DNA from: Candidatus Bathyarchaeota archaeon
Lineage (GTDB): Archaea > Thermoproteota > Bathyarchaeia > Bathyarchaeales > SOJC01
DNA length: 64,000 nucleotides
Assembly: GCA_026014805.1 (NCBI GenBank)
Contig: JAOZHR010000031.1
Location: 62,001 to 126,000 of the forward strand
Direction of reading: 5' to 3'
Under the pieces are notes generated by a model. That model had not been told where the DNA came from, ran no database searches, and worked only from the letters and a program-made list of their open reading frames with translations. Every line of letters starts with the position of its first letter. The first letter of the stretch is position 1. The position numbers were made by a program, and so were the translations under genes. This document shows, one piece after another, positions 1-64,000 of the stretch.

Positions 1-19
1 TTAGAATGTGTGATGTTGG

Positions 20-355
20 TTGCAGATAACAGAAATCATCAAGGAGATTGAAGACAGAAGGAAAACAGGAGAGTTGAGCAGGAAAAGGGTTGCTTGTGCT
101 CACTGTGGAACCACGTGGGTTGAGCTAGTTGGATTGATCGTTGGACAAAAAGAGGGGGTCGAGGATCTTTGTCTTCGAATTGGTATGGAATCCGATAATT
201 GTCAAACTTGTAGATACAGACCTCTGGAATGTCGAGAATGTGGCTCAAAAGATGTCTATGAAATAATGTCTGCTGAGGGAGCTTGTGAAGAAGTGCCACT
301 AAGCTTCAAGGGCATAAAAAAAGTTACCAGAAACTCAGATGCCAAGACTTCATGA
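20..355 (+). CDS. Small zinc-ribbon protein of unknown function
   Basis: A 111-residue protein with three CxxC pairs (C26/C29, C61/C64, C71/C74), so it probably binds zinc with two ribbon-like modules. The frame opens after a stop at 11-13 and the first usable start is the TTG at 20. It lies 58 bp upstream of the NuoE-like gene on the same strand and could be cotranscribed. I do not recognise a family; HypA-like maturation proteins also carry paired CxxC motifs, but the spacing does not match well enough to claim it. Confidence 0.6.
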   Translation: MQITEIIKEIEDRRKTGELSRKRVACAHCGTTWVELVGLIVGQKEGVEDLCLRIGMESDNCQTCRYRPLECRECGSKDVYEIMSAEGACEEVPLSFKGIKKVTRNSDAKTS

Positions 356-413
356 AAAACCTCACTCTGGTGACATGGAGAGTAGATGATTGACCTGCCG
401 GGAGTTATGAAGT

Positions 414-899
414 TTGATGGAAAATGTTTCTGAACACAGTAAAGTCGACAAGATTATTGAAGGTTATTCTCGTGAAAAGTCAGCATTGATTGCTGTATTG
501 CAAGAGATTGAAAATTCGTATGGTTATCTTCCGGCTTGGACGTTGAGACAAGTATCCGAGAAACTTGAAGTTCCTCTGATCCAAGTCTACGGCGTCGCTT
601 CCTTCTACGATGCATTTCACCTGACACCCCGTGGCAAATACCTCATTCGTGTTTGTCTTGGAACGGCATGCTACTTGAGAGGCTCAACTCGGGTTCTTGA
701 GGCTTTAGAAAGAGAGTTGAACATAAAAGATGGCGAGACAACGCCTGACCTAGAGTTTAGTATTCAATCAGTCCGGTGTCTTGGTGCATGCGCGTTAGCG
801 CCCGTTATGATCATTGATGAGCGCTACTTCGACAAGATGACCCCGACGAAAATCAATAGTGTGTTGAAACGGGTACAGGAAAAAAATGAAAACAGTTAG
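414..899 (+). CDS. NuoE/HydC-like [2Fe-2S] thioredoxin-fold subunit
   Basis: A 161-residue NADH dehydrogenase 24 kDa-type subunit. The four [2Fe-2S] ligands are C81, C86, C122 and C126, and the family signatures CLGTACYLRG and VRCLGACALAPV are present. It should pass electrons from the flavin subunit encoded next. Translation begins at TTG 414 or the adjoining ATG 417. The gene overlaps the NuoF-like gene by 14 bp, which indicates translational coupling. No hydrogenase or membrane complex I genes are nearby, so this is a soluble NAD(P)H module. Confidence 0.93.
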   Translation: MMENVSEHSKVDKIIEGYSREKSALIAVLQEIENSYGYLPAWTLRQVSEKLEVPLIQVYGVASFYDAFHLTPRGKYLIRVCLGTACYLRGSTRVLEALERELNIKDGETTPDLEFSIQSVRCLGACALAPVMIIDERYFDKMTPTKINSVLKRVQEKNENS

Positions 900-2739
900 A
901 ACTCACCAAGAGCTTGTAGCTCTGCGAAACTCTTTGCTGGAAAACAGAGATCCGAATAAGCCTTGTGTAAGAGTATGCGTCAGTACGGGGTGCCGAGCAC
1001 GTGGTAGCTTAGATGTTCTCGAGGCTTTTCGGGACGAGGCCATGAAGCAAGGCTCTGGGATCGATGTGGATGTCAAGCAAACAGGGTGTCATGGCTTCTG
1101 CGAAAGAGGTCCTGTGGTTGTAATAGGGCCCAAAGAAATTTTCTACCAAGGAGTAAAGCCAAGTGATGTTCCTGAAGTCGTTTCGAAAACACTGCACAAC
1201 GGGGAGGTCGTTGACAGGCTTTTGTATGTAAATCCTGCAACGCACCAAAAAGTTCTTTGTGAAACTGAAGTGCCTTTCTACAAAATGCAGACAAGACGAA
1301 TTCTTGCTAACAACGGACGAATTGACCCCACAAACATACTTGATTACATCGCTGTTGGAGGTTATCAGGCTCTCGCGAAAGCTATTACAGCAATGTCTTG
1401 TGGGAAAATTATTGATACTGTCGAAAAATCTGGGTTACGCGGTCTCGGCGGCGGAGGTTTCCCCACTGGACGAAAATGGAGATCGTGCCGAGAAGCTGAG
1501 GGGGACATTAAATTCGTGATCGGAAATGGTGATGAAGGTGATCCTGGAGCCTTCAGTGACAGAAGCCTCATGGAAGCGAATCCCCACAGCATTCTGGAAG
1601 GCATGATCATAGGAGCCTACGCCATAGGAGCGAATCAAGGTTACCTTTATGTTCGTACCGAGTATCCCCTAGCATTGAAGCACCTTCAGATAGCAATAGA
1701 CCAAGCAAAAGAATACGGGTTTTTGGGAAACAGCATATTTGGTTCTAGGTTCGACCTAGTCATCAAGATAATCCGCGGTGGGGGCGCATTCGTATGTGGC
1801 GAATCTTCTGCATTAGTCGCTTCCATAGAAGGCAAAGTGGGTGAGCCAAGAGCAAAATACATCCATACAGTTGAGCGGGGTTTATGGAGCAAACCGACTA
1901 ATCTGAATAACGTTAAGACATGGGCCTGCGTCCCTTTAATTATCAATAATGGCGCGGATTGGTATGCAAAAATAGGAACCGAGAAATGTAAAGGAACAGC
2001 AATCTTCTCTCTCGTTGGAAAAGTAAACAACACAGGCCTCATTGAAGTGCCAATGGGAACCCCACTTAAGCAGATCATTTACGATATAGGTGGAGGGATA
2101 CTTGAAGGCAAGAAGTTTAAAGCTGTTCAAACAGGTGGCCCTTCCGGTGGATGTATACCTGAAGAACTGCTCGACCTCCCAGTAGATTTTGACAAGTTAA
2201 CCGAAGCTGGCTCAATGATGGGATCTGGCGGTATGATCGTTATGGATGAAGCCACATGTATGGTTGACGTGGCGCGGTATTTCCTCGACTTCTTACAGTA
2301 CGAATCTTGCGGCAAATGTGTTCCCTGCCGCGAAGGAGTCAAAAGGATGCTTGAGATCGTAACCGACATAACCGCAGGTCGTGCCAAGAAAGAAAATTTG
2401 GAACTTCTTCAAGAGTTGGCAGAGATGGTTAAGGATTTTTCTCTTTGTGGTCTTGGTCGAACATCTCCAAACACTGTCCTGTCAACTTTGAAATATTTCC
2501 AAGATGAATATCAAACTCACGTGAAAGACAAAAAGTGCACTGCAGGCATTTGCAAAGACCTTATTGAGTATTTCATTCTTGAAGACAAATGCACAGGATG
2601 TGGTGCCTGTTTGAAACTCTGTCCTCAACAGGCCATACAAGGCGAACCAAAGAATCCCTACACCATAGACCCCAGCAAATGCATTAGATGTGGCATCTGC
2701 CGAGATGCTTGCCCATTTGAAGCGATAATGGTGAAGTAG
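886..2739 (+). CDS. NuoF/HydB-like NAD(P)H-oxidising flavoprotein
   Basis: A 617-residue fusion typical of HydB/HndC-type subunits. Residues ~30-80 are an N-terminal [2Fe-2S] thioredoxin-like domain. The FMN/NADH core follows, with GLGGGGFPTG and GNGDEGDPGAF. A [4Fe-4S] site near residue 475 reads SCGKCVPCREG, and two C-terminal ferredoxin clusters (CTGCGACLKLCP, CIRCGICRDACP) lie near residues 568 and 598. The NADH-site motif reads CGESSAL where CGEETAL is usual, so cofactor preference may be altered. The protein should accept hydride from NAD(P)H and split the electrons among several FeS centres. Confidence 0.93.
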   Translation: MKTVRTHQELVALRNSLLENRDPNKPCVRVCVSTGCRARGSLDVLEAFRDEAMKQGSGIDVDVKQTGCHGFCERGPVVVIGPKEIFYQGVKPSDVPEVVSKTLHNGEVVDRLLYVNPATHQKVLCETEVPFYKMQTRRILANNGRIDPTNILDYIAVGGYQALAKAITAMSCGKIIDTVEKSGLRGLGGGGFPTGRKWRSCREAEGDIKFVIGNGDEGDPGAFSDRSLMEANPHSILEGMIIGAYAIGANQGYLYVRTEYPLALKHLQIAIDQAKEYGFLGNSIFGSRFDLVIKIIRGGGAFVCGESSALVASIEGKVGEPRAKYIHTVERGLWSKPTNLNNVKTWACVPLIINNGADWYAKIGTEKCKGTAIFSLVGKVNNTGLIEVPMGTPLKQIIYDIGGGILEGKKFKAVQTGGPSGGCIPEELLDLPVDFDKLTEAGSMMGSGGMIVMDEATCMVDVARYFLDFLQYESCGKCVPCREGVKRMLEIVTDITAGRAKKENLELLQELAEMVKDFSLCGLGRTSPNTVLSTLKYFQDEYQTHVKDKKCTAGICKDLIEYFILEDKCTGCGACLKLCPQQAIQGEPKNPYTIDPSKCIRCGICRDACPFEAIMVK

Positions 2740-2750
2740 GAAGTAATTAG

Positions 2751-3425
2751 ATGGTAACCCTCACAATTGACGGAGTAAAAGTTCAAGCAGAAGAAGGTTC
2801 CACTATACTTGAAGTCGCTAGATTCTACGGGTTCAACATCCCAACCTTATGCTACCACGATGAGTTGACTCCCTACGGCGCCTGTCGTTTATGTATGGTA
2901 GAGGTTGACGACGGAAGAAGAACGAGACTAGTGACCTCTTGCCTATACCCTGCTAAGGAAGGAATAAGAGTAAAAACGCACTCGCAGAGAGTGATAAAGG
3001 GGCGGAAGCTAATATTAGAATTGTTAATTGCCAGATGCCCCAACTCAAAGACCCTGCAAGACTTAGCCTCCAAGATAGGATTGGAGCAAGTCAGATTCAA
3101 GATGGAAAGCAAAGACTGCATCCTATGCGGGTTATGCGTAAGGATGTGCGCTGAACAGATGGGAAGCGGAGCAATAGGTTTTGTGGGCAGAGGGCAAAAA
3201 AGAGAAGTAGTTACCCCCTTCCGTATGTCCAGCGAAATATGCCGTAACTGCGGAGCCTGCATGTATATTTGCCCTGTAGTAGAACTGCAGTGCCGAGGCG
3301 TAAAATCTCCAGGAGAACTCTGCAACTCCTGTCTTGTCATAACCCCGCAATGTGTAGAAAAGTATGACCAAGTCATGTGTACTCTAGACTCATGTGGAGC
3401 CTGTGTACAAAAGGAGGAAAAATAG
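2751..3425 (+). CDS. Short NuoG/HoxU-like iron-sulfur subunit
   Basis: A 224-residue protein. It has an N-terminal [2Fe-2S] ferredoxin domain (C34, C45, C48, C64) and two later [4Fe-4S] motifs (CILCGLCVRMC near residue 120 and CRNCGACMYICP near 166). The usual His-Cys3 cluster segment between them is missing: the stretch after the first domain has no DCxxC motif. There is also no hydrogenase H-cluster domain. It resembles HoxU or the front end of NuoG/HydA and probably hands electrons to the FMN protein encoded 1 bp downstream. Confidence 0.88.
   Translation: MVTLTIDGVKVQAEEGSTILEVARFYGFNIPTLCYHDELTPYGACRLCMVEVDDGRRTRLVTSCLYPAKEGIRVKTHSQRVIKGRKLILELLIARCPNSKTLQDLASKIGLEQVRFKMESKDCILCGLCVRMCAEQMGSGAIGFVGRGQKREVVTPFRMSSEICRNCGACMYICPVVELQCRGVKSPGELCNSCLVITPQCVEKYDQVMCTLDSCGACVQKEEK
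3411..3417 (+). promoter_or_regulatory. Ribosome binding site for the GltB2-like gene
   Basis: The sequence AAGGAGG sits inside the end of the short NuoG-like gene, 9 nt before ATG 3427. It fixes the start of the downstream gene and shows translational linkage. Confidence 0.75.
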
Positions 3426-3426
3426 T

Positions 3427-4998
3427 ATGACCTTTTCAAAACCAAATAGAAGCCCAGCAACTCTAACTAAAAATAGAACCGATCCATGTCCCGTCAGCGG
3501 GCTTTGCGTCACTTGCATAGATGGATGCCCAGGCCCATGCGAAGTTGCCAAATCCGCCATAAGAGGTAGCGAAGTCATTTACCCAGCGCCTTTCGGCATA
3601 ATAACCACTGGATCCCAAAAGAACTATCCCGTAAACCTTTCGCACTTCAACATCATGGGAACAACCGTAGGAGCCATTGGCATTGAAGCCGACAGTGACA
3701 AAGCCATATTTCCCAACGTTGACCTGGAAACCAAAATAGGTCAAGGCGAAGGTATAAAATTAAAGGTTCCATGGTTCACCTGTGCCCTTGGATCGACAAA
3801 AATCGCCAAAGATAACTGGAAAGAATTGGCTATTGGCGCAGCAATCTCAGGAACAATGCAAGTAATAGGGGAAAATGTATGTGGCATGGATGTTGACTCA
3901 AAATTCAACAATGGAAAAGTAATTCATTCTCCGGAATTGGAATGGAGAGTGAAAACCTACAAGGAGTGGAGAGAAGAAGGCTACGGTGCCATTGTTGTTC
4001 AATCCAACGTAGAAGATACAAAGCTCGGCGTTCTTGAATATGCAATGTCAGATTTAGAAGTGGACGCTGTTGAACTAAAGTGGGGCCAAGGAGCCAAAGA
4101 TATTGGCGGCGAAGTTAAAATCAGAGATCTAGGCAAGGCGCAGCTTCTAAAGAAAAGAGGATACATAGTTATCCCCAATCCTGAGAATCCTGACATTATT
4201 GAAGCATTCAAGAAAAAACACTTTAAAGAATTCGAAAGGCACTCTCGAGTTGGCATGGTTACAGAAGAAGCTTTTGTGAGCAGAGTGAAAGAACTCAGAA
4301 GCTTAGGTGTTAAATATATTTTTCTAAAGACAGGGGCTTACCGACCAGCGGACGTGGCAAGAGCTGTAAAATTCTCGTCCAAGGCTAAGATCGACCTACT
4401 TACCGTTGACGGTGCAGGTGGCGGAACTGGAATGAGTCCTTGGCGTATGATGAATGAGTGGGGAATACCCAGCGTAGAGATCTGGTCATTAACGTATCAA
4501 TATATAGATAGACTAGCTAAGAGAGGAGACTACGTACCTAGCGTAGCCTTCGCCGGAGGCATTACTATGGAAGACCACATCTTTAAAGCACTGACGCTAG
4601 GTGCACCATACGTCAAAGCAATAGGCATGGCAAGAGCCCCCCTTACCGCAGCTATGATAGGCAAAAATGTTGGTGGTAGAATCAATGAAGACAATCTTCC
4701 AGTCTACTATGCAAGATATGGCAACACCATCGATGCGATCTTTGTCGAAGCAACTAGGTTGAAAAGCAAGTTTAGAGAAAAATTCAAGAGCTTACCTACA
4801 GGAGCAATTGGCCTCTACACCTACAATCAAAGGTTGATCCACGGACTTAAACAGTTGATGTGTGGAGCCCGAAAATTCGCGCTTCAGTATATCACGCGAG
4901 ATGACATCGCTGCCTTAACTCCTGAAGCTGTAAGGATATCTGGGATTAATTACATTATGGATGCGGATAAGGAAGAGGTCGAGAAAATCTTAAGCTAA
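3427..4998 (+). CDS. Glutamate synthase-type FMN protein (GltB2-like)
   Basis: A 523-residue member of the archaeal FMN-binding glutamate synthase family, the central alpha/beta-barrel domain without the amidotransferase. It starts with a cysteine cluster (CPVSGLCVTCIDGCPGPCE, residues ~21-39). The barrel contains the FMN-site glycine stretch VDGAGGGTGMSP near residue 328. I chose ATG 3427 because a perfect AAGGAGG lies 9 nt upstream and the preceding gene stops at 3425; the longer frame from 3394 has no such support. Being the last gene of the NuoEFG-like operon suggests it takes electrons from NAD(P)H through that module. Glutamate formation is the family default, but the true substrate is open. 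Confidence 0.88.
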   Translation: MTFSKPNRSPATLTKNRTDPCPVSGLCVTCIDGCPGPCEVAKSAIRGSEVIYPAPFGIITTGSQKNYPVNLSHFNIMGTTVGAIGIEADSDKAIFPNVDLETKIGQGEGIKLKVPWFTCALGSTKIAKDNWKELAIGAAISGTMQVIGENVCGMDVDSKFNNGKVIHSPELEWRVKTYKEWREEGYGAIVVQSNVEDTKLGVLEYAMSDLEVDAVELKWGQGAKDIGGEVKIRDLGKAQLLKKRGYIVIPNPENPDIIEAFKKKHFKEFERHSRVGMVTEEAFVSRVKELRSLGVKYIFLKTGAYRPADVARAVKFSSKAKIDLLTVDGAGGGTGMSPWRMMNEWGIPSVEIWSLTYQYIDRLAKRGDYVPSVAFAGGITMEDHIFKALTLGAPYVKAIGMARAPLTAAMIGKNVGGRINEDNLPVYYARYGNTIDAIFVEATRLKSKFREKFKSLPTGAIGLYTYNQRLIHGLKQLMCGARKFALQYITRDDIAALTPEAVRISGINYIMDADKEEVEKILS

Positions 4999-5078
4999 AT
5001 GTGCAACGGTATCTGCATGAATGGAGATACGACGTAGCTCATAGTAGTAGATGAATAGAGCAATAATGAGAGAAGCAG

Positions 5079-5546
5079 ATGAGAGAACTAGATTTTGAGA
5101 AACTGAGAGAAGAAAAGATCAAATTCTTAGAAAGCCATCACACAATAATAATGGCTACATCACACGATAACAAAGTTACAGCAAGAACCGTTACTTATGC
5201 CACTGAAGGACTCGATTTCTACTTCATGTCTTGGAATCACCATGAGAAGATACTTCAAATAAAAGAAAACTCGAATGTCGCATTAGCAAGAGACAACATA
5301 AGCATAAAAGGCGTTGCAGAAATCTTAGGAAAACCATTAGACGAAAAGAGCAAGAAAGGGGCAGAAGTTACCAAGAAAAAGCATCCAAAAGAATTTGAAA
5401 TCTTTTGTCGCATTCCGGGAATGATTATGGCAAAAGTAACACCTACATACATCAAATCTTGGGTGCGAATTGACGGCAACTTCTTCATAGAACATCTAGA
5501 TCTGGACAACAAAGTAGCATATTTAGAGAAACCTAACAAAAATTAG
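5079..5546 (+). CDS. Pyridoxamine 5'-phosphate oxidase-like flavin protein
   Basis: A 155-residue split-barrel protein of the PNPOx-like flavin- or F420-binding superfamily. The N-terminal half has the usual beta strands (HTIIMATSHDNKVTARTVTY, residues ~21-40) and a flavin-contact segment around FYFMSWNHHEKI. The C-terminal segment IPGMIMAKVTPTYIKSW is typical of the small general-stress subfamily. The substrate cannot be told from the sequence. It is followed by an intergenic stretch containing an alternating CGCGCGCGT tract. Confidence 0.8.
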   Translation: MRELDFEKLREEKIKFLESHHTIIMATSHDNKVTARTVTYATEGLDFYFMSWNHHEKILQIKENSNVALARDNISIKGVAEILGKPLDEKSKKGAEVTKKKHPKEFEIFCRIPGMIMAKVTPTYIKSWVRIDGNFFIEHLDLDNKVAYLEKPNKN

Positions 5547-5771
5547 GTTCATTTTTTCTGTTCTGTAGAACGCAGGTCAAAAAATCGCGCGCGTCTTTCT
5601 CTGTTGGTCACCAGTAAGCGTCGGGTTTTGGTAAAGGTTGATATTTAGACGCTCTTGTTATTCATCTTTTTCTTCTCTTAGGAAGTTTGAATGTGTAAAG
5701 TCCCTCTGGGCTCATTGGTTTTCAGCTGTGTCACTCGAGGCTAGTGCCATTTGCTACCGCTACTTAACCTA

Positions 5772-5960
5772 TCATTCAGAACGCCGAACTTCAACTTCTC
5801 CGTGGTTCACCGCCCACCTTGTGCAAGTCAACAACAACAGACACAACACTGCAGAAAGAATAGAGCCTACAAGCCTTCCTTCGAAAACCATGAAGACAGC
5901 GAATCCATAGGCAACGCAAGCAAACATCCAAAGATGTGTGACAGTAAGTTTCTTTTTCAC
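5772..5960 (-). CDS. Small membrane protein, second gene of a tiny pair
   Basis: A 62-residue protein with two predicted membrane helices (residues ~10-28 and ~32-48). The start is set by a GTGA overlap with the upstream stop at 5957-5959: GTG 5958-5960 preceded by GAGGGC. The longer frame from 6044 would overlap its neighbour by 88 bp and is less likely. It is coupled to the membrane protein at 5957-6166. Function unknown. Confidence 0.55.
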   Translation of the reverse strand: MKKKLTVTHLWMFACVAYGFAVFMVFEGRLVGSILSAVLCLLLLTCTRWAVNHGEVEVRRSE

Positions 5961-6166
5961 TTGAGCCCTCCTCGCGAGGAATTTGAAAGAGCTAATGCTA
6001 AGAGAAAAGCAAGTAGGTAGATAATGCATAGAATGACGATGCATAGGAAAAGCAAGGTGTAGTCGAGGAATCCAATAATCAGATGGTTATAGGCTAAGAG
6101 CACCAAGGAGAGCGATGTTATTACGGAAATAGCAACTACATCCGACCCTTCCAACAATCTTATCAT
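5957..6166 (-). CDS. Small membrane protein
   Basis: A 69-residue, very hydrophobic protein with two long helices (residues ~9-28 and ~34-58) and a short basic tail. It lies 4 bp after the small winged-helix gene and overlaps the next membrane peptide by 4 bp. The three therefore look like one unit downstream of the antiporter. Function unknown. Confidence 0.6.
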   Translation of the reverse strand: MIRLLEGSDVVAISVITSLSLVLLAYNHLIIGFLDYTLLFLCIVILCIIYLLAFLLALALSNSSRGGLK

Positions 6167-6170
6167 GTTT

Positions 6171-6419
6171 CTATCTAACCGCCCGTTTAAGCCACCTTAG
6201 ACTCCAAATCTTAGTTGTCTTGTCGAACTCGACTTTATCTAAATTCCTCAGTAACAGCAGATACCTAACGATTCTTCTCCTGTCATAGTTGGTTGTCGTG
6301 CCGCCCTCACAAAATTTCATTCGATATGTCAGTTCAAAACAGGTTAGTCCTCCGTGTTGCTCCAGCAATCTTAATATCGTGTTCATCAATAGTTGCTTTG
6401 TTTTATCGGTCTTTATCAA
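6171..6419 (-). CDS. Small winged-helix-like protein
   Basis: An 82-residue protein whose pattern (helix, helix, YDRRRIVRYLLLLRNLDKVEFD, then a beta hairpin ending in IWSLRW) is that of a winged-helix DNA-binding domain. It sits between an antiporter gene and two small membrane proteins, all on the minus strand, and may be a local regulator. It has no recognisable ligand domain. Confidence 0.6.
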   Translation of the reverse strand: MIKTDKTKQLLMNTILRLLEQHGGLTCFELTYRMKFCEGGTTTNYDRRRIVRYLLLLRNLDKVEFDKTTKIWSLRWLKRAVR

Positions 6420-6443
6420 GACGTCTCTCTTCCTCCTCTCTAT

Positions 6444-7415
6444 CTAACCTCCCATGAAAAACGTCAGTTTCAACAACACATAAGACACGTAAACGAGTAT
6501 GAGCACCAGCGCCTCCTTCCTTTCAAGTCTCATATTCCTCAAAAACAAACCTATCACAAGAAAAGCTACCAAGAACATGAAAGGTGTGTCGAACAATAAC
6601 AGCACAGGCTCAACTGTAAACCCGGAGATCATGGCACCAGCGCCCAAGGAGAAAAGAATGTCGCAGATGTTGCTCCCAATCATGTCGCCCACCGCTATGC
6701 CTGCTGCGCCCCTTCGCAGGGCTGTTATGTCAAGTGTCAGTTCTGGCAAGCCTGTGCCCAAGCCAACTATCAACAGCCCTGCAACAGAAGGGGGGACGTG
6801 CCATAACTCAGCGAGTTGAACACTTCCTTCAACAACAAATTCTGCAGCCAAAATGAGAATACCCATCCCAATGAGGATCATCAAGAGGTCTTTGACGCGG
6901 TGCATTTCTGGTTTTTCTTTTTCTACTTTAGGGGTTGATTTGGAAGGTGCCTCTTGCTTGACGAGGTAAATGAAGTATAGCAGATAAGCGAGTGTGACAA
7001 CAACTCCTTCCAGAGGAGTTATTTTCAAGTCCAAGGCGACTAAAGAAAAGAGAATTATGGACAGAATTAGCATGGTTCCCTCCCTCTTCAGTTCCCGTTT
7101 GGTTATGGACATCAATCCGGCAAGCCCTACGATGCCCATAATTATAGTAAGTTGATTAAGGTAAGAGCCGATTTTGTTGCCGACCACGATACCAGAAACC
7201 GCAGACATTTCAGCACCCGCAAGTATGTCTATGGCTCCTACTACGCTGACCGCTATTTCTGGCAAAGAGGTTCCTATGGCTACTATCGTTAACCCTATGA
7301 ACAGATGAGAGAGTCCGAAGTGGCGTGCTATGTTCTCAAAACCTCTTACCGCCAGTTGCGAACCCAAAAAAAGACCCACTAAACCAAGCATCAAAAGGAT
7401 GAGTGGGAGTATCAT
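6444..7415 (-). CDS. Sodium/calcium exchanger-type antiporter (CaxA/YrbG family)
   Basis: A 323-residue membrane protein with about ten helices in two inverted halves. Both halves carry the alpha-repeat signature: GTSLPEIAVSV near residue 48 and GLGTGLPELTLD near residue 216. A charged cytoplasmic loop (KSTPKVEKEKPEMHR) separates the halves. The family swaps Na+ or H+ for Ca2+ across the cell membrane; the ion here is inferred from the family only. Confidence 0.88.
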   Translation of the reverse strand: MILPLILLMLGLVGLFLGSQLAVRGFENIARHFGLSHLFIGLTIVAIGTSLPEIAVSVVGAIDILAGAEMSAVSGIVVGNKIGSYLNQLTIIMGIVGLAGLMSITKRELKREGTMLILSIILFSLVALDLKITPLEGVVVTLAYLLYFIYLVKQEAPSKSTPKVEKEKPEMHRVKDLLMILIGMGILILAAEFVVEGSVQLAELWHVPPSVAGLLIVGLGTGLPELTLDITALRRGAAGIAVGDMIGSNICDILFSLGAGAMISGFTVEPVLLLFDTPFMFLVAFLVIGLFLRNMRLERKEALVLILVYVSYVLLKLTFFMGG

Positions 7416-7664
7416 GTACGTTAAACCATCTTGCCAAGCGTTTGAATGTATATCTCAAAACATTGATTTAAATATTTATATCAGTAATAAAAATTAAATA
7501 GTGTGTTTGCAAATTTGAAGATTAGAAAAAACTGTAGCTAGGACAAGCTTCGCAACAATAGTGCTGCCTAATTTGACAAAAAAGGGAAGATACAGGAAAA
7601 GAACCTAATCCTGTTTGATGAGGTCTCACCACCCTGTGGCGCGCTCTGATATAAAATACAAGAG

Positions 7665-7787
7665 TCAAGATTCTTTCTTTTCTTTCATAAGCCAGCTTGC
7701 CAAGACTATTTTGTTTGTGTTGTAATACTTCTCAGCGGAAACAATCCCTCTTTTAGCTAACCTAAAAAGTATCCTATGAGTCCTCAC
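7665..7787 (-). pseudogene. Probable relic of a winged-helix regulator
   Basis: A 40-codon open stretch from GTG 7787 ends at TGA 7665. Read a little further upstream it gives GLSRVRTHRILFRLAKRGIV, followed by a wing-like segment and KIVLASWLMKEKK. This is the pattern of the recognition helix and wing of an archaeal winged-helix regulator. The first part of such a domain is absent because the frame is closed by TAA about 40 bp upstream. It could be a very short real gene, but decay is more likely. Confidence 0.35.
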
Positions 7788-7915
7788 TCGAGACAGGCCA
7801 GAATTGTTCCAACCCTTTTTCCCTTTTTACACACACATGTAAACTGGAGTATACCCAGTAGAGTATTTTGCTCTCGCGTACATAAGAAAAAATTCGTGCT
7901 TACATCTATTCCCAG

Positions 7916-9055
7916 CTATTGTGAGTTCCGCGCTATTATTATGCGCATTATTTCGCTTGTTCCACCCGCCGCAATTGTTTCTAGAGAGTCTAGCAGATAA
8001 CGTATCGCTTTAAACTCAGGTAATGTTCCATAAGCTCCGTGAATTTGAACTGCGTTAACAGCAGTTTTTCTGGCAACTTCAGCCGTGTAAAGCTTCGCTC
8101 TCGCAATCTCTTTTGCAATTTCTCTACCTGCTTTTCCGTGATCCAAGAGCCACGCCGCATAATAAGCCAACCATCTTGCAGCCTCAATTTCAACATCCAT
8201 GTCTGCAAGCATAAACTGAATAGTTTGAAGCTGAAAAATCGGGTTCCCGTACAATTGTCTTTCCATAGCAAATTGTAACGCTGTCTCGTAAGCAGCTTCT
8301 GCAATTCCTAAGGCTACACCTGCGTTGCCTATTCTGCCAATTTCAGAAATTGATGCAAGTGCGGCTTTCAGCCCATCCCCTTCTCTGCCAATAAGATTCT
8401 CTTTAGGAATTCGGCAATCTTTAAAAAACAATTCAGTAATTTCCATGCTTTGAAAACCCATATGCTTCTCTCTTGTTCCACACTTGAAGCCCGGTGTTCC
8501 TTTCTCAACCACAAAAACGCTGAGGCTTCCCGATTTATGCCCCGTTTTGGCAATGAAAACACAACTGTCTGCTACGCCTCCGTTTGTGACGAAGCACTTG
8601 CTTCCGTTAATCACGTATTCATTTCCGTCGCCTTTGGCTACGGTTCTAATTGCTGTGGGATCTGAACCCCCTGTGGGTTCAGTGACTGCCATGCACATGA
8701 TTTCTTCTCCCTTGACCACGGGCGGAATATATCTGAGTTTTTGTTCATCACTTCCGAAGCGGAGTATTGTCCAGAGACCCATGGGTGTTGCTTGAAGAAA
8801 CAGTCCCATAGAAGGGTGAACACGCGAAATCTCTTCTATAGCTATTACACGCGCTAGGTGCCCCATAGGTGAGCCGCCGTATTTTTCAGGAATTACGATT
8901 CCTATGAGCCCTAGATTCGCCATTTTCTCAATAATGTCACGCGGGAACTCGCCTTTATCCTCGATTTCAGAAGCTTTTGGCGCAAGTTCTCTTTCAGCAA
9001 AGCTGCGTATTGTTTTTCTGAGTATTTCCTGTTCTTGATTGAGGCTGAAGTCCAT
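7916..9055 (-). CDS. Acyl-CoA dehydrogenase family protein
   Basis: A 379-residue flavoprotein with the full three-domain ACAD fold. Motifs are FAERELAPKA at the N-terminus, MAVTEPTGGSDPTAI at the flavin loop (~residue 122), and a C-terminal helical domain with QIHGAYGTLPEFKA. The usual catalytic Glu of the YEGTSEIQR motif is Gly here (AAGGTSEIMR), so the base may lie elsewhere (as in isovaleryl-CoA dehydrogenases) or the reaction may differ. No electron-transfer flavoprotein or thiolase genes are next to it, so the substrate is unknown. Confidence 0.88.
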   Translation of the reverse strand: MDFSLNQEQEILRKTIRSFAERELAPKASEIEDKGEFPRDIIEKMANLGLIGIVIPEKYGGSPMGHLARVIAIEEISRVHPSMGLFLQATPMGLWTILRFGSDEQKLRYIPPVVKGEEIMCMAVTEPTGGSDPTAIRTVAKGDGNEYVINGSKCFVTNGGVADSCVFIAKTGHKSGSLSVFVVEKGTPGFKCGTREKHMGFQSMEITELFFKDCRIPKENLIGREGDGLKAALASISEIGRIGNAGVALGIAEAAYETALQFAMERQLYGNPIFQLQTIQFMLADMDVEIEAARWLAYYAAWLLDHGKAGREIAKEIARAKLYTAEVARKTAVNAVQIHGAYGTLPEFKAIRYLLDSLETIAAGGTSEIMRIIIARNSQ

Positions 9056-9151
9056 GTTAATCTCTCCGCATGTTTGATAGGGAAGGTTTGGTAAGTTATA
9101 TTTAGCTGTGGCTATTCTGTTATATTGTCTGCTTTGTTAGGTGGAAGAGAG

Positions 9152-9415
9152 TTGGGTGAACACGAGATTAAGGAGGTTGGCATTGTGACTCATTACTTCA
9201 CGAAAATAAGCGTAGCTGTTGTCGAGTTGAGCGACACGCTTTCTGTGGGGGACCGTATTCTCATAAAGGGTATGACAACGGAGGTTGAACAAACCGTCAA
9301 TTCGATGCAAATAGAGCATGAAAGCGTGGAAAAAGCTGAGGCAGGGCAAAGTTTCGGATTGAAAGTTGATGACCGTGTGAGAGAAGGTGACACGGTCTAC
9401 AAAGTACTCCAATAA
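9152..9415 (+). CDS. EF-Tu domain 2-like beta-barrel protein
   Basis: An 87-residue beta-barrel resembling translation-factor domain 2 (GDRILIKGMTTEVEQTVNSM, then an SVEKAEAGQSFGLKV turn). TTG 9152 is preceded by GGTGGA with 6 nt spacing, which favours it over the TTG at 9125 that would add nine residues. Such stand-alone domains are common in archaea and bacteria, and their role is not established. It lies between two genes on the other strand. Confidence 0.65.
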   Translation: MGEHEIKEVGIVTHYFTKISVAVVELSDTLSVGDRILIKGMTTEVEQTVNSMQIEHESVEKAEAGQSFGLKVDDRVREGDTVYKVLQ

Positions 9416-9477
9416 AACCTCATTTTCTTTTTTCTCATTGATAATCGAAAGAACGTGATAAGAAGAGGTGTGTTAGG

Positions 9478-10479
9478 CTATTTTGGGCCAGGCTTTTTGA
9501 TTCCCACAACGTCTTTGTTCACGAGGTTTGGAGGAACTCTGCTTTCAAAAAAGGCTACTAGGTTCTCAGCCACCATTTCTGACATTCTTGACCGCGTCTC
9601 AAAGCTAGCGCTGGATATGTGGGGTGCCACAATTACATTCTCAAGTGTTAACAACGGATTACTCTGTGGTGTGGGTTCTTGCTCAAAAACGTCTAAGCCA
9701 GCACTGGCAATCCATCCTTCCTTCAGGGCCTCATAAAGTGCTTTTTCGTCAACGACTGGCCCTCTTGCGTTGTTAATTAGGATGGCTGTCTTCTTCATTA
9801 GTCTGAGTTTTTTCTCGTCTATTAGGTGGTATGTGGCTTTGAGTAGCGGGACGTTGATTGTTACAAAGTCTGCTTTTTGTAGCAGCGTGTCGATTTCTGC
9901 GTACTCTATTTTTAGCTCTTTTTCAAGGTCTTGTCTGCGAATCACATCGTAATAGAGAACTTTCATGTCGAACCCTCTCGCTCTTTTTGCGATGGATGAG
10001 CCGATTCTTCCCAAGCCGATGATTCCTAAAGTTGCGCCATAAACATCTCTACCTTGAAGCATAGCAGGATGCCACCCAACTTTCCACTTTCCAGCACGAA
10101 CATATCTATCAGCTTCGGCAACTCTTCTCGCTGCGGCCATTAGAAGCGCCCAAGCGAAGTCCGCGGTGGTCTCGGTTAACACGCCAGGAGTATTGGTAAC
10201 ATAGATTCCTCGTTTTGTAGCTTCTTTTACGTCGATGTTGTCAAATCCTACAGCAAGTTGAGAAACGATTCTAAGGTTAGGTGCTGCGTCAAACACTTCT
10301 GCGTCTATCTTGTCTGACAACAGTGTGGCTAACGCGTCAACTTTAGCGGCTTTTTCAGTAATCACTTCTTTTGGCGGCGGAGCGTATTCAGGCCAAACCT
10401 CCGCGTCAAATCGTTCTTTTATTATGTGTAATCCTCTTTCTGGCAATTCTCTGGTAACGTATACTTTAGGTTTCTGCAT
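9478..10479 (-). CDS. gyaR: Glyoxylate reductase (D-2-hydroxyacid dehydrogenase)
   Basis: A 333-residue NAD(P)-dependent D-2-hydroxyacid dehydrogenase. The Rossmann motif is LGIIGLGRIGSSIAKRA near residue 150. Catalytic residues are Arg (NNARGPVVDEKAL), Glu (GLDVFEQEPTP) and His (VIVAPHISSAS). Overall similarity is to archaeal glyoxylate reductase GyaR. ATG 10479 with GAGG ten bases upstream fits the family N-terminus (KPKVYVTRELPERG); the longer frame to 10518 adds 13 unneeded residues. The divergent neighbour is glycerate 2-kinase, which would use the product D-glycerate. Confidence 0.88.
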   Translation of the reverse strand: MQKPKVYVTRELPERGLHIIKERFDAEVWPEYAPPPKEVITEKAAKVDALATLLSDKIDAEVFDAAPNLRIVSQLAVGFDNIDVKEATKRGIYVTNTPGVLTETTADFAWALLMAAARRVAEADRYVRAGKWKVGWHPAMLQGRDVYGATLGIIGLGRIGSSIAKRARGFDMKVLYYDVIRRQDLEKELKIEYAEIDTLLQKADFVTINVPLLKATYHLIDEKKLRLMKKTAILINNARGPVVDEKALYEALKEGWIASAGLDVFEQEPTPQSNPLLTLENVIVAPHISSASFETRSRMSEMVAENLVAFFESRVPPNLVNKDVVGIKKPGPK

Positions 10480-10566
10480 TATCAAATGCCTCAATGTTTC
10501 TTCAAATAGCACGGTCAAATTTATTACGTTTACTGACTAGAGCATATAAACGCTGGCGAAAGAGCT

Positions 10567-11949
10567 ATGGTAATAATCAAGAACAAAAAGGCTCTCATAG
10601 AAAACGCGAAATCCAAGCTTGACAGAAAAGCTCGAAAACTGGCTCTAGAAGCTTTAGAAGCAGCGTTGGAAGCGGCAGACCCCAAAGAGATAATCAAGTC
10701 AAAGGTCACGGTGAAAGGCAGCACGTTAAGAATCGGTCAGCACAGATTTGGTTTACAAAAGTTTCATCGCATCTATGTTGTTGGTGGTGGAAAGGCAAGT
10801 GGAAAGATGGCTGAGGCCCTAGAGTCAGTTCTTGGAAATCGAATATCAAGCGGAATCGTTAACGTTCCCCACAACAGTGGCCCCTATAAAACTCGCAGAA
10901 TCAAGTTTCAAGAGGCTAGCCATCCGATTCCTGACGATGCGGGAATGAAAGGTGCAGAAAAAATGTTGAATCTTGTCCGCCAAGCTGAGAAAAACGATTT
11001 AATCATTTGCTTAATTTCAGGGGGTGGGTCGAGTTTGATGCCGTTGCCCCGCGGTGAAATAACTCTAAATGACAAACGGCAGGTTACCGAGGCGTTGTTG
11101 AAGTCTGGCGCCACAATAAATGAGGTTAACACCATGCGGAAGCATATTTCAGCTTTTAAAGGGGGTTGGCTGGCAAAAAAGGCATATCCCGCCACAATTG
11201 TCAACCTCATATTATCAGACGTAATAGGCGATCCTTTAGATTTCATCGCATCGGGTCCAACCGTTCCTGACTCGACCACTTTTGCCGACGCGATAGAAAT
11301 CATGAGACGGTACAAGCTATGGGCGAACGTGCCACAATCCGTTAGAATCGTGCTTGTTGAGGGGCAGAAAGATTTGATCGCGGAAACACCGAAGAAAGGA
11401 GACAAGGTGTTTAGGAAAGTCTACAACATTGTTGTTGGAAACAATCGCTCGGCAACTTTAGCTGTCTGCAACAAGATTCAAAAGATGGGTTTACGTTCGC
11501 TCCTTCTCACGGCTTCTCTTGAAGGCGAAGCAAGGCATGTGGGAACAGTATTAGCCTCTATAGCAAAAGAGGTTGGGGCTTCTGGACATCCGTTACCTAA
11601 ACCTTGTGGAATTGTTGCTGGCGGAGAAACAACGGTTACTGTTGTTGGAGACGGGAAGGGCGGGAGAAACCAAGAAATTGCGTTAAGTGCAGCCTTGAGT
11701 ATTTCGGACATGAATGGAGTTGTTGTTGCTTCCTTCAGTACCGATGGCATAGAGGGACTAACAGAAGCAGCAGGCGCCTTAGCAGACGGAAAAACCATAA
11801 TCCGCTCTCAAGAACAAGGGTTGAATGCTAAAAACTTTCTTGCAAACAATGACTCCTTCAATTTCTTCTCAAAACTGGACGACCTCATTTTCACAGGTCT
11901 TACAAGAACCAACGTCAATGACATTTCAGTCATTATATCAATAAAATAA
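10567..11949 (+). CDS. Glycerate 2-kinase (MOFRL family)
   Basis: A 460-residue glycerate 2-kinase of the archaeal MOFRL type. The N-terminal domain has VVGGGKASGKMAEALE near residue 70 and the glycine-rich LISGGGSSLMPLP near residue 150. The C-terminal MOFRL domain has GGRNQEIALSAAL and SFSTDGIEGLTEAAGA. It phosphorylates D-glycerate to 2-phosphoglycerate with ATP. It is divergent from glyoxylate reductase with 87 bp between, so the pair links glyoxylate (or serine breakdown) to glycolysis; apgM at 52822 would act on the product. Confidence 0.88.
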   Translation: MVIIKNKKALIENAKSKLDRKARKLALEALEAALEAADPKEIIKSKVTVKGSTLRIGQHRFGLQKFHRIYVVGGGKASGKMAEALESVLGNRISSGIVNVPHNSGPYKTRRIKFQEASHPIPDDAGMKGAEKMLNLVRQAEKNDLIICLISGGGSSLMPLPRGEITLNDKRQVTEALLKSGATINEVNTMRKHISAFKGGWLAKKAYPATIVNLILSDVIGDPLDFIASGPTVPDSTTFADAIEIMRRYKLWANVPQSVRIVLVEGQKDLIAETPKKGDKVFRKVYNIVVGNNRSATLAVCNKIQKMGLRSLLLTASLEGEARHVGTVLASIAKEVGASGHPLPKPCGIVAGGETTVTVVGDGKGGRNQEIALSAALSISDMNGVVVASFSTDGIEGLTEAAGALADGKTIIRSQEQGLNAKNFLANNDSFNFFSKLDDLIFTGLTRTNVNDISVIISIK

Positions 11950-11956
11950 CCAGCAG

Positions 11957-12511
11957 CTATTTTATTATGATCAAGATTTCTCCGTCGTTTACTGGAGTTC
12001 CTTCTGCAACATTTACTTCCTGAACCTTCCCAGTCTTTGTAGCCGTGATTTCGTTTTCCATTTTCATTGCCTCAAGAATGCAAACTACATCGCCAGCTTT
12101 TACAACATCGCCTTTCTTTACCTTAACTGAGACAATTTTTCCAGCCATAGGGGACACCACAACACCTTCCTCAACAACTGTTCCTCGACGTCTTTCAGCT
12201 CTTGCCACGACTTGCACGGTAGGTGTTTGAGCAGCCATTCTCTTAGCAGGTTCCCTAAGTTGAGCCTTAAAAAGCGCGTTGTTAACTTTCAAAGTAAAAG
12301 GTGCACGTCTGTAAATTCTCTCCAGTTCAACCCGATACGTTTTCTCTCCAACATCGAGAGTAAAAGGCGAGGTGGCACCTGTTTCGCTTTTCTCTAATCT
12401 CAGTTCAACTGGCTTGTCGTTTACCTTTGCCTTAAACAGCTGTTCACCCTCTCTCTTGACAAGCTCCACTCTATATGTCCTGTTTTCAATCATTATGTTG
12501 TATTCGGGCAC
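11957..12511 (-). CDS. Biotin carboxyl carrier subunit
   Basis: A 184-residue protein. The first ~90 residues form beta-rich segments; the last ~75 are a biotinyl domain with the biotinylation motif LEAMKMENEI. GTG 12511 begins 2 nt after the stop of the carboxyltransferase gene, whose last codons supply an AGGTGG ribosome site. It matches the 1.3S-type carrier of transcarboxylases and the small subunit of biotin-dependent decarboxylases. Biotin would be attached by the ligase at 17500-18291. Confidence 0.9.
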   Translation of the reverse strand: MPEYNIMIENRTYRVELVKREGEQLFKAKVNDKPVELRLEKSETGATSPFTLDVGEKTYRVELERIYRRAPFTLKVNNALFKAQLREPAKRMAAQTPTVQVVARAERRRGTVVEEGVVVSPMAGKIVSVKVKKGDVVKAGDVVCILEAMKMENEITATKTGKVQEVNVAEGTPVNDGEILIIIK

Positions 12512-12513
12512 AT

Positions 12514-14058
12514 TCAGCCACCTTGTCTGACTAATTTCTGTCTAGCTGACAAAACCCATGGTGAAAGTCTCCCCATTCCAGCTTTTCTGATGGGAATCAC
12601 TGCTTTCACCTCATGAGTGCTTTTGAGAAATGCTGCGACTGCTACTGACAGCGCTGCAATTTCTTCTAGTTCCTGTTGTTCTGGAGTTAAAGCCACATCT
12701 TTTTCTTTTCTTTTTGCTTCCCTTTTTTTGAAGAATTCTGCCGCGACTTTTGGGAACAAAGCATAAGTCAGTTCGTCTTCCTCGCTTTGTATGTAGGGCT
12801 TAATCTTGTTGGATATTTTACCAAGTTCCGATTTAAGCAGGTCTGCTGGGCGGCATTTGATTGGTTTTTCATCGCCAATTATCTTTTTCTTTATCTTCTT
12901 ATTTATCGGTGCGGGTGGTTTCCCGTAGAATCCTTTTACGTAATTTCTCACTTCTTTAGGCACGATCTTGTAGCGTTCACCCGATAAAACGTTAAAAACA
13001 GCTTGTGTCCCAACCAGTTGACTGGTAGGGGTAACAAGAGGCGGATATCCCAGCTCTTCTCGAACATGTGGAACCTCCTTTAAAACCATGTCAAGCTCGT
13101 CGAGGGCGTTTTGTTCCTTTAACTGCGAAATTAGGTTGGAAAACATTCCTCCGGGAATCTGATGCTTTAGAATAGACGTGTCTACTCTTTCGGCTAAGGG
13201 GCTAATCAAGCGGAGGGGGTCGTAATATTTTTCTCGCAAACCACGAAAGTATTCAGCGATCTCGACTAATAACTCCATGTCAAGCCCTGTATCATACTCA
13301 GTATCTTTTAATCCAGCTACTATGCTTTCAACGGGTGGTTGTGACGTGCCCCCCGCTAAAGGCGAGAAAGCGGCATCTAAAATGTCGGCTCCAGCTTGGC
13401 AAGCACGTAAGTAGGTCATCATAACCGTGCCGCTAGTGCTGTGGCAGTGCATGTGAACTGGCAAGCCGACTTCCTTCTTCAACGCTGAAACAAGTTCGTA
13501 GACTTTTTGGGGCATGAGCATACCCGCCATGTCTTTGACGCATATTGAGTCGCAGTCAAGCTCGGCTAAACACTTAGCTACTTTCAAGTAGTAATCTGTT
13601 GTATGGACGGGACTTATAGTATAACACAATGAGCCTTGAGCGTGGGCGCCGACTTTTTTCACGGTTTTTATAGCGATTTCTAGGTTGCGAGTGTCGTTTA
13701 AGGCGTCGAAGATGCGGAATATGTCTATGCCGTTCTCTGCAGCTTTTTCCACAAATTTAATTAGAACGTCGTCGGGGTAGTTTCGGTAGCCAACCAAATT
13801 TTGTCCCCGTAAAAGCATCTGCAGGGGCGTTTTTTGAACGTGTTTCTTCAGTGTACGAAGGCGTTCCCACGGGTCTTCGTTTAAGTAGCGGATGCTGACG
13901 TCGAAGGTGGCGCCTCCCCAGACTTCGAGAGAAAAGAATCCCACTTGGTCTATTTTTTCGGCTATGGGAACCATGGATTCGGTTCTCATGCGAGTTGCCA
14001 TTAAGGATTGATGGGCGTCTCTGAAGGTTGTGTCGGTTATTTTGACGGTTTTAGCCAA
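12514..14058 (-). CDS. Pyruvate/oxaloacetate carboxyltransferase (PycB / OadA / 5S type)
   Basis: A 514-residue carboxyltransferase of the HMGL-like barrel family. The N-terminus reads KITDTTFRDAHQSLMATRMR. The metal and catalytic elements include GATFDVSIRYL, SICVKDMAGML and PVHMHCHSTSGT, and the conserved C-terminal carboxylase domain follows. It lacks its own biotinyl domain, which is encoded by the next gene. It moves CO2 between biotin and pyruvate/oxaloacetate. It starts at TTG 14058. Possible complexes are pyruvate carboxylase, oxaloacetate decarboxylase or transcarboxylase; no biotin carboxylase and no membrane decarboxylase subunit is present in this window. Confidence 0.9.
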   Translation of the reverse strand: MAKTVKITDTTFRDAHQSLMATRMRTESMVPIAEKIDQVGFFSLEVWGGATFDVSIRYLNEDPWERLRTLKKHVQKTPLQMLLRGQNLVGYRNYPDDVLIKFVEKAAENGIDIFRIFDALNDTRNLEIAIKTVKKVGAHAQGSLCYTISPVHTTDYYLKVAKCLAELDCDSICVKDMAGMLMPQKVYELVSALKKEVGLPVHMHCHSTSGTVMMTYLRACQAGADILDAAFSPLAGGTSQPPVESIVAGLKDTEYDTGLDMELLVEIAEYFRGLREKYYDPLRLISPLAERVDTSILKHQIPGGMFSNLISQLKEQNALDELDMVLKEVPHVREELGYPPLVTPTSQLVGTQAVFNVLSGERYKIVPKEVRNYVKGFYGKPPAPINKKIKKKIIGDEKPIKCRPADLLKSELGKISNKIKPYIQSEEDELTYALFPKVAAEFFKKREAKRKEKDVALTPEQQELEEIAALSVAVAAFLKSTHEVKAVIPIRKAGMGRLSPWVLSARQKLVRQGG

Positions 14059-14405
14059 GAGAAATCCCGCTTGAATGGTGTTGAAGATTAGTTACAATCC
14101 TAGGCTAATATTTTAACTTACTCTTTCGGCATAGGAAATTTCGAGATTAAATAAAAAAAGAAACGAAGTTTTGCCACATAGCCTTAAAGTTATAGCCTTG
14201 GTTCTAATCATAGTGCCATTTTTAGAGCTTGTATTAGGGATTGAGTTAATGCCAAACTTTTTTCTTGAAAAATCGGATAGAAACCTTCATATCAATTGAT
14301 TAAATTTCAGAAGCGAAGAATAACCGAGCAAAGCGCGGTTATTCCAGAGAGTCAAGATTCTCACGGATAGACGTTGTAGGGCATTAGAAAGCAGCATTCG
14401 TATTT
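14059..14405. other. Intergenic gap between two carboxyltransferase genes
   Basis: About 350 bp with no open frame worth reporting. An AT-rich stretch near 14150 (TTTATTTAAT on the minus strand) could be the promoter of the 5S-type gene. The gap suggests the two carboxyltransferase genes have separate promoters. Confidence 0.4.
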
Positions 14406-15971
14406 TCAAAGAGGAATGTTTGGATGTTTCTTAGGTGGTCGCGACTCACGCTTAGTGACCAGCATTTCTAGGGCACTGATGAGTTTAGGTCTCGTCTGTG
14501 ATGGCTCTATGATGTCGTCAATATAGCCTTTCTCTGCGGCAATGTATGGGGTTGCAAATTTTTCACGGTACTCTTCTGTTAATTCTTTTTTCCTTTTCTC
14601 TGTATCCTTCGATTTTTTTATGTCTTTCCTGAAGATGATGTTGATTGCTCCTGCTGGACCCATGACAGCGATTTCTGCGGATGGCCAGGCGTAGTTTATG
14701 TCTGCGCCGGAGTGCTTGCTACCCATGACGTCGTATGCCCCTCCGTATGCTTTGCGGATTATGACGGTGATTTTTGGTACCGTGGCTTCGCAGTAGGCGA
14801 AGAGTAGTTTTGCGCCGTGGCGTATTATTCCGCTATGTTCTTGGTCTATGCCTGGTAGAAAGCCGGGGACATCTTCGAAGGTGATGATGGGAATGTTGAA
14901 GGCGTCGCAGAACCGTATGAATCTTGCTGCTTTTGTTGAAGATTTTACGTCTAAGGTGCCCGCGAAGTATTTTGGCTGGTTTGCCACGATTCCTATTGAA
15001 CGTCCATTCAATCTTGCAAAGCCTACTACTATGTTTGGCGCCCAAAGAGGCTGAACTTCCAAGAATTCCCCGTTGTCCACGACTGTGGCTATTATTTCTT
15101 TCGTGTCGTATGGCTTGTCTGGGTCGTCTGGCACAATTTCCTCTAAACTCTCGTCAGTGCGGTTTGGGTTATCGCCAGTTTCTTCAATAGGGGGGTCTTC
15201 CATGTTGTTGGAAGGCAGGTAGCTGAGAAGTCTTCTAATGAGTTCGATGCATTCCTGTTCGTTGTCAGCCATGAAATGACAAACGCCGCTCGTCTGCATG
15301 TGGGTCAAGGCGCCACCCAATTCTTCAAAGTCAACTTCTTGCCCTAAGACTGTCTTGATGACCTCTGGTCCAGTAATAAACATGTGACTTGTATCTTTCA
15401 CCATGATGATAAAATCGGTCATGGCTGGCGAGTAAACTGCTCCGCCTGCACAAGGACCCATAACAGCAGAAATTTGGGGAATGACACCCGAAGCTATCAC
15501 GTTTCTGAAGAATATGTCGCCGTAGCCTGCAAGGCTTGCAACTCCTTCTTGGATTCTTGCCCCGCCGCTGTCATTCAATCCTATGATTGGCGCGCCTGTT
15601 TTCATCGCTAAGTCCATTAACTTGCACATCTTTTTAGCAAACATTTCTCCTAGGGAGCCACCGAACACTGTGAAATCTTGGGAAAAAACGTAGACTAGCC
15701 GCCCGTTGATTGTCCCGTATCCCGTTACCACGCCGTCTCCAGGAATTTTTCTTTCAGCCATTCCAAAATCAGTGCATTGGTGAACGATAAAAGGGTCAAG
15801 TTCTACGAAGCTGCCGGGATCTAAAAGCAAGTCAATTCTCTCTCTTGCAGTAAGCTTACCTTGCTTATGTTGCTTTTCTATCCGTTTTTTTCCGCCTCCA
15901 AGCTTCGCCCTTTCCCGCAGCTTACGCATTCGCTGAATCTTCTCTTTCACTGTAGGTTCACGAGTCGACAA
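14406..15971 (-). CDS. Methylmalonyl-CoA-type carboxyltransferase (MmdA / PccB / 12S)
   Basis: A 521-residue acyl-CoA carboxyltransferase beta-type subunit with two crotonase-like halves. Signatures are [17 protein letters not shown], the first oxyanion region [17 protein letters not shown] near residue 115, and the second [20 protein letters not shown] near 365, followed by [12 protein letters not shown]. It moves CO2 between biotin and propionyl-CoA or acetyl-CoA. It starts at TTG 15971 (GTG at 15950 is an alternative). With the 5S-type and biotin-carrier genes it completes the set of transcarboxylase parts. Confidence 0.9.
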
Positions 15972-16084
15972 ACTAGTTCACCAAGGAATTGCTACATTGT
16001 TCCCTTCAGATATATATTTGCTTCACCAAGCGAACACAGAAAAACATAACTTTCGGAACCCATTTGAAGATATGGCGACACTTG

Positions 16085-17503
16085 ATGCTGCGATTCTACA
16101 ACACAATGACCCGAAAAAAAGAGGTGTTCAAGCCTATCGAAGAGGGCAAAGTTCGCATGTATTCATGCGGGCTAACCGTGTACGATTATGCACACATAGG
16201 TAATCTTAGGGCATACGTGTTTGTGGATTTGCTGAGACGTTGGCTGGAACATCGAGGCTTCGACGTGAAGCATGTGATGAACGTCACCGACGTAGATGAC
16301 AAAACTATCCAAGGTATGCGAAGAGAAGGAGTATCTCTGGAAGAGTATACTCAGAAGTATATCGACGCGTTCTTTGAAGACTTGCAGATGTTGAACATTG
16401 AAAAACCCAAAGTTGTTCCAAGAGCCACCGAGCACATAGATGAAATGGTTAGATTGATTAGAATTTTGATGGAGAAAGGCTATGGCTATAGAGGCGAAGA
16501 TAACTCAATCTACTATAAAATCTCCAAATTCAAAGATTATGGCAAACTGTCCAAGATGAAACTTAAAGAACTCAAAGCTGGAGCAAGGGTCAAAGTTGAC
16601 GAATATGGCAAAGAGCAGGCGAGTGATTTTGCTCTTTGGAGAGCCTGGGATCTAGACAATGGCGATGTTTTTTGGGAAACAAAGCTGGGCAAAGGCAGAC
16701 CGGGATGGCACATTGAATGCTCCGCCATGTCAACGAAATATTTGGGTGAAACCTTGGACATTCATACGGGTGGAGTTGACAACATGTTTCCCCACCACGA
16801 AAACGAAATTGCCCAAAGCGAAGCGGTAACTGGCAAAAAGTTTGTCAATTATTGGATGCATAACGAACACTTGCTTATTAAAGGTGAAAGAATGGGCAAA
16901 TCTCTCAAGAACTTCTACACCCTGCGAGATTTGCTTTGCATGGGATACGATCCACTAGCTGTAAGATACTTGCTAATGTCAACTCACTACAGGAAACAGC
17001 TCCACTTTACTTTTGAGGGCTTGGAAGCAGCTAAAAACGCTTTGCAGCGACTCTACGATTTCTTGGAAAGACTTGAAGATATCAAAGACGGTGAGGGCCA
17101 CGAAGAAATCAAAGAATCAATTGAAAAGGCGAGAAAAGATTTCGAAGACGCGATGGATGACGACTTGGACATAAACAAAGCTCTCGCAGCAGTATTCAAC
17201 CTTGTAAAAGAGGTAAACATATTGATCGACCAGAGAAAGCTAAGTCAGGCGGGAGCGAAGCAAGTGAAAGATTTGATGTTGGACTTTGACAAAGTCCTAG
17301 GCGTCTTAAATGATTTTTGGAGTCGGAAAGAGGCGAAGTTGCCCGAAGAAGTCGAGGAGTTGATTAAGAAGAGAGAAGAGGCGAGGAATGCTAAGGACTG
17401 GGAAACCTCTGACGCCATTCGAGATAAACTGCGAAAAATGGGCATAATCATAGAGGACACACCTGAAGGCGTAAAATGGAAAAAAGAACGCAAAATTGGC
17501 TAA
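16085..17503 (+). CDS. cysS: Cysteinyl-tRNA synthetase
   Basis: A 472-residue class I synthetase. The HIGH motif appears as YAHIGNLRAY near residue 37. The zinc site includes the Cys of RMYSCGLTVYD and WHIECSAMS plus GVDNMFPHHENE. KMSKS is MGKSLKNF near residue 270, and the C-terminal anticodon-binding helices end in ETSDAIRDKLRKMG. ATG 16085 fits the family N-terminus; the frame to 15989 would add 32 unrelated residues. Its stop overlaps the convergent biotin ligase stop by 4 bp. Confidence 0.93.
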   Translation: MLRFYNTMTRKKEVFKPIEEGKVRMYSCGLTVYDYAHIGNLRAYVFVDLLRRWLEHRGFDVKHVMNVTDVDDKTIQGMRREGVSLEEYTQKYIDAFFEDLQMLNIEKPKVVPRATEHIDEMVRLIRILMEKGYGYRGEDNSIYYKISKFKDYGKLSKMKLKELKAGARVKVDEYGKEQASDFALWRAWDLDNGDVFWETKLGKGRPGWHIECSAMSTKYLGETLDIHTGGVDNMFPHHENEIAQSEAVTGKKFVNYWMHNEHLLIKGERMGKSLKNFYTLRDLLCMGYDPLAVRYLLMSTHYRKQLHFTFEGLEAAKNALQRLYDFLERLEDIKDGEGHEEIKESIEKARKDFEDAMDDDLDINKALAAVFNLVKEVNILIDQRKLSQAGAKQVKDLMLDFDKVLGVLNDFWSRKEAKLPEEVEELIKKREEARNAKDWETSDAIRDKLRKMGIIIEDTPEGVKWKKERKIG

Positions 17504-18291
17504 GGATGTTTTCTCACCATTACATCGCCCACCACAATTTTTTTCAAAGTGCCATCCTCAAGCCTAATGATAAGAGCACCATCTTCGTCCAAATCCCATG
17601 CCTTTCCCACAAAAACCTCGTTGGAATTGGTGACCTCCACTTGTTCACCGAGAAAGGCTGCCATGCTTTTCCATTCTTGCCGCAAGATATTCCATCGTCC
17701 CTGTTGCAGACGCTTGTAATGATGTTCAAAGTTTTGCAAGATGCTTCTTGTCAACGCCCTTCTTCTTATCCTGTAGCCCAACTCATGCTTCAAAGACGTT
17801 ACTTTGCTCCGTAGACGGCTGGGGAACACTTCCAAGTCTATGTTCGCGTTTATTCCGATTCCCACAACCGCAAATTCAATCAAATTCTCTTTGACGCTTG
17901 TCTCGGTTAAAATTCCGCAGATTTTTTTACCATTAACAAGAACATCGTTTGGCCATTTGACCTCAATCTTCAACCCAAACATTTTCTTGATTGCTTTTGC
18001 AACAGCTGATGAAGCCATAAAAGTCAGCTTCAAAGCTTCTTTTGGAGTTATTCTGGGTCGCAATATTACTGAAAACCAGATTCCTCCCTTTGGAGAAATC
18101 CACCGTCTTCCAAGTCTGCCCTTTCCATATGTTTGTGTTTGGGCAAGAATCACTATCTTCTCTTCGCCGCTTTTTTTCGCGATTTCTTTAGCTATGTCGT
18201 TTGTGGAAGACACGTTGTCATAATAATAGATTTTGTAATCTAGGATTGTGTGTTGAATGTCGAGTGGTTCTGGGATGCGTTGGCTGGACAT
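17500..18291 (-). CDS. birA: Biotin-[acetyl-CoA-carboxylase] ligase
   Basis: A 263-residue biotin protein ligase without the N-terminal DNA-binding domain. Motifs are YYDNVSSTNDIAKEI, the biotinyl-AMP loop GKGRLGRRWISPKGG near residue 60, KWPNDVLVNGKKICGIL near residue 113, and the C-terminal SH3-like domain. It attaches biotin to the lysine of the carrier at 11957-12511. Either the ATG at 18291 or a GTG at 18309, which would overlap the epimerase gene by 11 bp, could be the start. It probably shares a transcript with the epimerase. Confidence 0.9.
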   Translation of the reverse strand: MSSQRIPEPLDIQHTILDYKIYYYDNVSSTNDIAKEIAKKSGEEKIVILAQTQTYGKGRLGRRWISPKGGIWFSVILRPRITPKEALKLTFMASSAVAKAIKKMFGLKIEVKWPNDVLVNGKKICGILTETSVKENLIEFAVVGIGINANIDLEVFPSRLRSKVTSLKHELGYRIRRRALTRSILQNFEHHYKRLQQGRWNILRQEWKSMAAFLGEQVEVTNSNEVFVGKAWDLDEDGALIIRLEDGTLKKIVVGDVMVRKHP

Positions 18292-18298
18292 TTTGAAT

Positions 18299-18697
18299 TT
18301 AGCGTTCACACAGCTCTATTAAGACGTTTCCAGTGCTTTTGGGATGTAGAAACGCTATCTTTCCTCCTTCGATACCGGTTCTAGGCTTCTCGTCAATCAA
18401 ACCTATGCCTTTGGCCTTTAGTTGTTCAAGCATTTGTTCTATGTTGTTAACTCTTAACGCTATGTGATGTATTCCTTGACCTCGCTTTTCCAAGAATTCC
18501 GACACTGGACTTTCCTTGTCTAAGGGTTCTATCAACTCAATACTTGTTTCTCCAACAGCCAAGAAAGCTGCTTTAATCTTGTGTTGTTTAGTCTCTTTCA
18601 ATTTGTTCAGTTTCAGTCCTAAGAGCCGTTCATAGATGGGTAAGACATCGTCCATCCTGTTCACAGCTATCCCAACATGGTCTAATCCAATGATCAT
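18299..18697 (-). CDS. mce: Methylmalonyl-CoA epimerase
   Basis: A 132-residue vicinal-oxygen-chelate protein of the methylmalonyl-CoA epimerase type. It opens with GLDHVGIAVNRMDDVLPIYE, has FLEKRGQGIHHIALRV in the middle, and ends with FLHPKSTGNVLIELCE. The metal ligands His and Glu are in these motifs. ATG 18697 has AAAGGTGA just upstream; the 90 extra residues of the longer frame are not family-like. It interconverts the R and S forms of methylmalonyl-CoA. This fits a role with the methylmalonyl-CoA carboxyltransferase at 14406. Confidence 0.9.
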   Translation of the reverse strand: MIIGLDHVGIAVNRMDDVLPIYERLLGLKLNKLKETKQHKIKAAFLAVGETSIELIEPLDKESPVSEFLEKRGQGIHHIALRVNNIEQMLEQLKAKGIGLIDEKPRTGIEGGKIAFLHPKSTGNVLIELCER

Positions 18698-18828
18698 GTT
18701 TTCACCTTTGCAGGAATTTGTGAGATGTGGAATATAAACAAGTTGAGTATACACGTGCGTGGTAAAAGCGACCGTCGACATTTTGGGCTTAGTAGAATAG
18801 TCCAGTCTAAGCGTCACGGACACACAAA

Positions 18829-18837
18829 CACTATAAA
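18829..18837 (+). promoter_or_regulatory. TATA-like box for the glmM operon
   Basis: ACTATAAAC lies 36-44 bp before TTG 18873, a distance that would give a leader of roughly 10-20 nt. Sequence match only. Confidence 0.4.
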
Positions 18838-18872
18838 CCCCCGCGGCAAACACCAAGAAGCAGGGAAAACGC

Positions 18873-20237
18873 TTGGCAAAACTTTTTGGGACAAGCGGCA
18901 TAAGAGGCAAGGCTAACATAACTATAACACCACATCTGGCTCTCCAAGTCGGACAAGCCTTGGCCACTAATACAAAAGCAAGAACGATCCTAACGGCTCA
19001 CGACATGCGCACAACATCCCTCATGTTACAAAACGCATTAACAGCTGGCATAACAGCCTGCGGTGCCACCACTATACAACAAGGTATAATTCCAACACCA
19101 GTCTTGGCTTACCTTACAAAAAAAACGAAAGCCGACGCCGGGGTAATGATTACCGCTAGCCACAACCCTCCAGAATATAATGGTATCAAACTCTATAACC
19201 CTGATACAACAGCCTATAATGCAACCCAAGAAAACCAAATTGAAAAACTAATCGCCAAACAACAATTTGAACTAACAGCCTGGCAAAACATAGGCAAAAC
19301 CATTACAATAGACGAAACCCAACAATACGTCGAGATGATAACGAAAAACGTCGTACTCAAAAAATCGTGGAAATTAGTCATAGACCCTGGCAACGGAGCT
19401 ACCAGCCAACTTGCACCTCAAATGCTTCGTCAGTTAAACTGTAGCGTCATGGCCATTAACTCACAGCCAGATGGATATTTTCCGGGAAGAGGTGCCGAAC
19501 CTAACGAAGAATCGCTGAAGCCACTGTGCAAGATTGTTAGAAACCTAAAGGCTGACTTGGGAATAGCGTATGACGGAGATGGAGACAGAATGGTAACGAT
19601 AGATGAAAAAGGGCGTATGACACCGCTAGACCAGATTTTTGCCGCCTACGCTGCTTATGCAATAAAACAGCAAAAAAATAAGACAATAGTAACGCATGTA
19701 GAGGCTTCAATGTGTATCGAAAAGATGATCGAAGCGGAAGGTGGAAAAGTTGTTAGAACAAAGGTGGGCGATGTAAACATCGCAGAAGCTGTAAAACAAC
19801 ACAACGCGACTTTCGGAGGCGAGCCCTGTGGTGCATGGATACATCCGAATTACCACTACTGCCCAGATGGCATCCTCTCATCAATCCTACTGCTCCAAAC
19901 TCTAGAAGAAGCAAATCAACCCCTATCCTACTTCATTTCCGAAACGCCGCGATATCCGTTGTTAAGACAGAATGTTGCATGCCCAAATTCTGTAAAACTC
20001 GCTGTAATGAAAAAAGTATACGAAGCCTTGCCTGCAGTCTTTTCCGGTGTCAAAGAGCAATTAAAAGTAGATGGATTCCGCTTAACCTTGAAACAAGGCT
20101 GGCTTCTGATAAGACCTTCAGGAACAGAACCCATGATGCGCATAACAGTGGAGACTGAAAACAGAAAAACGGCAGAAACAATTATGAAAAAAGCCATAAA
20201 ACTTATGGGTAAGCTAGTCAAGGAGGCAACTCGATGA
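18873..20237 (+). CDS. glmM: Phosphoglucosamine mutase / phosphomannomutase family
   Basis: A 454-residue alpha-D-phosphohexomutase. The start KLFGTSGIRGKANITITPH is typical. The phosphoserine loop is ITASHNPPEYNGIKLY near residue 95, the Mg site is AYDGDGDRMV near 234, and the sugar/phosphate loops are GGEPCGAW and RPSGTEPMMRIT. The neighbouring UDP-sugar synthase suggests the substrate is glucosamine-6-phosphate, though archaeal enzymes of this group can also act on mannose or glucose phosphates. TTG start. The stop overlaps the next ATG by 4 bp (ATGA). Confidence 0.9.
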   Translation: MAKLFGTSGIRGKANITITPHLALQVGQALATNTKARTILTAHDMRTTSLMLQNALTAGITACGATTIQQGIIPTPVLAYLTKKTKADAGVMITASHNPPEYNGIKLYNPDTTAYNATQENQIEKLIAKQQFELTAWQNIGKTITIDETQQYVEMITKNVVLKKSWKLVIDPGNGATSQLAPQMLRQLNCSVMAINSQPDGYFPGRGAEPNEESLKPLCKIVRNLKADLGIAYDGDGDRMVTIDEKGRMTPLDQIFAAYAAYAIKQQKNKTIVTHVEASMCIEKMIEAEGGKVVRTKVGDVNIAEAVKQHNATFGGEPCGAWIHPNYHYCPDGILSSILLLQTLEEANQPLSYFISETPRYPLLRQNVACPNSVKLAVMKKVYEALPAVFSGVKEQLKVDGFRLTLKQGWLLIRPSGTEPMMRITVETENRKTAETIMKKAIKLMGKLVKEATR

Positions 20238-21508
20238 AGGCCGTAATTCTAGCTGCGGGAAAAGGAACACGTCTCCACCCACTTACCCTTACACGCCCTA
20301 AACACCTAGTCCCTGTCGGTGGAAAACCAATAATAGATCACGTGCTAACAACTCTGAAACACGCGGGAATAAACGAAATCGTTTTCATCGTTAACTACAG
20401 GGCAGAACACCTTCAACACTATTTAGGAGACGGATCAAAATACAAGATGAAATTCGAATATGCGGTTCAGAAACAGCTTAAGGGCACTGCAGACGCCACA
20501 AGCTTCGCTGAACCTTTCGTGAAAGAAAGCTTCCTCTTAACATACGGCGACTGGCTAACAACTTCCAACGCGATAAGTACAGTACTCCTGACGCATGAAA
20601 AAGAGAAGCCTGTGGCTACAATAGGGGTTGTCCCTGTTGAAAATCCTGAACACTACGGCATAGTAGAACTTGATAACACTTATGTCAAAAATATTGTAGA
20701 AAAGCCTCGCCGAAACGAAGCCCCAACTAACCTAGCAAACGCTGGCGTATATGTTCTTTCAACAGAAATCTTCGAAGCAATTAGGCATACAAAACCATCT
20801 CCAAGAGGAGAGCTAGAGATAACTGATTCTTTTTCGCTCTTTCTACAAGAAGAACGCAGGGTTGCAGCTGCGAAGCTTTCGAGCAACGAAATGTTTGATG
20901 TGGGGCTGCTTTGGGATTTGTTTGAAGCTAACCGTTGGGTCCTTGAAAAGGCAAAGTCAAAGATAGAGGGGCAAATTGAGGATGCAGTTCATTTAATAGG
21001 TCCTGCGGTTGTTGAAGAAGGTGCGAGAATCCGCTCTGGAGCATACATCGAAGGGCCAGTCTTCATAGGCAAGGACAGTGACATAGGACCAAACTGCTTC
21101 ATACGCCCTTTCACTAGTATTGGCCAGAAAGTAAAAATCGGAAACGCATGTGAAATAAAGAATAGCATAATCATGGATGGAAATCATATTGGCCATCTAT
21201 CCTACGTAGGCGATAGCATAATAGGCGAAAACTGCAACTTCGGAGCAGGAACCACAATCGCCAACTATCGTTTCGACGGCAAGTCAATAAAAATGAAGGT
21301 TAAAGACAAAGTTGTAGACACCGGGAGAAGAAAACTCGGCGTTATACTCGGCGACAACGTCAAAACCGGTATAAACACGTTGTTTATGCCTGGGGTGAAG
21401 GTGGGCAACAATTGCTGGATAGGCCCTGATGTCGTGTTGTATCGAGATGTGCCTTCAAACACTATAGTTACGCTAAAACAAGAACATGAACAACGCAAAA
21501 AGCTGTAA
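20234..21508 (+). CDS. Bifunctional sugar-1-phosphate nucleotidylyl-/acetyltransferase (GlmU-like)
   Basis: A 424-residue two-domain protein. The nucleotidyltransferase half (residues 1-240) has LAAGKGTRLHPLTLTRPKHL and TYGDWLTTSNAIS. The left-handed beta-helix half has hexapeptide repeats such as DSDIGPNCFIRPFTSIG and IIGENCNFGAGTTIANYR. This is the archaeal GlmU arrangement, making UDP-GlcNAc from glucosamine-1-phosphate. Coupling to the mutase gene supports that role. Glucose- or dTDP-sugar activity cannot be excluded. Confidence 0.9.
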   Translation: MKAVILAAGKGTRLHPLTLTRPKHLVPVGGKPIIDHVLTTLKHAGINEIVFIVNYRAEHLQHYLGDGSKYKMKFEYAVQKQLKGTADATSFAEPFVKESFLLTYGDWLTTSNAISTVLLTHEKEKPVATIGVVPVENPEHYGIVELDNTYVKNIVEKPRRNEAPTNLANAGVYVLSTEIFEAIRHTKPSPRGELEITDSFSLFLQEERRVAAAKLSSNEMFDVGLLWDLFEANRWVLEKAKSKIEGQIEDAVHLIGPAVVEEGARIRSGAYIEGPVFIGKDSDIGPNCFIRPFTSIGQKVKIGNACEIKNSIIMDGNHIGHLSYVGDSIIGENCNFGAGTTIANYRFDGKSIKMKVKDKVVDTGRRKLGVILGDNVKTGINTLFMPGVKVGNNCWIGPDVVLYRDVPSNTIVTLKQEHEQRKKL

Positions 21509-21548
21509 ATAGGTTCTGAAATATCAAAATCCTAAAAAGGTGCAGAGT

Positions 21549-21556
21549 TATAATAT
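21549..21556 (+). promoter_or_regulatory. TATA-like box for the Lsm gene
   Basis: TTATAATA lies about 30 bp before TTG 21585, a spacing that would give an almost leaderless transcript. Sequence match only. Confidence 0.4.
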
Positions 21557-21584
21557 CAACGCGGAATAAAGAAGGAAGAATACA

Positions 21585-22007
21585 TTGTCAGCAGCTCAAA
21601 GAAGATTTTTCAACGAAGTAGCCACTTTACTTGACAAGAAAATCACAGTAGCAACCATCAACGGCAAATCCTATAGTGGGACTCTCATCGGAATAAACCC
21701 AGACAACATGAACCTCTGCTTATCAGAAGCAAAAGACGAAAAGGGTCAAACATTGCACAGAGTTGTAATAAATGGTAACGTTGTAGCCAAAATATTTGCA
21801 GTTGAAAAGCCCTTTGACTTGAAGGCCCTTGCAAAACGTTTGGAAAAAGTGTTTCCGACCATGGTTAGGCTTTACGAGGATAAGGGGTTCATCTGGGTAA
21901 TGGAGAAAATCAAGATCACAGAGAAGGGTATTGCAGAGGGAACTGGACCAGCAGCTGAGCGTGTGCAGAAGGTGTATGAGCAGTTTCTAAGCGAAATGAA
22001 AGCTTAG
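21585..22007 (+). CDS. Lsm/Sm-like protein with C-terminal extension
   Basis: A 140-residue archaeal Sm-like protein. Residues ~8-72 form the Sm fold (LLDKKITVATINGKSYSGTL, then RVVINGNVVAKIF as the Sm2 motif). Residues ~75-140 are an additional domain, as in the SmAP3 group. Such proteins form RNA-binding rings. The start is TTG 21585. Its end overlaps the convergent PAC2 gene by 4 bp. Confidence 0.85.
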   Translation: MSAAQRRFFNEVATLLDKKITVATINGKSYSGTLIGINPDNMNLCLSEAKDEKGQTLHRVVINGNVVAKIFAVEKPFDLKALAKRLEKVFPTMVRLYEDKGFIWVMEKIKITEKGIAEGTGPAAERVQKVYEQFLSEMKA

Positions 22008-22756
22008 ATAACCCAGCGAAATTGACTTTCCTCTTTTTTTCTTTCTTTTATAGAACGTTCAAGTAAGCCAAAGTTTTCCAAAAGACCCCGTGTGACTTTC
22101 ACAGTATCATCTAAATTGTCAAGGTTAACTTTCAAATCAAGCATGCTACAAAGTACATTTAGAACCTCATGAGTGGCAACACTATCTGGATAGAGCCCTA
22201 AAGTCTCAGCTAATAGACAAAAGCCGCGAAAACCTTTCAATCTCCCAATTCCTACCAGAAGCCCTGCAACTCCGAAAATTTGGCCTCTAATAATTTCGAC
22301 ACCTCTCTCTAACAGTTCACTCGCGGTTTCCTTGTCGGTGGCAGCGAAGTAAAGTTTTGGCTTTTCAACTTCCCGCGCTATTTTCAAGCCCCCCAGAGTT
22401 ATCACGGAGCGGCAGCCGAGTTCTTCAGATACATTTAAGATACGTCCACAAAGCTCGTATTGCCCTGTTGTGGTCAATGCTTGTGTGTTCCCGTAAAGAA
22501 TAATAAGATCACGTTCCCCCTCTTTCCCCTTGCAATAATACAGCTCATTAATGGGATAGCGGGTTTGTCCTTTTTCAGCAGTAACAGCAAAGTCTTGAAA
22601 GGAAGAGCAGCGGATTTCAGCAAAGAGGTTTGCCTTCAACTCCCGAATAAGATGTAAAGCAGCTATGTTAGCAACAAATCCAATGCCGGGTAAGCCCTCT
22701 ATTAGGACAGGATCTCTTAGCTCCGGTTTTTCCCACGATGAAACGATGCATACCAT
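22004..22756 (-). CDS. PAC2 family (proteasome assembly chaperone-like) protein
   Basis: A 250-residue PAC2-family protein. The signature LRDPVLIEGLPGIGFVANIA is near the N-terminus, and the core ends with a helix-rich tail that includes the LLENFGLLERSIKERKKEE stretch. ATG 22756 is preceded by AGGAGAGG, whereas the longer frame would run into the divergent ArcTGT gene. Eukaryotic relatives assist 20S proteasome assembly; archaeal ones are assumed similar but are less studied. Confidence 0.85.
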   Translation of the reverse strand: MVCIVSSWEKPELRDPVLIEGLPGIGFVANIAALHLIRELKANLFAEIRCSSFQDFAVTAEKGQTRYPINELYYCKGKEGERDLIILYGNTQALTTTGQYELCGRILNVSEELGCRSVITLGGLKIAREVEKPKLYFAATDKETASELLERGVEIIRGQIFGVAGLLVGIGRLKGFRGFCLLAETLGLYPDSVATHEVLNVLCSMLDLKVNLDNLDDTVKVTRGLLENFGLLERSIKERKKEESQFRWVI

Positions 22757-22831
22757 GCTCTTTTCCTCTCCTAAACGAGTATAAAGAAATATAGTAGGGA
22801 TATTAAAGCATGTTTTGGCGGATCCAATAAG

Positions 22832-24448
22832 ATGAGCTTTGAAGTACGCCATAGAGATATGCTTGCCAGGCTAGGTAGGATAAAAACTAAAAGTGGAACG
22901 ATTGAAACACCCATTTTGCTACCGGTGATAAACCCAGCTATTCAACCAATCTCACCGAAAACTATGAGCAAAGAGTTTAACTGCAAAGCATTGATAACAA
23001 ACGCGTACATTTTAAAGAAACAAACGGGCGAAGAAATCACGGAAAATGGGGTACATAAACTCCTAGATTTCGACGGAGTGATCATGACTGACTCTGGAGC
23101 CTATCAAATTCTTGTCTATGGAGAAATCGATGTTAGCCCTGCAGAAATTGTGCGTTACCAAGAACAAATTTCCACAGATATCGCTACTATATTGGACATA
23201 CCAACAAGCTGGCACACAACAAGAGAACATGCAAAACAAACAGTTGACGAAACAATAAAGCGTGCTAACCAACTGGCAAAAATTAAAACACGAGATGATG
23301 TCCTGTGGGTTGCTCCAATACAAGGTGGACAACATCTTGACCTAGTTGCTTATTCAGCCAGGCAAGTAGGCAGGTTACCCTTTCAAATTCACGCCTTAGG
23401 AAGCCCTACTACAATCATGAAACAGTACATTTTTGACACATTGGTTGACATGATTCTGACGGCAAAGATGAACATGCCTCTGCAAAGACCCTTACATCTT
23501 TTCGGTGCAGGCCACCCTTTCATGTTTGCACTAGCTGTAGCTTTAGGATGCGACATATTCGATTCAGCCGCTTACGCAATCTTTGCAAGACAAGACCGCT
23601 ACATGACAGAATATGGAACCAGCAGACTTGGCAGACTCCAATATTTCCCCTGTTCCTGTCCAATCTGTACAAGATTCACTCCAAAAGACATGACGCAAAT
23701 GCCACAGAAAGATAGACAAGAAGCTTTGGCAAAGCACAACCTGTACGCAAGTTTTGCTGAGCTAAAACGTGTAAAACAAGCCATTGTTGAAGGTCGACTA
23801 TGGGAACACTTGGAAGCAAGGGTCCATGCACATCCTGCTTTGCTTCAAGCCTTAAAACGGCTCAAGAAATATGAGAATTACATAGAGCGCTACGGTCCAG
23901 CAACTAAAAAGAGGGGGCTTTTCTTTTTCAGTAACTTAGGGCTTATGCGACCGGAGGTTATACGGTATAAGAAGTTGTTTGAGGAGAGATATTCACCACC
24001 AGAAAAAGCTAAGATTCTTGTATTGCTGCCCCAACTCTCAAAAAAGCCTTTTCATAAAGCTAAAGAAGTAAAAAGCCTAATCAAAAAGATGGAGCAGAAA
24101 CTGCTTGGAAACCATACTGCGTTTCATATATGTATCTACGCAGCACCATTTGGCGTAATTCCGTTAGAGCTTGATGAAATGTATCCTTTATCTCAACATG
24201 AAATTGCGACACCGATGGACCTTGAAACTATCAAATATGTAGCTGAACAAGTCAAAAATTTCATTGCTGCATCTTCTTACGAAAAGGTAGTCTTGGTTGA
24301 AGACTTGGCTTGGAAAGGTAAAGTTTCAGCAGCTTGCGGGCACATCAATAGAAAAGATTTATCACTAACCGTGTTTGGTGTAAAAGAAACATTGAACGAG
24401 AACGTTCTCAGCAACATTGTGGAAACCCTTCAAAAATCCGTAGTTTGA
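22832..24448 (+). CDS. tgtA: tRNA-guanine(15) transglycosylase (archaeosine TGT)
   Basis: A 538-residue archaeal TGT that swaps G15 of tRNA for preQ0. The catalytic region has GVIMTDSGAYQILVYG with the nucleophilic Asp near residue 88, and LDIPTSWHTTREHA. The zinc site CSCPICTRFTPKD with a later His is near residue 270. Residues ~350-538 are the ArcTGT-specific C-terminal region (VLVEDLAWKGKVSAACGHIN). No PUA domain is visible after it, so the protein is shorter than the usual ~580 residues. Start ATG 22832, divergent from PAC2 with 75 bp between. Confidence 0.92.
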   Translation: MSFEVRHRDMLARLGRIKTKSGTIETPILLPVINPAIQPISPKTMSKEFNCKALITNAYILKKQTGEEITENGVHKLLDFDGVIMTDSGAYQILVYGEIDVSPAEIVRYQEQISTDIATILDIPTSWHTTREHAKQTVDETIKRANQLAKIKTRDDVLWVAPIQGGQHLDLVAYSARQVGRLPFQIHALGSPTTIMKQYIFDTLVDMILTAKMNMPLQRPLHLFGAGHPFMFALAVALGCDIFDSAAYAIFARQDRYMTEYGTSRLGRLQYFPCSCPICTRFTPKDMTQMPQKDRQEALAKHNLYASFAELKRVKQAIVEGRLWEHLEARVHAHPALLQALKRLKKYENYIERYGPATKKRGLFFFSNLGLMRPEVIRYKKLFEERYSPPEKAKILVLLPQLSKKPFHKAKEVKSLIKKMEQKLLGNHTAFHICIYAAPFGVIPLELDEMYPLSQHEIATPMDLETIKYVAEQVKNFIAASSYEKVVLVEDLAWKGKVSAACGHINRKDLSLTVFGVKETLNENVLSNIVETLQKSVV

Positions 24449-24460
24449 GAGAAGAATCGC

Positions 24461-25060
24461 ATGTTCGGAGTAGACTTACATCTTCATACAGTTTTTTCAA
24501 GTGACTCTACAATTAGCCCAAAACTTATCGTAGACCAGTTGCATGCGCACCCTTTTATTAAAGGTGTGGCAATCACCGACCATAACACTTTAGAGGGCTA
24601 TTTTACAGTTCGTAAACTTGCCAGCGTCTATGAAGATTTAGTGATTCTGCCTGGAATCGAGATAAGCACCAATAAAGGAGATATAGTTATTTTAGGTGTC
24701 GAAGAAAAGCCAGAATATCCACTGACACTAGACTCCACTATCGAGTTCGCAAAGGCAACAGATGGAGTAATTGTAATACCTCATCCGTATCGTTCCTTAG
24801 GCATTGGCGATTCAGCCATGAACATTGACGCCCACGCCATCGAAGTCTTAAATCCTACTGCAACACTAAAAGAAAACATGCAAGCCCAGGAATTGGCAAG
24901 GGCAAAGAACTTGCCTGGAGTTGCTGGAACAGATGCTCATAATGTAAAGGAAATGTGGACCGTATTCACAGATGTAGAAGCGCAGCCGACTGTTGAAGGC
25001 GTTCTAAACGCTATCCGAAAGGGGTCCGTCAAAGCTGTCGTTGCTCATGTGGGAATTTAG
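24461..25060 (+). CDS. PHP-domain metal-dependent phosphoesterase
   Basis: A 199-residue PHP protein. Metal-binding motifs are VDLHLHTVFSSDS at the start, AITDHNTLEGYF near residue 40, a Glu in ILPGIEIST, VIPHPYRS, and GTDAHNVKEMW near residue 150. The family hydrolyses phosphate esters in nucleotides or small molecules; the substrate is unknown. It lies 12 bp after tgtA and 16 bp before the beta-CASP gene, so one operon is likely. Confidence 0.88.
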   Translation: MFGVDLHLHTVFSSDSTISPKLIVDQLHAHPFIKGVAITDHNTLEGYFTVRKLASVYEDLVILPGIEISTNKGDIVILGVEEKPEYPLTLDSTIEFAKATDGVIVIPHPYRSLGIGDSAMNIDAHAIEVLNPTATLKENMQAQELARAKNLPGVAGTDAHNVKEMWTVFTDVEAQPTVEGVLNAIRKGSVKAVVAHVGI

Positions 25061-25076
25061 CAAATAAGAATGGAAG

Positions 25077-26348
25077 GTGAGAAAATTTCCCTTAGAAATT
25101 AGGTTTCTTGGCGGTGCTCGTGAAGTTGGCAGAACAGCAATAGCGGTAAAGACTGGCAAAACGCAGGTTTTGTTGGATCATGGAGTTATGATGGGTCACG
25201 AGCCTGGTTTTCCTATGCATATTGCTCCTAAAGATGTGGATGCGCTTGTATTAACGCATTGTCATCTTGACCATTCTGGAGCGCTACCTATTTTTTACAT
25301 ACAAGATAAGAAGCCGCTTTTTTCAACTCGCTTGACTTTGGAGTTAGTGCAGCTTCTGATTAAAGATTTTATTCATCTTTCAGGCTATTATCTCCCTTTT
25401 GAGTATCTTGAATTAAAATATATGATGCAAAATTGTGTCTACCCAATTTACAGGGAGAATAAAACTGTTGGCGACATAAGTTTCCAATTTCTCGATGCTG
25501 GACACGTTCCTGGGAGCGCTCAAATTCTTTTAGAAGCGGAAGGCAAGCGGATTCTATTCACAGGCGATTTTAACACCTCTAAAACCCGTCTTTTATCATC
25601 TGCAGACAATAACTATGGAGAACTTGACGCTATAATAATTGAAACAACCTATGCAGACGAAGACCATACTGAACGGCTGGAATTGGAGAAGAATTTTATC
25701 GCTCATGTTATTGATGTTGTAGAAAAAGGCGGCACAGTTCTCGTTCCCGCTTTCAGCATCGGACGCTCACAAGAAATCGCCTGCATTCTCGCAGCACACC
25801 ACTTTGAATATCCAATAACTATAGACGGTATGGCTAGGGCAGCTAACCGTGTAATGATGGGCAACACAGAATTTCTGCGTGATCCACGCCTTTTTATGGA
25901 CGCTGTTCGCGGGGCCATGTGGGTAGATGGATGGAGAGATCGCAGAACCGCACCTAAAAAACCAGGCGTAATTATTTCACCAGCGGGCATGTTAAAAGGC
26001 GGTCCAGCCGCTTTCTACATTTCAAAGTTAGGCAAGAAAACTCGCAACGCTGTTTTCCTTGTCAGCTATCAAATACCGGGCACACCAGGGCATGAACTAT
26101 TGGAAAAGGGAATGTGTGTAATCGATGGTAAAGTGCGTAAAGTTGAGGCTCAAGTGGAACATTTCGATTTCTCTTCTCATTGTGACGCCAGTCAACTTCG
26201 AGAGGTTGTAAAGAATTTGAAAGGTAATCCTGCAGTGTTTGCAGTTCATGGTGCTGAAGGGAACTGTGAACGATTTGCCAGATGGGTGAAGAAGAAGGTA
26301 GGTTTTAAAGCTATAGTGCCAAAAGCAGGCGACAGGTTTACTGTTTGA
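25077..26348 (+). CDS. Beta-CASP metallo-beta-lactamase RNase (CPSF-like)
   Basis: A 423-residue beta-CASP nuclease of COG1236 type. The metallo-beta-lactamase motif is LTHCHLDHSGALP near residue 60, further ligands are DAGHVPGSAQIL and LFTGDFNTSKTR, the beta-CASP motifs include IIETTYADEDH and VPAFSIGRSQE, and the last His is in VEHFDFSSHCD. It lacks the N-terminal KH domains of aCPSF1, so it belongs to the shorter aCPSF2-type group that processes or degrades RNA. GTG 25077. Confidence 0.88.
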   Translation: MRKFPLEIRFLGGAREVGRTAIAVKTGKTQVLLDHGVMMGHEPGFPMHIAPKDVDALVLTHCHLDHSGALPIFYIQDKKPLFSTRLTLELVQLLIKDFIHLSGYYLPFEYLELKYMMQNCVYPIYRENKTVGDISFQFLDAGHVPGSAQILLEAEGKRILFTGDFNTSKTRLLSSADNNYGELDAIIIETTYADEDHTERLELEKNFIAHVIDVVEKGGTVLVPAFSIGRSQEIACILAAHHFEYPITIDGMARAANRVMMGNTEFLRDPRLFMDAVRGAMWVDGWRDRRTAPKKPGVIISPAGMLKGGPAAFYISKLGKKTRNAVFLVSYQIPGTPGHELLEKGMCVIDGKVRKVEAQVEHFDFSSHCDASQLREVVKNLKGNPAVFAVHGAEGNCERFARWVKKKVGFKAIVPKAGDRFTV

Positions 26349-26588
26349 AGGTAAAAAATAACGAATAAAATATAGCCAGCGTGTATGTATACAGGGTTCT
26401 GTTAACTCTTAGGGACTCAGAGCATAAAAAGGTGTGAGTGTTAACCAGAGGGACTTTAAGGAATATACATTGACAGGATACCGTAAACTTATTTGTCATG
26501 AACATTTAAAAGCTGAGACTCGTTAAGGTGACAGAACCTTTTCGTGATTTTCCTATTGGAGACAGTGTTCTTTTTGAATAAACATTGA

Positions 26589-27128
26589 ATGGAGGTGAAA
26601 GAAACGTTGGCTCTTCCAATAGTACTAAACGACCAACGAAAAGGCTACATATTTCATGGACATGGCAAACTAATCCTTGACACCATAGTTGAAACTGAAA
26701 AGGGCGCTATCGGCAAATCTGTTGAGAAAAAAAATCAACGAACCCTTCTTGATGCTGGGAGACACAAAAGAACCACAGCAGAGCCTCACCTCAGCAACTG
26801 ATGAAGATTTGGAAGGAAGGGGATATGAAAGCCGCCGAGAATTCGTGACTAAAGCAGAAGATTTACTTGATCAATTTTTTAAAGGTAGAATGCATAGGCG
26901 TCGATGTTCCGACGAAGATTATGGGTTCATCTTTGCCTTTTTAAATGAGGGTGGCCATCTAGATATTCTGTGGCTAAAGGCTCCAAGTTGGTTTACAAGG
27001 CGATGGACATAGTTTTCGTGTCAAATAGAAACAATGTTGTTCTGAAAAGCTCAAGCGGAGTGGTTTGCACGAACAATGGCAAATCTGTAATTATAAAGAA
27101 CGGGAAATCGTTTATTATCAAGAAATAA
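26589..27128 (+). pseudogene. Frameshifted gene of unknown function
   Basis: Three overlapping frames read as one protein broken twice. The first part runs from ATG 26589 to a run of eight A near 26730, where it shifts to the frame ending ...FIFAFLNEGGHLDI. A second shift near 26970 (CTGTGGCT) leads into VAKGSKLVYKAMDIVFVSNR and a repetitive beta-rich tail ending at TAA 27126-27128. Restoring one base at each point gives about 178 residues. Homopolymer sequencing errors are as likely as real decay. No known family was recognised. Confidence 0.5.
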
Positions 27129-27229
27129 TGCTTTTTCAGCACTGTTACTGAACCTCCCTTTTTTTCTCTTTATTGTGTAGAAAGTGTTATTCGTTGGTTT
27201 TAGAATTGTGAGTAGGCAGGTCAGACGTT

Positions 27230-28057
27230 ATGGCTGAAGAAGAGTTTAAAGCAACCCCTATTTACATTGTACCAATATTTGCAAGCTTGCTTGTTAGCGT
27301 TCTATGTGCATTTTTGTTCTTGGAATCTAAAGTAGAATTGACCCCTACAACGGTATTTCCTGAGACGGGGTATGGACCACTATTTAACGCAATGATTTTT
27401 GTTCTTGCAGCAGGGTTCGGTGCCACCATGATATATTTTCTCTTGAAGCGTGGTGTACATCGTTTCCTCCGTCTTTTAATGGGTCTAGCGTTTTCCTTCC
27501 TCACATTCCTTCTTGCGATCCTTTATTTTGAACTTGTTCTCATGATTTTAGACATAGAAGTTTCTTTGGCGGTGATTTTTGTTTTGACTATTCTAACGAC
27601 TGCATTTGTTGTTCTAGAGGTTTTTTTGAGAAAGGGCAAGTTTCATGCGATTATCGTTCTTATATTTGGAGGAGCCACTGGAGCATTGTTGGGAGCTTCT
27701 ATTCCTTTGTTTAGTGCAGTCTTGATTCTATTGTTACTGAGTATTTATGACGTAGTTGCTGTTTTCCGTGGTCCTGTGGGTAAGATTGCTGCGAAAGGTT
27801 TAGAGCATTTGCCTGGGGCCAGTTTCTCCTTCAGAAACATTTACGTGGGGCTTGGCGATTTGACATTCTATTCAATGCTGGTCAGCCGGGTTTTTTTGAG
27901 TTTTGGCTGGGAGGCTTGTGTTGCTGCAATGTTGGGGGTGCTATTGGGTTCCTTTTTGTCCTTCAAAATGGTGGAGAAGAAAGGGATGTTTCCAGGGTTG
28001 CCTTTCTCTGTGTTGTTCGGTTTGTTTGCTAGCTTCATAGTTTTGATCTGGAATTAA
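27230..28057 (+). CDS. Presenilin/signal-peptide-peptidase-like membrane protease
   Basis: A 275-residue protein with about nine membrane helices. Both catalytic aspartates of intramembrane aspartyl proteases are present: SIYDVVAVF (D ~179) and YVGLGDLTFYS (D ~214). A PAL-like element follows near the end, reading FPGLPFSVLFG, so the strict Pro-Ala-Leu is not kept. The family cleaves membrane-embedded peptides; substrates in archaea are unknown. It is monocistronic. Confidence 0.85.
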   Translation: MAEEEFKATPIYIVPIFASLLVSVLCAFLFLESKVELTPTTVFPETGYGPLFNAMIFVLAAGFGATMIYFLLKRGVHRFLRLLMGLAFSFLTFLLAILYFELVLMILDIEVSLAVIFVLTILTTAFVVLEVFLRKGKFHAIIVLIFGGATGALLGASIPLFSAVLILLLLSIYDVVAVFRGPVGKIAAKGLEHLPGASFSFRNIYVGLGDLTFYSMLVSRVFLSFGWEACVAAMLGVLLGSFLSFKMVEKKGMFPGLPFSVLFGLFASFIVLIWN

Positions 28058-28087
28058 ATGTTCGATGGTCCTTAAACCATTACTTGC

Positions 28088-28309
28088 CTACAGCAGCTTG
28101 AAACTTGAAGCCGTTATTTTGCCTTTTTGATTTATTTCTATTTCGAAATTTTCTCTCCAAGGATGTCCACATAGGTTTATGGGACATGTGCCTCTAACTA
28201 TCCAAACTCCGTCTTTCTGTTCTGTTATGACCACTCTAACGTCTTCCACATTTCTCTTGTCCTTAACAAAACTAATTGCAATATCTTGTGCGTCTTCAAA
28301 TTCTACCAT
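28088..28309 (-). CDS. Small conserved-looking protein of unknown function
   Basis: A 73-residue acidic protein with an N-terminal helix (VEFEDAQDIAISFVKDKRN) and three beta strands ending in EIEINQKGKITASSFKLL, plus a Cys pair in CPINLCGHPW. The pattern resembles a single PepSY-like unit, but I would not name it. ATG 28309 is preceded by AGGTGA at good spacing, which decides it over 28318. Confidence 0.6.
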   Translation of the reverse strand: MVEFEDAQDIAISFVKDKRNVEDVRVVITEQKDGVWIVRGTCPINLCGHPWRENFEIEINQKGKITASSFKLL

Positions 28310-28402
28310 GAGATTCACCTGAATCGTTGTATGTTAACGTTCTGAATCGGATAAGAATTATGAACGATCAATAAGTAGTGTGGCTCTTAATTTGACATAA
28401 AA

Positions 28403-28597
28403 TTAGAGTTCCCGAATCTCGCAGTTCAGTTTCTTTATGATTTCTTCTGCTTTTGTTGGATCTATCTTTAACGTGTAGAGCAGTCTTGGGGTGCGGAGTT
28501 TCAATTTTACTGTTCTAGGTAGCCTTTTTATAGCGCAGTAGGCTGCGTGTTCGCTTAGTTCTACAAATTTTTCTGTATCCGTAATCTCTGTAGGCAT
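28403..28597 (-). CDS. rpl38e: Ribosomal protein eL38
   Basis: A 64-residue large-subunit ribosomal protein eL38. The start MPTEITDTEKFVELSEHA and the RNA-binding strand VKLKLRTPRLLYTLKID match eukaryotic and TACK-archaeal L38e. ATG 28597 is chosen because the family begins with MPxEI; the frame to 28654 adds 19 foreign residues. eL38 is absent from Euryarchaeota as far as is known, so it supports a TACK or Asgard affiliation. It lies 66 bp downstream of tRNA-Val on the same strand. Confidence 0.88.
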   Translation of the reverse strand: MPTEITDTEKFVELSEHAAYCAIKRLPRTVKLKLRTPRLLYTLKIDPTKAEEIIKKLNCEIREL

Positions 28598-28663
28598 CGT
28601 TCTCCGCTCTTTTACTGTGAATGTGCGGTCAAGTATTTGTGCTTTTTTGTGCAAGGCTTGTTA

Positions 28664-28740
28664 TGGTGGGCCGGGCCGGACTTGAACCAGCGACCTTTGG
28701 CTCGTAAAGCCAATGTCCTACCCAGCTAGACGACCGGCCC
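28664..28740 (-). tRNA. tRNA-Val (UAC)
   Basis: A full cloverleaf on the minus strand. The acceptor GGGCCGG (28734-28740) pairs with CCGGCCC (28668-28674). The anticodon stem TTGGC/GCCAA holds the loop TTTACGA, giving anticodon UAC. The T arm GCTGG-TTCAAGT-CCGGC is intact. The 3' ACCA is encoded. No intron is visible. Confidence 0.9.
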
Positions 28741-28808
28741 CCTGTTTGCGAATAAGCCAAAAATCTGTTTGAGGATTATTTAAGTTTGTAGGAATGTTTT
28801 CCGAATGC

Positions 28809-29297
28809 TCAAGGCTTTAGTTTCAGGACAAGGTCAGCAACCATCTTGCCTAACTCTCTGCATCTTTCTTCTTCTCGTTCCTTCGGCTTTCCAACTGCAG
28901 CGGCGCCATAATGCCCAGCATTGGCTCGCCCTTGAATAATCATTCCATGAATAAGCATAGCTTCCAAAATTGAAATGATGGTGGTCTCAGCGCCACTGGC
29001 GACACCGCCAGAACTTGTGAAGGCTGCACCCACCTTGCCTTCGAGTTTTCCGTGAATCTTAACCGACTCGTCAAACATGGCCTTGACTTTGCTGGACATT
29101 TGACCGTAGTAAGTGGGCGATCCAATAATAATCCCCTCGGCTTTCAATAAATCATCATTAGTTGTTTCATCCACCTTCTTCACCAAAGCATCAACACCCG
29201 TGGCTTCTTTCACACCTTCAGCAACTAAAAAGGCCATTTTCTTTGTGTTCCCGGTTTTCGAATCATAAATTATCAGAATCTGCAAACACTTCACCAC
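28809..29297 (-). CDS. Flavodoxin-like NAD(P)H:quinone oxidoreductase family protein
   Basis: A 162-residue WrbA/flavodoxin-like protein. The FMN phosphate loop is YDSKTGNTKKMA near residue 11, with GSPTYYGQMSSKVKAMFDE near residue 62 and SSGGVASGAETTIISIL near residue 97. It probably binds FMN and reduces quinones or acts as an electron carrier. It stands alone. Confidence 0.88.
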   Translation of the reverse strand: MVKCLQILIIYDSKTGNTKKMAFLVAEGVKEATGVDALVKKVDETTNDDLLKAEGIIIGSPTYYGQMSSKVKAMFDESVKIHGKLEGKVGAAFTSSGGVASGAETTIISILEAMLIHGMIIQGRANAGHYGAAAVGKPKEREEERCRELGKMVADLVLKLKP

Positions 29298-29454
29298 ATC
29301 AATCGATTCCTAGGAAACACTGTCGGGGTAATAAAACTACCGACTCATCAAACTATTAAGCAGTTCATGAAAGTCAGCATAGGTTTGAAATTCCGTGCGC
29401 GCATAGAACCTTTATCCACAAGTCTCATTTGAGAACGAAACCTCCCGAAGGACA

Positions 29455-29468
29455 ATATGCGCGCGTAT
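29455..29468. repeat. Alternating purine/pyrimidine tract
   Basis: ATATGCGCGCGTAT is a perfect 14-nt alternation, 34 nt beyond the stop of the radical SAM gene. It is one of a family of such tracts in gaps (see findings). Confidence 0.6.
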
Positions 29469-29502
29469 CGTGTGTGAAGAAAGAACGAAAGTAGATAGAA
29501 TC

Positions 29503-30615
29503 CTACGAAAGTAGGTGTACGTTGCCTATTCTTACGTTATTTAAGTGTTTTTTCGCGGTGATGTAGCAGTTGTGGGCGTGTTTTCTGCTTGTGGCTGGCA
29601 AATCGTTTAGTATGTATGCTGGATAGAAAGCTAGAAGTGTGTAAGGAATTTGGGGGCTTATCTCTGCAATGAATTTGGCAATGCCTTCAACTTCTAGGGT
29701 GTCCACGTAGCCTGGGATTAGCAGTGTGCTAGCCGTCAGAATAGGGAGTTCTGGTCTTTGATTGTAGTATTTTTTGCCTATTTCTTGGAAGTTTTCGAGA
29801 GTTGCTTTGTTTGATGTTCCACACAGCACTTTGTTGAGGCTTTCGTTCCATGTTTTTAGGTCGAATTTCATGTTTCCGCCGCTTTTCAGCGAAAGCTCTG
29901 CGGCTTGTTGTGCATAGTTTGGGAGCATTCGACCGTTTGTTTCCCAACAGATACGTAGTATCTTGTTTGTGTCTGAAGCTTCTCTTAGGGCAGTTTGGCT
30001 GGTCTTTAGGGCGTGGGGCATTTGGGTAGACGGGTCGCCTCCGAAGAAGCAGATACATGATGTTTTTCCATTGACTTTTGATGCTAGCTGTTGGGCTGAA
30101 ATTGTGGGTTTGCGTTTTTGGGCTAGGTTGCGGTAGTGCCAGTTTTGGCAGAAGAGGCAGTCTGTGCTGCAGCTGCCGTAGAAAACGGCGAGGTTTGAGT
30201 AGCCTATTTCTGCTTTTGGTTTGTAGGCGTATTTTGGATAGCCTGCACCTGTGCATCCTGGACAGAACCACCATGAGACGCAGTTTGTCGGCAGCGGGTC
30301 GTAGTACCATTGTAGTATGCCCTTTTCAGGTGTTCCGCCGTGGCGTCTTAGCTTGCCTTCTTGGTTTTCCACAAGACCGCAATATCCTTTCTGTCCGTTG
30401 GCTATTTTGCATTTGTTGGCGCATTGGCCACATTGAAGGCCGTTGGGTGTTTGTGGCGGTTTTGCCGGTAAATTGAAGGCTTGTCGGGTTTCGGCGTGGA
30501 TTTGGCTGCTTTTTTGCAAAGCTTTTTCTGGTTTTAAACGGATGCAGTTTAGGCAAATGCCTAGTTGACCTGAAATTAAAGGTGAGCGGGTGTTACAGAT
30601 TTGACATTTACCCAA
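29503..30615 (-). CDS. Radical SAM protein, PflA-like (COG1313/2108 type)
   Basis: A 370-residue radical SAM protein. An N-terminal zinc-ribbon-like part (CQICNTRSPL...CLNC, then CGQCANKCKIANGQKGYCG) precedes the radical SAM cluster FYGSCSTDCLFCQNWHY near residue 148 (CxxxCxxC). GGDP and WETNG motifs follow. Related proteins are annotated as pyruvate-formate-lyase-activating-like, with unproven substrates. No partner glycyl radical enzyme is encoded in the window. Confidence 0.85.
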   Translation of the reverse strand: MGKCQICNTRSPLISGQLGICLNCIRLKPEKALQKSSQIHAETRQAFNLPAKPPQTPNGLQCGQCANKCKIANGQKGYCGLVENQEGKLRRHGGTPEKGILQWYYDPLPTNCVSWWFCPGCTGAGYPKYAYKPKAEIGYSNLAVFYGSCSTDCLFCQNWHYRNLAQKRKPTISAQQLASKVNGKTSCICFFGGDPSTQMPHALKTSQTALREASDTNKILRICWETNGRMLPNYAQQAAELSLKSGGNMKFDLKTWNESLNKVLCGTSNKATLENFQEIGKKYYNQRPELPILTASTLLIPGYVDTLEVEGIAKFIAEISPQIPYTLLAFYPAYILNDLPATSRKHAHNCYITAKKHLNNVRIGNVHLLS

Positions 30616-30826
30616 TTGATCGGGTTCTCCGTGAAATGTTTGGGGCGTTTATTCTTTATAGTATCAGTTTTAGTTATTACTATTCAGTCCATCTTGAAGA
30701 AAAAAAGTTGTATGTAGGTAGAACCAAATATCTTGACCTAAACAGAGATTTACAGAATCTAGTTTTGATTTTATTAGGTACTATTTCCTGAGTTACCGTC
30801 TGTAACCTTTGAATTATATATCATTA

Positions 30827-31386
30827 CTAAAGTCCATTAAAAGTCATTCGTGTAGGCACACTATATAAGATGCCTAATCTCTTGGCAGCCTGAACATATT
30901 CTGGTGAAATGCACATTTCACCTACCAGTATCGCCCATGCACTTTCTGGCGAGGCTACAATTCTTCTAAGATGGCCGCGTTCGCGTTCCTGCGCTATCGA
31001 AGTGCCAGAGAATAAGAGACAACCAAAGATTGCTTCAAGGATCTTGACACTGCATCATTGACTTCTCCGTGCGGAACATTGTATAGTGAAGTCACGAACT
31101 CAAGGTTCTCCTTCCCAGTCAGAGTTTGGTAGAAGATGCTTTCTTGAAAACATATACCTATGAGCGGCTTAGTTTTTTCTGGTTCTTTCTGAACGTCTAT
31201 CCCGTTGATGAATGTACGTCCCTTTTTAGGTTGCAGCAAACCCACTATGAGCTTGGTCAGCGTCGTTTTGCCTGCTCCGTTGGGTCCGAGAAGGCCGAGA
31301 CATTCACCCTTCCTAACTGAAAAAGAAACATCTTCGACGACTGTTTGATCCCCATAGCTGAAACTGACATTCTGAACTTCAAGCAA
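30827..31386 (-). pseudogene. Decayed ABC-2 transporter: ATPase front fused to permease scrap
   Basis: The frame 31386-30994 begins a normal ABC ATPase (VSFSYGDQTVVEDV, Walker A GPNGAGKTTLTKL, Q-loop GICFQESIFYQT) but stops after 130 residues, before the ABC signature and Walker B. Shifting frame just before the end exposes a piece of an ABC-2 permease (EAIFGCLLFSGTSIAQERER, then GHLRRIVASPESAWAILVG) that runs to about 30905. A deletion has thus joined the two genes out of frame. It is non-functional in all likelihood. Confidence 0.7.
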
Positions 31387-31535
31387 AATTTCCTCCCCCT
31401 TGGTAAATCATAAAGCTATAGTTATAGAATAGTTTTACTCTGCCAATGCTTGCGCGCAAAAACAAAAATAACACATACGACGAATTGTTGCTGAACTTAG
31501 TAGATTTAATGAGATAACGAAGTAGGGTTACCTTT

Positions 31536-31623
31536 GCGGGGTTGCCCTAGCCTGGTAGGGGGCAGGCCTGCTAAGCCTGTGGTCCATCGGGCCGCGCGGG
31601 TTCGAATCCCGCACCCCGCGCCA
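31536..31623 (+). tRNA. tRNA-Ser (GCU)
   Basis: A class II tRNA of 88 nt with encoded CCA. The acceptor GCGGGGT pairs with ACCCCGC. The anticodon stem CAGGC/GCCTG holds loop CTGCTAA, giving anticodon GCU. A long variable arm follows, and the T arm is GCGGG-TTCGAAT-CCCGC. Its last 25 bp recur at 42215-42239, marking it as an integration target that was restored by the element. Confidence 0.93.
31599..31623 (+). repeat. Attachment repeat within tRNA-Ser (attL)
   Basis: The 25-bp tRNA 3' end from GGTTCGAATCCC to the terminal CCA, identical to 42215-42239. The base following differs between the copies (A here, T there). Confidence 0.85.
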
Positions 31624-31642
31624 AATCCTCGGGTTACATTAG

Positions 31643-31650
31643 ATTTATAT
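31643..31650 (+). promoter_or_regulatory. TATA box of the integrase
   Basis: TTTATATA lies 24-31 bp before GTG 31674. Standard archaeal spacing would place the transcript start at or next to the start codon, so the integrase mRNA is probably leaderless. Confidence 0.5.
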
Positions 31651-31673
31651 ATGTGCATGATCTATTCTGATTA

Positions 31674-32909
31674 GTGTTAAGCTTGAATGCGCACGTGCGT
31701 GACGCTTGGTTTGATAGGGTTTATAGACGCAGCCATTCGGATCACAGCAAGCACGCCGCTGAAATGGCTTTGAGGGCATTCGATAGGACTCTTGGAAGGC
31801 CAGCTGAGGCTGTAATCGATGCGATTAAGAAGGAGCAGCTAGACGTTTACTCGGTCTTTGAGGAATTCACAGCAAAGCTGGATAAGGCCAGTTATAGTCC
31901 TCACACGATTAGCGACTACGTGAATAGAGTCAAGCAGTATTTCATCTACAACGACATAGTTATGGATAAGAGTATCTTCCGTGTCAAAGTCGGATTGCCA
32001 AGGATTATAGATCCTGACGATAGAGCGCCGACTGTTGGAGAGCTAAGGAAAATCCTGACATGGGGCAAACTTAGAACAAAGACGCTAATTCTAGTTCTGG
32101 CAAGCTCAGGGATGAGGGTTGGAGAGGCGATCAAGCTTAAGGTAAGAGACCTTGACTTTAGCTCCAAGCCTGTGAAAGTGCAGCTTTCACCCCGTGTCGC
32201 TTCGAAGACCGGTGAAGCAAGAGCAACTTACATCTCTGATGAAGCATTGGAATACCTAGAGCAATACCTAGGTGAAAGAATCAATGAACCTGAGGCTTGG
32301 GTGTTTGTCTCCGAGGCTGACAATTGCAGACATATGAGTGACGATAGAGCTTGGAGGACAATTATTGACTGTGTGGAGAAGGCTGGACTTGGCAAGTCAA
32401 GGGAAACAACGGTGCGTGGGAGAAGAAAGATACACCCCCATAGTTTGAGGAAGTTCTTCTTCTCAAAGGTTGTGGGCGTGATAGGCGAGACTGCTGCTCA
32501 TGCGTTGATGGGACATGGTTCATACATGAAAACATACTATCGAAGGACGGAGGAGGAGAGGGCGAGGGACTATCGTAGGTGCATGCCATACCTTACAGTT
32601 TTTGGCGAGTCACCGGAAAAGAGCAAGTGGAAAGAAGAGGCCAAGCTTGAGGCTATTAGAGCCTTTGCCCAAGCTATGGACGTAGATCCCATGCGTGTTA
32701 GAATAGAAAAGCAGAAGGAACTGGCTAGGGAGCCCACAGCTGAAGAGGAGATAAAAGCAATCCAAAACGAAATCAGGAAGCTCAGATCTGGAAACAACGA
32801 TCCCAAAAAGATCATAACTGAGAAGGATCTTCCGAAACATTTAGCTGAAGGATGGGATGTCCAAAACATTCTTCCAAGCGGAAAAATAATCATAGCAAAA
32901 ATCGACTAA
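31674..32909 (+). CDS. Tyrosine recombinase / integrase
   Basis: A 411-residue tyrosine recombinase. An N-terminal core-binding domain (SPHTISDYVNRVKQYFIY) is followed by the catalytic domain with Arg in SSGMRVGEAIKL (~residue 149), HPHSLRKFFFSK (HxxR), and His plus Tyr in MGHGSYMKTYYRR. A charged C-terminal helix follows. It would insert and excise the element at tRNA-Ser, 50 bp away. The tRNA is intact and the gene itself is not split, unlike SSV-type integrases. Confidence 0.93.
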   Translation: MLSLNAHVRDAWFDRVYRRSHSDHSKHAAEMALRAFDRTLGRPAEAVIDAIKKEQLDVYSVFEEFTAKLDKASYSPHTISDYVNRVKQYFIYNDIVMDKSIFRVKVGLPRIIDPDDRAPTVGELRKILTWGKLRTKTLILVLASSGMRVGEAIKLKVRDLDFSSKPVKVQLSPRVASKTGEARATYISDEALEYLEQYLGERINEPEAWVFVSEADNCRHMSDDRAWRTIIDCVEKAGLGKSRETTVRGRRKIHPHSLRKFFFSKVVGVIGETAAHALMGHGSYMKTYYRRTEEERARDYRRCMPYLTVFGESPEKSKWKEEAKLEAIRAFAQAMDVDPMRVRIEKQKELAREPTAEEEIKAIQNEIRKLRSGNNDPKKIITEKDLPKHLAEGWDVQNILPSGKIIIAKID

Positions 32910-33351
32910 AATGCATGCATATTTACTACGTATCAACTACCAAATAGCAGGATTGTCCATAGAGTAAATGGTCTGCATGGGTTGATGTCCCAATACAACT
33001 TCTAGGGACATGAGGCCATTCAAACACTCTGGAAAAGCCCAATTATTACGCTATTTGGACGCCATGCATACTGCTGGCCGCTGTAACCTTCAAAAGAAGA
33101 CCCTGATCATTTGTTAGTATGTGTCTGCAATTGTGAAACTGTGCTATTTGCAGCTGGTGGTTGCTGCGACGTAAATTGTGGTTAATCGGAATTAACACCC
33201 ATTTCAGCATAGAAGTTTCTTCCACAAGCCATAGGAATTGAAGCCAGCATATACGCGCACCTCTTTTATGAATAGAACATTCTTCATCTTGTTCTGGAAC
33301 TAGGTTTCACAAAGCTTTCATTAATCCTATCTTATTAATCATACAAGATAG
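32910..33351. other. Noncoding stretch after the integrase
   Basis: About 440 bp without a credible gene. It opens with ATGCATGCATAT (32911-32922), 2 nt past the integrase stop. An AT-rich TCTTATTAATCATACA near 33330 may be the promoter of the next gene. Confidence 0.4.
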
Positions 33352-34608
33352 GTGATGAATCGAATTATGAGGTCTTTAGGTAGATTTAGGCGTGCAATAC
33401 TCGTGTCACTCGTTCTTGTGGTAGTAGCATGCATGCTAACCAGTGGTTCATACTTGGCTGACATGATGTATCGGAATAATCATGCGGGATCTTCCCAAAT
33501 TGCTGAAACCCAACATGTTGTCGAGGTAAGTGAGACAAGTGTTGTTCCGCAACGGTTTTCTAGCGACGTCGAGACCGCAGTGGTCACGCCTGTTGCGAGG
33601 GTTGCTGACCCTCTGTCTGTGAATCCTAATTCTCTTTCTCCGCAAGCTCTTCTGCCCAATATCGAGCCTGCGTTTGCGATCCCATCAGACCAGACAACAG
33701 TCACACACACGAATTGGGCAATTCCCACTGGATCCAGCCATCCTTATGACATTGCGATCGACTCTTCCAACAACGTCTACTTCGTTGAATCTGATGGTAA
33801 TAGGATTGGGAGGCTTGTTCCCTCTACGAACGTGATCACTGAGTGGCCCATACCTACAGCAGACAGCACTCCTTGGAGTGTTGCGGTTGACTCTTCCAAC
33901 AACGTCTACTTCACAGAAAGAGATGGTGAGAAAATTGGTAGGCTTGTTCCCTCTACGAACGTGATCACTGAGTGGCCCATACCTACAGCAGACGGCCATC
34001 CTTGTGGTGTTGCGGTTGACTCTTCTGACAACGTCTACTTCGCAGAATCTGGTGGTAATAAGATTGGTAGGCTTGTTCCCTCTACGAACGTGATCACTGA
34101 GTGGGCCATACCTACGGCAAAAATCCCATTAGGTGTTGCGATCGACTCTTCCAACAACGTCTACTTCATGGAATATGGGGGCAATGCGATTGGCAGGCTT
34201 GATCCCTCCACCAACGTGATTACTAAGTGGGCCATACCTACGGCATACAGCCATCCTCGACGTGTTGCGGTTGACTCCTCCGACAACGTCTACTTCACAG
34301 GAGAAAGTGGTAATAAGATTGGTAGGCTTGTTCCCTCTACGAACGTGATCACTGAGTGGGCCATACCTACAGCAGACGGCCATCCTTGGGGTGTTGCGGT
34401 TGACTCTTCTGACAACGTCTACTTCGCAGAAGCTGGTTATTATGCACCTGGGATTGGTAGGCTTGTTCCCTCTACGAACGTGATCACTGAGTGGCCTGTG
34501 CATCTTCCATATTCAACTGGTGGCTTCCCAAGAGCTGTTGCGATCGACTCTTCTGACAACGTCTACTTCGTTGAAACTAATGGAAATTGCATTGGTAGGC
34601 TGAGCTGA
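33352..34608 (+). CDS. Secreted beta-propeller protein (virginiamycin B lyase-like)
   Basis: A 418-residue protein. Residues ~13-32 are a membrane or signal segment (LVSLVLVVVACMLTSG, with a possible lipobox cysteine). After a linker come about seven near-identical ~42-residue blades of the type GVAVDSSDNVYFAESGGNKI plus a GRLVPSTNVITEW segment. This is the Vgb/streptogramin-lyase-like propeller (COG4257). The DNA of the blades is also nearly identical, implying recent expansion or homogenisation. Most such proteins are not lyases, so the activity is unknown; a surface-exposed role is likely. Start GTG 33352 or ATG 33355. Confidence 0.8.
   Translation: MMNRIMRSLGRFRRAILVSLVLVVVACMLTSGSYLADMMYRNNHAGSSQIAETQHVVEVSETSVVPQRFSSDVETAVVTPVARVADPLSVNPNSLSPQALLPNIEPAFAIPSDQTTVTHTNWAIPTGSSHPYDIAIDSSNNVYFVESDGNRIGRLVPSTNVITEWPIPTADSTPWSVAVDSSNNVYFTERDGEKIGRLVPSTNVITEWPIPTADGHPCGVAVDSSDNVYFAESGGNKIGRLVPSTNVITEWAIPTAKIPLGVAIDSSNNVYFMEYGGNAIGRLDPSTNVITKWAIPTAYSHPRRVAVDSSDNVYFTGESGNKIGRLVPSTNVITEWAIPTADGHPWGVAVDSSDNVYFAEAGYYAPGIGRLVPSTNVITEWPVHLPYSTGGFPRAVAIDSSDNVYFVETNGNCIGRLS
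33760..34600 (+). repeat. Tandem ~126-bp coding repeats of the propeller blades
   Basis: Blocks sharing AGGCTTGTTCCCTCTACGAA and GACTCTTC followed by CAACGTCTACTTC recur every 120-135 bp. They encode the beta-propeller blades. Confidence 0.75.
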
Positions 34609-34622
34609 GACGGTGCCCCAGG

Positions 34623-36626
34623 ATGCCTTCACCTGAGAAGCGGCATCTTCTCTTCGTACTCCTAACTATATTTCTTACAACGGGTCTAGTATTAGCCTCG
34701 ATACCCCAAGATACGATTGTAGCGCCTGCTTCAACTCCAGTCACTCCTTCGGATACGACTGTACCACCATCAGGCCCCACGACCTATGTAGCGCCTGCTT
34801 CAACTCCAGTCACTCCTTCGGATACGACTGTACCACCATCAGGCCCCACGACCTATGTAGCGCCTGCTTCAACTCCAGTCACTCCTTCGGACACGACCGT
34901 ACCACCCTCTACAAACACACCCACTCCAGTTTCTTCCACCGTAGAGCCTGTGATCAATACCTTGGAGGGGGTGATAGCCTGGTCCGGCACAATTGTAGAT
35001 CCTGTTATCAATACCTTGGAGGGAGTGATAGCCTGGTCCGGCACAATTGTAGAGCCGGAAGTCAGTACGCTGGTAGGAACCGTTTACCTCGCACCCGCCA
35101 TCGAAAGCTGTGATTCAACCGGAGAGAAAAAGGATACCTTCCACCCCAACGAGGGCGTATATGTAACAGGAACCGGGTATTCACCCTCCACAACCTACGA
35201 CATACGCGTGGTAGAGGATGTAGCTGCGTGGACCGATGGCATGGCCATCCCATCACGTGTTCCAGATACTGCAATTTCGGTGTCCTCGGATGCCAGTGGG
35301 ATTATTCAGCCAATGCTTGTATGGAGTGATCCTCTCGTTGTTGGGAAGTATGACATCATAGTTGATGTGAACAGCAATGGCTTATTTGACCAAGACATGG
35401 ACCCTTTGGACGACAGCGACATAGAAGTGCATGCATTCCTTATGACAATAACTCCTGCAAGCCAATCGGCCCCCGCAATTGCATGGGCAAGCTACACTGT
35501 TACCGTCACGAATTTGGCAGATGTTGAACACACAGTTTTGCTTCAAGGGCCTCTGGGTGAGAAAGCGTGGCTGCCCTACTGTGACTGGACAGATGGACCG
35601 TATCCCTTCACAACCGAGTTCATCCTTGCCGTAGGAGAGGTGAAAGATGTCCCGCTTGGAGTCCGAGTATGGGATCCTTCGGCTATCGGCGGTCCACCAT
35701 ACACGTATCTCATTGGGGTGTATGGTTACACTAGTCTTGACGGCTATGCACAGACCGTGGCAATCGCAACTGCCGACCACTCTGTCGTCGGAGATTACGG
35801 AACAATATCAACTGCAACCGGAACTGGAACAGCCCGCTTCGCGTCAGATGCTGGCACGATTGTAGGCCTCGAAGCGGTGGACGAAGCCACGCTACCTGCG
35901 GAAGGCAAGCCTGAAGGGGTCGTCTTTCCCCATGGACTGTTTTCCTTCACCGTTGAAGGCCTCACCCCCGGTCAGACGATTACGATGTACCTCGAACTGC
36001 CATCTTCCTGGCCCATCGGCCAACCCTACTGGAAACATCAGGAAGGCGTCGGATGGTTCCCCTTCCCCATCGGCAGCGACGACGGAGACGCCATCATCAC
36101 GCTCACCCTCACCGACGGTGGGCCCACCACAACCACTGGAGACGGTGACAACACTGCCAACGGCGTAATCGTAGAACCCGGAGGCCCCGCGCTTGTGCCT
36201 CCTGAAGTCTGGTCCACAGACCTGCTCGGCAGCGCTAAAGGAACCTTCCTACCGGGCGACGAAGTATATGCGGAGGGAACATGGTTTCCTGCAAACACAG
36301 CAGTCGCAATCTACTTCATCCCCGACGGAGAAGAGATATTGCCAGAACACGCTGTTGCCAGCGCAATCCAGACCACCAACAACGCTGGAGGTCTCCCAGT
36401 CACCCTAGTGTGGTCGTCACCACTAGACCTAGGAACCTACGACATCTGGGTTGACGTAAACCAAAACGGCTTCTTCGACAACGGTGATGCTTTAACCGAC
36501 CAAGCCCTAGGCGTCTACGGGTTCAACGTCATCCCAGAACCCGCCGTCCTGGTCAGCATTCTCCTGATGGTCGGCGCCCTCGCCACCTACAGCTTAGCCA
36601 GCAAACGCAAACACGCTATTGATTAA
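34623..36626 (+). CDS. Large surface protein with choice-of-anchor-U-like domain and PEP-CTERM-like tail
   Basis: A 667-residue exported protein. A signal peptide (LLFVLLTIFLTTGLVLASIP) is followed by three 23-residue Thr/Pro repeats (VAPASTPVTPSDTTVPPSG...) and two 18-residue repeats (EPVINTLEGVIAWSGTIV). Two related Ig-like modules (YDIIVDVNSNGLFD and YDIWVDVNQNGFFD) flank a domain with FPHGLFSFTVEGLTPGQT and VIVEPGG, matching choice-of-anchor U. It ends in IPEPAVLVSILLMVGALATY and a KRKH basic tail, like a PEP-CTERM sorting signal. The second half is clearly more GC-rich than its neighbours. It follows the propeller gene by 14 bp; both are likely displayed together. Confidence 0.8.
   Translation: MPSPEKRHLLFVLLTIFLTTGLVLASIPQDTIVAPASTPVTPSDTTVPPSGPTTYVAPASTPVTPSDTTVPPSGPTTYVAPASTPVTPSDTTVPPSTNTPTPVSSTVEPVINTLEGVIAWSGTIVDPVINTLEGVIAWSGTIVEPEVSTLVGTVYLAPAIESCDSTGEKKDTFHPNEGVYVTGTGYSPSTTYDIRVVEDVAAWTDGMAIPSRVPDTAISVSSDASGIIQPMLVWSDPLVVGKYDIIVDVNSNGLFDQDMDPLDDSDIEVHAFLMTITPASQSAPAIAWASYTVTVTNLADVEHTVLLQGPLGEKAWLPYCDWTDGPYPFTTEFILAVGEVKDVPLGVRVWDPSAIGGPPYTYLIGVYGYTSLDGYAQTVAIATADHSVVGDYGTISTATGTGTARFASDAGTIVGLEAVDEATLPAEGKPEGVVFPHGLFSFTVEGLTPGQTITMYLELPSSWPIGQPYWKHQEGVGWFPFPIGSDDGDAIITLTLTDGGPTTTTGDGDNTANGVIVEPGGPALVPPEVWSTDLLGSAKGTFLPGDEVYAEGTWFPANTAVAIYFIPDGEEILPEHAVASAIQTTNNAGGLPVTLVWSSPLDLGTYDIWVDVNQNGFFDNGDALTDQALGVYGFNVIPEPAVLVSILLMVGALATYSLASKRKHAID
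34719..34910 (+). repeat. Tandem 69-bp coding repeats
   Basis: Copies start at 34719, 34788 and 34857 (the last is partial), nearly identical, encoding 23-residue Thr/Pro stalk units. Two 54-bp repeats follow at about 34947 and 35001. Confidence 0.85.
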
Positions 36627-36703
36627 CTCACTGTTTTCTGAAAGAGAAAGCATATCAGAACCTGCTAATTCGTGAGTCTATCTTCCGCAGACTCCCGCTT
36701 TTC

Positions 36704-36723
36704 CACACACACGCATGCATGCA
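36704..36723. repeat. Alternating purine/pyrimidine tract
   Basis: A perfect 20-nt alternation, CACACACACGCATGCATGCA. It lies 10 nt beyond the ancestral stop (36734) of the amber-interrupted transglutaminase-like gene, the same kind of position as in other members. Confidence 0.65.
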
Positions 36724-36733
36724 AGGGTTTTGC

Positions 36734-37309
36734 TTATCTGTATCGTGAGGTAACGTCCTCAATTTTCCCGTCTTCAAAAGCTAAGACGTTCAATGTGAAC
36801 CTTGGCCCCCAACCCCAGCTTCTGTAACGCGAAGTATCATTCTAAGAAGCAGTAGGACTTGGATCGACGTGAGTCCAAATGTCGTCCACTTTCACCTCTG
36901 CCCAAACATGAAAACCGCGAGCAGTAACCAAGTAGAATTGTCGAGAGACAACGAGTCTGGCCTCATATCCAAGGGCCAAACATGCAGCCACATAAACAAT
37001 AGCGAATTCTTCACATTTGCCCTTCCCTTGGCTCAGAATCTGTTGAGGCTCAGAGTATCGCGTGAAGCTCTCAGAGGACCAATTGAGATTTTGACTTATC
37101 CACCTCAAAAGCTCAATAAAGTCGTAGGTTCCATTGATCCTATCGTGCATGTACGTTTTGGTTTTATTCCTGTTCAGATCTTTCATTACACTCAAGTAGT
37201 ACCACTGGGAATCAAGCATGCATGAATAACAGATAAGCGCTATAACGACTGCCGTGATTACACATATAATGGCTACAGTCCTCTTTTTCGTAAGCTTGGG
37301 GCGACGCAT
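36734..37309 (-). pseudogene. Transglutaminase-like protein interrupted by one amber codon
   Basis: From ATG 37309 the frame gives 155 residues and meets TAG at 36842-36844. Beyond it the same frame continues for 35 more codons to TAA 36734. Counting the TAG as a residue gives 191, exactly the length of the intact paralog at 56065-56640. The TAG stands where the paralog has Trp (AFWNDTSRYRSWNWGP). The N-terminal helix, a Cys in QGKGKCEEFAIVY, His in GFHVWAEV and Asp in THVDPSPT form the transglutaminase triad. A short protein that keeps the triad may still be made. Confidence 0.75.
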
Positions 37310-37761
37310 CTCAGCTGAGCATTTCGTTGTAGTTCAATATAGGCTTTGACACCAATGCATGCATGTATCTGCTTATTTTGGCTAGCGGAGCATAGAGGAT
37401 TTGAAAGGAGTTCTGATATTCTATGTAGTTATTCACTCGTAAAATATGAGATTTCTGTTTTCATGTCCATCATGCTCTGCCATCAGAAATCCTCTACTTG
37501 TGATTACGCAACAATTTGTGGCTTTAGAGTTAAAAGATTTCACAATAGAAAAAGAGGGAGTTTTGCGGGAGATGTCTCCATTTGTCGCCGGTTCAAATCC
37601 AGCCCTCGACACCTCAATGGGGCTCTGGAAAAGGTCAGCGATACTTCACTTTCTCATCCTGAAGAGAGATCAACGTAGACACTCTCGATAATGAATCCTA
37701 AGTGTGGATGAAAATCCTATTAGTTCTGACTGCAATTCATACATTGTAGTGGGGAGCCGTA
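37310..37761. other. Intergenic stretch with tract, repeat motif and tRNA-like fragment
   Basis: About 450 bp. It contains the alternating ATGCATGCATGTAT (37355-37368), a TTTGCGGGAGATGTCTCCA motif (37562-37580) related to two copies at 38854 and 40042, and a tRNA 3'-end-like sequence at 37584-37613. An open frame across this tRNA fragment is regarded as chance. Confidence 0.4.
37584..37613 (+). other. tRNA 3'-end-like fragment
   Basis: GCCGGTTCAAATCCAGC followed by CCTCGACACC has the layout of a T arm plus acceptor 3' strand, with one mismatch in the T stem. It is not the tRNA-Ser or tRNA-Val of this window. It may be an old attachment-site remnant of another element. Confidence 0.4.
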
Positions 37762-38148
37762 ATGTCCAAGAGAATGGAGAGACAACTAACTGGCAAAATG
37801 GGTGAGTTCAGAGTTTTCGTCAAGTTGTTGGAGCAAGGATTTGTGCCTTATGTTCCACTTGTTGATGAAGGAATAGATTGCTTGTTGCTAGATGGTACTA
37901 AGATTCAAATAAAAACCGTAAAAACGCAGAGAGACCCAAGGTGGTTTCAGGTAACAAATCTTGTGCCTGAGGATGACTTCTACATAATTTGCGTTGATGC
38001 AAGTGGAGCGTTTTGGGTCTTTCCTTCAAGAGTTTTTGCTGAGAACGCTACCGAATCCAAGGGAATATTTGATCTAAACCTCGACAGTAAAGGCAGATTT
38101 GAGAAACTGCGGAACTACCAAAACGCTTGGCATTTATTGAAGAAATAG
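37762..38148 (+). CDS. Small nuclease-like protein (PD-(D/E)XK fold candidate)
   Basis: A 128-residue protein. The early helix GKMGEFRVFVKLLEQGF, then DEGIDCLLLDGTKIQIKTVK, has the arrangement of restriction-endonuclease-like proteins: an acidic residue (D ~40) and a Q-I-K strand instead of E-x-K. It resembles proteins that recognise or cut DNA with a GxxGE...D...QxK core. It lies in the integrated element and is the only plus-strand gene in that half. Activity unproven. Confidence 0.55.
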   Translation: MSKRMERQLTGKMGEFRVFVKLLEQGFVPYVPLVDEGIDCLLLDGTKIQIKTVKTQRDPRWFQVTNLVPEDDFYIICVDASGAFWVFPSRVFAENATESKGIFDLNLDSKGRFEKLRNYQNAWHLLKK

Positions 38149-38182
38149 GACTCCCGCTCTCTCGGGATGAAGTGGGCTATTC

Positions 38183-38698
38183 TTAGAAGGTACGGTCAAA
38201 TCCGAGCACATAAGGACACAGGATGGGGTATTGTGTAATTGCTCCCTTCTTTCGTTTGTAATGACAAGCTAGTCGCAAGTGATATTTCCCGATTGATCCG
38301 CATAGTTGCTTTCCTGACTGATACCACTCTGTTTTCCTTCTTGAGGCGTTGACCGCTACAACCATTTCGATCTGCGTCGGCATCATTCCTGCCACGTCCA
38401 TGTCACTTAGTTTAGTTGATGCCTTTTGTTTTCCCCATTGTGTGTGAGAGTGGAAATAGCCGACGTGATGCAGTTGCATGAGGCTGGGCAGGAGTTCTTG
38501 GACTCTTGACTCTCTTTTCCAGTCAGGTTCAACCTCAGTTGGTTTTCTTTTTGCTGTTTGATAGGGGATAACGTATTCTATTACTATTCTGTTTCGGATG
38601 TTGTAGCCGAGCAGGGAGCCTAGGCATTCGTTTCTATAGACTTCGATTGCCGATAGCACTAGACCAATAAAGGCCTTGTCAGAAAGGAAAACGTCCAC
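38183..38698 (-). CDS. JAMM/MPN-domain metalloprotease
   Basis: A 171-residue JAB1/MPN protein with every JAMM residue present: E24 (NECLGSLLGY), H83 and H85 (GYFHSHTQWG), S98 and D101 (LSDMD). The loop between HxH and SxxD is longer than usual (12 residues). Such enzymes remove ubiquitin-like tags or cut other isopeptide bonds. No ubiquitin-like or E1 gene is next to it. Within a mobile element a role in defence or counter-defence is possible. Confidence 0.75.
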   Translation of the reverse strand: MDVFLSDKAFIGLVLSAIEVYRNECLGSLLGYNIRNRIVIEYVIPYQTAKRKPTEVEPDWKRESRVQELLPSLMQLHHVGYFHSHTQWGKQKASTKLSDMDVAGMMPTQIEMVVAVNASRRKTEWYQSGKQLCGSIGKYHLRLACHYKRKKGAITQYPILCPYVLGFDRTF

Positions 38699-38853
38699 TG
38701 GATAGACCTCGCTTATAGTCTGTAAATGCTATTCCATTTGCTTCTTAAGTTTAACTCACGCTCGAATCAGCATTTTCAATGGGTTTCGACAAGAAACAGG
38801 ACTAATTGGAGTCCAAAAGAAAACTTTGCAGGCCAATTATCTCAAAAATGGGG

Positions 38854-38873
38854 TTGTGCGGGTGACATCTCCA
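38854..38873 (+). repeat. 20-bp intergenic motif, copy 1
   Basis: TTGTGCGGGTGACATCTCCA, identical to 40042-40061. It lies 155 bp upstream of the JAMM gene start. Confidence 0.6.
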
Positions 38874-38974
38874 CTCGTGGTGAAGTCCAGACTGATTGAG
38901 AGGCTGATTGATGTAGTGATCCGACCTCATCTGGGGCTCCGATTGTTCGCTGCACTAGATGGTGCTACGAGCTT

Positions 38975-38999
38975 TGCATGCATGCATGCGCGCGCATGT
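38975..38999. repeat. 25-nt alternating purine/pyrimidine tract
   Basis: Repeated GCAT units followed by GCGCGC and ATGT: 25 nt of perfect alternation. It is the longest in the window and ends 1 nt before the stop codon of the minus-strand gene at 39001. Confidence 0.7.
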
Positions 39000-39000
39000 T

Positions 39001-39834
39001 CTATGGTTTGGCTTCTTTCAAAATCTTCTCGACTCGCTCTCGCAGTTTTGCATTTTGAGTTGCCAGATCATCAAGCTTTCTTCTAATAAGATATTTGTAT
39101 TCTTCTGCCAATTCACTGTGTAAGAGTACATACACAATATCTTTGTAAAAATCTTCAAACTGAGCATCATCTAACTTGATTATGAGATCAAAGGTCAGGT
39201 CATGTAAAGGTTTGCCAGGAAACTTCCTAAGTAATTGAAAAGCTCGCACTGCAGCACTCGTCAACGTTCTATCCCAAACTAGGTCTTCAGCAAACTCCTG
39301 CGTACAATCAATCAAGTTAGTTTTCCATAACGAACCTTCAGGCTCAAATGCAAGCATGTAGTCCAACGCATTCCAAAGATGCATCTGGAGAGTACCTTTC
39401 CACATGAGCTTCTTTCTAAAGAAATCCTTTACCCCTTTTTTTGTTCTGAAGTTTGGATTGGGACTAAATTTAGGAGAAAAATACCAAGCAACTCTCTTCG
39501 AATTGCTTAGCCTTTCGAAAAACTTGTAGCCACGTTCACGAATTTCTGGAATTGGGCTTTCCATCTCTTCAAGATAAAGCTCAATGTCTTGTTGATTTGC
39601 TATTAACCGGGGATTCACGACTTGCAGGAATTTGTGGTATTTCTCATCCTCGCCCATCAACTTGAGTTCTTCAATTTTTTTTCCCTCTAGAAGCTTCTTC
39701 TTATGGCGAAAATAGGTGGCTCTGGCTATATCTTCAGGTAAAGCTTTTCTCAACTCTCTAGGAGTGAGTTTGCGTGCTCCTAAGACATGAAGTATTTCTT
39801 CTTCGACGTCTCTTTGTGCTTGATTACCTGACAA
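39001..39834 (-). CDS. Helix-turn-helix protein with large alpha-helical domain
   Basis: A 277-residue protein. Residues ~8-55 look like a winged helix (EEEILHVLGARKLTPRELRK...TYFRHKKKLLEG). The remaining two thirds are helical, perhaps HEAT-like, ending in a KLRERVEKILKEAK coil. No known effector domain was recognised. A 19-bp direct repeat lies in its upstream region (39849 and 39889), suggesting it regulates itself. It could be the element's own regulator. Confidence 0.65.
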   Translation of the reverse strand: MSGNQAQRDVEEEILHVLGARKLTPRELRKALPEDIARATYFRHKKKLLEGKKIEELKLMGEDEKYHKFLQVVNPRLIANQQDIELYLEEMESPIPEIRERGYKFFERLSNSKRVAWYFSPKFSPNPNFRTKKGVKDFFRKKLMWKGTLQMHLWNALDYMLAFEPEGSLWKTNLIDCTQEFAEDLVWDRTLTSAAVRAFQLLRKFPGKPLHDLTFDLIIKLDDAQFEDFYKDIVYVLLHSELAEEYKYLIRRKLDDLATQNAKLRERVEKILKEAKP

Positions 39835-39848
39835 GTCTCAAATCCTAG

Positions 39849-39907
39849 ACAAAAGTCTCATTTTGCGAATAAAAGGCTTACGTTTTTCACAAAAGTATCG
39901 TTTTGCT
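39849..39907. promoter_or_regulatory. Direct-repeat operator candidate
   Basis: ACAAAAGTCTCATTTTGCG (39849-39867) and ACAAAAGTATCGTTTTGCT (39889-39907) match at 16 of 19 positions and start 40 bp apart, about four helical turns. Each half is itself imperfectly palindromic (CAAAA...TTTTG). They lie just upstream of the helix-turn-helix gene. Confidence 0.5.
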
Positions 39908-40041
39908 ACTCTAGAAATCGCTTTATCCCCCCACTCTAATTATGAGATGCGCGCCGACGCGCTGGTGGGCCGGAGCTGGAGAAGGATGCGCATCCTAGAA
40001 CCGCGTGCGTCATTAGCATATTGACAATGAAAAAGGAGGGA

Positions 40042-40061
40042 TTGTGCGGGTGACATCTCCA
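40042..40061 (+). repeat. 20-bp intergenic motif, copy 2
   Basis: TTGTGCGGGTGACATCTCCA, identical to 38854-38873, in the gap between the helix-turn-helix gene and the gene at 40131. Confidence 0.6.
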
Positions 40062-40130
40062 TTAACCTTGGTTTTACTTCAAACCGATAGAATAATATAA
40101 AGATGCATGCATGATATGAAGGGCTTCTAC

Positions 40131-40541
40131 TTATCTACACCTAGATAGCAGCAAATCAACTACCGTTTTCTGAATAACTGGATTGTGCTCCTCATACATC
40201 GTGTTGTTTCTTACATTGTACTTATCTTTGATCTTTCCCAGCTCTTTTGCGCCAACCCAAATCCATTTCACCTTCACACATTCTCCAAGACCTGTTGACA
40301 AAACTTGGTCATGAACGACTATTCCAACTGCTTTAATAGTCAGTCCCAAACCAGCAGGATGTGACTTCAGATAAATTATGTCGCCTATTTTGATATAGGC
40401 AAGCATACTATGCAATGCTGGAGCGTCAGCTTTACCCCATCCTACACAAGCTACTTCTTTGGTAAGAAATCCATCGGTTACATCTTCAAGATAATAAGCA
40501 CCTAATCCATATATCGCCAAAACATTCTCACCGCTAACCAA
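40131..40541 (-). CDS. PUA/EVE-like small protein of unknown function
   Basis: A 136-residue beta-rich protein. The middle part, ALHSMLAYIKIGDIIYLKSH followed by GLGLTIKAVGIV, resembles the 'I/V-GD-x-V/I-Y' strand of EVE/PUA-like nucleic-acid-binding domains. A C-terminal helical tail (NPVIQKTVVDLLLSR) follows. It may sense modified bases, but this is a fold-level guess. ATGCATGCATG (40103-40113) lies 17 nt beyond its stop. Confidence 0.5.
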   Translation of the reverse strand: MVSGENVLAIYGLGAYYLEDVTDGFLTKEVACVGWGKADAPALHSMLAYIKIGDIIYLKSHPAGLGLTIKAVGIVVHDQVLSTGLGECVKVKWIWVGAKELGKIKDKYNVRNNTMYEEHNPVIQKTVVDLLLSRCR

Positions 40542-40818
40542 TAAATGCTGATCTCATTTATCCTTTTTCAGATACAATGTTGCTAACTTGATAAGTGAGA
40601 AATGGAGCCTATTTCATAAAGAAAAATGCTAAATTCATGCACACATACGAAACAGGATAGAAGAGAGTGACAGCGACGACCTCTCCATCAACAAGTTTAT
40701 GGTTGTGCTATTTTCCACATTTGATGCATGCATCCAAGCTAGACGACGACCCTACGTGGATGGACGAGGGTACTGAAATACGCCAAATAATAGTTCATTT
40801 GCGCGCGCGCTTTTGATT

Positions 40819-41220
40819 TTACCTCGAGAGCTTTTCCTTTAGTGCCAGATAGTCTTCTATTATGTCATATTTCCTTAGTGTCAGAGGAGCTCCAGATTTG
40901 AAATCGAATTTTTTATGTTCTTTTCTACCGTCTTCCCATTGAATCGTTCTATGGAACCAGATTCCAAATGCAAAGGGGAAACTGTAATGAATATGTTTTA
41001 TAGTGGGGAGTTTGTCCTCAGGTGTGAAAATCCAATGATTTTTAGTTATATAGGCCTTCCATTTGGCGTTGGTCCTAGGCATTTCGACCTCAAAATAACC
41101 GCCGAACCTCCTTTTCTTGTCTTCCTTCCAGTGGAAACCTAGAGGTTCGATTTCTTTCCTCAAAACAATAAACATCGAGTTACCTATGGCGTCAATTACA
41201 GACTTTCTTTCTTTTTGCAA
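40819..41220 (-). CDS. Unknown protein of the integrated element
   Basis: A 133-residue protein. The beta-rich centre FGGYFEVEMPRTNAKWKAYI and aromatic-rich IHYSFPFAFGIWFHRTIQWE suggest a compact alpha/beta domain. I recognise no family. A GC-only alternating tract (TGCGCGCGCGC, 40800-40810) lies 8 nt past its stop. Confidence 0.5.
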   Translation of the reverse strand: MQKERKSVIDAIGNSMFIVLRKEIEPLGFHWKEDKKRRFGGYFEVEMPRTNAKWKAYITKNHWIFTPEDKLPTIKHIHYSFPFAFGIWFHRTIQWEDGRKEHKKFDFKSGAPLTLRKYDIIEDYLALKEKLSR

Positions 41221-41427
41221 TTCAAATCCTGTGAGAACACGAAGAGTATTAGCATAAAAACCTGCCGAAGCTTTTGTTGCACAAGAAGAAGGCGTGTTCG
41301 AGAAAGTAGGTTGGCGTGGGGTTTAGGTGGAGCGCGCGCAGAGGGTTGTAATGTCTTCTTAGTGGTGCAACCACAATAATGGAAGCTTCTGGTTCCTAAA
41401 GTATGTATGCGTACAATAACGCGGTGT

Positions 41428-42135
41428 CTATCCTTCCTGTAATCTTCTAAGACGCTCTAGTATTATTGTTCTTGTTTCTGGTTGTTTTCTCCACTTATTG
41501 TCATAATCTCTACGACTTTCTGCTGATATTTTCTTTTCACGGAGCAACTCATTAAGCAATTGAACAAACTGGTTGTACTCGACCATTGTTTCTTTTAGTT
41601 TTCGTTGCTCTTCTGTGATGAAATCTTTTATTCTCATTCCATGTTGGTATTTATAAGAATCTAAAAAATATCTCAATGCTTCAAACTCTTTTTCATATTC
41701 ATCATCACTTATTCTTGCAGAATAGTGAGTTAGTCCTAAAAGCGGTTTGAAACGATCTATTGCAATCAGTACATCAAAAGCTTTTTTCCCTAAGGCAATA
41801 ATGACTTTAGGCTTTACAATCCTCACTTCCTTGTCAAACCATTTAATGCAGTTGTCAACCTCTGTTTTAGTCAGCTCTTTGAATTTTCTCTCTCTGCACT
41901 TCACGACATCTGTGAGGTGCGCATTGTTAAATCCATATTTTTTCATATTTACATAGAGCCTTCTATCATTCGGTGTCGTAGGAAATTCTCCAAGATGCGG
42001 TTGTGTGGCGACAAAAATGTAATCTTCAGCTCCAAAGAAGCCTTTCACATCTCCAATTGGGGGAAAATTCCAGAAATCATTTTTTCCACAACGATTACAC
42101 CGACTGATGGAGCTTCTCAAGTCTTTGAGATTCAT
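41428..42135 (-). CDS. Uracil-DNA glycosylase superfamily-like protein
   Basis: A 235-residue protein. A Cys pair (SRCNRCGKNDFWNFPPIGD) precedes a core with HLTDVVKCRERKFKELTKTE and IVKPKVIIALGKKAFDVL, the pattern of family 4-type UDGs. The GEAPG water-activating motif is not seen (VATQPHLGEFPTT instead), so activity may differ. Residues after ~150 are a non-family helical tail. ATG 42135 is chosen; the longer frame runs into the attachment repeat. It is the last gene before attR. Confidence 0.65.
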   Translation of the reverse strand: MNLKDLRSSISRCNRCGKNDFWNFPPIGDVKGFFGAEDYIFVATQPHLGEFPTTPNDRRLYVNMKKYGFNNAHLTDVVKCRERKFKELTKTEVDNCIKWFDKEVRIVKPKVIIALGKKAFDVLIAIDRFKPLLGLTHYSARISDDEYEKEFEALRYFLDSYKYQHGMRIKDFITEEQRKLKETMVEYNQFVQLLNELLREKKISAESRRDYDNKWRKQPETRTIILERLRRLQEG

Positions 42136-42214
42136 GGTTAAGAGTGAACAGTAACTGACATAAAACTCTGCACGTGCGAAAAGCTGGATGCATGTAACCC
42201 GCTGAATTATAACT

Positions 42215-42239
42215 GGTTCGAATCCCGCACCCCGCGCCA
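42215..42239 (+). repeat. Attachment repeat (attR), tRNA-Ser 3' end
   Basis: Exact copy of the last 25 bp of tRNA-Ser (31599-31623), with no other part of a tRNA upstream. It marks the distal boundary of the integrated element. Confidence 0.85.
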
Positions 42240-42433
42240 TCCGCTGTCCCACAAACAAATAGGTTTTTGCAAAGCATTTTGAGAAATATTAGATTTTTGC
42301 TGAGATTTAGGCTTTACAGCTTTTCTAGATGTTCTGTCATTCCCGTCCTTGGTTAAAACCTGTTTTTTCATGATATTAAGTTCGGGAAGTCGTATTTCAA
42401 AGTTGTCGGACATTGCTGAATTATCGTTCTGTC

Positions 42434-43135
42434 TTATTGATGGAGAATCCTGTGTCGATATGTGACAGCTACTACAACACCCATTGTTGAAGCAATCTTG
42501 ATGATAACACTGCTGTATGGAATAAGCTGAGGAACGATGATGATTGAGACTACTACAAATAGAACCGAAATGATTTTTGATCTGTATCCGCTACCGAAAG
42601 CTGTCTCATAAATTTCCTTAAAGGTGCCAAAGAGTCCTTTGATCGCTCCTAAAAGCGTAAATCCAAAATCCAGAAGCCATGTTATGTTAAAAACCAAAGG
42701 AAAGAGTGCACCGAGTTGATGACGGAATAACATAGTGATTGCAGGTAGAAATATGACAAAGACAAACCCTGCGATAAGAAATGCTGCCAACAATCCTTCT
42801 CTCTTGTAGAATTGAGAGAATACTAATTCAAATCCAGCCATGAATTTCGCCATGCTTAGTGAGATGAAAAAGATGACTATATTGACAAATCCAGACACTG
42901 CCCATAGAGCAGGAAATGGACCATAGTCTGGGAATGGAATCTGAAAAGCATAAGACCCTATGATTACGCCGAGGATGTGGCTCCAGATTTTGCTTAGACC
43001 TAGAACCTCGGACCAGAAATCGGAAAAAACTTCTGATATCATAGCATAAATGCATACGAAAAAGGTTGTTGCCAAGATAATTCGACCTGCAAACAAAACT
43101 TCAGGGAGAAAAAGAACTTCAGTAATCAATTGCAT
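42434..43135 (-). CDS. Multi-pass membrane protein of unknown function
   Basis: A 233-residue protein with about six membrane helices and few charges, among them FFVCIYAMISEVFSDF at the N-terminus and KIISVLFVVVSIIIVPQLI near the C-terminus. No transporter signature was recognised. It is the first gene outside the integrated element. A 16-nt alternating tract (43213-43228) lies 78 bp upstream. Confidence 0.65.
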   Translation of the reverse strand: MQLITEVLFLPEVLFAGRIILATTFFVCIYAMISEVFSDFWSEVLGLSKIWSHILGVIIGSYAFQIPFPDYGPFPALWAVSGFVNIVIFFISLSMAKFMAGFELVFSQFYKREGLLAAFLIAGFVFVIFLPAITMLFRHQLGALFPLVFNITWLLDFGFTLLGAIKGLFGTFKEIYETAFGSGYRSKIISVLFVVVSIIIVPQLIPYSSVIIKIASTMGVVVAVTYRHRILHQ

Positions 43136-43248
43136 CTTTGGTCTCCGCCTATTGACTACAAGATTGAGTACTGAAAACAGCTTCTAATAAATTCTGTCCT
43201 GATATGCATAAAATGTGCGCGCATGCATTTTGGGATACATGTGCGAAG

Positions 43249-43716
43249 TTAGCTTTTCATAACAGCTTTGCATATCGTGTTGAAGTCTTCTTCTGTAATT
43301 CTGATTATGGAAACTTGAACATATTGATTCCACGTTCCTCCTTTGTCTGCAATAAAAACTATGTCGTCTATGAAATTAGGTTTAATCCATTTGGCTTTGT
43401 CTTCGATTTCCTTAGTTGAAAATGAGATTCGTGGAGGATTTTTGCTTTCATGGATTATTCTGAGATTGATTCTGTAAGGAAATAGAAATCTGCGTTTGCC
43501 TTTAGTCCAACCGATGTCTTCTTCGCTAAAGTAGTGCTTACCTACAAATTCCGCTACTGCAACGAATTTCCCACCATGAGTATAGACTACAGCCTTGTCA
43601 CCGCTTTCAAGGAACTTTTTCAATGTTACATAATATCTAGCGTCCATACCCCATACGCTATTTTTTCTACAGATTTCCCAATTATCAGGTGATGTTGAAA
43701 TACACCAGTATCTCAC
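43249..43716 (-). CDS. EVE-domain protein
   Basis: A 155-residue EVE-domain protein. It begins MRYWCISTSPDNWEICRKN, has FLESGDKAVVYTHGGKFVAV (the GD-x-V-Y strand), and ends VSIIRITEEDFNTICKAV. EVE domains bind modified bases in DNA or RNA and often accompany modification-dependent restriction enzymes. A 16-nt alternating tract (43213-43228) lies 20 nt beyond its stop. Confidence 0.75.
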   Translation of the reverse strand: MRYWCISTSPDNWEICRKNSVWGMDARYYVTLKKFLESGDKAVVYTHGGKFVAVAEFVGKHYFSEEDIGWTKGKRRFLFPYRINLRIIHESKNPPRISFSTKEIEDKAKWIKPNFIDDIVFIADKGGTWNQYVQVSIIRITEEDFNTICKAVMKS

Positions 43717-43780
43717 AATTATCCCAGATACGGCTTATGAGCGACCTCATATAATATTTTTAAACAACTATTTCTAACAC

Positions 43781-43796
43781 TGCGCGCGCGTACGCA
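43781..43796. repeat. Alternating purine/pyrimidine tract
   Basis: TGCGCGCGCGTACGCA, 16 nt of perfect alternation, 6 nt beyond the stop of the coiled-coil transglutaminase-like gene. Confidence 0.65.
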
Positions 43797-43802
43797 CTGT
43801 TT

Positions 43803-44954
43803 CTATCTACTATACATCCACACGAGGTATTCACTTGTTGATGAAAACGTCTTGTCCATGTAATCAGAAAAGACACGATAGACGTAAACATCGCTTCCCA
43901 TCGAAGGTTTCCAATAATCCAACCAGTTGTTGATTTCAGTAGTAATGTCGTTAAATTCTATGTCACCCCAGAAATCGTGGCTGTAATAGTTTCCAGCAGG
44001 ATCGAAAATAACTAATTTGTCCCCTGAAACGAGGATCTGAACAGCTAGATGTGCTGAAGTTGAGCTAGATATCCCGATACACTCTATCCAGTTTAGTGAA
44101 CAGTACGATCTTATCAGAGAGCAAAGAAGTATTGCTTGGTCTTCACAATCTCCTTTCTGGAGATCTAATGTTTCATTTGCGAATTGCCACATTTCTGTTG
44201 AATAAGATACCCCGCCTGAAGGATCATAAGGAAGCACTGGATATAGCCCGTCATACCTATATTCTATGTTATCTACAACCCATTGATACATTGCTTTGAC
44301 ATCATCCCAGAATTCGTTCCAATCAGAAGTGTTGCTCCATCCCCCAGTTATGTCCAGTACTGTTACAATAACGCTTGAATCTTGAGGAGTCACGAAAGAT
44401 TCTACATCGGGGTGATTTCGTCTTTGATTGATTTCGTCCCTTAGATTTTGGTCTGCTGTGACATATCTGTTGTATTCGTCTTCCAGAGAGGTATATTGAG
44501 ACTGTAAATTATTATATTGTAACAGCAACGTATTGTACTGCTGTTCGAGTGTCAGATAATCTTGATATTCTAGCAGTAGTGTGTCGTAGTCTCCTTGGAG
44601 TTGTGTGTATTGCTTGTTCAGAATCGCATGAGTTTCAAACAAACTTGTGTGAGTTGTGTTCAGATCTAGGAAAGTAGTCTCAAGGTTTGTGTAGTTAGCT
44701 CCTAAGGTTGAATATGAAGACTGAAGATTGGCAAAATCATCGAGCAGACTGGTGTACTGAATTTGAAGAGTGGTGTGGTTATTTGAAAGCGAATTATGGA
44801 TAGATTCTAAGGCTTCATACTCATTTTCTAAGGCTTCGTAATTGGAAGTGAGAGACAAGTGTTCTCTATTCAGAACGAAATAGAAGATTGACTGAACTGA
44901 AATTATAGCAATCAAAACAGAGCACAAAATGTACCATTTGTTCAAATTTTTCAT
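43803..44954 (-). CDS. Membrane-anchored coiled-coil transglutaminase-like protein
   Basis: A 383-residue protein. It has one N-terminal helix (WYILCSVLIAIISVQSIFYF), a long coiled coil with repeated 'QYTSLLDDFANLQSSYSTL'-type heptads (~40-180), then a transglutaminase core. The core's Cys is in LQKGDCEDQAILLCSLI, His in STSAHLAVQILV and Asp in LVIFDPAGNYY. It is probably exposed outside the cell. ATG 44954 begins directly before the helix. Two smaller relatives occur at 36734 and 56065. Confidence 0.8.
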   Translation of the reverse strand: MKNLNKWYILCSVLIAIISVQSIFYFVLNREHLSLTSNYEALENEYEALESIHNSLSNNHTTLQIQYTSLLDDFANLQSSYSTLGANYTNLETTFLDLNTTHTSLFETHAILNKQYTQLQGDYDTLLLEYQDYLTLEQQYNTLLLQYNNLQSQYTSLEDEYNRYVTADQNLRDEINQRRNHPDVESFVTPQDSSVIVTVLDITGGWSNTSDWNEFWDDVKAMYQWVVDNIEYRYDGLYPVLPYDPSGGVSYSTEMWQFANETLDLQKGDCEDQAILLCSLIRSYCSLNWIECIGISSSTSAHLAVQILVSGDKLVIFDPAGNYYSHDFWGDIEFNDITTEINNWLDYWKPSMGSDVYVYRVFSDYMDKTFSSTSEYLVWMYSR

Positions 44955-45124
44955 CTTCCTTGTTAGGAAAGACAATTCACCATATATTAAAGCTCTGCGC
45001 ACGCCCTTCACTTTGAGAGATTTTGTGGGAGTCTCCGATATTGAGAGCTTGGGGCCTTATGTCAAAACCCAGTGGAGAGACTACCAAGGAAAATTCTTGA
45101 AAAAAGGATCTGAGATAACGCATG

Positions 45125-45499
45125 TCAATCTTTGAAATGTGCTAGTAAAAGAAAGATTAGAAAGAGCAAACCTAGAATTCCAACCACCATAATAATAGGA
45201 TTATTAGTTGCAGCAGCAATTACAGGTATAACGATGCTTCCTCCAATCAAGAGCGCAATAATGAAAGTAGCTATTAAGGCATTTGTCAGAGACCTAGGAA
45301 ATTCCTTCTTCTTGCTAGTTCTTTTTCGCTCTGCTTCTTTCTCTGTAGCTTTTTGCCTTTGGTACCAAAATGGTTCTTTAGGTAGGGATATGCATTCATG
45401 GTTTTCCGGAAGCCTGTGTTTAGCACAGAAACTTAGACTACAATAAGGACATGCAAAGGGAAGAGGGACCTCTTCACCACACAATTCACATTTTGTCAT
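45125..45499 (-). CDS. AN1-type zinc finger membrane protein
   Basis: A 124-residue protein. Residues 4-36 are an AN1 zinc finger (C4, C7, C17, C20, C25, H28, H34, C36). Then comes a basic linker and two membrane helices (ALIATFIIALLIGGSIVIPV and IIMVVGILGLLFLIFLLLAH). Archaeal proteins of this layout are known but not characterised. Confidence 0.85.
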   Translation of the reverse strand: MTKCELCGEEVPLPFACPYCSLSFCAKHRLPENHECISLPKEPFWYQRQKATEKEAERKRTSKKKEFPRSLTNALIATFIIALLIGGSIVIPVIAAATNNPIIMVVGILGLLFLIFLLLAHFKD

Positions 45500-45678
45500 G
45501 GTTTACTATCAGACTTTGTTGTATGCTGCTTCACATTATATGACTATTGTAGAATAAATGTTGCTCGTTTTAAAATCAGTTGAAAAGCAAACCTTCGTAG
45601 AGAATGAAGACTATTGGACGACATTCAGTTTATAGGACTTCTGATGGTGAGTATTCGAAGCTTCCAGAACGGAAATGA

Positions 45679-46767
45679 TTATAGGTTCAGATTTTTTTGT
45701 CCCTTGTCAGATTTGAGATTTGACACTCGTACACCTACTAATCTTACCTTTTTATTCTCTTGAAGATATTTCTGAGCAAGCTCTTCAGCTGTTTTTTGCA
45801 GCTCTTGCAGAAAATTTGTGAAGAAGGGCAAAGTCTTTCCGTGAGTGAAAGTTTGAAAGTTTCCGAACCTAATCTTAACCGTGACCGTTTTGAAAAGTAT
45901 CCCATATTTGACAGCTCTTTCATGGATTCTTTGGCATGTATCGTTTATTCTTTTCAAGATGATATCTTGATCACTTGTATTTGTCGCAAAGGTACTTTCA
46001 TGGCCTATAGATTTTCTCATCCCTTTTCTATTTCCAACTTCTGATACGTAGATACCATGTGCCCATTGATGAAAGCGTCTTCCCATGACTCCTAACTTGT
46101 CAATAAGTATAGAAACGTCAAATGCTGCCAAATCACCTATTGTTCTGATTCCCAACTTGTTCAATTTGCTTTCTGTTTTCTCGCCTATCCATAACATTCT
46201 TCTCACAGGTAATGGAGCTAAAAAACTCTCCACATTGTCTTCAGTGACAACAGTCAAACCATCAGGTTTTTTGAAATCGCTGGCAATCTTGGCTACAAGC
46301 TTGTTTGGTGCAATACCTATAGAACAAGTTAGCCTTTCATTCCATAACACATCGTATTTTATGCATATTGCAAGTTGAGTTGCTTCTTCAAAGTCTTCCA
46401 CTTTTGAACTGATGTCAAGAAAAGCCTCATCAAAACCCCATTGCTGAAACTTCTCAGAATAGTTTCTCAAAATAGCCATGAGTCTCCTAGACACTTCTTT
46501 ATATAATGAATAGTTGGATCTTACATAGATAGCGTTTGGACAAAGCTGCCAAGCTCTTGAAATCGGCATACCTGAATGAACGCCGAATTTTCTAGCTTCA
46601 TAATTACAGGTTTTAACAACTCCTCTGCCTTTACCTTTATTCGGATCAGCGCCTACAACAACTGGCTTACCTTTGAACTCTGGATGTTCTCTCTCTTCTA
46701 TGGCAGAGAAGAAATGATCCATGTCAACATGAAGTATTATCCGTTTATCTTTAGACGAAATTTTCAT
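45679..46767 (-). CDS. dinB: DNA polymerase IV (Y-family)
   Basis: A 362-residue translesion polymerase. Motifs are LHVDMDHFFSAIEE (first catalytic Asp), the FDEAFLDIS catalytic pair near residue 105, TCSIGIAPNKLVAKIASDFK near 145, and a little-finger domain from ~240. Its start overlaps the upstream nuclease-like gene by 17 bp, so they are expressed together. It bypasses lesions in template DNA. Confidence 0.93.
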   Translation of the reverse strand: MKISSKDKRIILHVDMDHFFSAIEEREHPEFKGKPVVVGADPNKGKGRGVVKTCNYEARKFGVHSGMPISRAWQLCPNAIYVRSNYSLYKEVSRRLMAILRNYSEKFQQWGFDEAFLDISSKVEDFEEATQLAICIKYDVLWNERLTCSIGIAPNKLVAKIASDFKKPDGLTVVTEDNVESFLAPLPVRRMLWIGEKTESKLNKLGIRTIGDLAAFDVSILIDKLGVMGRRFHQWAHGIYVSEVGNRKGMRKSIGHESTFATNTSDQDIILKRINDTCQRIHERAVKYGILFKTVTVKIRFGNFQTFTHGKTLPFFTNFLQELQKTAEELAQKYLQENKKVRLVGVRVSNLKSDKGQKNLNL

Positions 46768-47371
46768 ATTGATGGTCCTCTACTAAGAATCTGTTAAGAT
46801 CAAAGGAAACAATCCTTACTCTGATCAGTCGAAGCGGAACACCCTTTGCTATCAAGTCGTTGTACGTTTTCTTCTGTTTATCCATCAACTTCGCATTACG
46901 ACCACATTTAATCTCAATAATTTCCAAGTCGCCTTCAACGATTGGCAACTTGAAGACATTTCCTTGTTTCAGAGTTCCAATTCGCAATCTTGCTATAGAA
47001 GGACAAGCATTTTCTTTTATTCTCCTTATTTTTCCTGTTCCTTTAAGCTTCAATAATAAGCCATCAGGAGTACAATGGTTCTGCTCTAAAATGCCAACGG
47101 CGCTGGCATATTTGGAAAGAAGCTCCCTGTTTGCATAGAAACCATGAATTATAAAGTCCTCTCTGAAATAATCAAATTTGAAAAGCTTCGTGTTAAAAAT
47201 CCATGCATGTTGTTTGTAGTCATTTCTGCTGAGCACAACATAATCCCAATCCTCTTTTTTGATTAGCCTCGGAGCCAGTTTATTTCGTACAAAACTCCTT
47301 GCCAACTGCTCGCCAATAGCTCCTTTCAAGCCATTATATTCAAGATGTTTAAACCGATACTGCAAAGCCAA
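46751..47371 (-). CDS. PD-(D/E)XK nuclease-like protein, partner of DinB
   Basis: A 206-residue protein. The start GLKGAIGEQLARSFVRNKLA, TPDGLLLKLKG (the PD motif, ~residue 122) and DLEIIEIKCGRNAKL (E-x-K, ~172) give the complete restriction-endonuclose-like core in order. A final strand LRLIRVRIVSFDLNRF follows. It begins at TTG 47371 and overlaps dinB by 17 bp. Co-expression with a translesion polymerase suggests a repair nuclease; this is inference. Confidence 0.65.
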   Translation of the reverse strand: MALQYRFKHLEYNGLKGAIGEQLARSFVRNKLAPRLIKKEDWDYVVLSRNDYKQHAWIFNTKLFKFDYFREDFIIHGFYANRELLSKYASAVGILEQNHCTPDGLLLKLKGTGKIRRIKENACPSIARLRIGTLKQGNVFKLPIVEGDLEIIEIKCGRNAKLMDKQKKTYNDLIAKGVPLRLIRVRIVSFDLNRFLVEDHQYENFV

Positions 47372-47432
47372 CGCCTAACCAATTGAAAGTCTATAACACT
47401 TTTGAGCTACACTTGGAACATTTTCACTCATT

Positions 47433-47549
47433 CTATATCACACAAATCATACAGACTCTAGTTTTGCAGTTTGGACATTCATAACTGATAGCAACTTGTT
47501 TTTTACACTGAGAACATTCTCTGAGTATTGTGCCGGTTTTTGCTGTCAT
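47433..47549 (-). CDS. 38-residue zinc-ribbon peptide
   Basis: A tiny gene with a good ribosome site (GAGGT, 6 nt before ATG 47549). It encodes three Cys pairs: RECSQC, YECPNC and VCMIC. Small double-zinc-ribbon peptides of this kind occur in archaea (similar to the zinc-ribbon RNA-binding group). Stop TAG 47433. Confidence 0.6.
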   Translation of the reverse strand: MTAKTGTILRECSQCKKQVAISYECPNCKTRVCMICVI

Positions 47550-47804
47550 TTTAGAACCTCAAGTGAACATGGAAGGCTTGCGATTCACGGCGTGCATTTG
47601 TGAAGGAAGGCCATCAATGGGCTTGAGTCTCACATTCACTAAGAGAGCGATGAACCGCAAGCACTGAAATACTCAGCAGAATTTCTATTTAATGGCTGTG
47701 AGGCAACGAATACTTAGAAAAGTGGAGAGTAGAGTGAAAGTTAGAGCTTTTTAAGAGAGCTGTTATAGAGTTTTGCACAAGATGAAGCTGAGTTGAAAGA
47801 ATAC

Positions 47805-47948
47805 ATGTGCGTAGAAGTCAAACATCACAAGGATGTAGCCAAAACAATTGAGCAATTTCAAAAGAATGGTCGGAATCTCCACACCTATCAAGTGACTGGT
47901 CGTGACATCTGGATCAATCATTACTTGCTGTTTGAGAAGGGCAATTGA
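47805..47948 (+). CDS. Small hypothetical protein
   Basis: A 47-residue open frame, CVEVKHHKDVAKTIEQFQKN, then GRNLHTYQVTGRDIWINHYL. Residue composition and the helix-strand pattern look protein-like, but no ribosome site is obvious, and a TTG four codons upstream is another possible start. It is alone on this strand between two minus-strand genes. Confidence 0.4.
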   Translation: MCVEVKHHKDVAKTIEQFQKNGRNLHTYQVTGRDIWINHYLLFEKGN

Positions 47949-47983
47949 GAAGAATAGTCAACTCATTATCCTCTTCTTTCTTT

Positions 47984-48062
47984 GACTTTCTACTTTGTAA
48001 CTAAGGGAAAATCTTAGAATTTTATATTTCCTAGACTAGGTTATAAAGTAGAAACTTAGAAT
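47984..48062. repeat. Inverted-repeat element, copy A
   Basis: TTTCTACTTTGTAACTAAG and, about 45 bp on, CTAGGTTATAAAGTAGAAAC form imperfect inverted arms. The core GGAAAATCTTAGAAT lies between. Closely related to 51249-51334 and partly to 49920-49946. It borders the isochorismatase stop. Confidence 0.55.
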
Positions 48063-48589
48063 ATTACTTCACTTTCGTTCTTCAGAACTACGAAGAATCC
48101 ACTCAGGACATTGTTATGATGCTCGATTATCTGTTCTGCTGTGAGAATTGAAGAATCCCAGGTACTATGAGAATCCTTAACTAAGATGACTTCATAACCT
48201 AGATTAAAGGCACTACGACAAGTAGTGTCAATGCAGTACTCTGTCTGTAAACCTACAACAACCAGTTTCTTGATGCCTCTAGATTTTAATTCATCATTCA
48301 GATTTGTTTTATGAAAGGCGTCAGGAGTTCTCTTTTGAATCACAACATCATCTTGCATCGGTTCTATAGAAGGATGAATTCGCCAACCAGCAGTACCATA
48401 CTCGTCTGGATCGCCGCTACCGCCATTATTTTGGATAAACACAATAGGTATTGATGACCTTGCCTTAGAAATTAGGTTTTTCGCTTTCTTCAAAAGTTCA
48501 TTTCCTTTGTAGATTGGATTAGGTTCCGAGAAATTCCCTACTTGCATATCCATGATTAACAACGCAGCATTTGTCATTTGTTTCATCAT
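48056..48589 (-). CDS. Isochorismatase-family cysteine hydrolase
   Basis: A 177-residue hydrolase with the full triad: Asp in LLIMDMQVGNF, Lys in VIQKRTPDAF and Cys in VGLQTEYCIDTTCRSA. The family covers nicotinamidase, isochorismatase and various amidases; nothing decides among them here. The last codons overlap copy A of an inverted-repeat element. Confidence 0.85.
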   Translation of the reverse strand: MMKQMTNAALLIMDMQVGNFSEPNPIYKGNELLKKAKNLISKARSSIPIVFIQNNGGSGDPDEYGTAGWRIHPSIEPMQDDVVIQKRTPDAFHKTNLNDELKSRGIKKLVVVGLQTEYCIDTTCRSAFNLGYEVILVKDSHSTWDSSILTAEQIIEHHNNVLSGFFVVLKNESEVIF

Positions 48590-48747
48590 TTTTGATTATC
48601 CTTACATATTGCATATAAATCTCTCTTCTGTCTCCTCAGCCTCTCAGTTCCCAATAGTCTCCCTATAGTGGTGGCTTGAACACATTCGAATGCTTAAACA
48701 AATGATCCTCATAACGTTTAAGTAATTCTTCTTTGTGTAGTCCAACT

Positions 48748-49143
48748 ATGGTATTTTCTAGTATAGATGAAAACAAGAAATCTAAACAGGAATTATTTAA
48801 AATTCCAGAAGAATTCAAGATAGATTTCTTAAAACGGGAGATTAGAGTTGAAGTCAAAGATGCATCTATTGAGAAACTATCATTGTCTAAAATTATTTCG
48901 AAAGCCAATAGAATACAGTCTCGTGAACTTTTAGAAGAAATAGCAGAATATTATGCCAAAAATAGGTGGTTTCTTGCTGCAGGCAACATATATGAGCTTG
49001 TAGGAAGAACTGAGTCGCTTCGAAAAGCAGAAAAATGCTACGCAGGAGGAGAAAACTATCTTTCAGCTATAAGAGTCTGTAGAACCATTGGAACTCCTGA
49101 AGCATTGAAAAGGGCTAATGATTACAACTGTAGAACATGTTAA
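48748..49143 (+). CDS. Helical protein of unknown function
   Basis: A 131-residue protein. An acidic/basic N-terminal part is followed by repeated helices (LLEEIAEYYAKNRWFLAAGN, then YELVGRTESLRKAEKCYAGG) with a TPR-like look. It ends in YNCRTC. ATG 48748 has only weak upstream support, and ATG 48733 is possible. A membrane-trafficking TPR-like role cannot be claimed. Confidence 0.5.
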   Translation: MVFSSIDENKKSKQELFKIPEEFKIDFLKREIRVEVKDASIEKLSLSKIISKANRIQSRELLEEIAEYYAKNRWFLAAGNIYELVGRTESLRKAEKCYAGGENYLSAIRVCRTIGTPEALKRANDYNCRTC

Positions 49144-49172
49144 GAGTTCTTCCTGCAAAACTACCCATTATT

Positions 49173-49787
49173 TCATGTTTGTATAGTTTCAGATTTAAGT
49201 AGATGTAAAGGTTCCCAATAGCCTTTTCTGGCCAGCTCAAGGCTTTGTTGAAGAGTAAGCATTATGCCAAGCTCATTAGGGTTCTTGTCTCTCCACTCAT
49301 CTACATGCCCAGAAGAAGTGAAGAAATTTATGTAAGGGCAAAGAGTTGTGATACAAGGACCTTCACCCTCTTTGCTGGCACCCAACCACATGACGGTAGA
49401 TGAAGGCTCCATAAAATCGATAGTTCCTTGAGACACCTTTATTCTTATTTGTTGATCGCAATGAAAACATGAAGAATCGATTTCTATCGGCAGAAAAAAA
49501 CCTTCAATCAAAGCGTCAAGAGTGCAGGCTACGTAAACCTGTCTTCCGCTTGGAATCAAAACTCTATGACGAGTTTTGTAATCTACTTGACCAAAAATTT
49601 TCTTGCCTTTATAGATTTCCTGAAAATATGCTTTCAACTGCGGCTCTTTTAGACACTTCTTAATATATTCTTGAAGAAGGTCACCATACTCGCCTAAAGT
49701 CTGTGGAATCTGGCTTAGACGATCCAACACCCGAAGCCTTGCTCCAAGGTTAGGTAGGATTTGAATCGAGTATGAGCTATTAGACAT
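49173..49787 (-). CDS. Organomercurial lyase (MerB) family protein
   Basis: A 204-residue MerB-like protein. The catalytic residues of MerB are all visible: Cys and Asp in VACTLDALIEGFF (matching C96/D99) and Cys in TTLCPYINFFTSS (matching C159). The FFxS and W motifs follow. MerB breaks carbon-mercury bonds. GAGGT 8 nt upstream supports ATG 49787. No mercuric reductase is nearby, so the physiological role is uncertain. Confidence 0.75.
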   Translation of the reverse strand: MSNSSYSIQILPNLGARLRVLDRLSQIPQTLGEYGDLLQEYIKKCLKEPQLKAYFQEIYKGKKIFGQVDYKTRHRVLIPSGRQVYVACTLDALIEGFFLPIEIDSSCFHCDQQIRIKVSQGTIDFMEPSSTVMWLGASKEGEGPCITTLCPYINFFTSSGHVDEWRDKNPNELGIMLTLQQSLELARKGYWEPLHLLKSETIQT

Positions 49788-49968
49788 AGAACTCAACCTC
49801 AAAGTAACTCAAGGTTATCTCTTCTCTTAAAGATTGATGCTAGTGGTCAAGTCTACTTGGCTACCCTTTCAAACATTGCCGCCGCGTGCGCATTTTAAGA
49901 TTTATTAGAAATTCAAATTAGTTTAGAAAGTAGAAACTTAGAAACCTCTACTGTAGGTATAGAGTTCA

Positions 49969-50041
49969 TCAACTACAACATGAACAGCAAGAAGCTTCAG
50001 CTTTCACTTTCTTTTTCTTTGACTTGTTTCTTTTCTTCCAT
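49969..50041 (-). CDS. Possible broken Lys/Cys-rich peptide
   Basis: ATG 50041 has a strong GAGGTGA five bases upstream, but its frame gives only 14 charged residues before TGA at 49997. The +1 frame across the same DNA continues to KVKAEASCCSCCS and TGA 49969. One missing base in the A-rich run would join the two parts into a ~23-residue peptide with two CC pairs. It is divergent from the cysteine-rich PadR regulator. Confidence 0.3.
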
Positions 50042-50060
50042 CTCAATCACCTCTGATTTG

Positions 50061-50112
50061 TTGGATGTCCTATATTGTGCTAAGGAAATATATAAATGTA
50101 TAGGACGCCCAA
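50061..50112. promoter_or_regulatory. Palindromic operator flanking a TATA box (PadR target)
   Basis: TTGGATGTCCTATA (50061-50074) and TATAGGACGCCCAA (50099-50112) are inverted copies matching at 12 of 14 bases. The TATA element AAATATATAAAT (50086-50097) lies between them. The PadR start is 10 bp beyond. A repressor bound to both arms would block the promoter. Confidence 0.7.
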
Positions 50113-50121
50113 TATTAAACT

Positions 50122-50454
50122 ATGAACAAGAAATGCTGCCCAGCGCCTCCGAAATGTTGTGATATGCGTGGCATGCTGTCCTTCTACATACTCTGGGTTC
50201 TATCAAAAAAATCTATGAATGGACAAGAGATTGCTGAAGAGCTCGGGAAAAGAAGAGGTACGAAACCAACAGCAGGAACAATATATCCCGCGTTAAAAGA
50301 GCTTCGAAAAAAAGGACTGATAGAAATGGAAAGAAAGGGCAGAACAACCAACTACACGTTGACAAAGAATGGCAGAGAAGAAATGGAAAAAGCTTGCAGA
50401 TACTTCTGCAGTGCTTTTGGAGAGATTGTCCACGAATATGAGGAGAAACAATAG
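50122..50454 (+). CDS. PadR-family regulator with cysteine-rich N-terminus
   Basis: A 110-residue winged-helix protein of the PadR group (GMLSFYILWVLSKKSMNGQE, then TAGTIYPALKELRKKGLIE). Residues 5-14 contain two vicinal Cys pairs (KKCCPAPPKCC), unusual in this family and suggestive of sensing a thiophilic metal or metalloid. Its own promoter holds a matched palindrome, so it is probably autoregulated. It shares a transcript with the radical SAM gene. Confidence 0.85.
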   Translation: MNKKCCPAPPKCCDMRGMLSFYILWVLSKKSMNGQEIAEELGKRRGTKPTAGTIYPALKELRKKGLIEMERKGRTTNYTLTKNGREEMEKACRYFCSAFGEIVHEYEEKQ

Positions 50455-50490
50455 AAAAATTTCATGATCAACTTATGTACATGTGGTTCT

Positions 50491-51234
50491 ATGATCATCA
50501 AAGAAACCTACGCAAAAACAATCCTATCAAAATCCAAAATCTCAGACTACACGATAAACCCATACATCGGCTGTGAACATGGATGCACCTATTGCTATGC
50601 ACGGTTTATGAAGAGATTCACTGGTCATAAGGAGCCATGGAGTACATTCGTTGATGTGAAAATCAATGCCGCAACTCTACTGAATCGTGAAATAAAAAGG
50701 AAACAACCTGGCAGAGTTTGGGTGAGTGGAGTATGCGATCCATATCAACCCATCGAAAAAAAATATCGAATAACCCGGAAGTGTCTTGAAATCCTGTCGA
50801 AGCAGGATTGGCCGGTAACAATCCAAACTAAATCTCCTCTTGTGTTGCGTGACTTAGATTTGCTGATGAAATTCAGTGACCTTGAGGCAGGGTTTTCAAT
50901 AGCTACAGCTGACGAAAATATCAGAAAGATTTTCGAGCCCAACTCACCTACAATTAGAGAAAGGATTGATACTTTAGAGAAACTACACTATTCAGGTCTT
51001 AAAACTTACGCGATGATAGCACCGTTACTCCCAGGAGCTGAAGAATTAGTGACGCTTCTAAGCGATAAAGTTGATCATGTGCTAATCGACAGAATGAACT
51101 ATCATTATGCTGATTGGGTCTATAAAAAGTATGGACTGGAATATGCGATGACTGACAGATTCTTCAGAGAGAAGAAAGAAGAACTTGCCAGAGCATTAGA
51201 AAGGAAAGAGACTCCTTATCAACTACTATTTTAA
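50491..51234 (+). CDS. Radical SAM protein of the spore photoproduct lyase-like family
   Basis: A 247-residue COG1533-type protein. The radical SAM cluster is IGCEHGCTYCYARFM near residue 25, and VSGVCDPYQPIEKKYRITRK and TIQTKSPLVLRDLDLL follow. ATG 50491 gives the family N-terminus (IIKETYAKTILSKSK); ATG 50464, 10 bp after the PadR stop, is an alternative. The family is widespread with mostly unknown substrates. Confidence 0.85.
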   Translation: MIIKETYAKTILSKSKISDYTINPYIGCEHGCTYCYARFMKRFTGHKEPWSTFVDVKINAATLLNREIKRKQPGRVWVSGVCDPYQPIEKKYRITRKCLEILSKQDWPVTIQTKSPLVLRDLDLLMKFSDLEAGFSIATADENIRKIFEPNSPTIRERIDTLEKLHYSGLKTYAMIAPLLPGAEELVTLLSDKVDHVLIDRMNYHYADWVYKKYGLEYAMTDRFFREKKEELARALERKETPYQLLF

Positions 51235-51248
51235 CACACCTACAACAG

Positions 51249-51334
51249 ACTTTCTAATTTATAATTTCTAACTAGAGGAAAAATCTTAGAATCTTCTATC
51301 TTTAACTAGGTTAGAAAGTAGAAACTTAGAAACT
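51249..51334. repeat. Inverted-repeat element, copy B
   Basis: TTTCTAACTAG at the left is mirrored by CTAGGTTAGAAAG at the right. The inner GGAAAAATCTTAGAATCTTC and the outer GAAAGTAGAAACTTAGAAAC match copy A (47984-48062). It lies between converging genes. Confidence 0.55.
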
Positions 51335-51378
51335 TCAGGCCATGTAGTTAACCTATGTATTTATGCTCTTTTCTGAAG

Positions 51379-51894
51379 CTAACAATGAGAATAGCAAATT
51401 AAGTCTCCTTCAATGTTTGGATTGTTCTCAAGGATAATACCTCTTACCTTAATGAAGTATTCAACTCCCATTTTGTGTTCTCTGATGCCTTTCAAGATAT
51501 GATTAGCATACTTAGAATTTGTTCTAGGTCTTTCTTCTTTGTTGACAACAACATATGTTGTTGCAAGCATCTTCTCTCTTGTGTCATTCAATGCATCATC
51601 AAGCCTTATCACAACAAAATCATCGATCCTCTTATAAGACTTTGAATGCGCCCCTTCAAAACTATCTAGACTCGGCATTTTATCTTCTGGTATCTCAAAT
51701 AGACAACCAATGACATAATCATCAGCATTAGCTTTTACGACATCAGAAACTCCAACTCCATCTTTATTAGTATGGGTGAAAGCCAACTTGTATCCTCTCT
51801 TTATTGCTAGCCCAGCAAACCTGGCAGCATCTTTTAGTCTTTGATTAATCCGCTTTTCATGCATATTGGAACCATACTGCCAGACCTTTACCAT
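51379..51894 (-). CDS. Gamma-glutamylcyclotransferase-like (AIG2/GGCT) protein
   Basis: A 171-residue GGCT-fold protein. WQYGSNMHEKRINQR gives the substrate loop, and LDSFEGAHSKSYKRID holds the catalytic Glu region. A C-terminal extension of ~40 residues is unusual for the minimal domain. The substrate may be a gamma-glutamyl compound, but many members are uncharacterised. Confidence 0.8.
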   Translation of the reverse strand: MVKVWQYGSNMHEKRINQRLKDAARFAGLAIKRGYKLAFTHTNKDGVGVSDVVKANADDYVIGCLFEIPEDKMPSLDSFEGAHSKSYKRIDDFVVIRLDDALNDTREKMLATTYVVVNKEERPRTNSKYANHILKGIREHKMGVEYFIKVRGIILENNPNIEGDLICYSHC

Positions 51895-52096
51895 AGCAAC
51901 ATCTCATTATAACATTCGCCTGTGTATGTTAGGCATAAGAGTATTGCTTGATATTTGATGCGCACGCGCGAAGCTATAGAAAGCAGAACCCGCTAAGTTT
52001 CTCGTTCTAGAAATCCTTAAGCAAAAGGAAGAATTGCGGAATCTATAAAGCCTCGAGTCAGTCTATACGTTAGAAACTTACGCCAACGGGATTTGT

Positions 52097-52495
52097 ATGA
52101 AAATTTTGATTGTGTGCTCGGGAAATGCTTATCGGAGTCCAGTAGCAGAAGCTTTACTGAAGAAGTCCAAGCCAGAGATCGAGGTAGACTCTGCAGGGAC
52201 AGATCCAGCAATTCCAATATCTGAAGCTGCAAAAACGTATTTAGCAAAAGAAAACGCTCAAGAATATCTGAAGCGTGCCCCCGAGAGTTTAGATGAGAAA
52301 GAACTTGGGAACTACGATCTTATCGTAGCTATGAAGCCTAAACACAAAGAAAGTATCTTGAACGTGTGCCCACAATGTGCAAGCAAAATTGTTGTGTGGA
52401 ACATTGACGATCCGTACTTTTTACCCCATGGATACGCTGGGAAGATATTCAATCAGATCAAAGATAAGGTTGCAGAGTTGGCCAATTCACTATAA
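52097..52495 (+). CDS. Low-molecular-weight protein tyrosine phosphatase-like
   Basis: A 132-residue LMW-PTP. The P-loop is VCSGNAYRSPVAEALL (C-x5-R-S) at residue 7, and the general-acid Asp lies in NIDDPYFLPHGY. It removes phosphate from Tyr or acts as an arsenate-reductase relative. An alternating tract (TGTGCGCGCGTGTA, 52534-52547) lies 38 nt after its stop. Confidence 0.85.
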   Translation: MKILIVCSGNAYRSPVAEALLKKSKPEIEVDSAGTDPAIPISEAAKTYLAKENAQEYLKRAPESLDEKELGNYDLIVAMKPKHKESILNVCPQCASKIVVWNIDDPYFLPHGYAGKIFNQIKDKVAELANSL

Positions 52496-52602
52496 AAAAT
52501 GGCAAGGGAGCTTGCAACGCATGTTTCATACATTGTGCGCGTGTAAAAACGATAGGTTAAAATAGTTTAGAAAATAAACTAGACAGCAAGGTGAAAAACA
52601 AA

Positions 52603-52698
52603 ATGTCTTGTTGTGGATCCAAAAAAGCAAAACCCGAACCTGACGATCCATGTAAATGTGGAAGCGGAAAGAAGTATAAAGAATGCTGCGGACAATAA
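52603..52698 (+). CDS. 31-residue SEC-C motif peptide
   Basis: A tiny gene with AAGGTGA upstream. Its C-terminal half is a complete SEC-C zinc motif (DPCKCGSGKKYKECCG), and the N-terminus adds CC. SEC-C motifs bind zinc at the ends of SecA and other proteins; stand-alone copies like this occur in archaea. Confidence 0.75.
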   Translation: MSCCGSKKAKPEPDDPCKCGSGKKYKECCGQ

Positions 52699-52821
52699 GC
52701 ATGCAAAAGTAGCCAAGAAACATATCACACCTTTTTTCTTTTAAACACACACCTTATAATCAAAGGCAAACAGCAACTCTAATTATGCTGAGCAAATAAT
52801 AGAGGGTAAAGTGAACTATCC

Positions 52822-54066
52822 GTGAAGGTCGTTCTCATTATCGCAGATGGAATGGCGGATGTTCCCCTCAAAGAACTAAACGCCAAAACCCCCTTAGAAG
52901 CAGCTGAAAAACCATCCCTCAATCGTGTAGCAGAGTTCGGCATCTGCGGCATGATAGATGTCATAGCACCAGGCATTCCTCCAGGAAGCGACACAGCTCA
53001 CCTTGCCCTACTGGGCTACAATGTAATAGAAGTTTACACTGGAAGGGGAGCATTAGAAGCAATTGGCTCAGAAATAGACATTCTTCCAAACGACTTAGCT
53101 TTTCGATGCAACTTTGCCACTGTCGACGAGGAGTTCAAGGTAATAGACAGAAGAGCTGGAAGAATAGAGAACGATGATGCAGCGAAGTTGACAGTTGCTA
53201 TCAAGGAATCACTTCGAGCAGACCCACCCCAAGTAGGTGACGTGCTGTTTAGAAACACCGTTCAACATCGCGCAATACTGCGCCTTAGCGGGCCAAACCT
53301 GTCCATCATGGTTTCTGACACCGATCCCCATAAAACCGGAGTCAAAGTATCAAATGCTCGTCCTCTTGAAGGAAGCAGAGAAGCAAAAAACACCGCGGAC
53401 ATTCTAAATAAGCTCACACGTCAATTCCACGAAGCACTGAAAAATCATCCGGTGAACAAAGAAAGAAAGAAGAAAGGACAACTGCCGGCTAACATGATTC
53501 TTTGCAGAGGCGTTGGACAGCTACCTGAGATTGACCCACTTGCCCTCCTTTATGGGATTCGTCCAGCAGCAATCGCAGCCATGCCTCTTGTAAAAGGTGT
53601 TTGTAAAACTGCTGGGATGCGTTTGATTTCGGTTCCAGAAGCTACGGGAACGTACGAAACTGATGTCATTGCGAAGGCAAGAGCGGCAGTAAGTGCTTTG
53701 CAATCCTACGATTTTGTGCTTGTTCATGTAAAAGCTACAGATCTTGCAAGCCACGATGGCAAGCCTGAGAAGAAAATAGAGATGATTGAAAAAGTAGATG
53801 CATTGGCCGGTCACATCATAAAAAATGTTGATATGGACGAGACGTTGATTGTGGTGACTGCGGATCATACAACTTCGTCGATAAGGAGGGCGCACAGCGG
53901 TGAGCCAGTGCCTGTTGCGATTATGGGACATGGCGTCCGTACAGATGATGTTAAAGAGTTCGGTGAAAGGGCTTGTGCAAAAGGAGGACTTGGTCGAATC
54001 AGAGGGCAAGACTTGATGCCTATACTTGTCAACTTGCTTGGAAAAGCTGAGATGGCAGGCTCCTAA
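52822..54066 (+). CDS. apgM: 2,3-bisphosphoglycerate-independent phosphoglycerate mutase (archaeal)
   Basis: A 414-residue alkaline-phosphatase-superfamily mutase. Metal sites are IIADGMADVPLKELN at the N-terminus, GSDTAHLALLGYN with the catalytic Ser region near residue 53, and DETLIVVTADHTTS near residue 350. It interconverts 3- and 2-phosphoglycerate. GTG 52822. It ends 2 bp before the convergent NAD-kinase-like gene. Confidence 0.92.
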   Translation: MKVVLIIADGMADVPLKELNAKTPLEAAEKPSLNRVAEFGICGMIDVIAPGIPPGSDTAHLALLGYNVIEVYTGRGALEAIGSEIDILPNDLAFRCNFATVDEEFKVIDRRAGRIENDDAAKLTVAIKESLRADPPQVGDVLFRNTVQHRAILRLSGPNLSIMVSDTDPHKTGVKVSNARPLEGSREAKNTADILNKLTRQFHEALKNHPVNKERKKKGQLPANMILCRGVGQLPEIDPLALLYGIRPAAIAAMPLVKGVCKTAGMRLISVPEATGTYETDVIAKARAAVSALQSYDFVLVHVKATDLASHDGKPEKKIEMIEKVDALAGHIIKNVDMDETLIVVTADHTTSSIRRAHSGEPVPVAIMGHGVRTDDVKEFGERACAKGGLGRIRGQDLMPILVNLLGKAEMAGS

Positions 54067-54068
54067 TT

Positions 54069-55187
54069 TTATCTGATCCGTAATAGTCTCCATTCGCGAT
54101 AGTCTGTCGCTACTTTTATGTATCCTCTGAGCATCTTATCCACTTGTGCATCACCTGTGTCGACTCTCAAAACTCCTCCTTCAATGCTTCGAATTTTGCT
54201 TCTGGTCGCCAACACGATAATCTTCTCTTTTTCAACAAGTCTAATAATTCTCGGACTAATCTGCTGATTACCTCGCCCGAACAAGATTCCTTGTCTCCCA
54301 ATCGGGGAAACAACAATCCACGTGCTCTGCCAATCGTCTATTTCTTTCATCAATATCCGCTCGTTAACATCCTTTACCACTCTGCCTTCGTGGTAGATGT
54401 CAACTCCAAGGAGAGTTTTTTCCACCCCCAGAAAGTCCGCTACACATTTTATGGTGGTGCCGGGGCCGAGGATACATGTGGCTTCAGGGCCAATCTCTTC
54501 AACTATGAAACGAGCGACAGCTAGTTGATTTTCATGTTCATCTAACGTCTCTGGCGATACCTGTTTGCTTCCTTGAATGCGCATAGGCAAGAAAGGACCT
54601 TTTAGAAAGCCATAGAGCCGAATGTTGAAACGGTCGCTTCTGATGACTGCCTCATCTGCGTCCATTATCTCAAAGTCTGCAAGTTGGGCTTCTTCTTTGA
54701 GAAAGGCCTCAATGATGTAGGCTGCATCTTCAGGATTGATAGCAAATATTCCGCTATACATTTTCACGCCAGACGGAATACCCAGAACCGGTACGGAGCC
54801 TAAACCGGATAACGCGTCTAGAACGTCTCTTGCCGTGCCATCGCCGCCTACGAAAAGAATGAGGTTGACCTTGCACTCAGCCATCAACCTTACCGCCTTT
54901 TTGGTGTCTTCTGCTGTTGTTCTGGTTGTTATTTTCATTGGCAATATGTCAGCTTCCAGACTCGTAGAATGAATCACTTCTTCGCCCATTGTGGCTGGGC
55001 ATGTTACTAATTGGATTCTCTGATTTAGTCCAAGTTCTTTCAGTTTTTTCAAAAACTCTATTCCTCTTTCAGTGGCAATAGGTTTCGCTCCCATCTCAAC
55101 GGCTTTTTCGAAGACGCCGTCTGTCCCTTTTAATCCGACTTTTCCACCCATGCCTGCAATGGGGTTTATAAGAAAACCTATTCTCAT
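54069..55187 (-). CDS. ATP-NAD kinase-like protein
   Basis: A 372-residue protein of the COG3199 NAD-kinase-like group. The phosphate loop is FVGGDGTARDVLDALSG near residue 105, and NPIAGMGGKVGLKGTDG is the typical N-terminus. GPGTTIKCVADFLGVEKTLL follows near residue 240. ATG 55187 is chosen over 55211 because the family begins with RIGFLINPIAG. It may phosphorylate NAD or a related substrate. Confidence 0.85.
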   Translation of the reverse strand: MRIGFLINPIAGMGGKVGLKGTDGVFEKAVEMGAKPIATERGIEFLKKLKELGLNQRIQLVTCPATMGEEVIHSTSLEADILPMKITTRTTAEDTKKAVRLMAECKVNLILFVGGDGTARDVLDALSGLGSVPVLGIPSGVKMYSGIFAINPEDAAYIIEAFLKEEAQLADFEIMDADEAVIRSDRFNIRLYGFLKGPFLPMRIQGSKQVSPETLDEHENQLAVARFIVEEIGPEATCILGPGTTIKCVADFLGVEKTLLGVDIYHEGRVVKDVNERILMKEIDDWQSTWIVVSPIGRQGILFGRGNQQISPRIIRLVEKEKIIVLATRSKIRSIEGGVLRVDTGDAQVDKMLRGYIKVATDYREWRLLRIR

Positions 55188-55679
55188 AATACGTCTTTTA
55201 TCAAGACCCAAATATTAATGCATGCACATCTTGTTGAACTGTGGTTCGGGCTTGTTCTTCTATGAACTCCGCGAAATGCAAGCATAAGAATAGTCTAGGG
55301 CTTCTTCAACCATAGACGCGCTTGAAAGCCTTCTCCGTCAGTACATGCATGCATGCAGATTGATAAAAACCAAACCAACAACCAAACCAACGTCTCTAAC
55401 TAACGGTTCTGGAGTGGAAAGGGGATTTGGTTTTATTTGTTGTTGGTTGATTTTTTAAAGGGTAAAGGAGTGTAGTGGGGTTTGGTGGCTTAAAGCCTCA
55501 ATTGATGGAAATATCATGGTGTCTACGTAGTTCCTAATTTGGAGCATACGGTTTAACCGTATGTTAACTTACTAAAAACGCACAAGTATATAGGAGAGAG
55601 ACATAAGAGATGCATGCGAAGGCTCGGGCTGAGAGATGGAGAATAAAACGAGAAAGAGAACTTGAAGGAGAAATTAGTA
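55188..55679. other. Intergenic stretch with several repeats
   Basis: About 490 bp. It contains alternating tracts at 55218-55229 and 55341-55357, an AACCAAACCAACAACC stretch near 55370 mirrored by TTGTTGTTGGTTG near 55440, the palindrome at 55545-55563, a TATA-like AGTATATAGG near 55584, and ATGCATGCG at 55610-55618. Confidence 0.4.
55545..55563. promoter_or_regulatory. Perfect 19-bp palindrome, operator candidate
   Basis: CATACGGTTTAACCGTATG has two perfect 9-bp arms around one central base. It lies about 20 bp upstream of a TATA-like AGTATATAGG that may serve the small gene at 55680. Confidence 0.45.
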
Positions 55680-55832
55680 ATGCCAATAAAAGTATCCCAA
55701 GGTAAGCCCCGATTCACAATCTACATATATGACAATGAACACCGAGGCAAAAAACACATCCTGCAAGTACATGCGGACGATAAAACTGCGCTTGTAGATG
55801 TCGCAAGAATGATAGAGGATGCACTAGCATGA
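55680..55832 (+). CDS. Small basic protein of unknown function
   Basis: A 50-residue protein. It starts with a beta strand (KPRFTIYIYDNEHRGKKHIL) and ends with a helix (LVDVARMIEDAL). GGAG lies 9 nt before ATG 55680. A TATA-like element and a palindrome are upstream. No family was recognised. Confidence 0.55.
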   Translation: MPIKVSQGKPRFTIYIYDNEHRGKKHILQVHADDKTALVDVARMIEDALA

Positions 55833-56064
55833 AAACCACTGAGTATTTCCTGTTAGATAGGCAAGGAAAAATCAATGCGCGCGCGTGCAAACAAGCTAAA
55901 GAGACGACATGGAAACGGGAAATGCGATGGTTGTGCTTTTCTATGTTAGCAGTGGAGCTGTCTCCCGATTTCCCCGCGAACTCCCTTTTTTCTTTTTTCA
56001 ACTGACCATCAATATCCGCTGATACCAAAGCCTATATCAAACCACAACAAAACGATCAGTTGAG

Positions 56065-56640
56065 ATGCATCGCCCTAAGCTTTCGAGAAGGCAAATCAAA
56101 ATTCTCGTGTGTGTATCAATAATCGCGGCTGTCGTTATAGCGTTTTTCTATGGCTCTTGGCTTAATTTCCAGACGTACTACTTGGGCGTAATGAAAGACC
56201 TGAACAGTTCTGAAACCAAAGCATACATGCGCAATAAGATCAATGGATCCCACAACTTTATTGAACTTCTGAACTGGACAAGTCAGAATCTCAATTGGTC
56301 CGAGGAGAGCTTTACGCGATACTCTAAGCCTCAACAGATTCTGAACCAAGGGAAAGGCAGATGTGGAGAATTCACTATTGTTTATATAGCTGCCTGTTTG
56401 GCGTTTGGCTATGAGGCCAGAATCGTTGTTTCCCGGCAATTCTATCAGATTGGTCACGGTTTTCATACATGGGCGGAAGTGAAATTGGATGGCGTTTGGA
56501 CTCACGTCGATCCCAGTCCTACAGCTTTCTGGAATGACACTTCACGTTACAGAAGCTGGAATTGGGGACCAAGAATCACACTGAACGTTTTTGCTTTTGA
56601 AGATGGCCAAATTGAAGATGTCACTTCACGATACAGATAA
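56065..56640 (+). CDS. Transglutaminase-like membrane-anchored protein
   Basis: A 191-residue protein. It has one N-terminal helix (LVCVSIIAAVVIAFFYGSWL-type) and a transglutaminase core with Cys in QGKGRCGEFTIVY, His in GFHTWAEVKLDG and Asp in THVDPSPTAFW. It is the intact paralog of the amber-interrupted gene at 36734-37309. The two proteins match throughout. A 16-nt alternating tract lies 47 nt beyond the stop. Confidence 0.8.
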   Translation: MHRPKLSRRQIKILVCVSIIAAVVIAFFYGSWLNFQTYYLGVMKDLNSSETKAYMRNKINGSHNFIELLNWTSQNLNWSEESFTRYSKPQQILNQGKGRCGEFTIVYIAACLAFGYEARIVVSRQFYQIGHGFHTWAEVKLDGVWTHVDPSPTAFWNDTSRYRSWNWGPRITLNVFAFEDGQIEDVTSRYR

Positions 56641-57193
56641 GCAAACGCAACTCTCTTTTTTCTAAAAACTGTTAGTAAACGGGCACTCATATGCATGCAT
56701 GCAAATTCAGAAAACCAGACATGGACGCTTGTGGCATCGGGGAACAGACCAAAGGGTGCTTAGGACTCGTAGGAGCTCAGGCGCAGTCCCATATTCTCCG
56801 CAGAAGCCTCGAAACGCAGGGTTCGAGCGCGTAAGAGGGAGAGCGAGCCAACACCAGGGGATATCCACACCCGATTCAAATTGAACACATGAATTAAAAG
56901 GTTGAACAACCGTTTTTCAACGGTTGAAAAATCCTGAATTTCCCATGATTTTCTTAAATGATGGTGCACTGTTCAGAACAAAGCTTTGAATTGATGAAGA
57001 AATACATAGATATTCCTGACAAAAATCAGAAACTAGGAATCTAGAATCAAATTTCAGTTCTGGAGAAGTGAAACTAATATGCACAAATTATGAGACTTGC
57101 CTAAAAGTGGCGGGCCCGTGGGTACTCGAAACGAATTTGTAGCGGGTCCTTCCTTAGAAGCTTACACACCATTAACGAGCGCGTGCTCTCTGT
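56641..57193. other. Noncoding stretch with hairpin and tract
   Basis: About 550 bp. It contains the alternating CATATGCATGCATGCA (56688-56703) and the hairpin CAACCGTT-TTTC-AACGGTTG (56907-56926) followed by five A. A GC-rich remnant lies near 56750-56860. Open frames here look accidental. Confidence 0.4.
56907..56926. other. Perfect stem-loop
   Basis: CAACCGTT TTTC AACGGTTG is an 8-bp stem with a 4-nt loop. It is followed by AAAAA, so on the minus strand the hairpin would be preceded by U; it is not a classical terminator for either neighbour. Confidence 0.4.
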
Positions 57194-57778
57194 CTAGAGC
57201 TGGCAGGGTTTAGCGATAATCTCCTTGATCACCGTGTCAAAGAGTCTATGTGAGTTTGCAGGCTTGATGACAACAGCAGTATCTGCACCCCTTCCTGAAC
57301 CAGCAATCGCTATCACGTCTTTATCTGCAGGAATTACTCCAGCATCCGTGGCCATCGCAACGATCTCAACTGCTACTTTCGTTCCCTGACCAAACATCCG
57401 CAACGTCTGCGCTATAATGCCCACAGGAAACATCGTATCAAACTTGGCTTGTATAGCTCTATTTACCCCTGAGAAAGCATGCGTAGCTATCACTATTTTG
57501 CCTCCACTCGCTCTAATCTTCTCTTGAATTTCGTTGATAAGTTCTTGTACGCCGGGTTCCTTGAGACCCGTAACATGGGGTACTACTACAACGCTGTTAC
57601 CCTTGAAAACCTCGAGTGCTTTAACCGCTGTATTGCCTCTTGTGCTGGCCACTACTATATGCTTAATGCCAAGCTCATCAGCACGAATCTTCGCTTCTTT
57701 AAGCGTTTCATCTGTATTAACCTCTCCAGGACCAGGGAAGTATAGAACAGACTTTTTCAAATACAAACACCAACACAT
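57194..57778 (-). CDS. Stand-alone pyruvate kinase C-terminal (alpha/beta) domain protein
   Basis: A 194-residue protein made only of the pyruvate kinase C-terminal domain. It has FPGPGEVNTDETLKEAKIRA near the start and IVVASTRGNTAVKAL and VIAIAGSGRGADTAVVIKPA near the end. Such proteins are common in archaea; they lack the catalytic barrel and may act as sensors. ATG 57778 or a TTG 18 bp downstream. Confidence 0.8.
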   Translation of the reverse strand: MCWCLYLKKSVLYFPGPGEVNTDETLKEAKIRADELGIKHIVVASTRGNTAVKALEVFKGNSVVVVPHVTGLKEPGVQELINEIQEKIRASGGKIVIATHAFSGVNRAIQAKFDTMFPVGIIAQTLRMFGQGTKVAVEIVAMATDAGVIPADKDVIAIAGSGRGADTAVVIKPANSHRLFDTVIKEIIAKPCQL

Positions 57779-58203
57779 AGAATGTGACACATACTTATAT
57801 CGATTCACCGTATGCATGCATCCACTGTGAGGAGGGATTCAAATCCCACCCTCTCACTTTTCAGGCAAAGCTCATGATTTGTGCATATGGACGATTCCTC
57901 GTCGAACCAAAAAGCAATGTCTGGACGTCTCTTAGGCTTAGGCGGCATCTCACTAGAAAAAGGGTGTGAAATTAATCCCGGGATTAATTACCCCCCTCCC
58001 CCCCTGCATGTATGTATGCCTCAAGGGAGCCCGCACGGAGCTGGATGAAGCAACCGAAAATAAACGTGGATTTAATTTCAAACGGCCCATGTTACATATG
58101 ATTTTGCAAAGCTTGTTTTAGATAAGTTTTTTAGCATAAAAGCTAAATGGATTATTTCTCTCAAGCTTATGCCAGCTTGTATGCATACGGAGAGATGAAG
58201 AAT
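57779..58203. other. Intergenic stretch with palindrome and tRNA-like fragment
   Basis: About 425 bp. It holds an alternating tract (57809-57821), a hairpin/tRNA-3'-like sequence near 57825-57860 (GAGGGATTCAAATCCCACC), the perfect 20-bp palindrome AATTAATCCCGGGATTAATT (57970-57989), a C-rich run and TGCATGTATGTATGC (58005-58019). The 5' part of the dehydrogenase frame (58147-58203) is untranslated in this reading. Confidence 0.4.
57970..57989. promoter_or_regulatory. Perfect 20-bp palindrome
   Basis: AATTAATCCCGGGATTAATT. It lies in the shared upstream region of the pyruvate-kinase-domain gene and threonine dehydrogenase, about 190 and 215 bp from their starts. Possible regulator site. Confidence 0.4.
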
Positions 58204-59271
58204 ATGTATGCTGTTGTTAAGACAAAACGAGCACCTGGCGCAGAAGTCACTATTGTGAATATTCCGAAGATTGAAAGAAGCGAAGTTCTTGTAAAAGTTA
58301 AAACAGCTGCAATATGTGGCACAGATGTTCATATTTGGGATTGGAATAAGTGGGCACAGGAACGAATGAGGAAAATCCCATTAATATTTGGACACGAGTT
58401 TTGCGGTGAGGTTATAGATATAGGCGTAGACGTAACCAGTGTAAAGGTTGGCGACTTTGTATCCGCAGAGACACACATAGTAGACGGCACTTGCTATCAA
58501 TGTCAAACCGACCGCATGCACGTTTGTCGACATATGGAAATATTAGGTGTTGACAGAGACGGCGTATTTGCAGAGTACGTTGCCTTACCCGAGAGAAACG
58601 CGTGGAAAAACGACCCGAAACTTGATCCAGCAGTTGCATCCATCCAAGAACCCTTGGGAAATGCCGTTCAAACAGTCTTGCCGAAGGACAATGTTGAAGA
58701 CATTGCTGGAAAAGACGTCGCTGTCTTAGGCTGCGGCCCAATCGGATTGATGGCTATTGCTGTCGTTAAGACGTTAGGCGCGGCAAGAATTTTCGCCACT
58801 GCAGGTGGTTCAAACAAAATGCGCATGGATTTAGCTACGAAAATGGGGGCAGACTTCGTTCTTAGCGCCAGAGAGGAAGGCGAGAACATTCCTCAGAGAA
58901 TACTTACCGAAACCGATGGAAACGGCGTCGATGTTGCTTTAGAAATGTCAGGATCTCCGATGGCTTTGAAGCAAGCCTTCGAGATACTAACGCCTGGTGG
59001 AAGAGTTTCCTTGCTAGGGCTCTTCGATACATCAGTCATGTTTGATTTCAACGATGCCATGATATTCAAGGCGGCAACGGTGTATGGCATTTCTGGCAGA
59101 CGCATGTTCCAAACTTGGCATCAAGTCAAGGGTTTACTCTCCAATTCAGAGTTTAGAAATAAGATTGCGTCCATAATTTCGCACAAACTTGCCATGGAGG
59201 ACGTAGAGGAAGGCATCGAGTTAATTAACTCAAAAAAAGCCGCGAAGGTTGTCTTAGAGCCTAAATGGTAA
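58204..59271 (+). CDS. tdh: L-threonine 3-dehydrogenase-like zinc alcohol dehydrogenase
   Basis: A 355-residue zinc-dependent MDR enzyme. Catalytic zinc ligands are in ICGTDVHIWDW and IFGHEFCGEV. Structural cysteines are fewer than usual (GTCYQCQTDRMHVC). The NAD fold has VAVLGCGPIGLMAIAV near residue 175. It follows the threonine dehydrogenase pattern (threonine to 2-amino-3-ketobutyrate). ATG 58204 has GGAGAG upstream and the family start; ATG 58195 and 58147 are in frame. Confidence 0.85.
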   Translation: MYAVVKTKRAPGAEVTIVNIPKIERSEVLVKVKTAAICGTDVHIWDWNKWAQERMRKIPLIFGHEFCGEVIDIGVDVTSVKVGDFVSAETHIVDGTCYQCQTDRMHVCRHMEILGVDRDGVFAEYVALPERNAWKNDPKLDPAVASIQEPLGNAVQTVLPKDNVEDIAGKDVAVLGCGPIGLMAIAVVKTLGAARIFATAGGSNKMRMDLATKMGADFVLSAREEGENIPQRILTETDGNGVDVALEMSGSPMALKQAFEILTPGGRVSLLGLFDTSVMFDFNDAMIFKAATVYGISGRRMFQTWHQVKGLLSNSEFRNKIASIISHKLAMEDVEEGIELINSKKAAKVVLEPKW

Positions 59272-59315
59272 AAAAAATATTGAAAAATTGAACGTCGTAG
59301 TCTGTCGTGTTTTTC

Positions 59316-59789
59316 TTATTCGGTTTCTTCTTCCGTGGATTCGCCTTCTGCAGTTGTCTCAACTGTTTCAGTTTCCTCTGTAACTGCCTCTGTCTCAGCC
59401 TCGACAGGTTTCTCTTCTGCCTCTCCGACTGCCTCTGTAGGTTTCTCTTCTGCTTCTTCAACCGCTTCTGCTTCAGCGATCTCTTCTGTTTCAGTTTCCT
59501 CTGTAACTGCCTCTGTCTCAGCCTCGACAGGTTTCTCTTCTGCCTCTCCGACTGCCTCTGCCTCAGCAAATCTTCTGCTTATACTGGTTATGCGTATTCT
59601 CACATGGTCACCCTGTTTCGTGTTTGGCACAAAGCATACTAAACCTTTGATTCGCGCTATTCCTTCGCCTCGGCGACTAATCTCTAGGATTTCAACGTCA
59701 TACTCTTTTCCTATTTCAACTGGTTTTGGAGGAAAACGTTCAGAACCGAAGTTTCTGCCGCCTCTTCTTCCACTACTTCCATACTGCAT
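59316..59789 (-). CDS. TRAM-domain protein with Glu-rich repeat tail
   Basis: A 157-residue protein. Residues ~25-80 are a TRAM RNA-binding domain (EYDVEILEISRRGEGIARIK, then GLVCFVPNT). The rest is a low-complexity tail of E/A/T repeats (VEAETEAVTEETETEE...) copied in tandem at the DNA level. ATG 59789 is preceded by GAGGTGA; the longer frame to 59822 is not needed. Archaeal TRAM proteins act as RNA chaperones. The acidic tail is unusual. Confidence 0.8.
   Translation of the reverse strand: MQYGSSGRRGGRNFGSERFPPKPVEIGKEYDVEILEISRRGEGIARIKGLVCFVPNTKQGDHVRIRITSISRRFAEAEAVGEAEEKPVEAETEAVTEETETEEIAEAEAVEEAEEKPTEAVGEAEEKPVEAETEAVTEETETVETTAEGESTEEETE
59340..59570 (-). repeat. Imperfect tandem repeats in the TRAM-protein tail
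   Basis: Units built on GCCTCTGTCTCAGCCTCGAC and GTTTCTCTTCTGCCTCTCC recur. They encode the Glu/Ala/Thr tail. Confidence 0.65.
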
Positions 59790-59842
59790 TCTTTCACCTC
59801 TTTTCAATTCATTAATAGACATTTTGGCACAAGGTTTCGAAG

Positions 59843-60133
59843 TTACATCACGGTTAATTGTCCATATTTACCGACGTTGAGTTGGATTTCTCCGCGGAAC
59901 GAGGTTACGTAGCCATTTTCGATTTTAACTGTGTCGTTTTCGTTGACTTCTTCGATTTGGTCGTTCCATAATGTTAGTTTTATTTGTCCAGTGTCGTCAC
60001 TTATAATCGCCGTTGCTACGCGCAATGTTTCGTTTTTGTATCTAGACGTGACTTCGCGCGTTGCGGTTTTTTCAAGGACTTTTGCTTCCACGTCTACTCG
60101 CTTCAATCCATTTCTTAAATCCTTTATTTTCAT
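59843..60133 (-). CDS. OB-fold single-stranded DNA-binding-like protein
   Basis: A 96-residue single OB fold: LKRVDVEAKVLEKTATREV, IISDDTGQIKLTLWNDQIEE, then GYVTSFRGEIQLNVGKYG. This is the pattern of archaeal SSB/RPA-type DNA-binding domains. It lacks the C-terminal tail of crenarchaeal SSB. It overlaps the upstream small gene by 4 bp, and the TRAM gene follows. Confidence 0.8.
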   Translation of the reverse strand: MKIKDLRNGLKRVDVEAKVLEKTATREVTSRYKNETLRVATAIISDDTGQIKLTLWNDQIEEVNENDTVKIENGYVTSFRGEIQLNVGKYGQLTVM

Positions 60134-60429
60134 TTTTCTCCTCCCGTATCATTTACTTTTTCCGCTAGGGCGAATTCTCTGTTGGCATTAGCTATTTTGA
60201 CCATTAATCTTTCGCTGGTCTTAGATTCAAGCACGAAAAATTGAAATCTTCGCATTCTTGCCGTTTCGTCTTCGTGACTTCCAATGCCGCCAATCATAAC
60301 TTCAAGTTTCTTTTCCTCTTTAACAGGGATTTCCTGCTCAAAAGCCATCTGATGTTGCTGGCTTTCTTCACCAAATCTTAGTAGCTGTTTTCCTTGTATT
60401 CTCGCTTTTTCTGTAAGCCATCTTGACAT
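60130..60429 (-). CDS. Small protein coupled to the OB-fold gene
   Basis: A 99-residue protein. It has a charged middle (KEEKKLEVMIGGIGSHEDE) and a hydrophobic strand RRFQFFVLESKTSERLMVKI. Function unknown. It is translationally coupled (4-bp overlap) to the OB-fold protein, so a DNA-binding partner role is possible. Confidence 0.6.
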   Translation of the reverse strand: MSRWLTEKARIQGKQLLRFGEESQQHQMAFEQEIPVKEEKKLEVMIGGIGSHEDETARMRRFQFFVLESKTSERLMVKIANANREFALAEKVNDTGGEK

Positions 60430-60811
60430 CTGTACGGTTCGTCCCTTAATGCGGTGCTAGCCACCAAAATGGAAACCACGTAAGGAGTGTTGCGACTTAC
60501 CTGTTACATGGTGTTGTTCTGGTAAGCTAGTGGTGTTGAAGGAAGATTCCGTTGAATATAAGTTTTATTATCGTGCTTGCTATTGAAAGATTATGCATGC
60601 TTTACTAGCATGCTGGGTCTGGAGAATAGTATTTCAAGAATAGTATCTTCAGTTAAGGTGGAGCGCTTCTTAACTCCCCTTTTTTAGACTAAGAATTCCA
60701 TTTGCTTTGGTTGTTCATGTTATTGAAGTAGGTTTGCTATATTTCAAAAACATTTATAGGCTTGAACTGCGTTTAATGGCATTGAACTTAATTTAGGTTG
60801 TGTGAATATAA
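60430..60811. other. Intergenic stretch
   Basis: About 380 bp with no credible gene. GCATGC occurs twice around 60596-60614, and a TATA-like TTTATAGG at 60753-60760 may serve the gene at 60812. Confidence 0.4.
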
Positions 60812-61096
60812 TTGAGTAGAGGTCAACCACCTGGAATAAGGATAACTCAAAGGGATTTAGCTGAAGGAAGTGAAGTTGATTTCACAGATGAGCAAGAATA
60901 TTGGAACACATACAAGCTTTCTGATGGGACAACTCTGAAGGTCAAGCTAGTCTTGAATGGCGTGAAACGACTTAAGAAATGTAACCCTGATGGAATGCCA
61001 ATATACCTGATTCGAAGCCAGAATATCGTCAGAACAGTTGATGTGCCAGCTGCGCTTAAAGCAAAGCCAAAAGAATCAACATTCAAGCCGGTGTAA
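60812..61096 (+). CDS. Small basic protein of unknown function
   Basis: A 94-residue protein beginning at TTG 60812. A beta-rich centre (TYKLSDGTTLKVKLVLNGVK, then GMPIYLIRSQNIVR) suggests a small barrel. No ribosome site is obvious. The following 500 bp contain decayed zinc-ribbon sequence on the same strand. Confidence 0.55.
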   Translation: MSRGQPPGIRITQRDLAEGSEVDFTDEQEYWNTYKLSDGTTLKVKLVLNGVKRLKKCNPDGMPIYLIRSQNIVRTVDVPAALKAKPKESTFKPV

Positions 61097-61156
61097 CTTG
61101 CTAATGATTGATTAATGAGTCACGCTCAACCAGCGCATTTAAGCAAGAAGCTCTGA

Positions 61157-61393
61157 AAGCTAAAAGCGAAACTAAAAAGCCAAACAGAAAAGGATTCCAG
61201 TGTAATTTATGCGGTTGACAAACGCAACAACGACTACACAAAAGTTTCTCGGATATGTCCTAAATGTGGAAATGAAAAGGCGTTTCGTTGGTTTTCAACC
61301 ATTTCTGGTGAACATACAGGTATAAGACGAGAAAGAACAATAGAGCATTTCAAATGCGCAAAACGTTCTTACTCTTGTAGCACGAGTTCTTAA
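61157..61393 (+). pseudogene. Relic of an RNA-polymerase-M/TFS-like zinc ribbon
   Basis: A 78-codon open stretch without ATG. It contains VSRICPKCGNEKAFRWFS and HFKCAKRSYSC, the pattern of a TFS/RPB9-type zinc ribbon. The expected fourth ligand Cys is Arg. No start codon is present. Decay is likely. Confidence 0.4.
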
Positions 61394-61520
61394 GGAGCTG
61401 CGTTCGCGGGATGCATTGGAAGCTCATGATGTTTCATCTGGAACATTGAGTAGGATCAAAAATGTGTTCGAGTTTGAGAAGGCATTAGCTGACGAGTGTG
61501 AAGGACAGTTATTTGTTTAG
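61344..61520 (+). other. Open stretch of uncertain nature
   Basis: 58 codons without a canonical start, overlapping the zinc-ribbon relic in another frame. They read LVARVLKELRSRDALEAHDV, then SSGTLSRIKNVFEFEK. This looks protein-like (helical). It may be the tail of a further decayed gene. Confidence 0.25.
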
Positions 61521-61610
61521 ATTTGTGAGTTCCTTCGCTTGTGCGCGCAAGCGAGATTTAAAATGTGAATGCACTATAATTAATGCTGAAAGCACAGCTG
61601 TACAGTGATA

Positions 61611-61616
61611 GGGTGA
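61611..61616 (+). promoter_or_regulatory. Ribosome site for the CTG-started mtrH
   Basis: GGGTGA ends 7 nt before CTG 61624. It is the main reason to consider CTG the start. Confidence 0.5.
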
Positions 61617-61623
61617 AACAAAA

Positions 61624-62550
61624 CTGTTCACGCTAGAAGCAAAACAGAAAATCTACCGAATCAACAACTTCAGAATCGGTGGACAGCCTGGAGAATTGCC
61701 TACCGTTCTAATCGGCAACATCTTCTATAAAGGCATGCCAGAAGTTTCAAACCACAGAGAAGGCAGTTTTGACAAAAAAACAGTTTTAAAATGGATCAGA
61801 CTTGCTGAGACGATTTCCGAGAAAAGCGGAGTGCCCCACTTTCTAGACATTATGGCAATGTATCCAGAAGCAATAAGGAGATACATTGCCTTCGTTTCGG
61901 AGCAAACAAATACTCCTTTTCTAATTGACGGCGCTAATCCAGAGACGAGAATAGCTGCTTTAGATACTGTTAAACAACTTAACCTTGAGAAATACGTGAT
62001 ATTCAACGGAATTACGCCTAAAACCTCACAAAACGAATTAGTAGCCATCAAAGATGCTGGCGTCAACGCGGCGGTTGCAATGGCATTCAACGAATTCGAT
62101 TACTCTCCAGAGGGCAGAATCAGCATACTGGAAGGTTCGACAGAATATATCGGACTGCTTGGCATGGCAAAAAAAGCAAAGGTGGAAAAAATCCTTATAG
62201 ATACAATAGTTTTCGATGTACCTAGCATCTCTTACGCCGCAGAGGCTATCAAACTTGTGAAAGAACAACTAGGATATCCTGCTGGTTGTTCACCCGCAAA
62301 CGCAATGTACTCTTGGAAACAGGCGTTGAAAGGTTCAGTTTTAAGAGAGGGCTTTGCAGCATCCAACGCATCTGCGCACACAATTGCTCAGTGTTGGGGT
62401 GCAGATTTCCTCATCTATGGACCAATAAAACAAGCTAAGAACATGATTCCTGCGTGTGCTGTCAACGACGCGATAATTGCTTACTATACTATGAAACGTT
62501 TCGGAACCAAACCGCTGGTCAAGAACCATCCGCTTTACAAAATCTTTTAG
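61624..62550 (+). CDS. mtrH: Tetrahydromethanopterin S-methyltransferase subunit H-like methyltransferase
   Basis: A 308-residue MtrH-family protein. The N-terminus F-T-L-E-A-K-Q-K-I-Y-R-I, then FRIGGQPGELPTVLIGNIFY, is characteristic, and PFLIDGANPETRIAAL and GYPAGCSPANAMYSWK follow. The homologous region begins upstream of TTG 61696. The only possible start before the TAG at 61609 is CTG 61624, which has GGGTGA 7 nt upstream. It transfers methyl groups to or from (methyl-)H4MPT/H4F-type carriers. No other mtr genes are present; its partner is likely the corrinoid protein that converges on it. Confidence 0.88.
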   Translation: MFTLEAKQKIYRINNFRIGGQPGELPTVLIGNIFYKGMPEVSNHREGSFDKKTVLKWIRLAETISEKSGVPHFLDIMAMYPEAIRRYIAFVSEQTNTPFLIDGANPETRIAALDTVKQLNLEKYVIFNGITPKTSQNELVAIKDAGVNAAVAMAFNEFDYSPEGRISILEGSTEYIGLLGMAKKAKVEKILIDTIVFDVPSISYAAEAIKLVKEQLGYPAGCSPANAMYSWKQALKGSVLREGFAASNASAHTIAQCWGADFLIYGPIKQAKNMIPACAVNDAIIAYYTMKRFGTKPLVKNHPLYKIF

Positions 62551-63181
62551 TGAGCAAAGCCTTGACTTTTTTCAAGCAGTCTTGCGCGTCAACTGCGTAA
62601 GCATCAAGTTCATACTCTCTACATGTCTGTTCGGAAACCGTGTTGCCTCCTATTATCACTTTTATTTTGTCTCGTAGGTTTTCTTTTTTCAAAATGTCCA
62701 CTACTACTTTTAGGTATGGGATTGTTTCTTCCATGGATATGGAAATAGCTATAATCTGTGCTTCTTCACGAACTACAGCCTTTACAAAGTCCTCAGGAGC
62801 GACGTCTTCGCCTAAATTAATAACTTGAAAACCTGCTGATTGAAGTGTCGCGGCTACAATGTCTTTTCCTAAACCTTGAATGTTCCCTTTCAACGAGCCA
62901 ATAACGATTTTCCCTTTCACTGTGGCGGGTTCAGCCTCTAAATATGGCTCAAGAACTTTGAAAGCTTCCCGCATCGCTGAGGCAGAAGACGCAACGTCAA
63001 TAACGAAGTATTCCCTTCTTTCGTAACGTTCATCAACAGTTTTCATGGCTTTCATTAGTGTGTCCAAGGCCGTATTGACTGCGATTCCTCGGTTCATTAT
63101 CTGTTCAGCAATTTCTTTTGCCTTTTTCATGTTACCAACAACAACAGCATCTTTCAGTTCTTCCAAGATCTTCTTACTCAA
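62519..63181 (-). CDS. Corrinoid-binding methyltransferase protein (MtbC/MtaC-like)
   Basis: A 220-residue B12-binding corrinoid protein. It has a helical N-terminal cap (residues ~1-85) and a Rossmann-like domain (KIVIGSLKGNIQGLGKDIVA, then FQVINLGEDVAPEDFVKAV). The canonical DxHxxG motif reads NIQGLG here, so the cobalt-ligand His is Gln and the Asp is Asn. Its 3' end overlaps mtrH by 32 bp tail to tail. The pair probably exchanges methyl groups. A different mode of cobalamin binding is implied. Confidence 0.85.
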   Translation of the reverse strand: MSKKILEELKDAVVVGNMKKAKEIAEQIMNRGIAVNTALDTLMKAMKTVDERYERREYFVIDVASSASAMREAFKVLEPYLEAEPATVKGKIVIGSLKGNIQGLGKDIVAATLQSAGFQVINLGEDVAPEDFVKAVVREEAQIIAISISMEETIPYLKVVVDILKKENLRDKIKVIIGGNTVSEQTCREYELDAYAVDAQDCLKKVKALLTKRFCKADGS

Positions 63182-63309
63182 CCCTTAACCTCACCAAGCA
63201 TGAAGTCTGCATAACTACTTAGGATTATTAGTCTTTTCAACTTCTAGTCGTTGCACGTAGCGACAAGACTTATATTAGTTTTCTCATTCTACCATGAACG
63301 GTTTAGAAC

Positions 63310-63489
63310 ATGTGCGAATTCACAGTGTTTCTGAATAAAGAAATCGTTTACAGAGACGCAGTCTACGTTAAGCATGAGGGAAACAAGGTGCTGCTAAAAG
63401 ACGTCTTAGGTGTTACTAAGACAATAGAAAACTGTAAGATTGTTGAAGTTGATGTGGGTTCGGAACGATTAGTTCTCGCTTCAGAGTAA
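63310..63489 (+). CDS. CooT-family nickel-binding-like peptide
   Basis: A 59-residue protein. MCEFTVFLN with Cys2, the central VYVKHEGNKVLLKDVLGVT and the end IVEVDVGSERLVLASE match CooT-like small proteins. CooT binds Ni through Cys2 and is linked to carbon monoxide dehydrogenase maturation. No CODH gene is in the window, but H4MPT-dependent C1 metabolism nearby fits. ATG 63310; too short for a naive gene list. Confidence 0.75.
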   Translation: MCEFTVFLNKEIVYRDAVYVKHEGNKVLLKDVLGVTKTIENCKIVEVDVGSERLVLASE

Positions 63490-63588
63490 CAACACTGAAA
63501 CATACAGAAAAAAGCTGAGTGGAGATAGTCATTTCTATTCATTGTGGTCATCCTCCGCAAACTGCAGGTCCTTTCAATAGTTCTTGAA

Positions 63589-63981
63589 TCAGCTTATGTA
63601 TGGCAGATTTAAAGGCGCGCTCTTCTCTGCACATTCGCGGTGTTTTTTGATCGCGAATTCTATTCCTTGGCGCAGATAATCCTTCGTCAGTACACCTACA
63701 ATGTCTTGAACAGGTTTTCCTTGACAGAAGAACTTCAAAGTAGGTGTACCCATCATACCATATTTGGCAGCAGGCTCTTGGCTCTCTAGGCTCTTCATGA
63801 CATCGAATTTCGCGAGTTTCAGTTTGCCTACAAACTCCTTTGAAAGTTCAACATAAACCGGCTCAACCATCTTGCAGTAGGGAGATTGTGGATGCCAAAA
63901 CTCAACAATAACTAAATCCTTTGAGTCTGGAACCTCCTCTTTCCAGTTCGATGCGTTTGTCTCCACTATGCTATTGAACAT
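63589..63981 (-). CDS. Thioredoxin-family protein with a single active-site Cys
   Basis: A 130-residue thioredoxin fold. The active site reads FWHPQSPYCKMVEPV: the first Cys of the usual CxxC is Ser. The cis-Pro is in MMGTPTLKFFCQG. A C-terminal tail of ~20 residues has one more Cys (HRECAEKS). It could act through a monothiol mechanism or as a redox sensor. The gene ends near the window edge but is complete. Confidence 0.82.
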   Translation of the reverse strand: MFNSIVETNASNWKEEVPDSKDLVIVEFWHPQSPYCKMVEPVYVELSKEFVGKLKLAKFDVMKSLESQEPAAKYGMMGTPTLKFFCQGKPVQDIVGVLTKDYLRQGIEFAIKKHRECAEKSAPLNLPYIS

Positions 63982-64000
63982 TCCAAATTACGTAAATTCT

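Follow-up and report, generated by a model that had tools for sequence, protein, structure and literature searches.

A surface-protein pair, one member with a sorting-like C-terminal tail, in a predicted tRNA-Ser-integrated element of a Bathyarchaeota-related archaeon

As judged from its sequence, a 10.6-kb tyrosine-integrase element sits in the tRNA-Ser(GCT) gene of a Bathyarchaeota-related archaeon. It spans 31599-42239 of the window, i.e. the whole stretch of 64,000 nucleotides that was analysed and to which all positions refer. The final 25 bp of the tRNA gene recur 10.6 kb downstream, against an expectation of 0 such repeats by chance (100 shuffles). The two copies, attL and attR, enclose both an exported beta-propeller gene and the gene of a 667-residue surface protein. 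The features of the locus are given below with coordinates, strand and the evidence for each.

31536-31623, plus strand: tRNA-Ser(GCT), the integration site (ARAGORN).
31599-31623: attL, the last 25 bp of tRNA-Ser (exact repeat).
31674-32909, plus strand: tyrosine integrase, 51 bp 3' of the tRNA (PF00589, 71 bits; phrog_1 and phrog_216, integrase).
33352-34608, plus strand: exported beta-propeller with an N-terminal hydrophobic segment (PF24684, 204 bits).
34623-36626, plus strand: 667-residue surface protein with two modules, a choice-of-anchor-U domain and a tail.
35091-35450, plus strand: Ig-like module 1 (alignment A4, 22 copies).
35907-36194, plus strand: choice-of-anchor-U domain, residues 429-524 (NF041766, 89.6 bits against a cut-off of 32).
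36198-36536, plus strand: Ig-like module 2, continuing into the tail (profile matches, alignment A4).
36528-36623, plus strand: sorting-like C-terminal tail VIPEP...KRKHAID (profiles A2 and A3 of the tail, run on the source genome; 29.1 bits in a separate search).
36842-37309, minus strand: transglutaminase-like membrane protein (PF01841, 67 bits).
37762-38148, plus strand: small possible nuclease of weak similarity (PD-(D/E)XK, E 0.11; homing endonuclease model, E 4e-4).
38183-38698, minus strand: JAB/MPN-domain protein (PF01398, 24.8 bits).
41428-42135, minus strand: uracil-DNA-glycosylase superfamily protein (PF03167, 42.8 bits).
42215-42239, plus strand: attR, an exact 25-bp copy of the tRNA-Ser 3' end and the right border of the element (repeat search).
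42240-51970, no strand assigned: AT-rich neighbouring part of the same tRNA-Ser island, outside the att-bounded element (non-syntenic with genomes G001 and G009).

The preliminary description had placed two open reading frames for exported proteins here, 14 bp apart, and both frames and their spacing were recovered. Export is in line with the N-terminal hydrophobic segment of the propeller and with the signal segment of the 667-residue protein, in which a basic start is followed, at residues 6-11, by hydropathy-window values of as much as 2.5. From its N-terminus, the surface protein consists of the signal segment, low-complexity repeats, module 1, a middle region, the choice-of-anchor-U domain, module 2 and the tail. 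The choice-of-anchor-U-like domain that had been recognised at the outset scored above the NF041766 cut-off, and the PEP-CTERM-like build of the tail (IPEP, helix and basic end) was likewise upheld. Both genes had been called full of tandem repeats. This holds for the propeller, whose blades were amplified as a tandem repeat (period of 129 bp, 5.8 copies, 81% matches), but the repeats of the surface gene (69 bp in 2.7 copies at 98%; 54 bp in 2.1 copies at 93%), although real, are confined to the first ~150 codons. The GC content is indeed high (0.51-0.535 against about 0.43), but its earlier interpretation as a sign of transfer was rejected because the excess lies mostly at codon positions 1 and 2 (GC1/2/3 of 0.59/0.50/0.53 in the surface gene), which reflects amino-acid composition, and because synonymous codon usage is host-like. 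The codon-usage distance of the surface gene (0.141) falls within the range of chromosomal genes (0.10-0.167); the codon-usage check that had been proposed gave no sign of transfer. No match to the surface protein was found in named genomes by the close-relative scan, and no solved structure resembled it convincingly.

The module, which comprises ~115 residues and occurs twice in the 667-residue protein, has no Pfam model. A seven-strand Ig-like sandwich was predicted by AlphaFold2 from 22 module copies (pLDDT 93.5). A fold search with the module against solved structures returned weak matches led by Ig-like adhesin repeat domains, none of them at E 0.001. CBM96 and InlB-type repeats were found in relatives, which, together with the Ig-like modules themselves, suggests adhesion. 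Genome G007 holds a second protein combining module and tail (L116), which only 1.4 kb separate from a tyrosine integrase.

The 667-residue protein terminates in IPEPAVLVSILLMVGALATYSLASKRKHAID, which can be divided into the IPEP motif, a membrane helix (AVLVSILLMVGALATYSLA) and the basic end SKRKH. Scores fell below every curated sorting-signal model scanned, with none of the curated CTERM families matching the protein at E up to 10. The E-values of 11 related tails against the curated CTERM models were also weak, PEF-CTERM being matched, weakly, by 4 of the 11, and several tails in this set carry IPEF. At the sister locus of genome G022, PQP stands in place of PEP.

It had been advised to look through the genome for a sortase and for further proteins with such a tail, and both are present, so that neither of the two absences that were to count against the sorting reading was observed. 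For the genome-wide statements, profile searches and retrieved stretches were used. Contig C25 carries, adjoining the sortase gene, an exported protein of 193 residues ending in VVPEVPLG...ARRK. A profile built from two tails led to two further proteins, one on C11 (215 residues, exported) and one on C30, so that at least three full and otherwise unrelated tail proteins (C25, C11 and C30) accompany that of the element. A profile of 11 tails added weaker matches, among them an orphan frame on C4 that spans 49 residues. The only exosortase/archaeosortase of the genome to exceed a cut-off is a 682-residue protein on C25 (PF09721, 120.9-124 bits; TIGR04178, 59.5 bits against a cut-off of 23), which stays below the cut-off of all named Xrt subtypes. 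Its Cys-Arg-His triad is intact, with C217, R262 and H283 invariant in 25/25 aligned long sortases, as are four zinc-ribbon cysteines. The preliminary description had envisaged an entire sortase-dependent display system on the element. This stands for the candidate substrate but not for the enzyme, as no sortase gene lies within the element and the only one found is on that other contig. Among named records, the closest sortase (58% identical) is that of Candidatus Bathyarchaeota archaeon L.E.AR.33, the sole named relative retrieved, and it is flanked by tail proteins on both sides; the one just upstream has an N-terminal domain 52% identical to that of the resident module protein of the source genome. 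We infer that the C25 sortase is the cognate enzyme that would cut the tail of the 667-residue protein.

The association between tails and sortases was assessed across 151 genomes, comprising the own genome and its relatives, with tails accepted at E up to 1e-3 and co-occurrence counts tallied by hand from the tail and sortase lists. Tails were present in 73/111 genomes with a PF09721 match compared with 6/40 without one (Fisher p 2.7e-8, kinship being ignored), four of these six tail-positive genomes without a detected sortase belonging to one genus. Among genomes with a long sortase, 32/36 had tails. All 29 top tail loci (29/29) end at most 16 residues from the stop. A tail gene was located within 5 kb of a long sortase in 12/36 genomes, compared with 0.67 expected (P 4e-13), the 12 cases being read off the tail and sortase coordinates. 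Tails and sortases thus go together in related genomes.

Taken together, the att site, the tail architecture, the sortase triad, the other tail proteins, and the co-occurrence and adjacency of tails and sortases are best explained by an integrated element whose surface-protein pair includes a substrate with a signal of the class read by the host C25 sortase, a reading that we regard as probable. The best-surviving alternative, which we consider unlikely, is that the C-terminal tail simply anchors the protein in the membrane, with the sortase serving only VPEVPLG-type neighbours and IPEP being coincidental. It would account for a tail that is recognised by no curated CTERM model, for the tail matches in the six sortase-negative genomes and for a module paralogue of the same genome (L007), whose tail lacks PE and may do no more than hold the protein in the membrane. 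However, the tail of the 667-residue protein aligns with that of the sortase neighbour at V, P and E and in the helix, and module proteins of many genomes end in [IV]PE[FYVLP]. Further, in genome G037 a protein with module and tail adjoins the sortase, and the co-occurrence and adjacency statistics point the same way.

Carriage of the pair by a presumably mobile element is supported by the att repeats, the integrase and the relatives that lack the insert. The preliminary description had already called the pair mobile, and this evidence, none of which was available to it, favours the claim. From the tRNA to the conserved flank, the distance is 1.2-1.7 kb in genomes G001 and G009 compared with 20 kb here, and the entire 20-kb island is missing from both. 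The 10 kb beyond attR differ too, which blurs the exact empty site, and what directly follows attR is only weakly similar to the native flank of the tRNA (p 0.015 for G009; p 0.25 for G001). A second alternative, which we deem improbable, is that the pair belongs to the chromosome itself, as surface variation residing in an old tRNA island, and is not mobile cargo. This would agree with the host-like choice of synonymous codons in the surface gene, with a module paralogue resident in the source genome 58 kb from the pair, and with the extension of the island for 10 kb past attR. Against this, the exact 25-bp tRNA repeat encloses the pair, and the integrase reading frame is open and adjoins the tRNA. 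Moreover, an integrase 68% identical to it occupies the same tRNA in genome G079, and G001, which belongs to the same genus and shares 95-97% DNA identity with the source genome, lacks both the surface gene and the propeller and has no integrase match at E 1e-20. The sibling element of G079 differs widely in its cargo, which includes a Prim-Pol replicase. Within the element described here, an in-frame TAG breaks the reading frame of the transglutaminase-like gene; in the DNA alignment, the paralogue at 56065-56640 shows TGG at this place.

We see even less reason to regard the element as a decayed virus and the pair as virion surface (spike) proteins, although a tRNA-located integrase would be in keeping with this and exported modular proteins are conceivable as envelope spikes. 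No replication or capsid genes were recognised among the element ORFs, from which portal and packaging families are also absent, and neither the surface protein nor the integrase had a match in 2.9 million viral contigs. The modules, for their part, recur in archaeal proteins across many related genomes. A viral origin was thus left unsupported by the viral contigs and by the families of the element ORFs.

The propeller matched the Vgb-type/SBBP/NHL propeller type strongly (PF24684). No other adjacent pair of propeller and surface protein was found in related genomes, which had only distant propellers of at most 38% identity. Its link to the surface protein is drawn from their neighbourhood and from one fused protein of genome G022, which is encoded on the sortase contig and combines, within 665 residues, an SBBP-type propeller, TSP3 repeats, the module and the tail. 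This fusion provides the clearest hint of a possible cooperation between propeller and module-tail protein. The top family match of the propeller (Vgb lyase) might imply that it is resistance cargo, a streptogramin B lyase that inactivates antibiotics, but this was rejected as scarcely credible. Its Vgb score reaches 145.8 bits against a curated cut-off of 600, and export and blade amplification are ill-suited to a cytosolic enzyme; further, His228, Glu268 and His270 of 2z2n, which we take to be the catalytic residues of virginiamycin B lyase (Vgb), are replaced by W, H and C in the alignment, and the P-H motif occurs in no blade.

For the favoured reading of an element-borne substrate of the host sortase, the following mechanism may be proposed. 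The surface protein would be exported through the general secretion route and be halted in the membrane by its tail, whereupon the host sortase would cut at or near PEP and transfer the protein to an anchor, which would be a lipid if haloarchaeal ArtA is a guide (PMC7157517). The displayed Ig-like modules, with the propeller as partner, might then act in adhesion or surface remodelling, and the element could conceivably gain through the altered host surface. A broader proposal, which we put forward tentatively and hold to be rather doubtful, is that integrative elements of Bathyarchaeia repeatedly adopt surface display as a cargo strategy, with host archaeosortases displaying element proteins and thereby altering cell binding or the entry of other elements and viruses. 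The protein with module and tail near an integrase in G007 would be compatible with such recurrence. A mobile element, its surface-protein cargo and the host sortase that this cargo would need form a trio seldom met in uncultured archaea. With a sortase of unnamed subtype and a tail signal widespread in the order, the surface proteomes of common sediment archaea could become predictable from the tail alone. No paper describing sortases in Bathyarchaeia was found in the open literature, subscription papers being mostly outside the scope of the search.

Among known systems, exosortase/PEP-CTERM (EpsH family PF09721, TIGR02602 and TIGR02595) likewise features a membrane-embedded sortase with Cys-Arg-His and many substrates with PEP, helix and basic tail, the substrate gene often adjoining that of the sortase. 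In contrast, the tail described here is missed by the PEP-CTERM models, and the C25 sortase reaches none of the cut-offs of the named Xrt subtypes and is set apart by an additional zinc ribbon and a long region at its C-terminus. Archaeosortase C/PEF-CTERM (TIGR03762 and TIGR03024) is likewise archaeal, and some tails carry IPEF; however, the C25 sortase reaches 34 bits against a cut-off of 100, and the 667-residue protein has PEP rather than PEF. In the archaeosortase A/PGF-CTERM system of Haloferax volcanii, C-terminal cleavage of surface proteins is coupled to lipid anchoring (PMC7157517). The mechanism proposed here is alike, whereas signal motif and sortase subtype differ, and lipid attachment is suggested by analogy only.

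As regards mobility, surface proteins with archaeosortase signals are exchanged within the species Haloquadratum walsbyi, partly via mobile elements, in a cell-wall genomic island (PMC4535781). There, transposases and recombination operate in a large island (PMC4535781), in contrast to the att-bounded integrase element of this work. Archaeal integrative elements that target tRNA genes likewise have an integrase adjoining the tRNA and an att derived from the tRNA 3' end (PMC8371274). Their att sites usually span 40-50 bp (reviewed in PMC8371274), compared with 25 bp here, and the cargo here is a surface-protein pair. Exosortases, archaeosortases and islands of surface genes were thus already known (PMC5244752, PMC7157517, PMC4535781); the novelty lies in the combination of two things unnamed by current models, the subclass of the tail and the subtype of the sortase, with a candidate substrate that is carried as tRNA-integrated cargo.

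Beyond the att borders of the element, the AT-rich half of the tRNA-Ser island (window 42240-51970) includes the following genes:
43803-45011, coiled-coil transglutaminase-like protein
45679-46767, Y-family DNA polymerase-like gene
50464-51234, SPL-like radical SAM protein

This stretch was not found at the corresponding place in the two relatives compared (G001, of the same genus, and G009), and may be an insertion of older date. A transglutaminase-like membrane protein is encoded inside the element (window 36842-37309), and a second, related copy (56065-56640) lies within a separate stretch, about 55178-58110, not present in G001. The element copy has an in-frame TAG at the position of a TGG in the second copy, with homology persisting beyond it.

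Further loci, with surface proteins or a possible tail, were as follows (L numbers denote genome stretches with their own coordinates):
L102:14538-17987, 1149-aa exported protein of G001, close to the same tRNA-Ser
L116:4502-5719 and 7078-9195, tyrosine integrase with zinc ribbon, and two-module tail protein, of the related genome G007
L153:6336-6485, 49-residue orphan frame on source-genome (G000) contig C4, with C-terminus VVPEFPSLIILALFMIATLLAVIVSRRKSKV

Judged by eye, the long G001 surface protein appears to contain a signal-peptidase-like stretch (GMSMDPTL...GDIIAFYKP). The G007 pair is separated by 1.4 kb, no tRNA was found beside it within L116, and its tail protein also has CBM96 and InlB-type repeats. 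The C4 frame resembles a sorting tail left stranded and may be the remnant of a disrupted gene.

In three or more genomes, the long sortase occurs together with a conserved ~310-residue membrane protein, and in several a family of small exported proteins repeatedly adjoins sortase and tail genes:
L006:4296-5240, L123:10447-11364, L154:7437-8387, membrane protein
L006:3359-3874, L006:9540-10094, L018:683-1132, L123:9585-10130, L154:2273-2782, L154:9434-9898, small exported proteins

The membrane protein, for which Pfam gave no convincing match, is a candidate accessory factor. The small exported proteins, without family-model matches among the members scanned, were judged by eye to be perhaps TasA-like.
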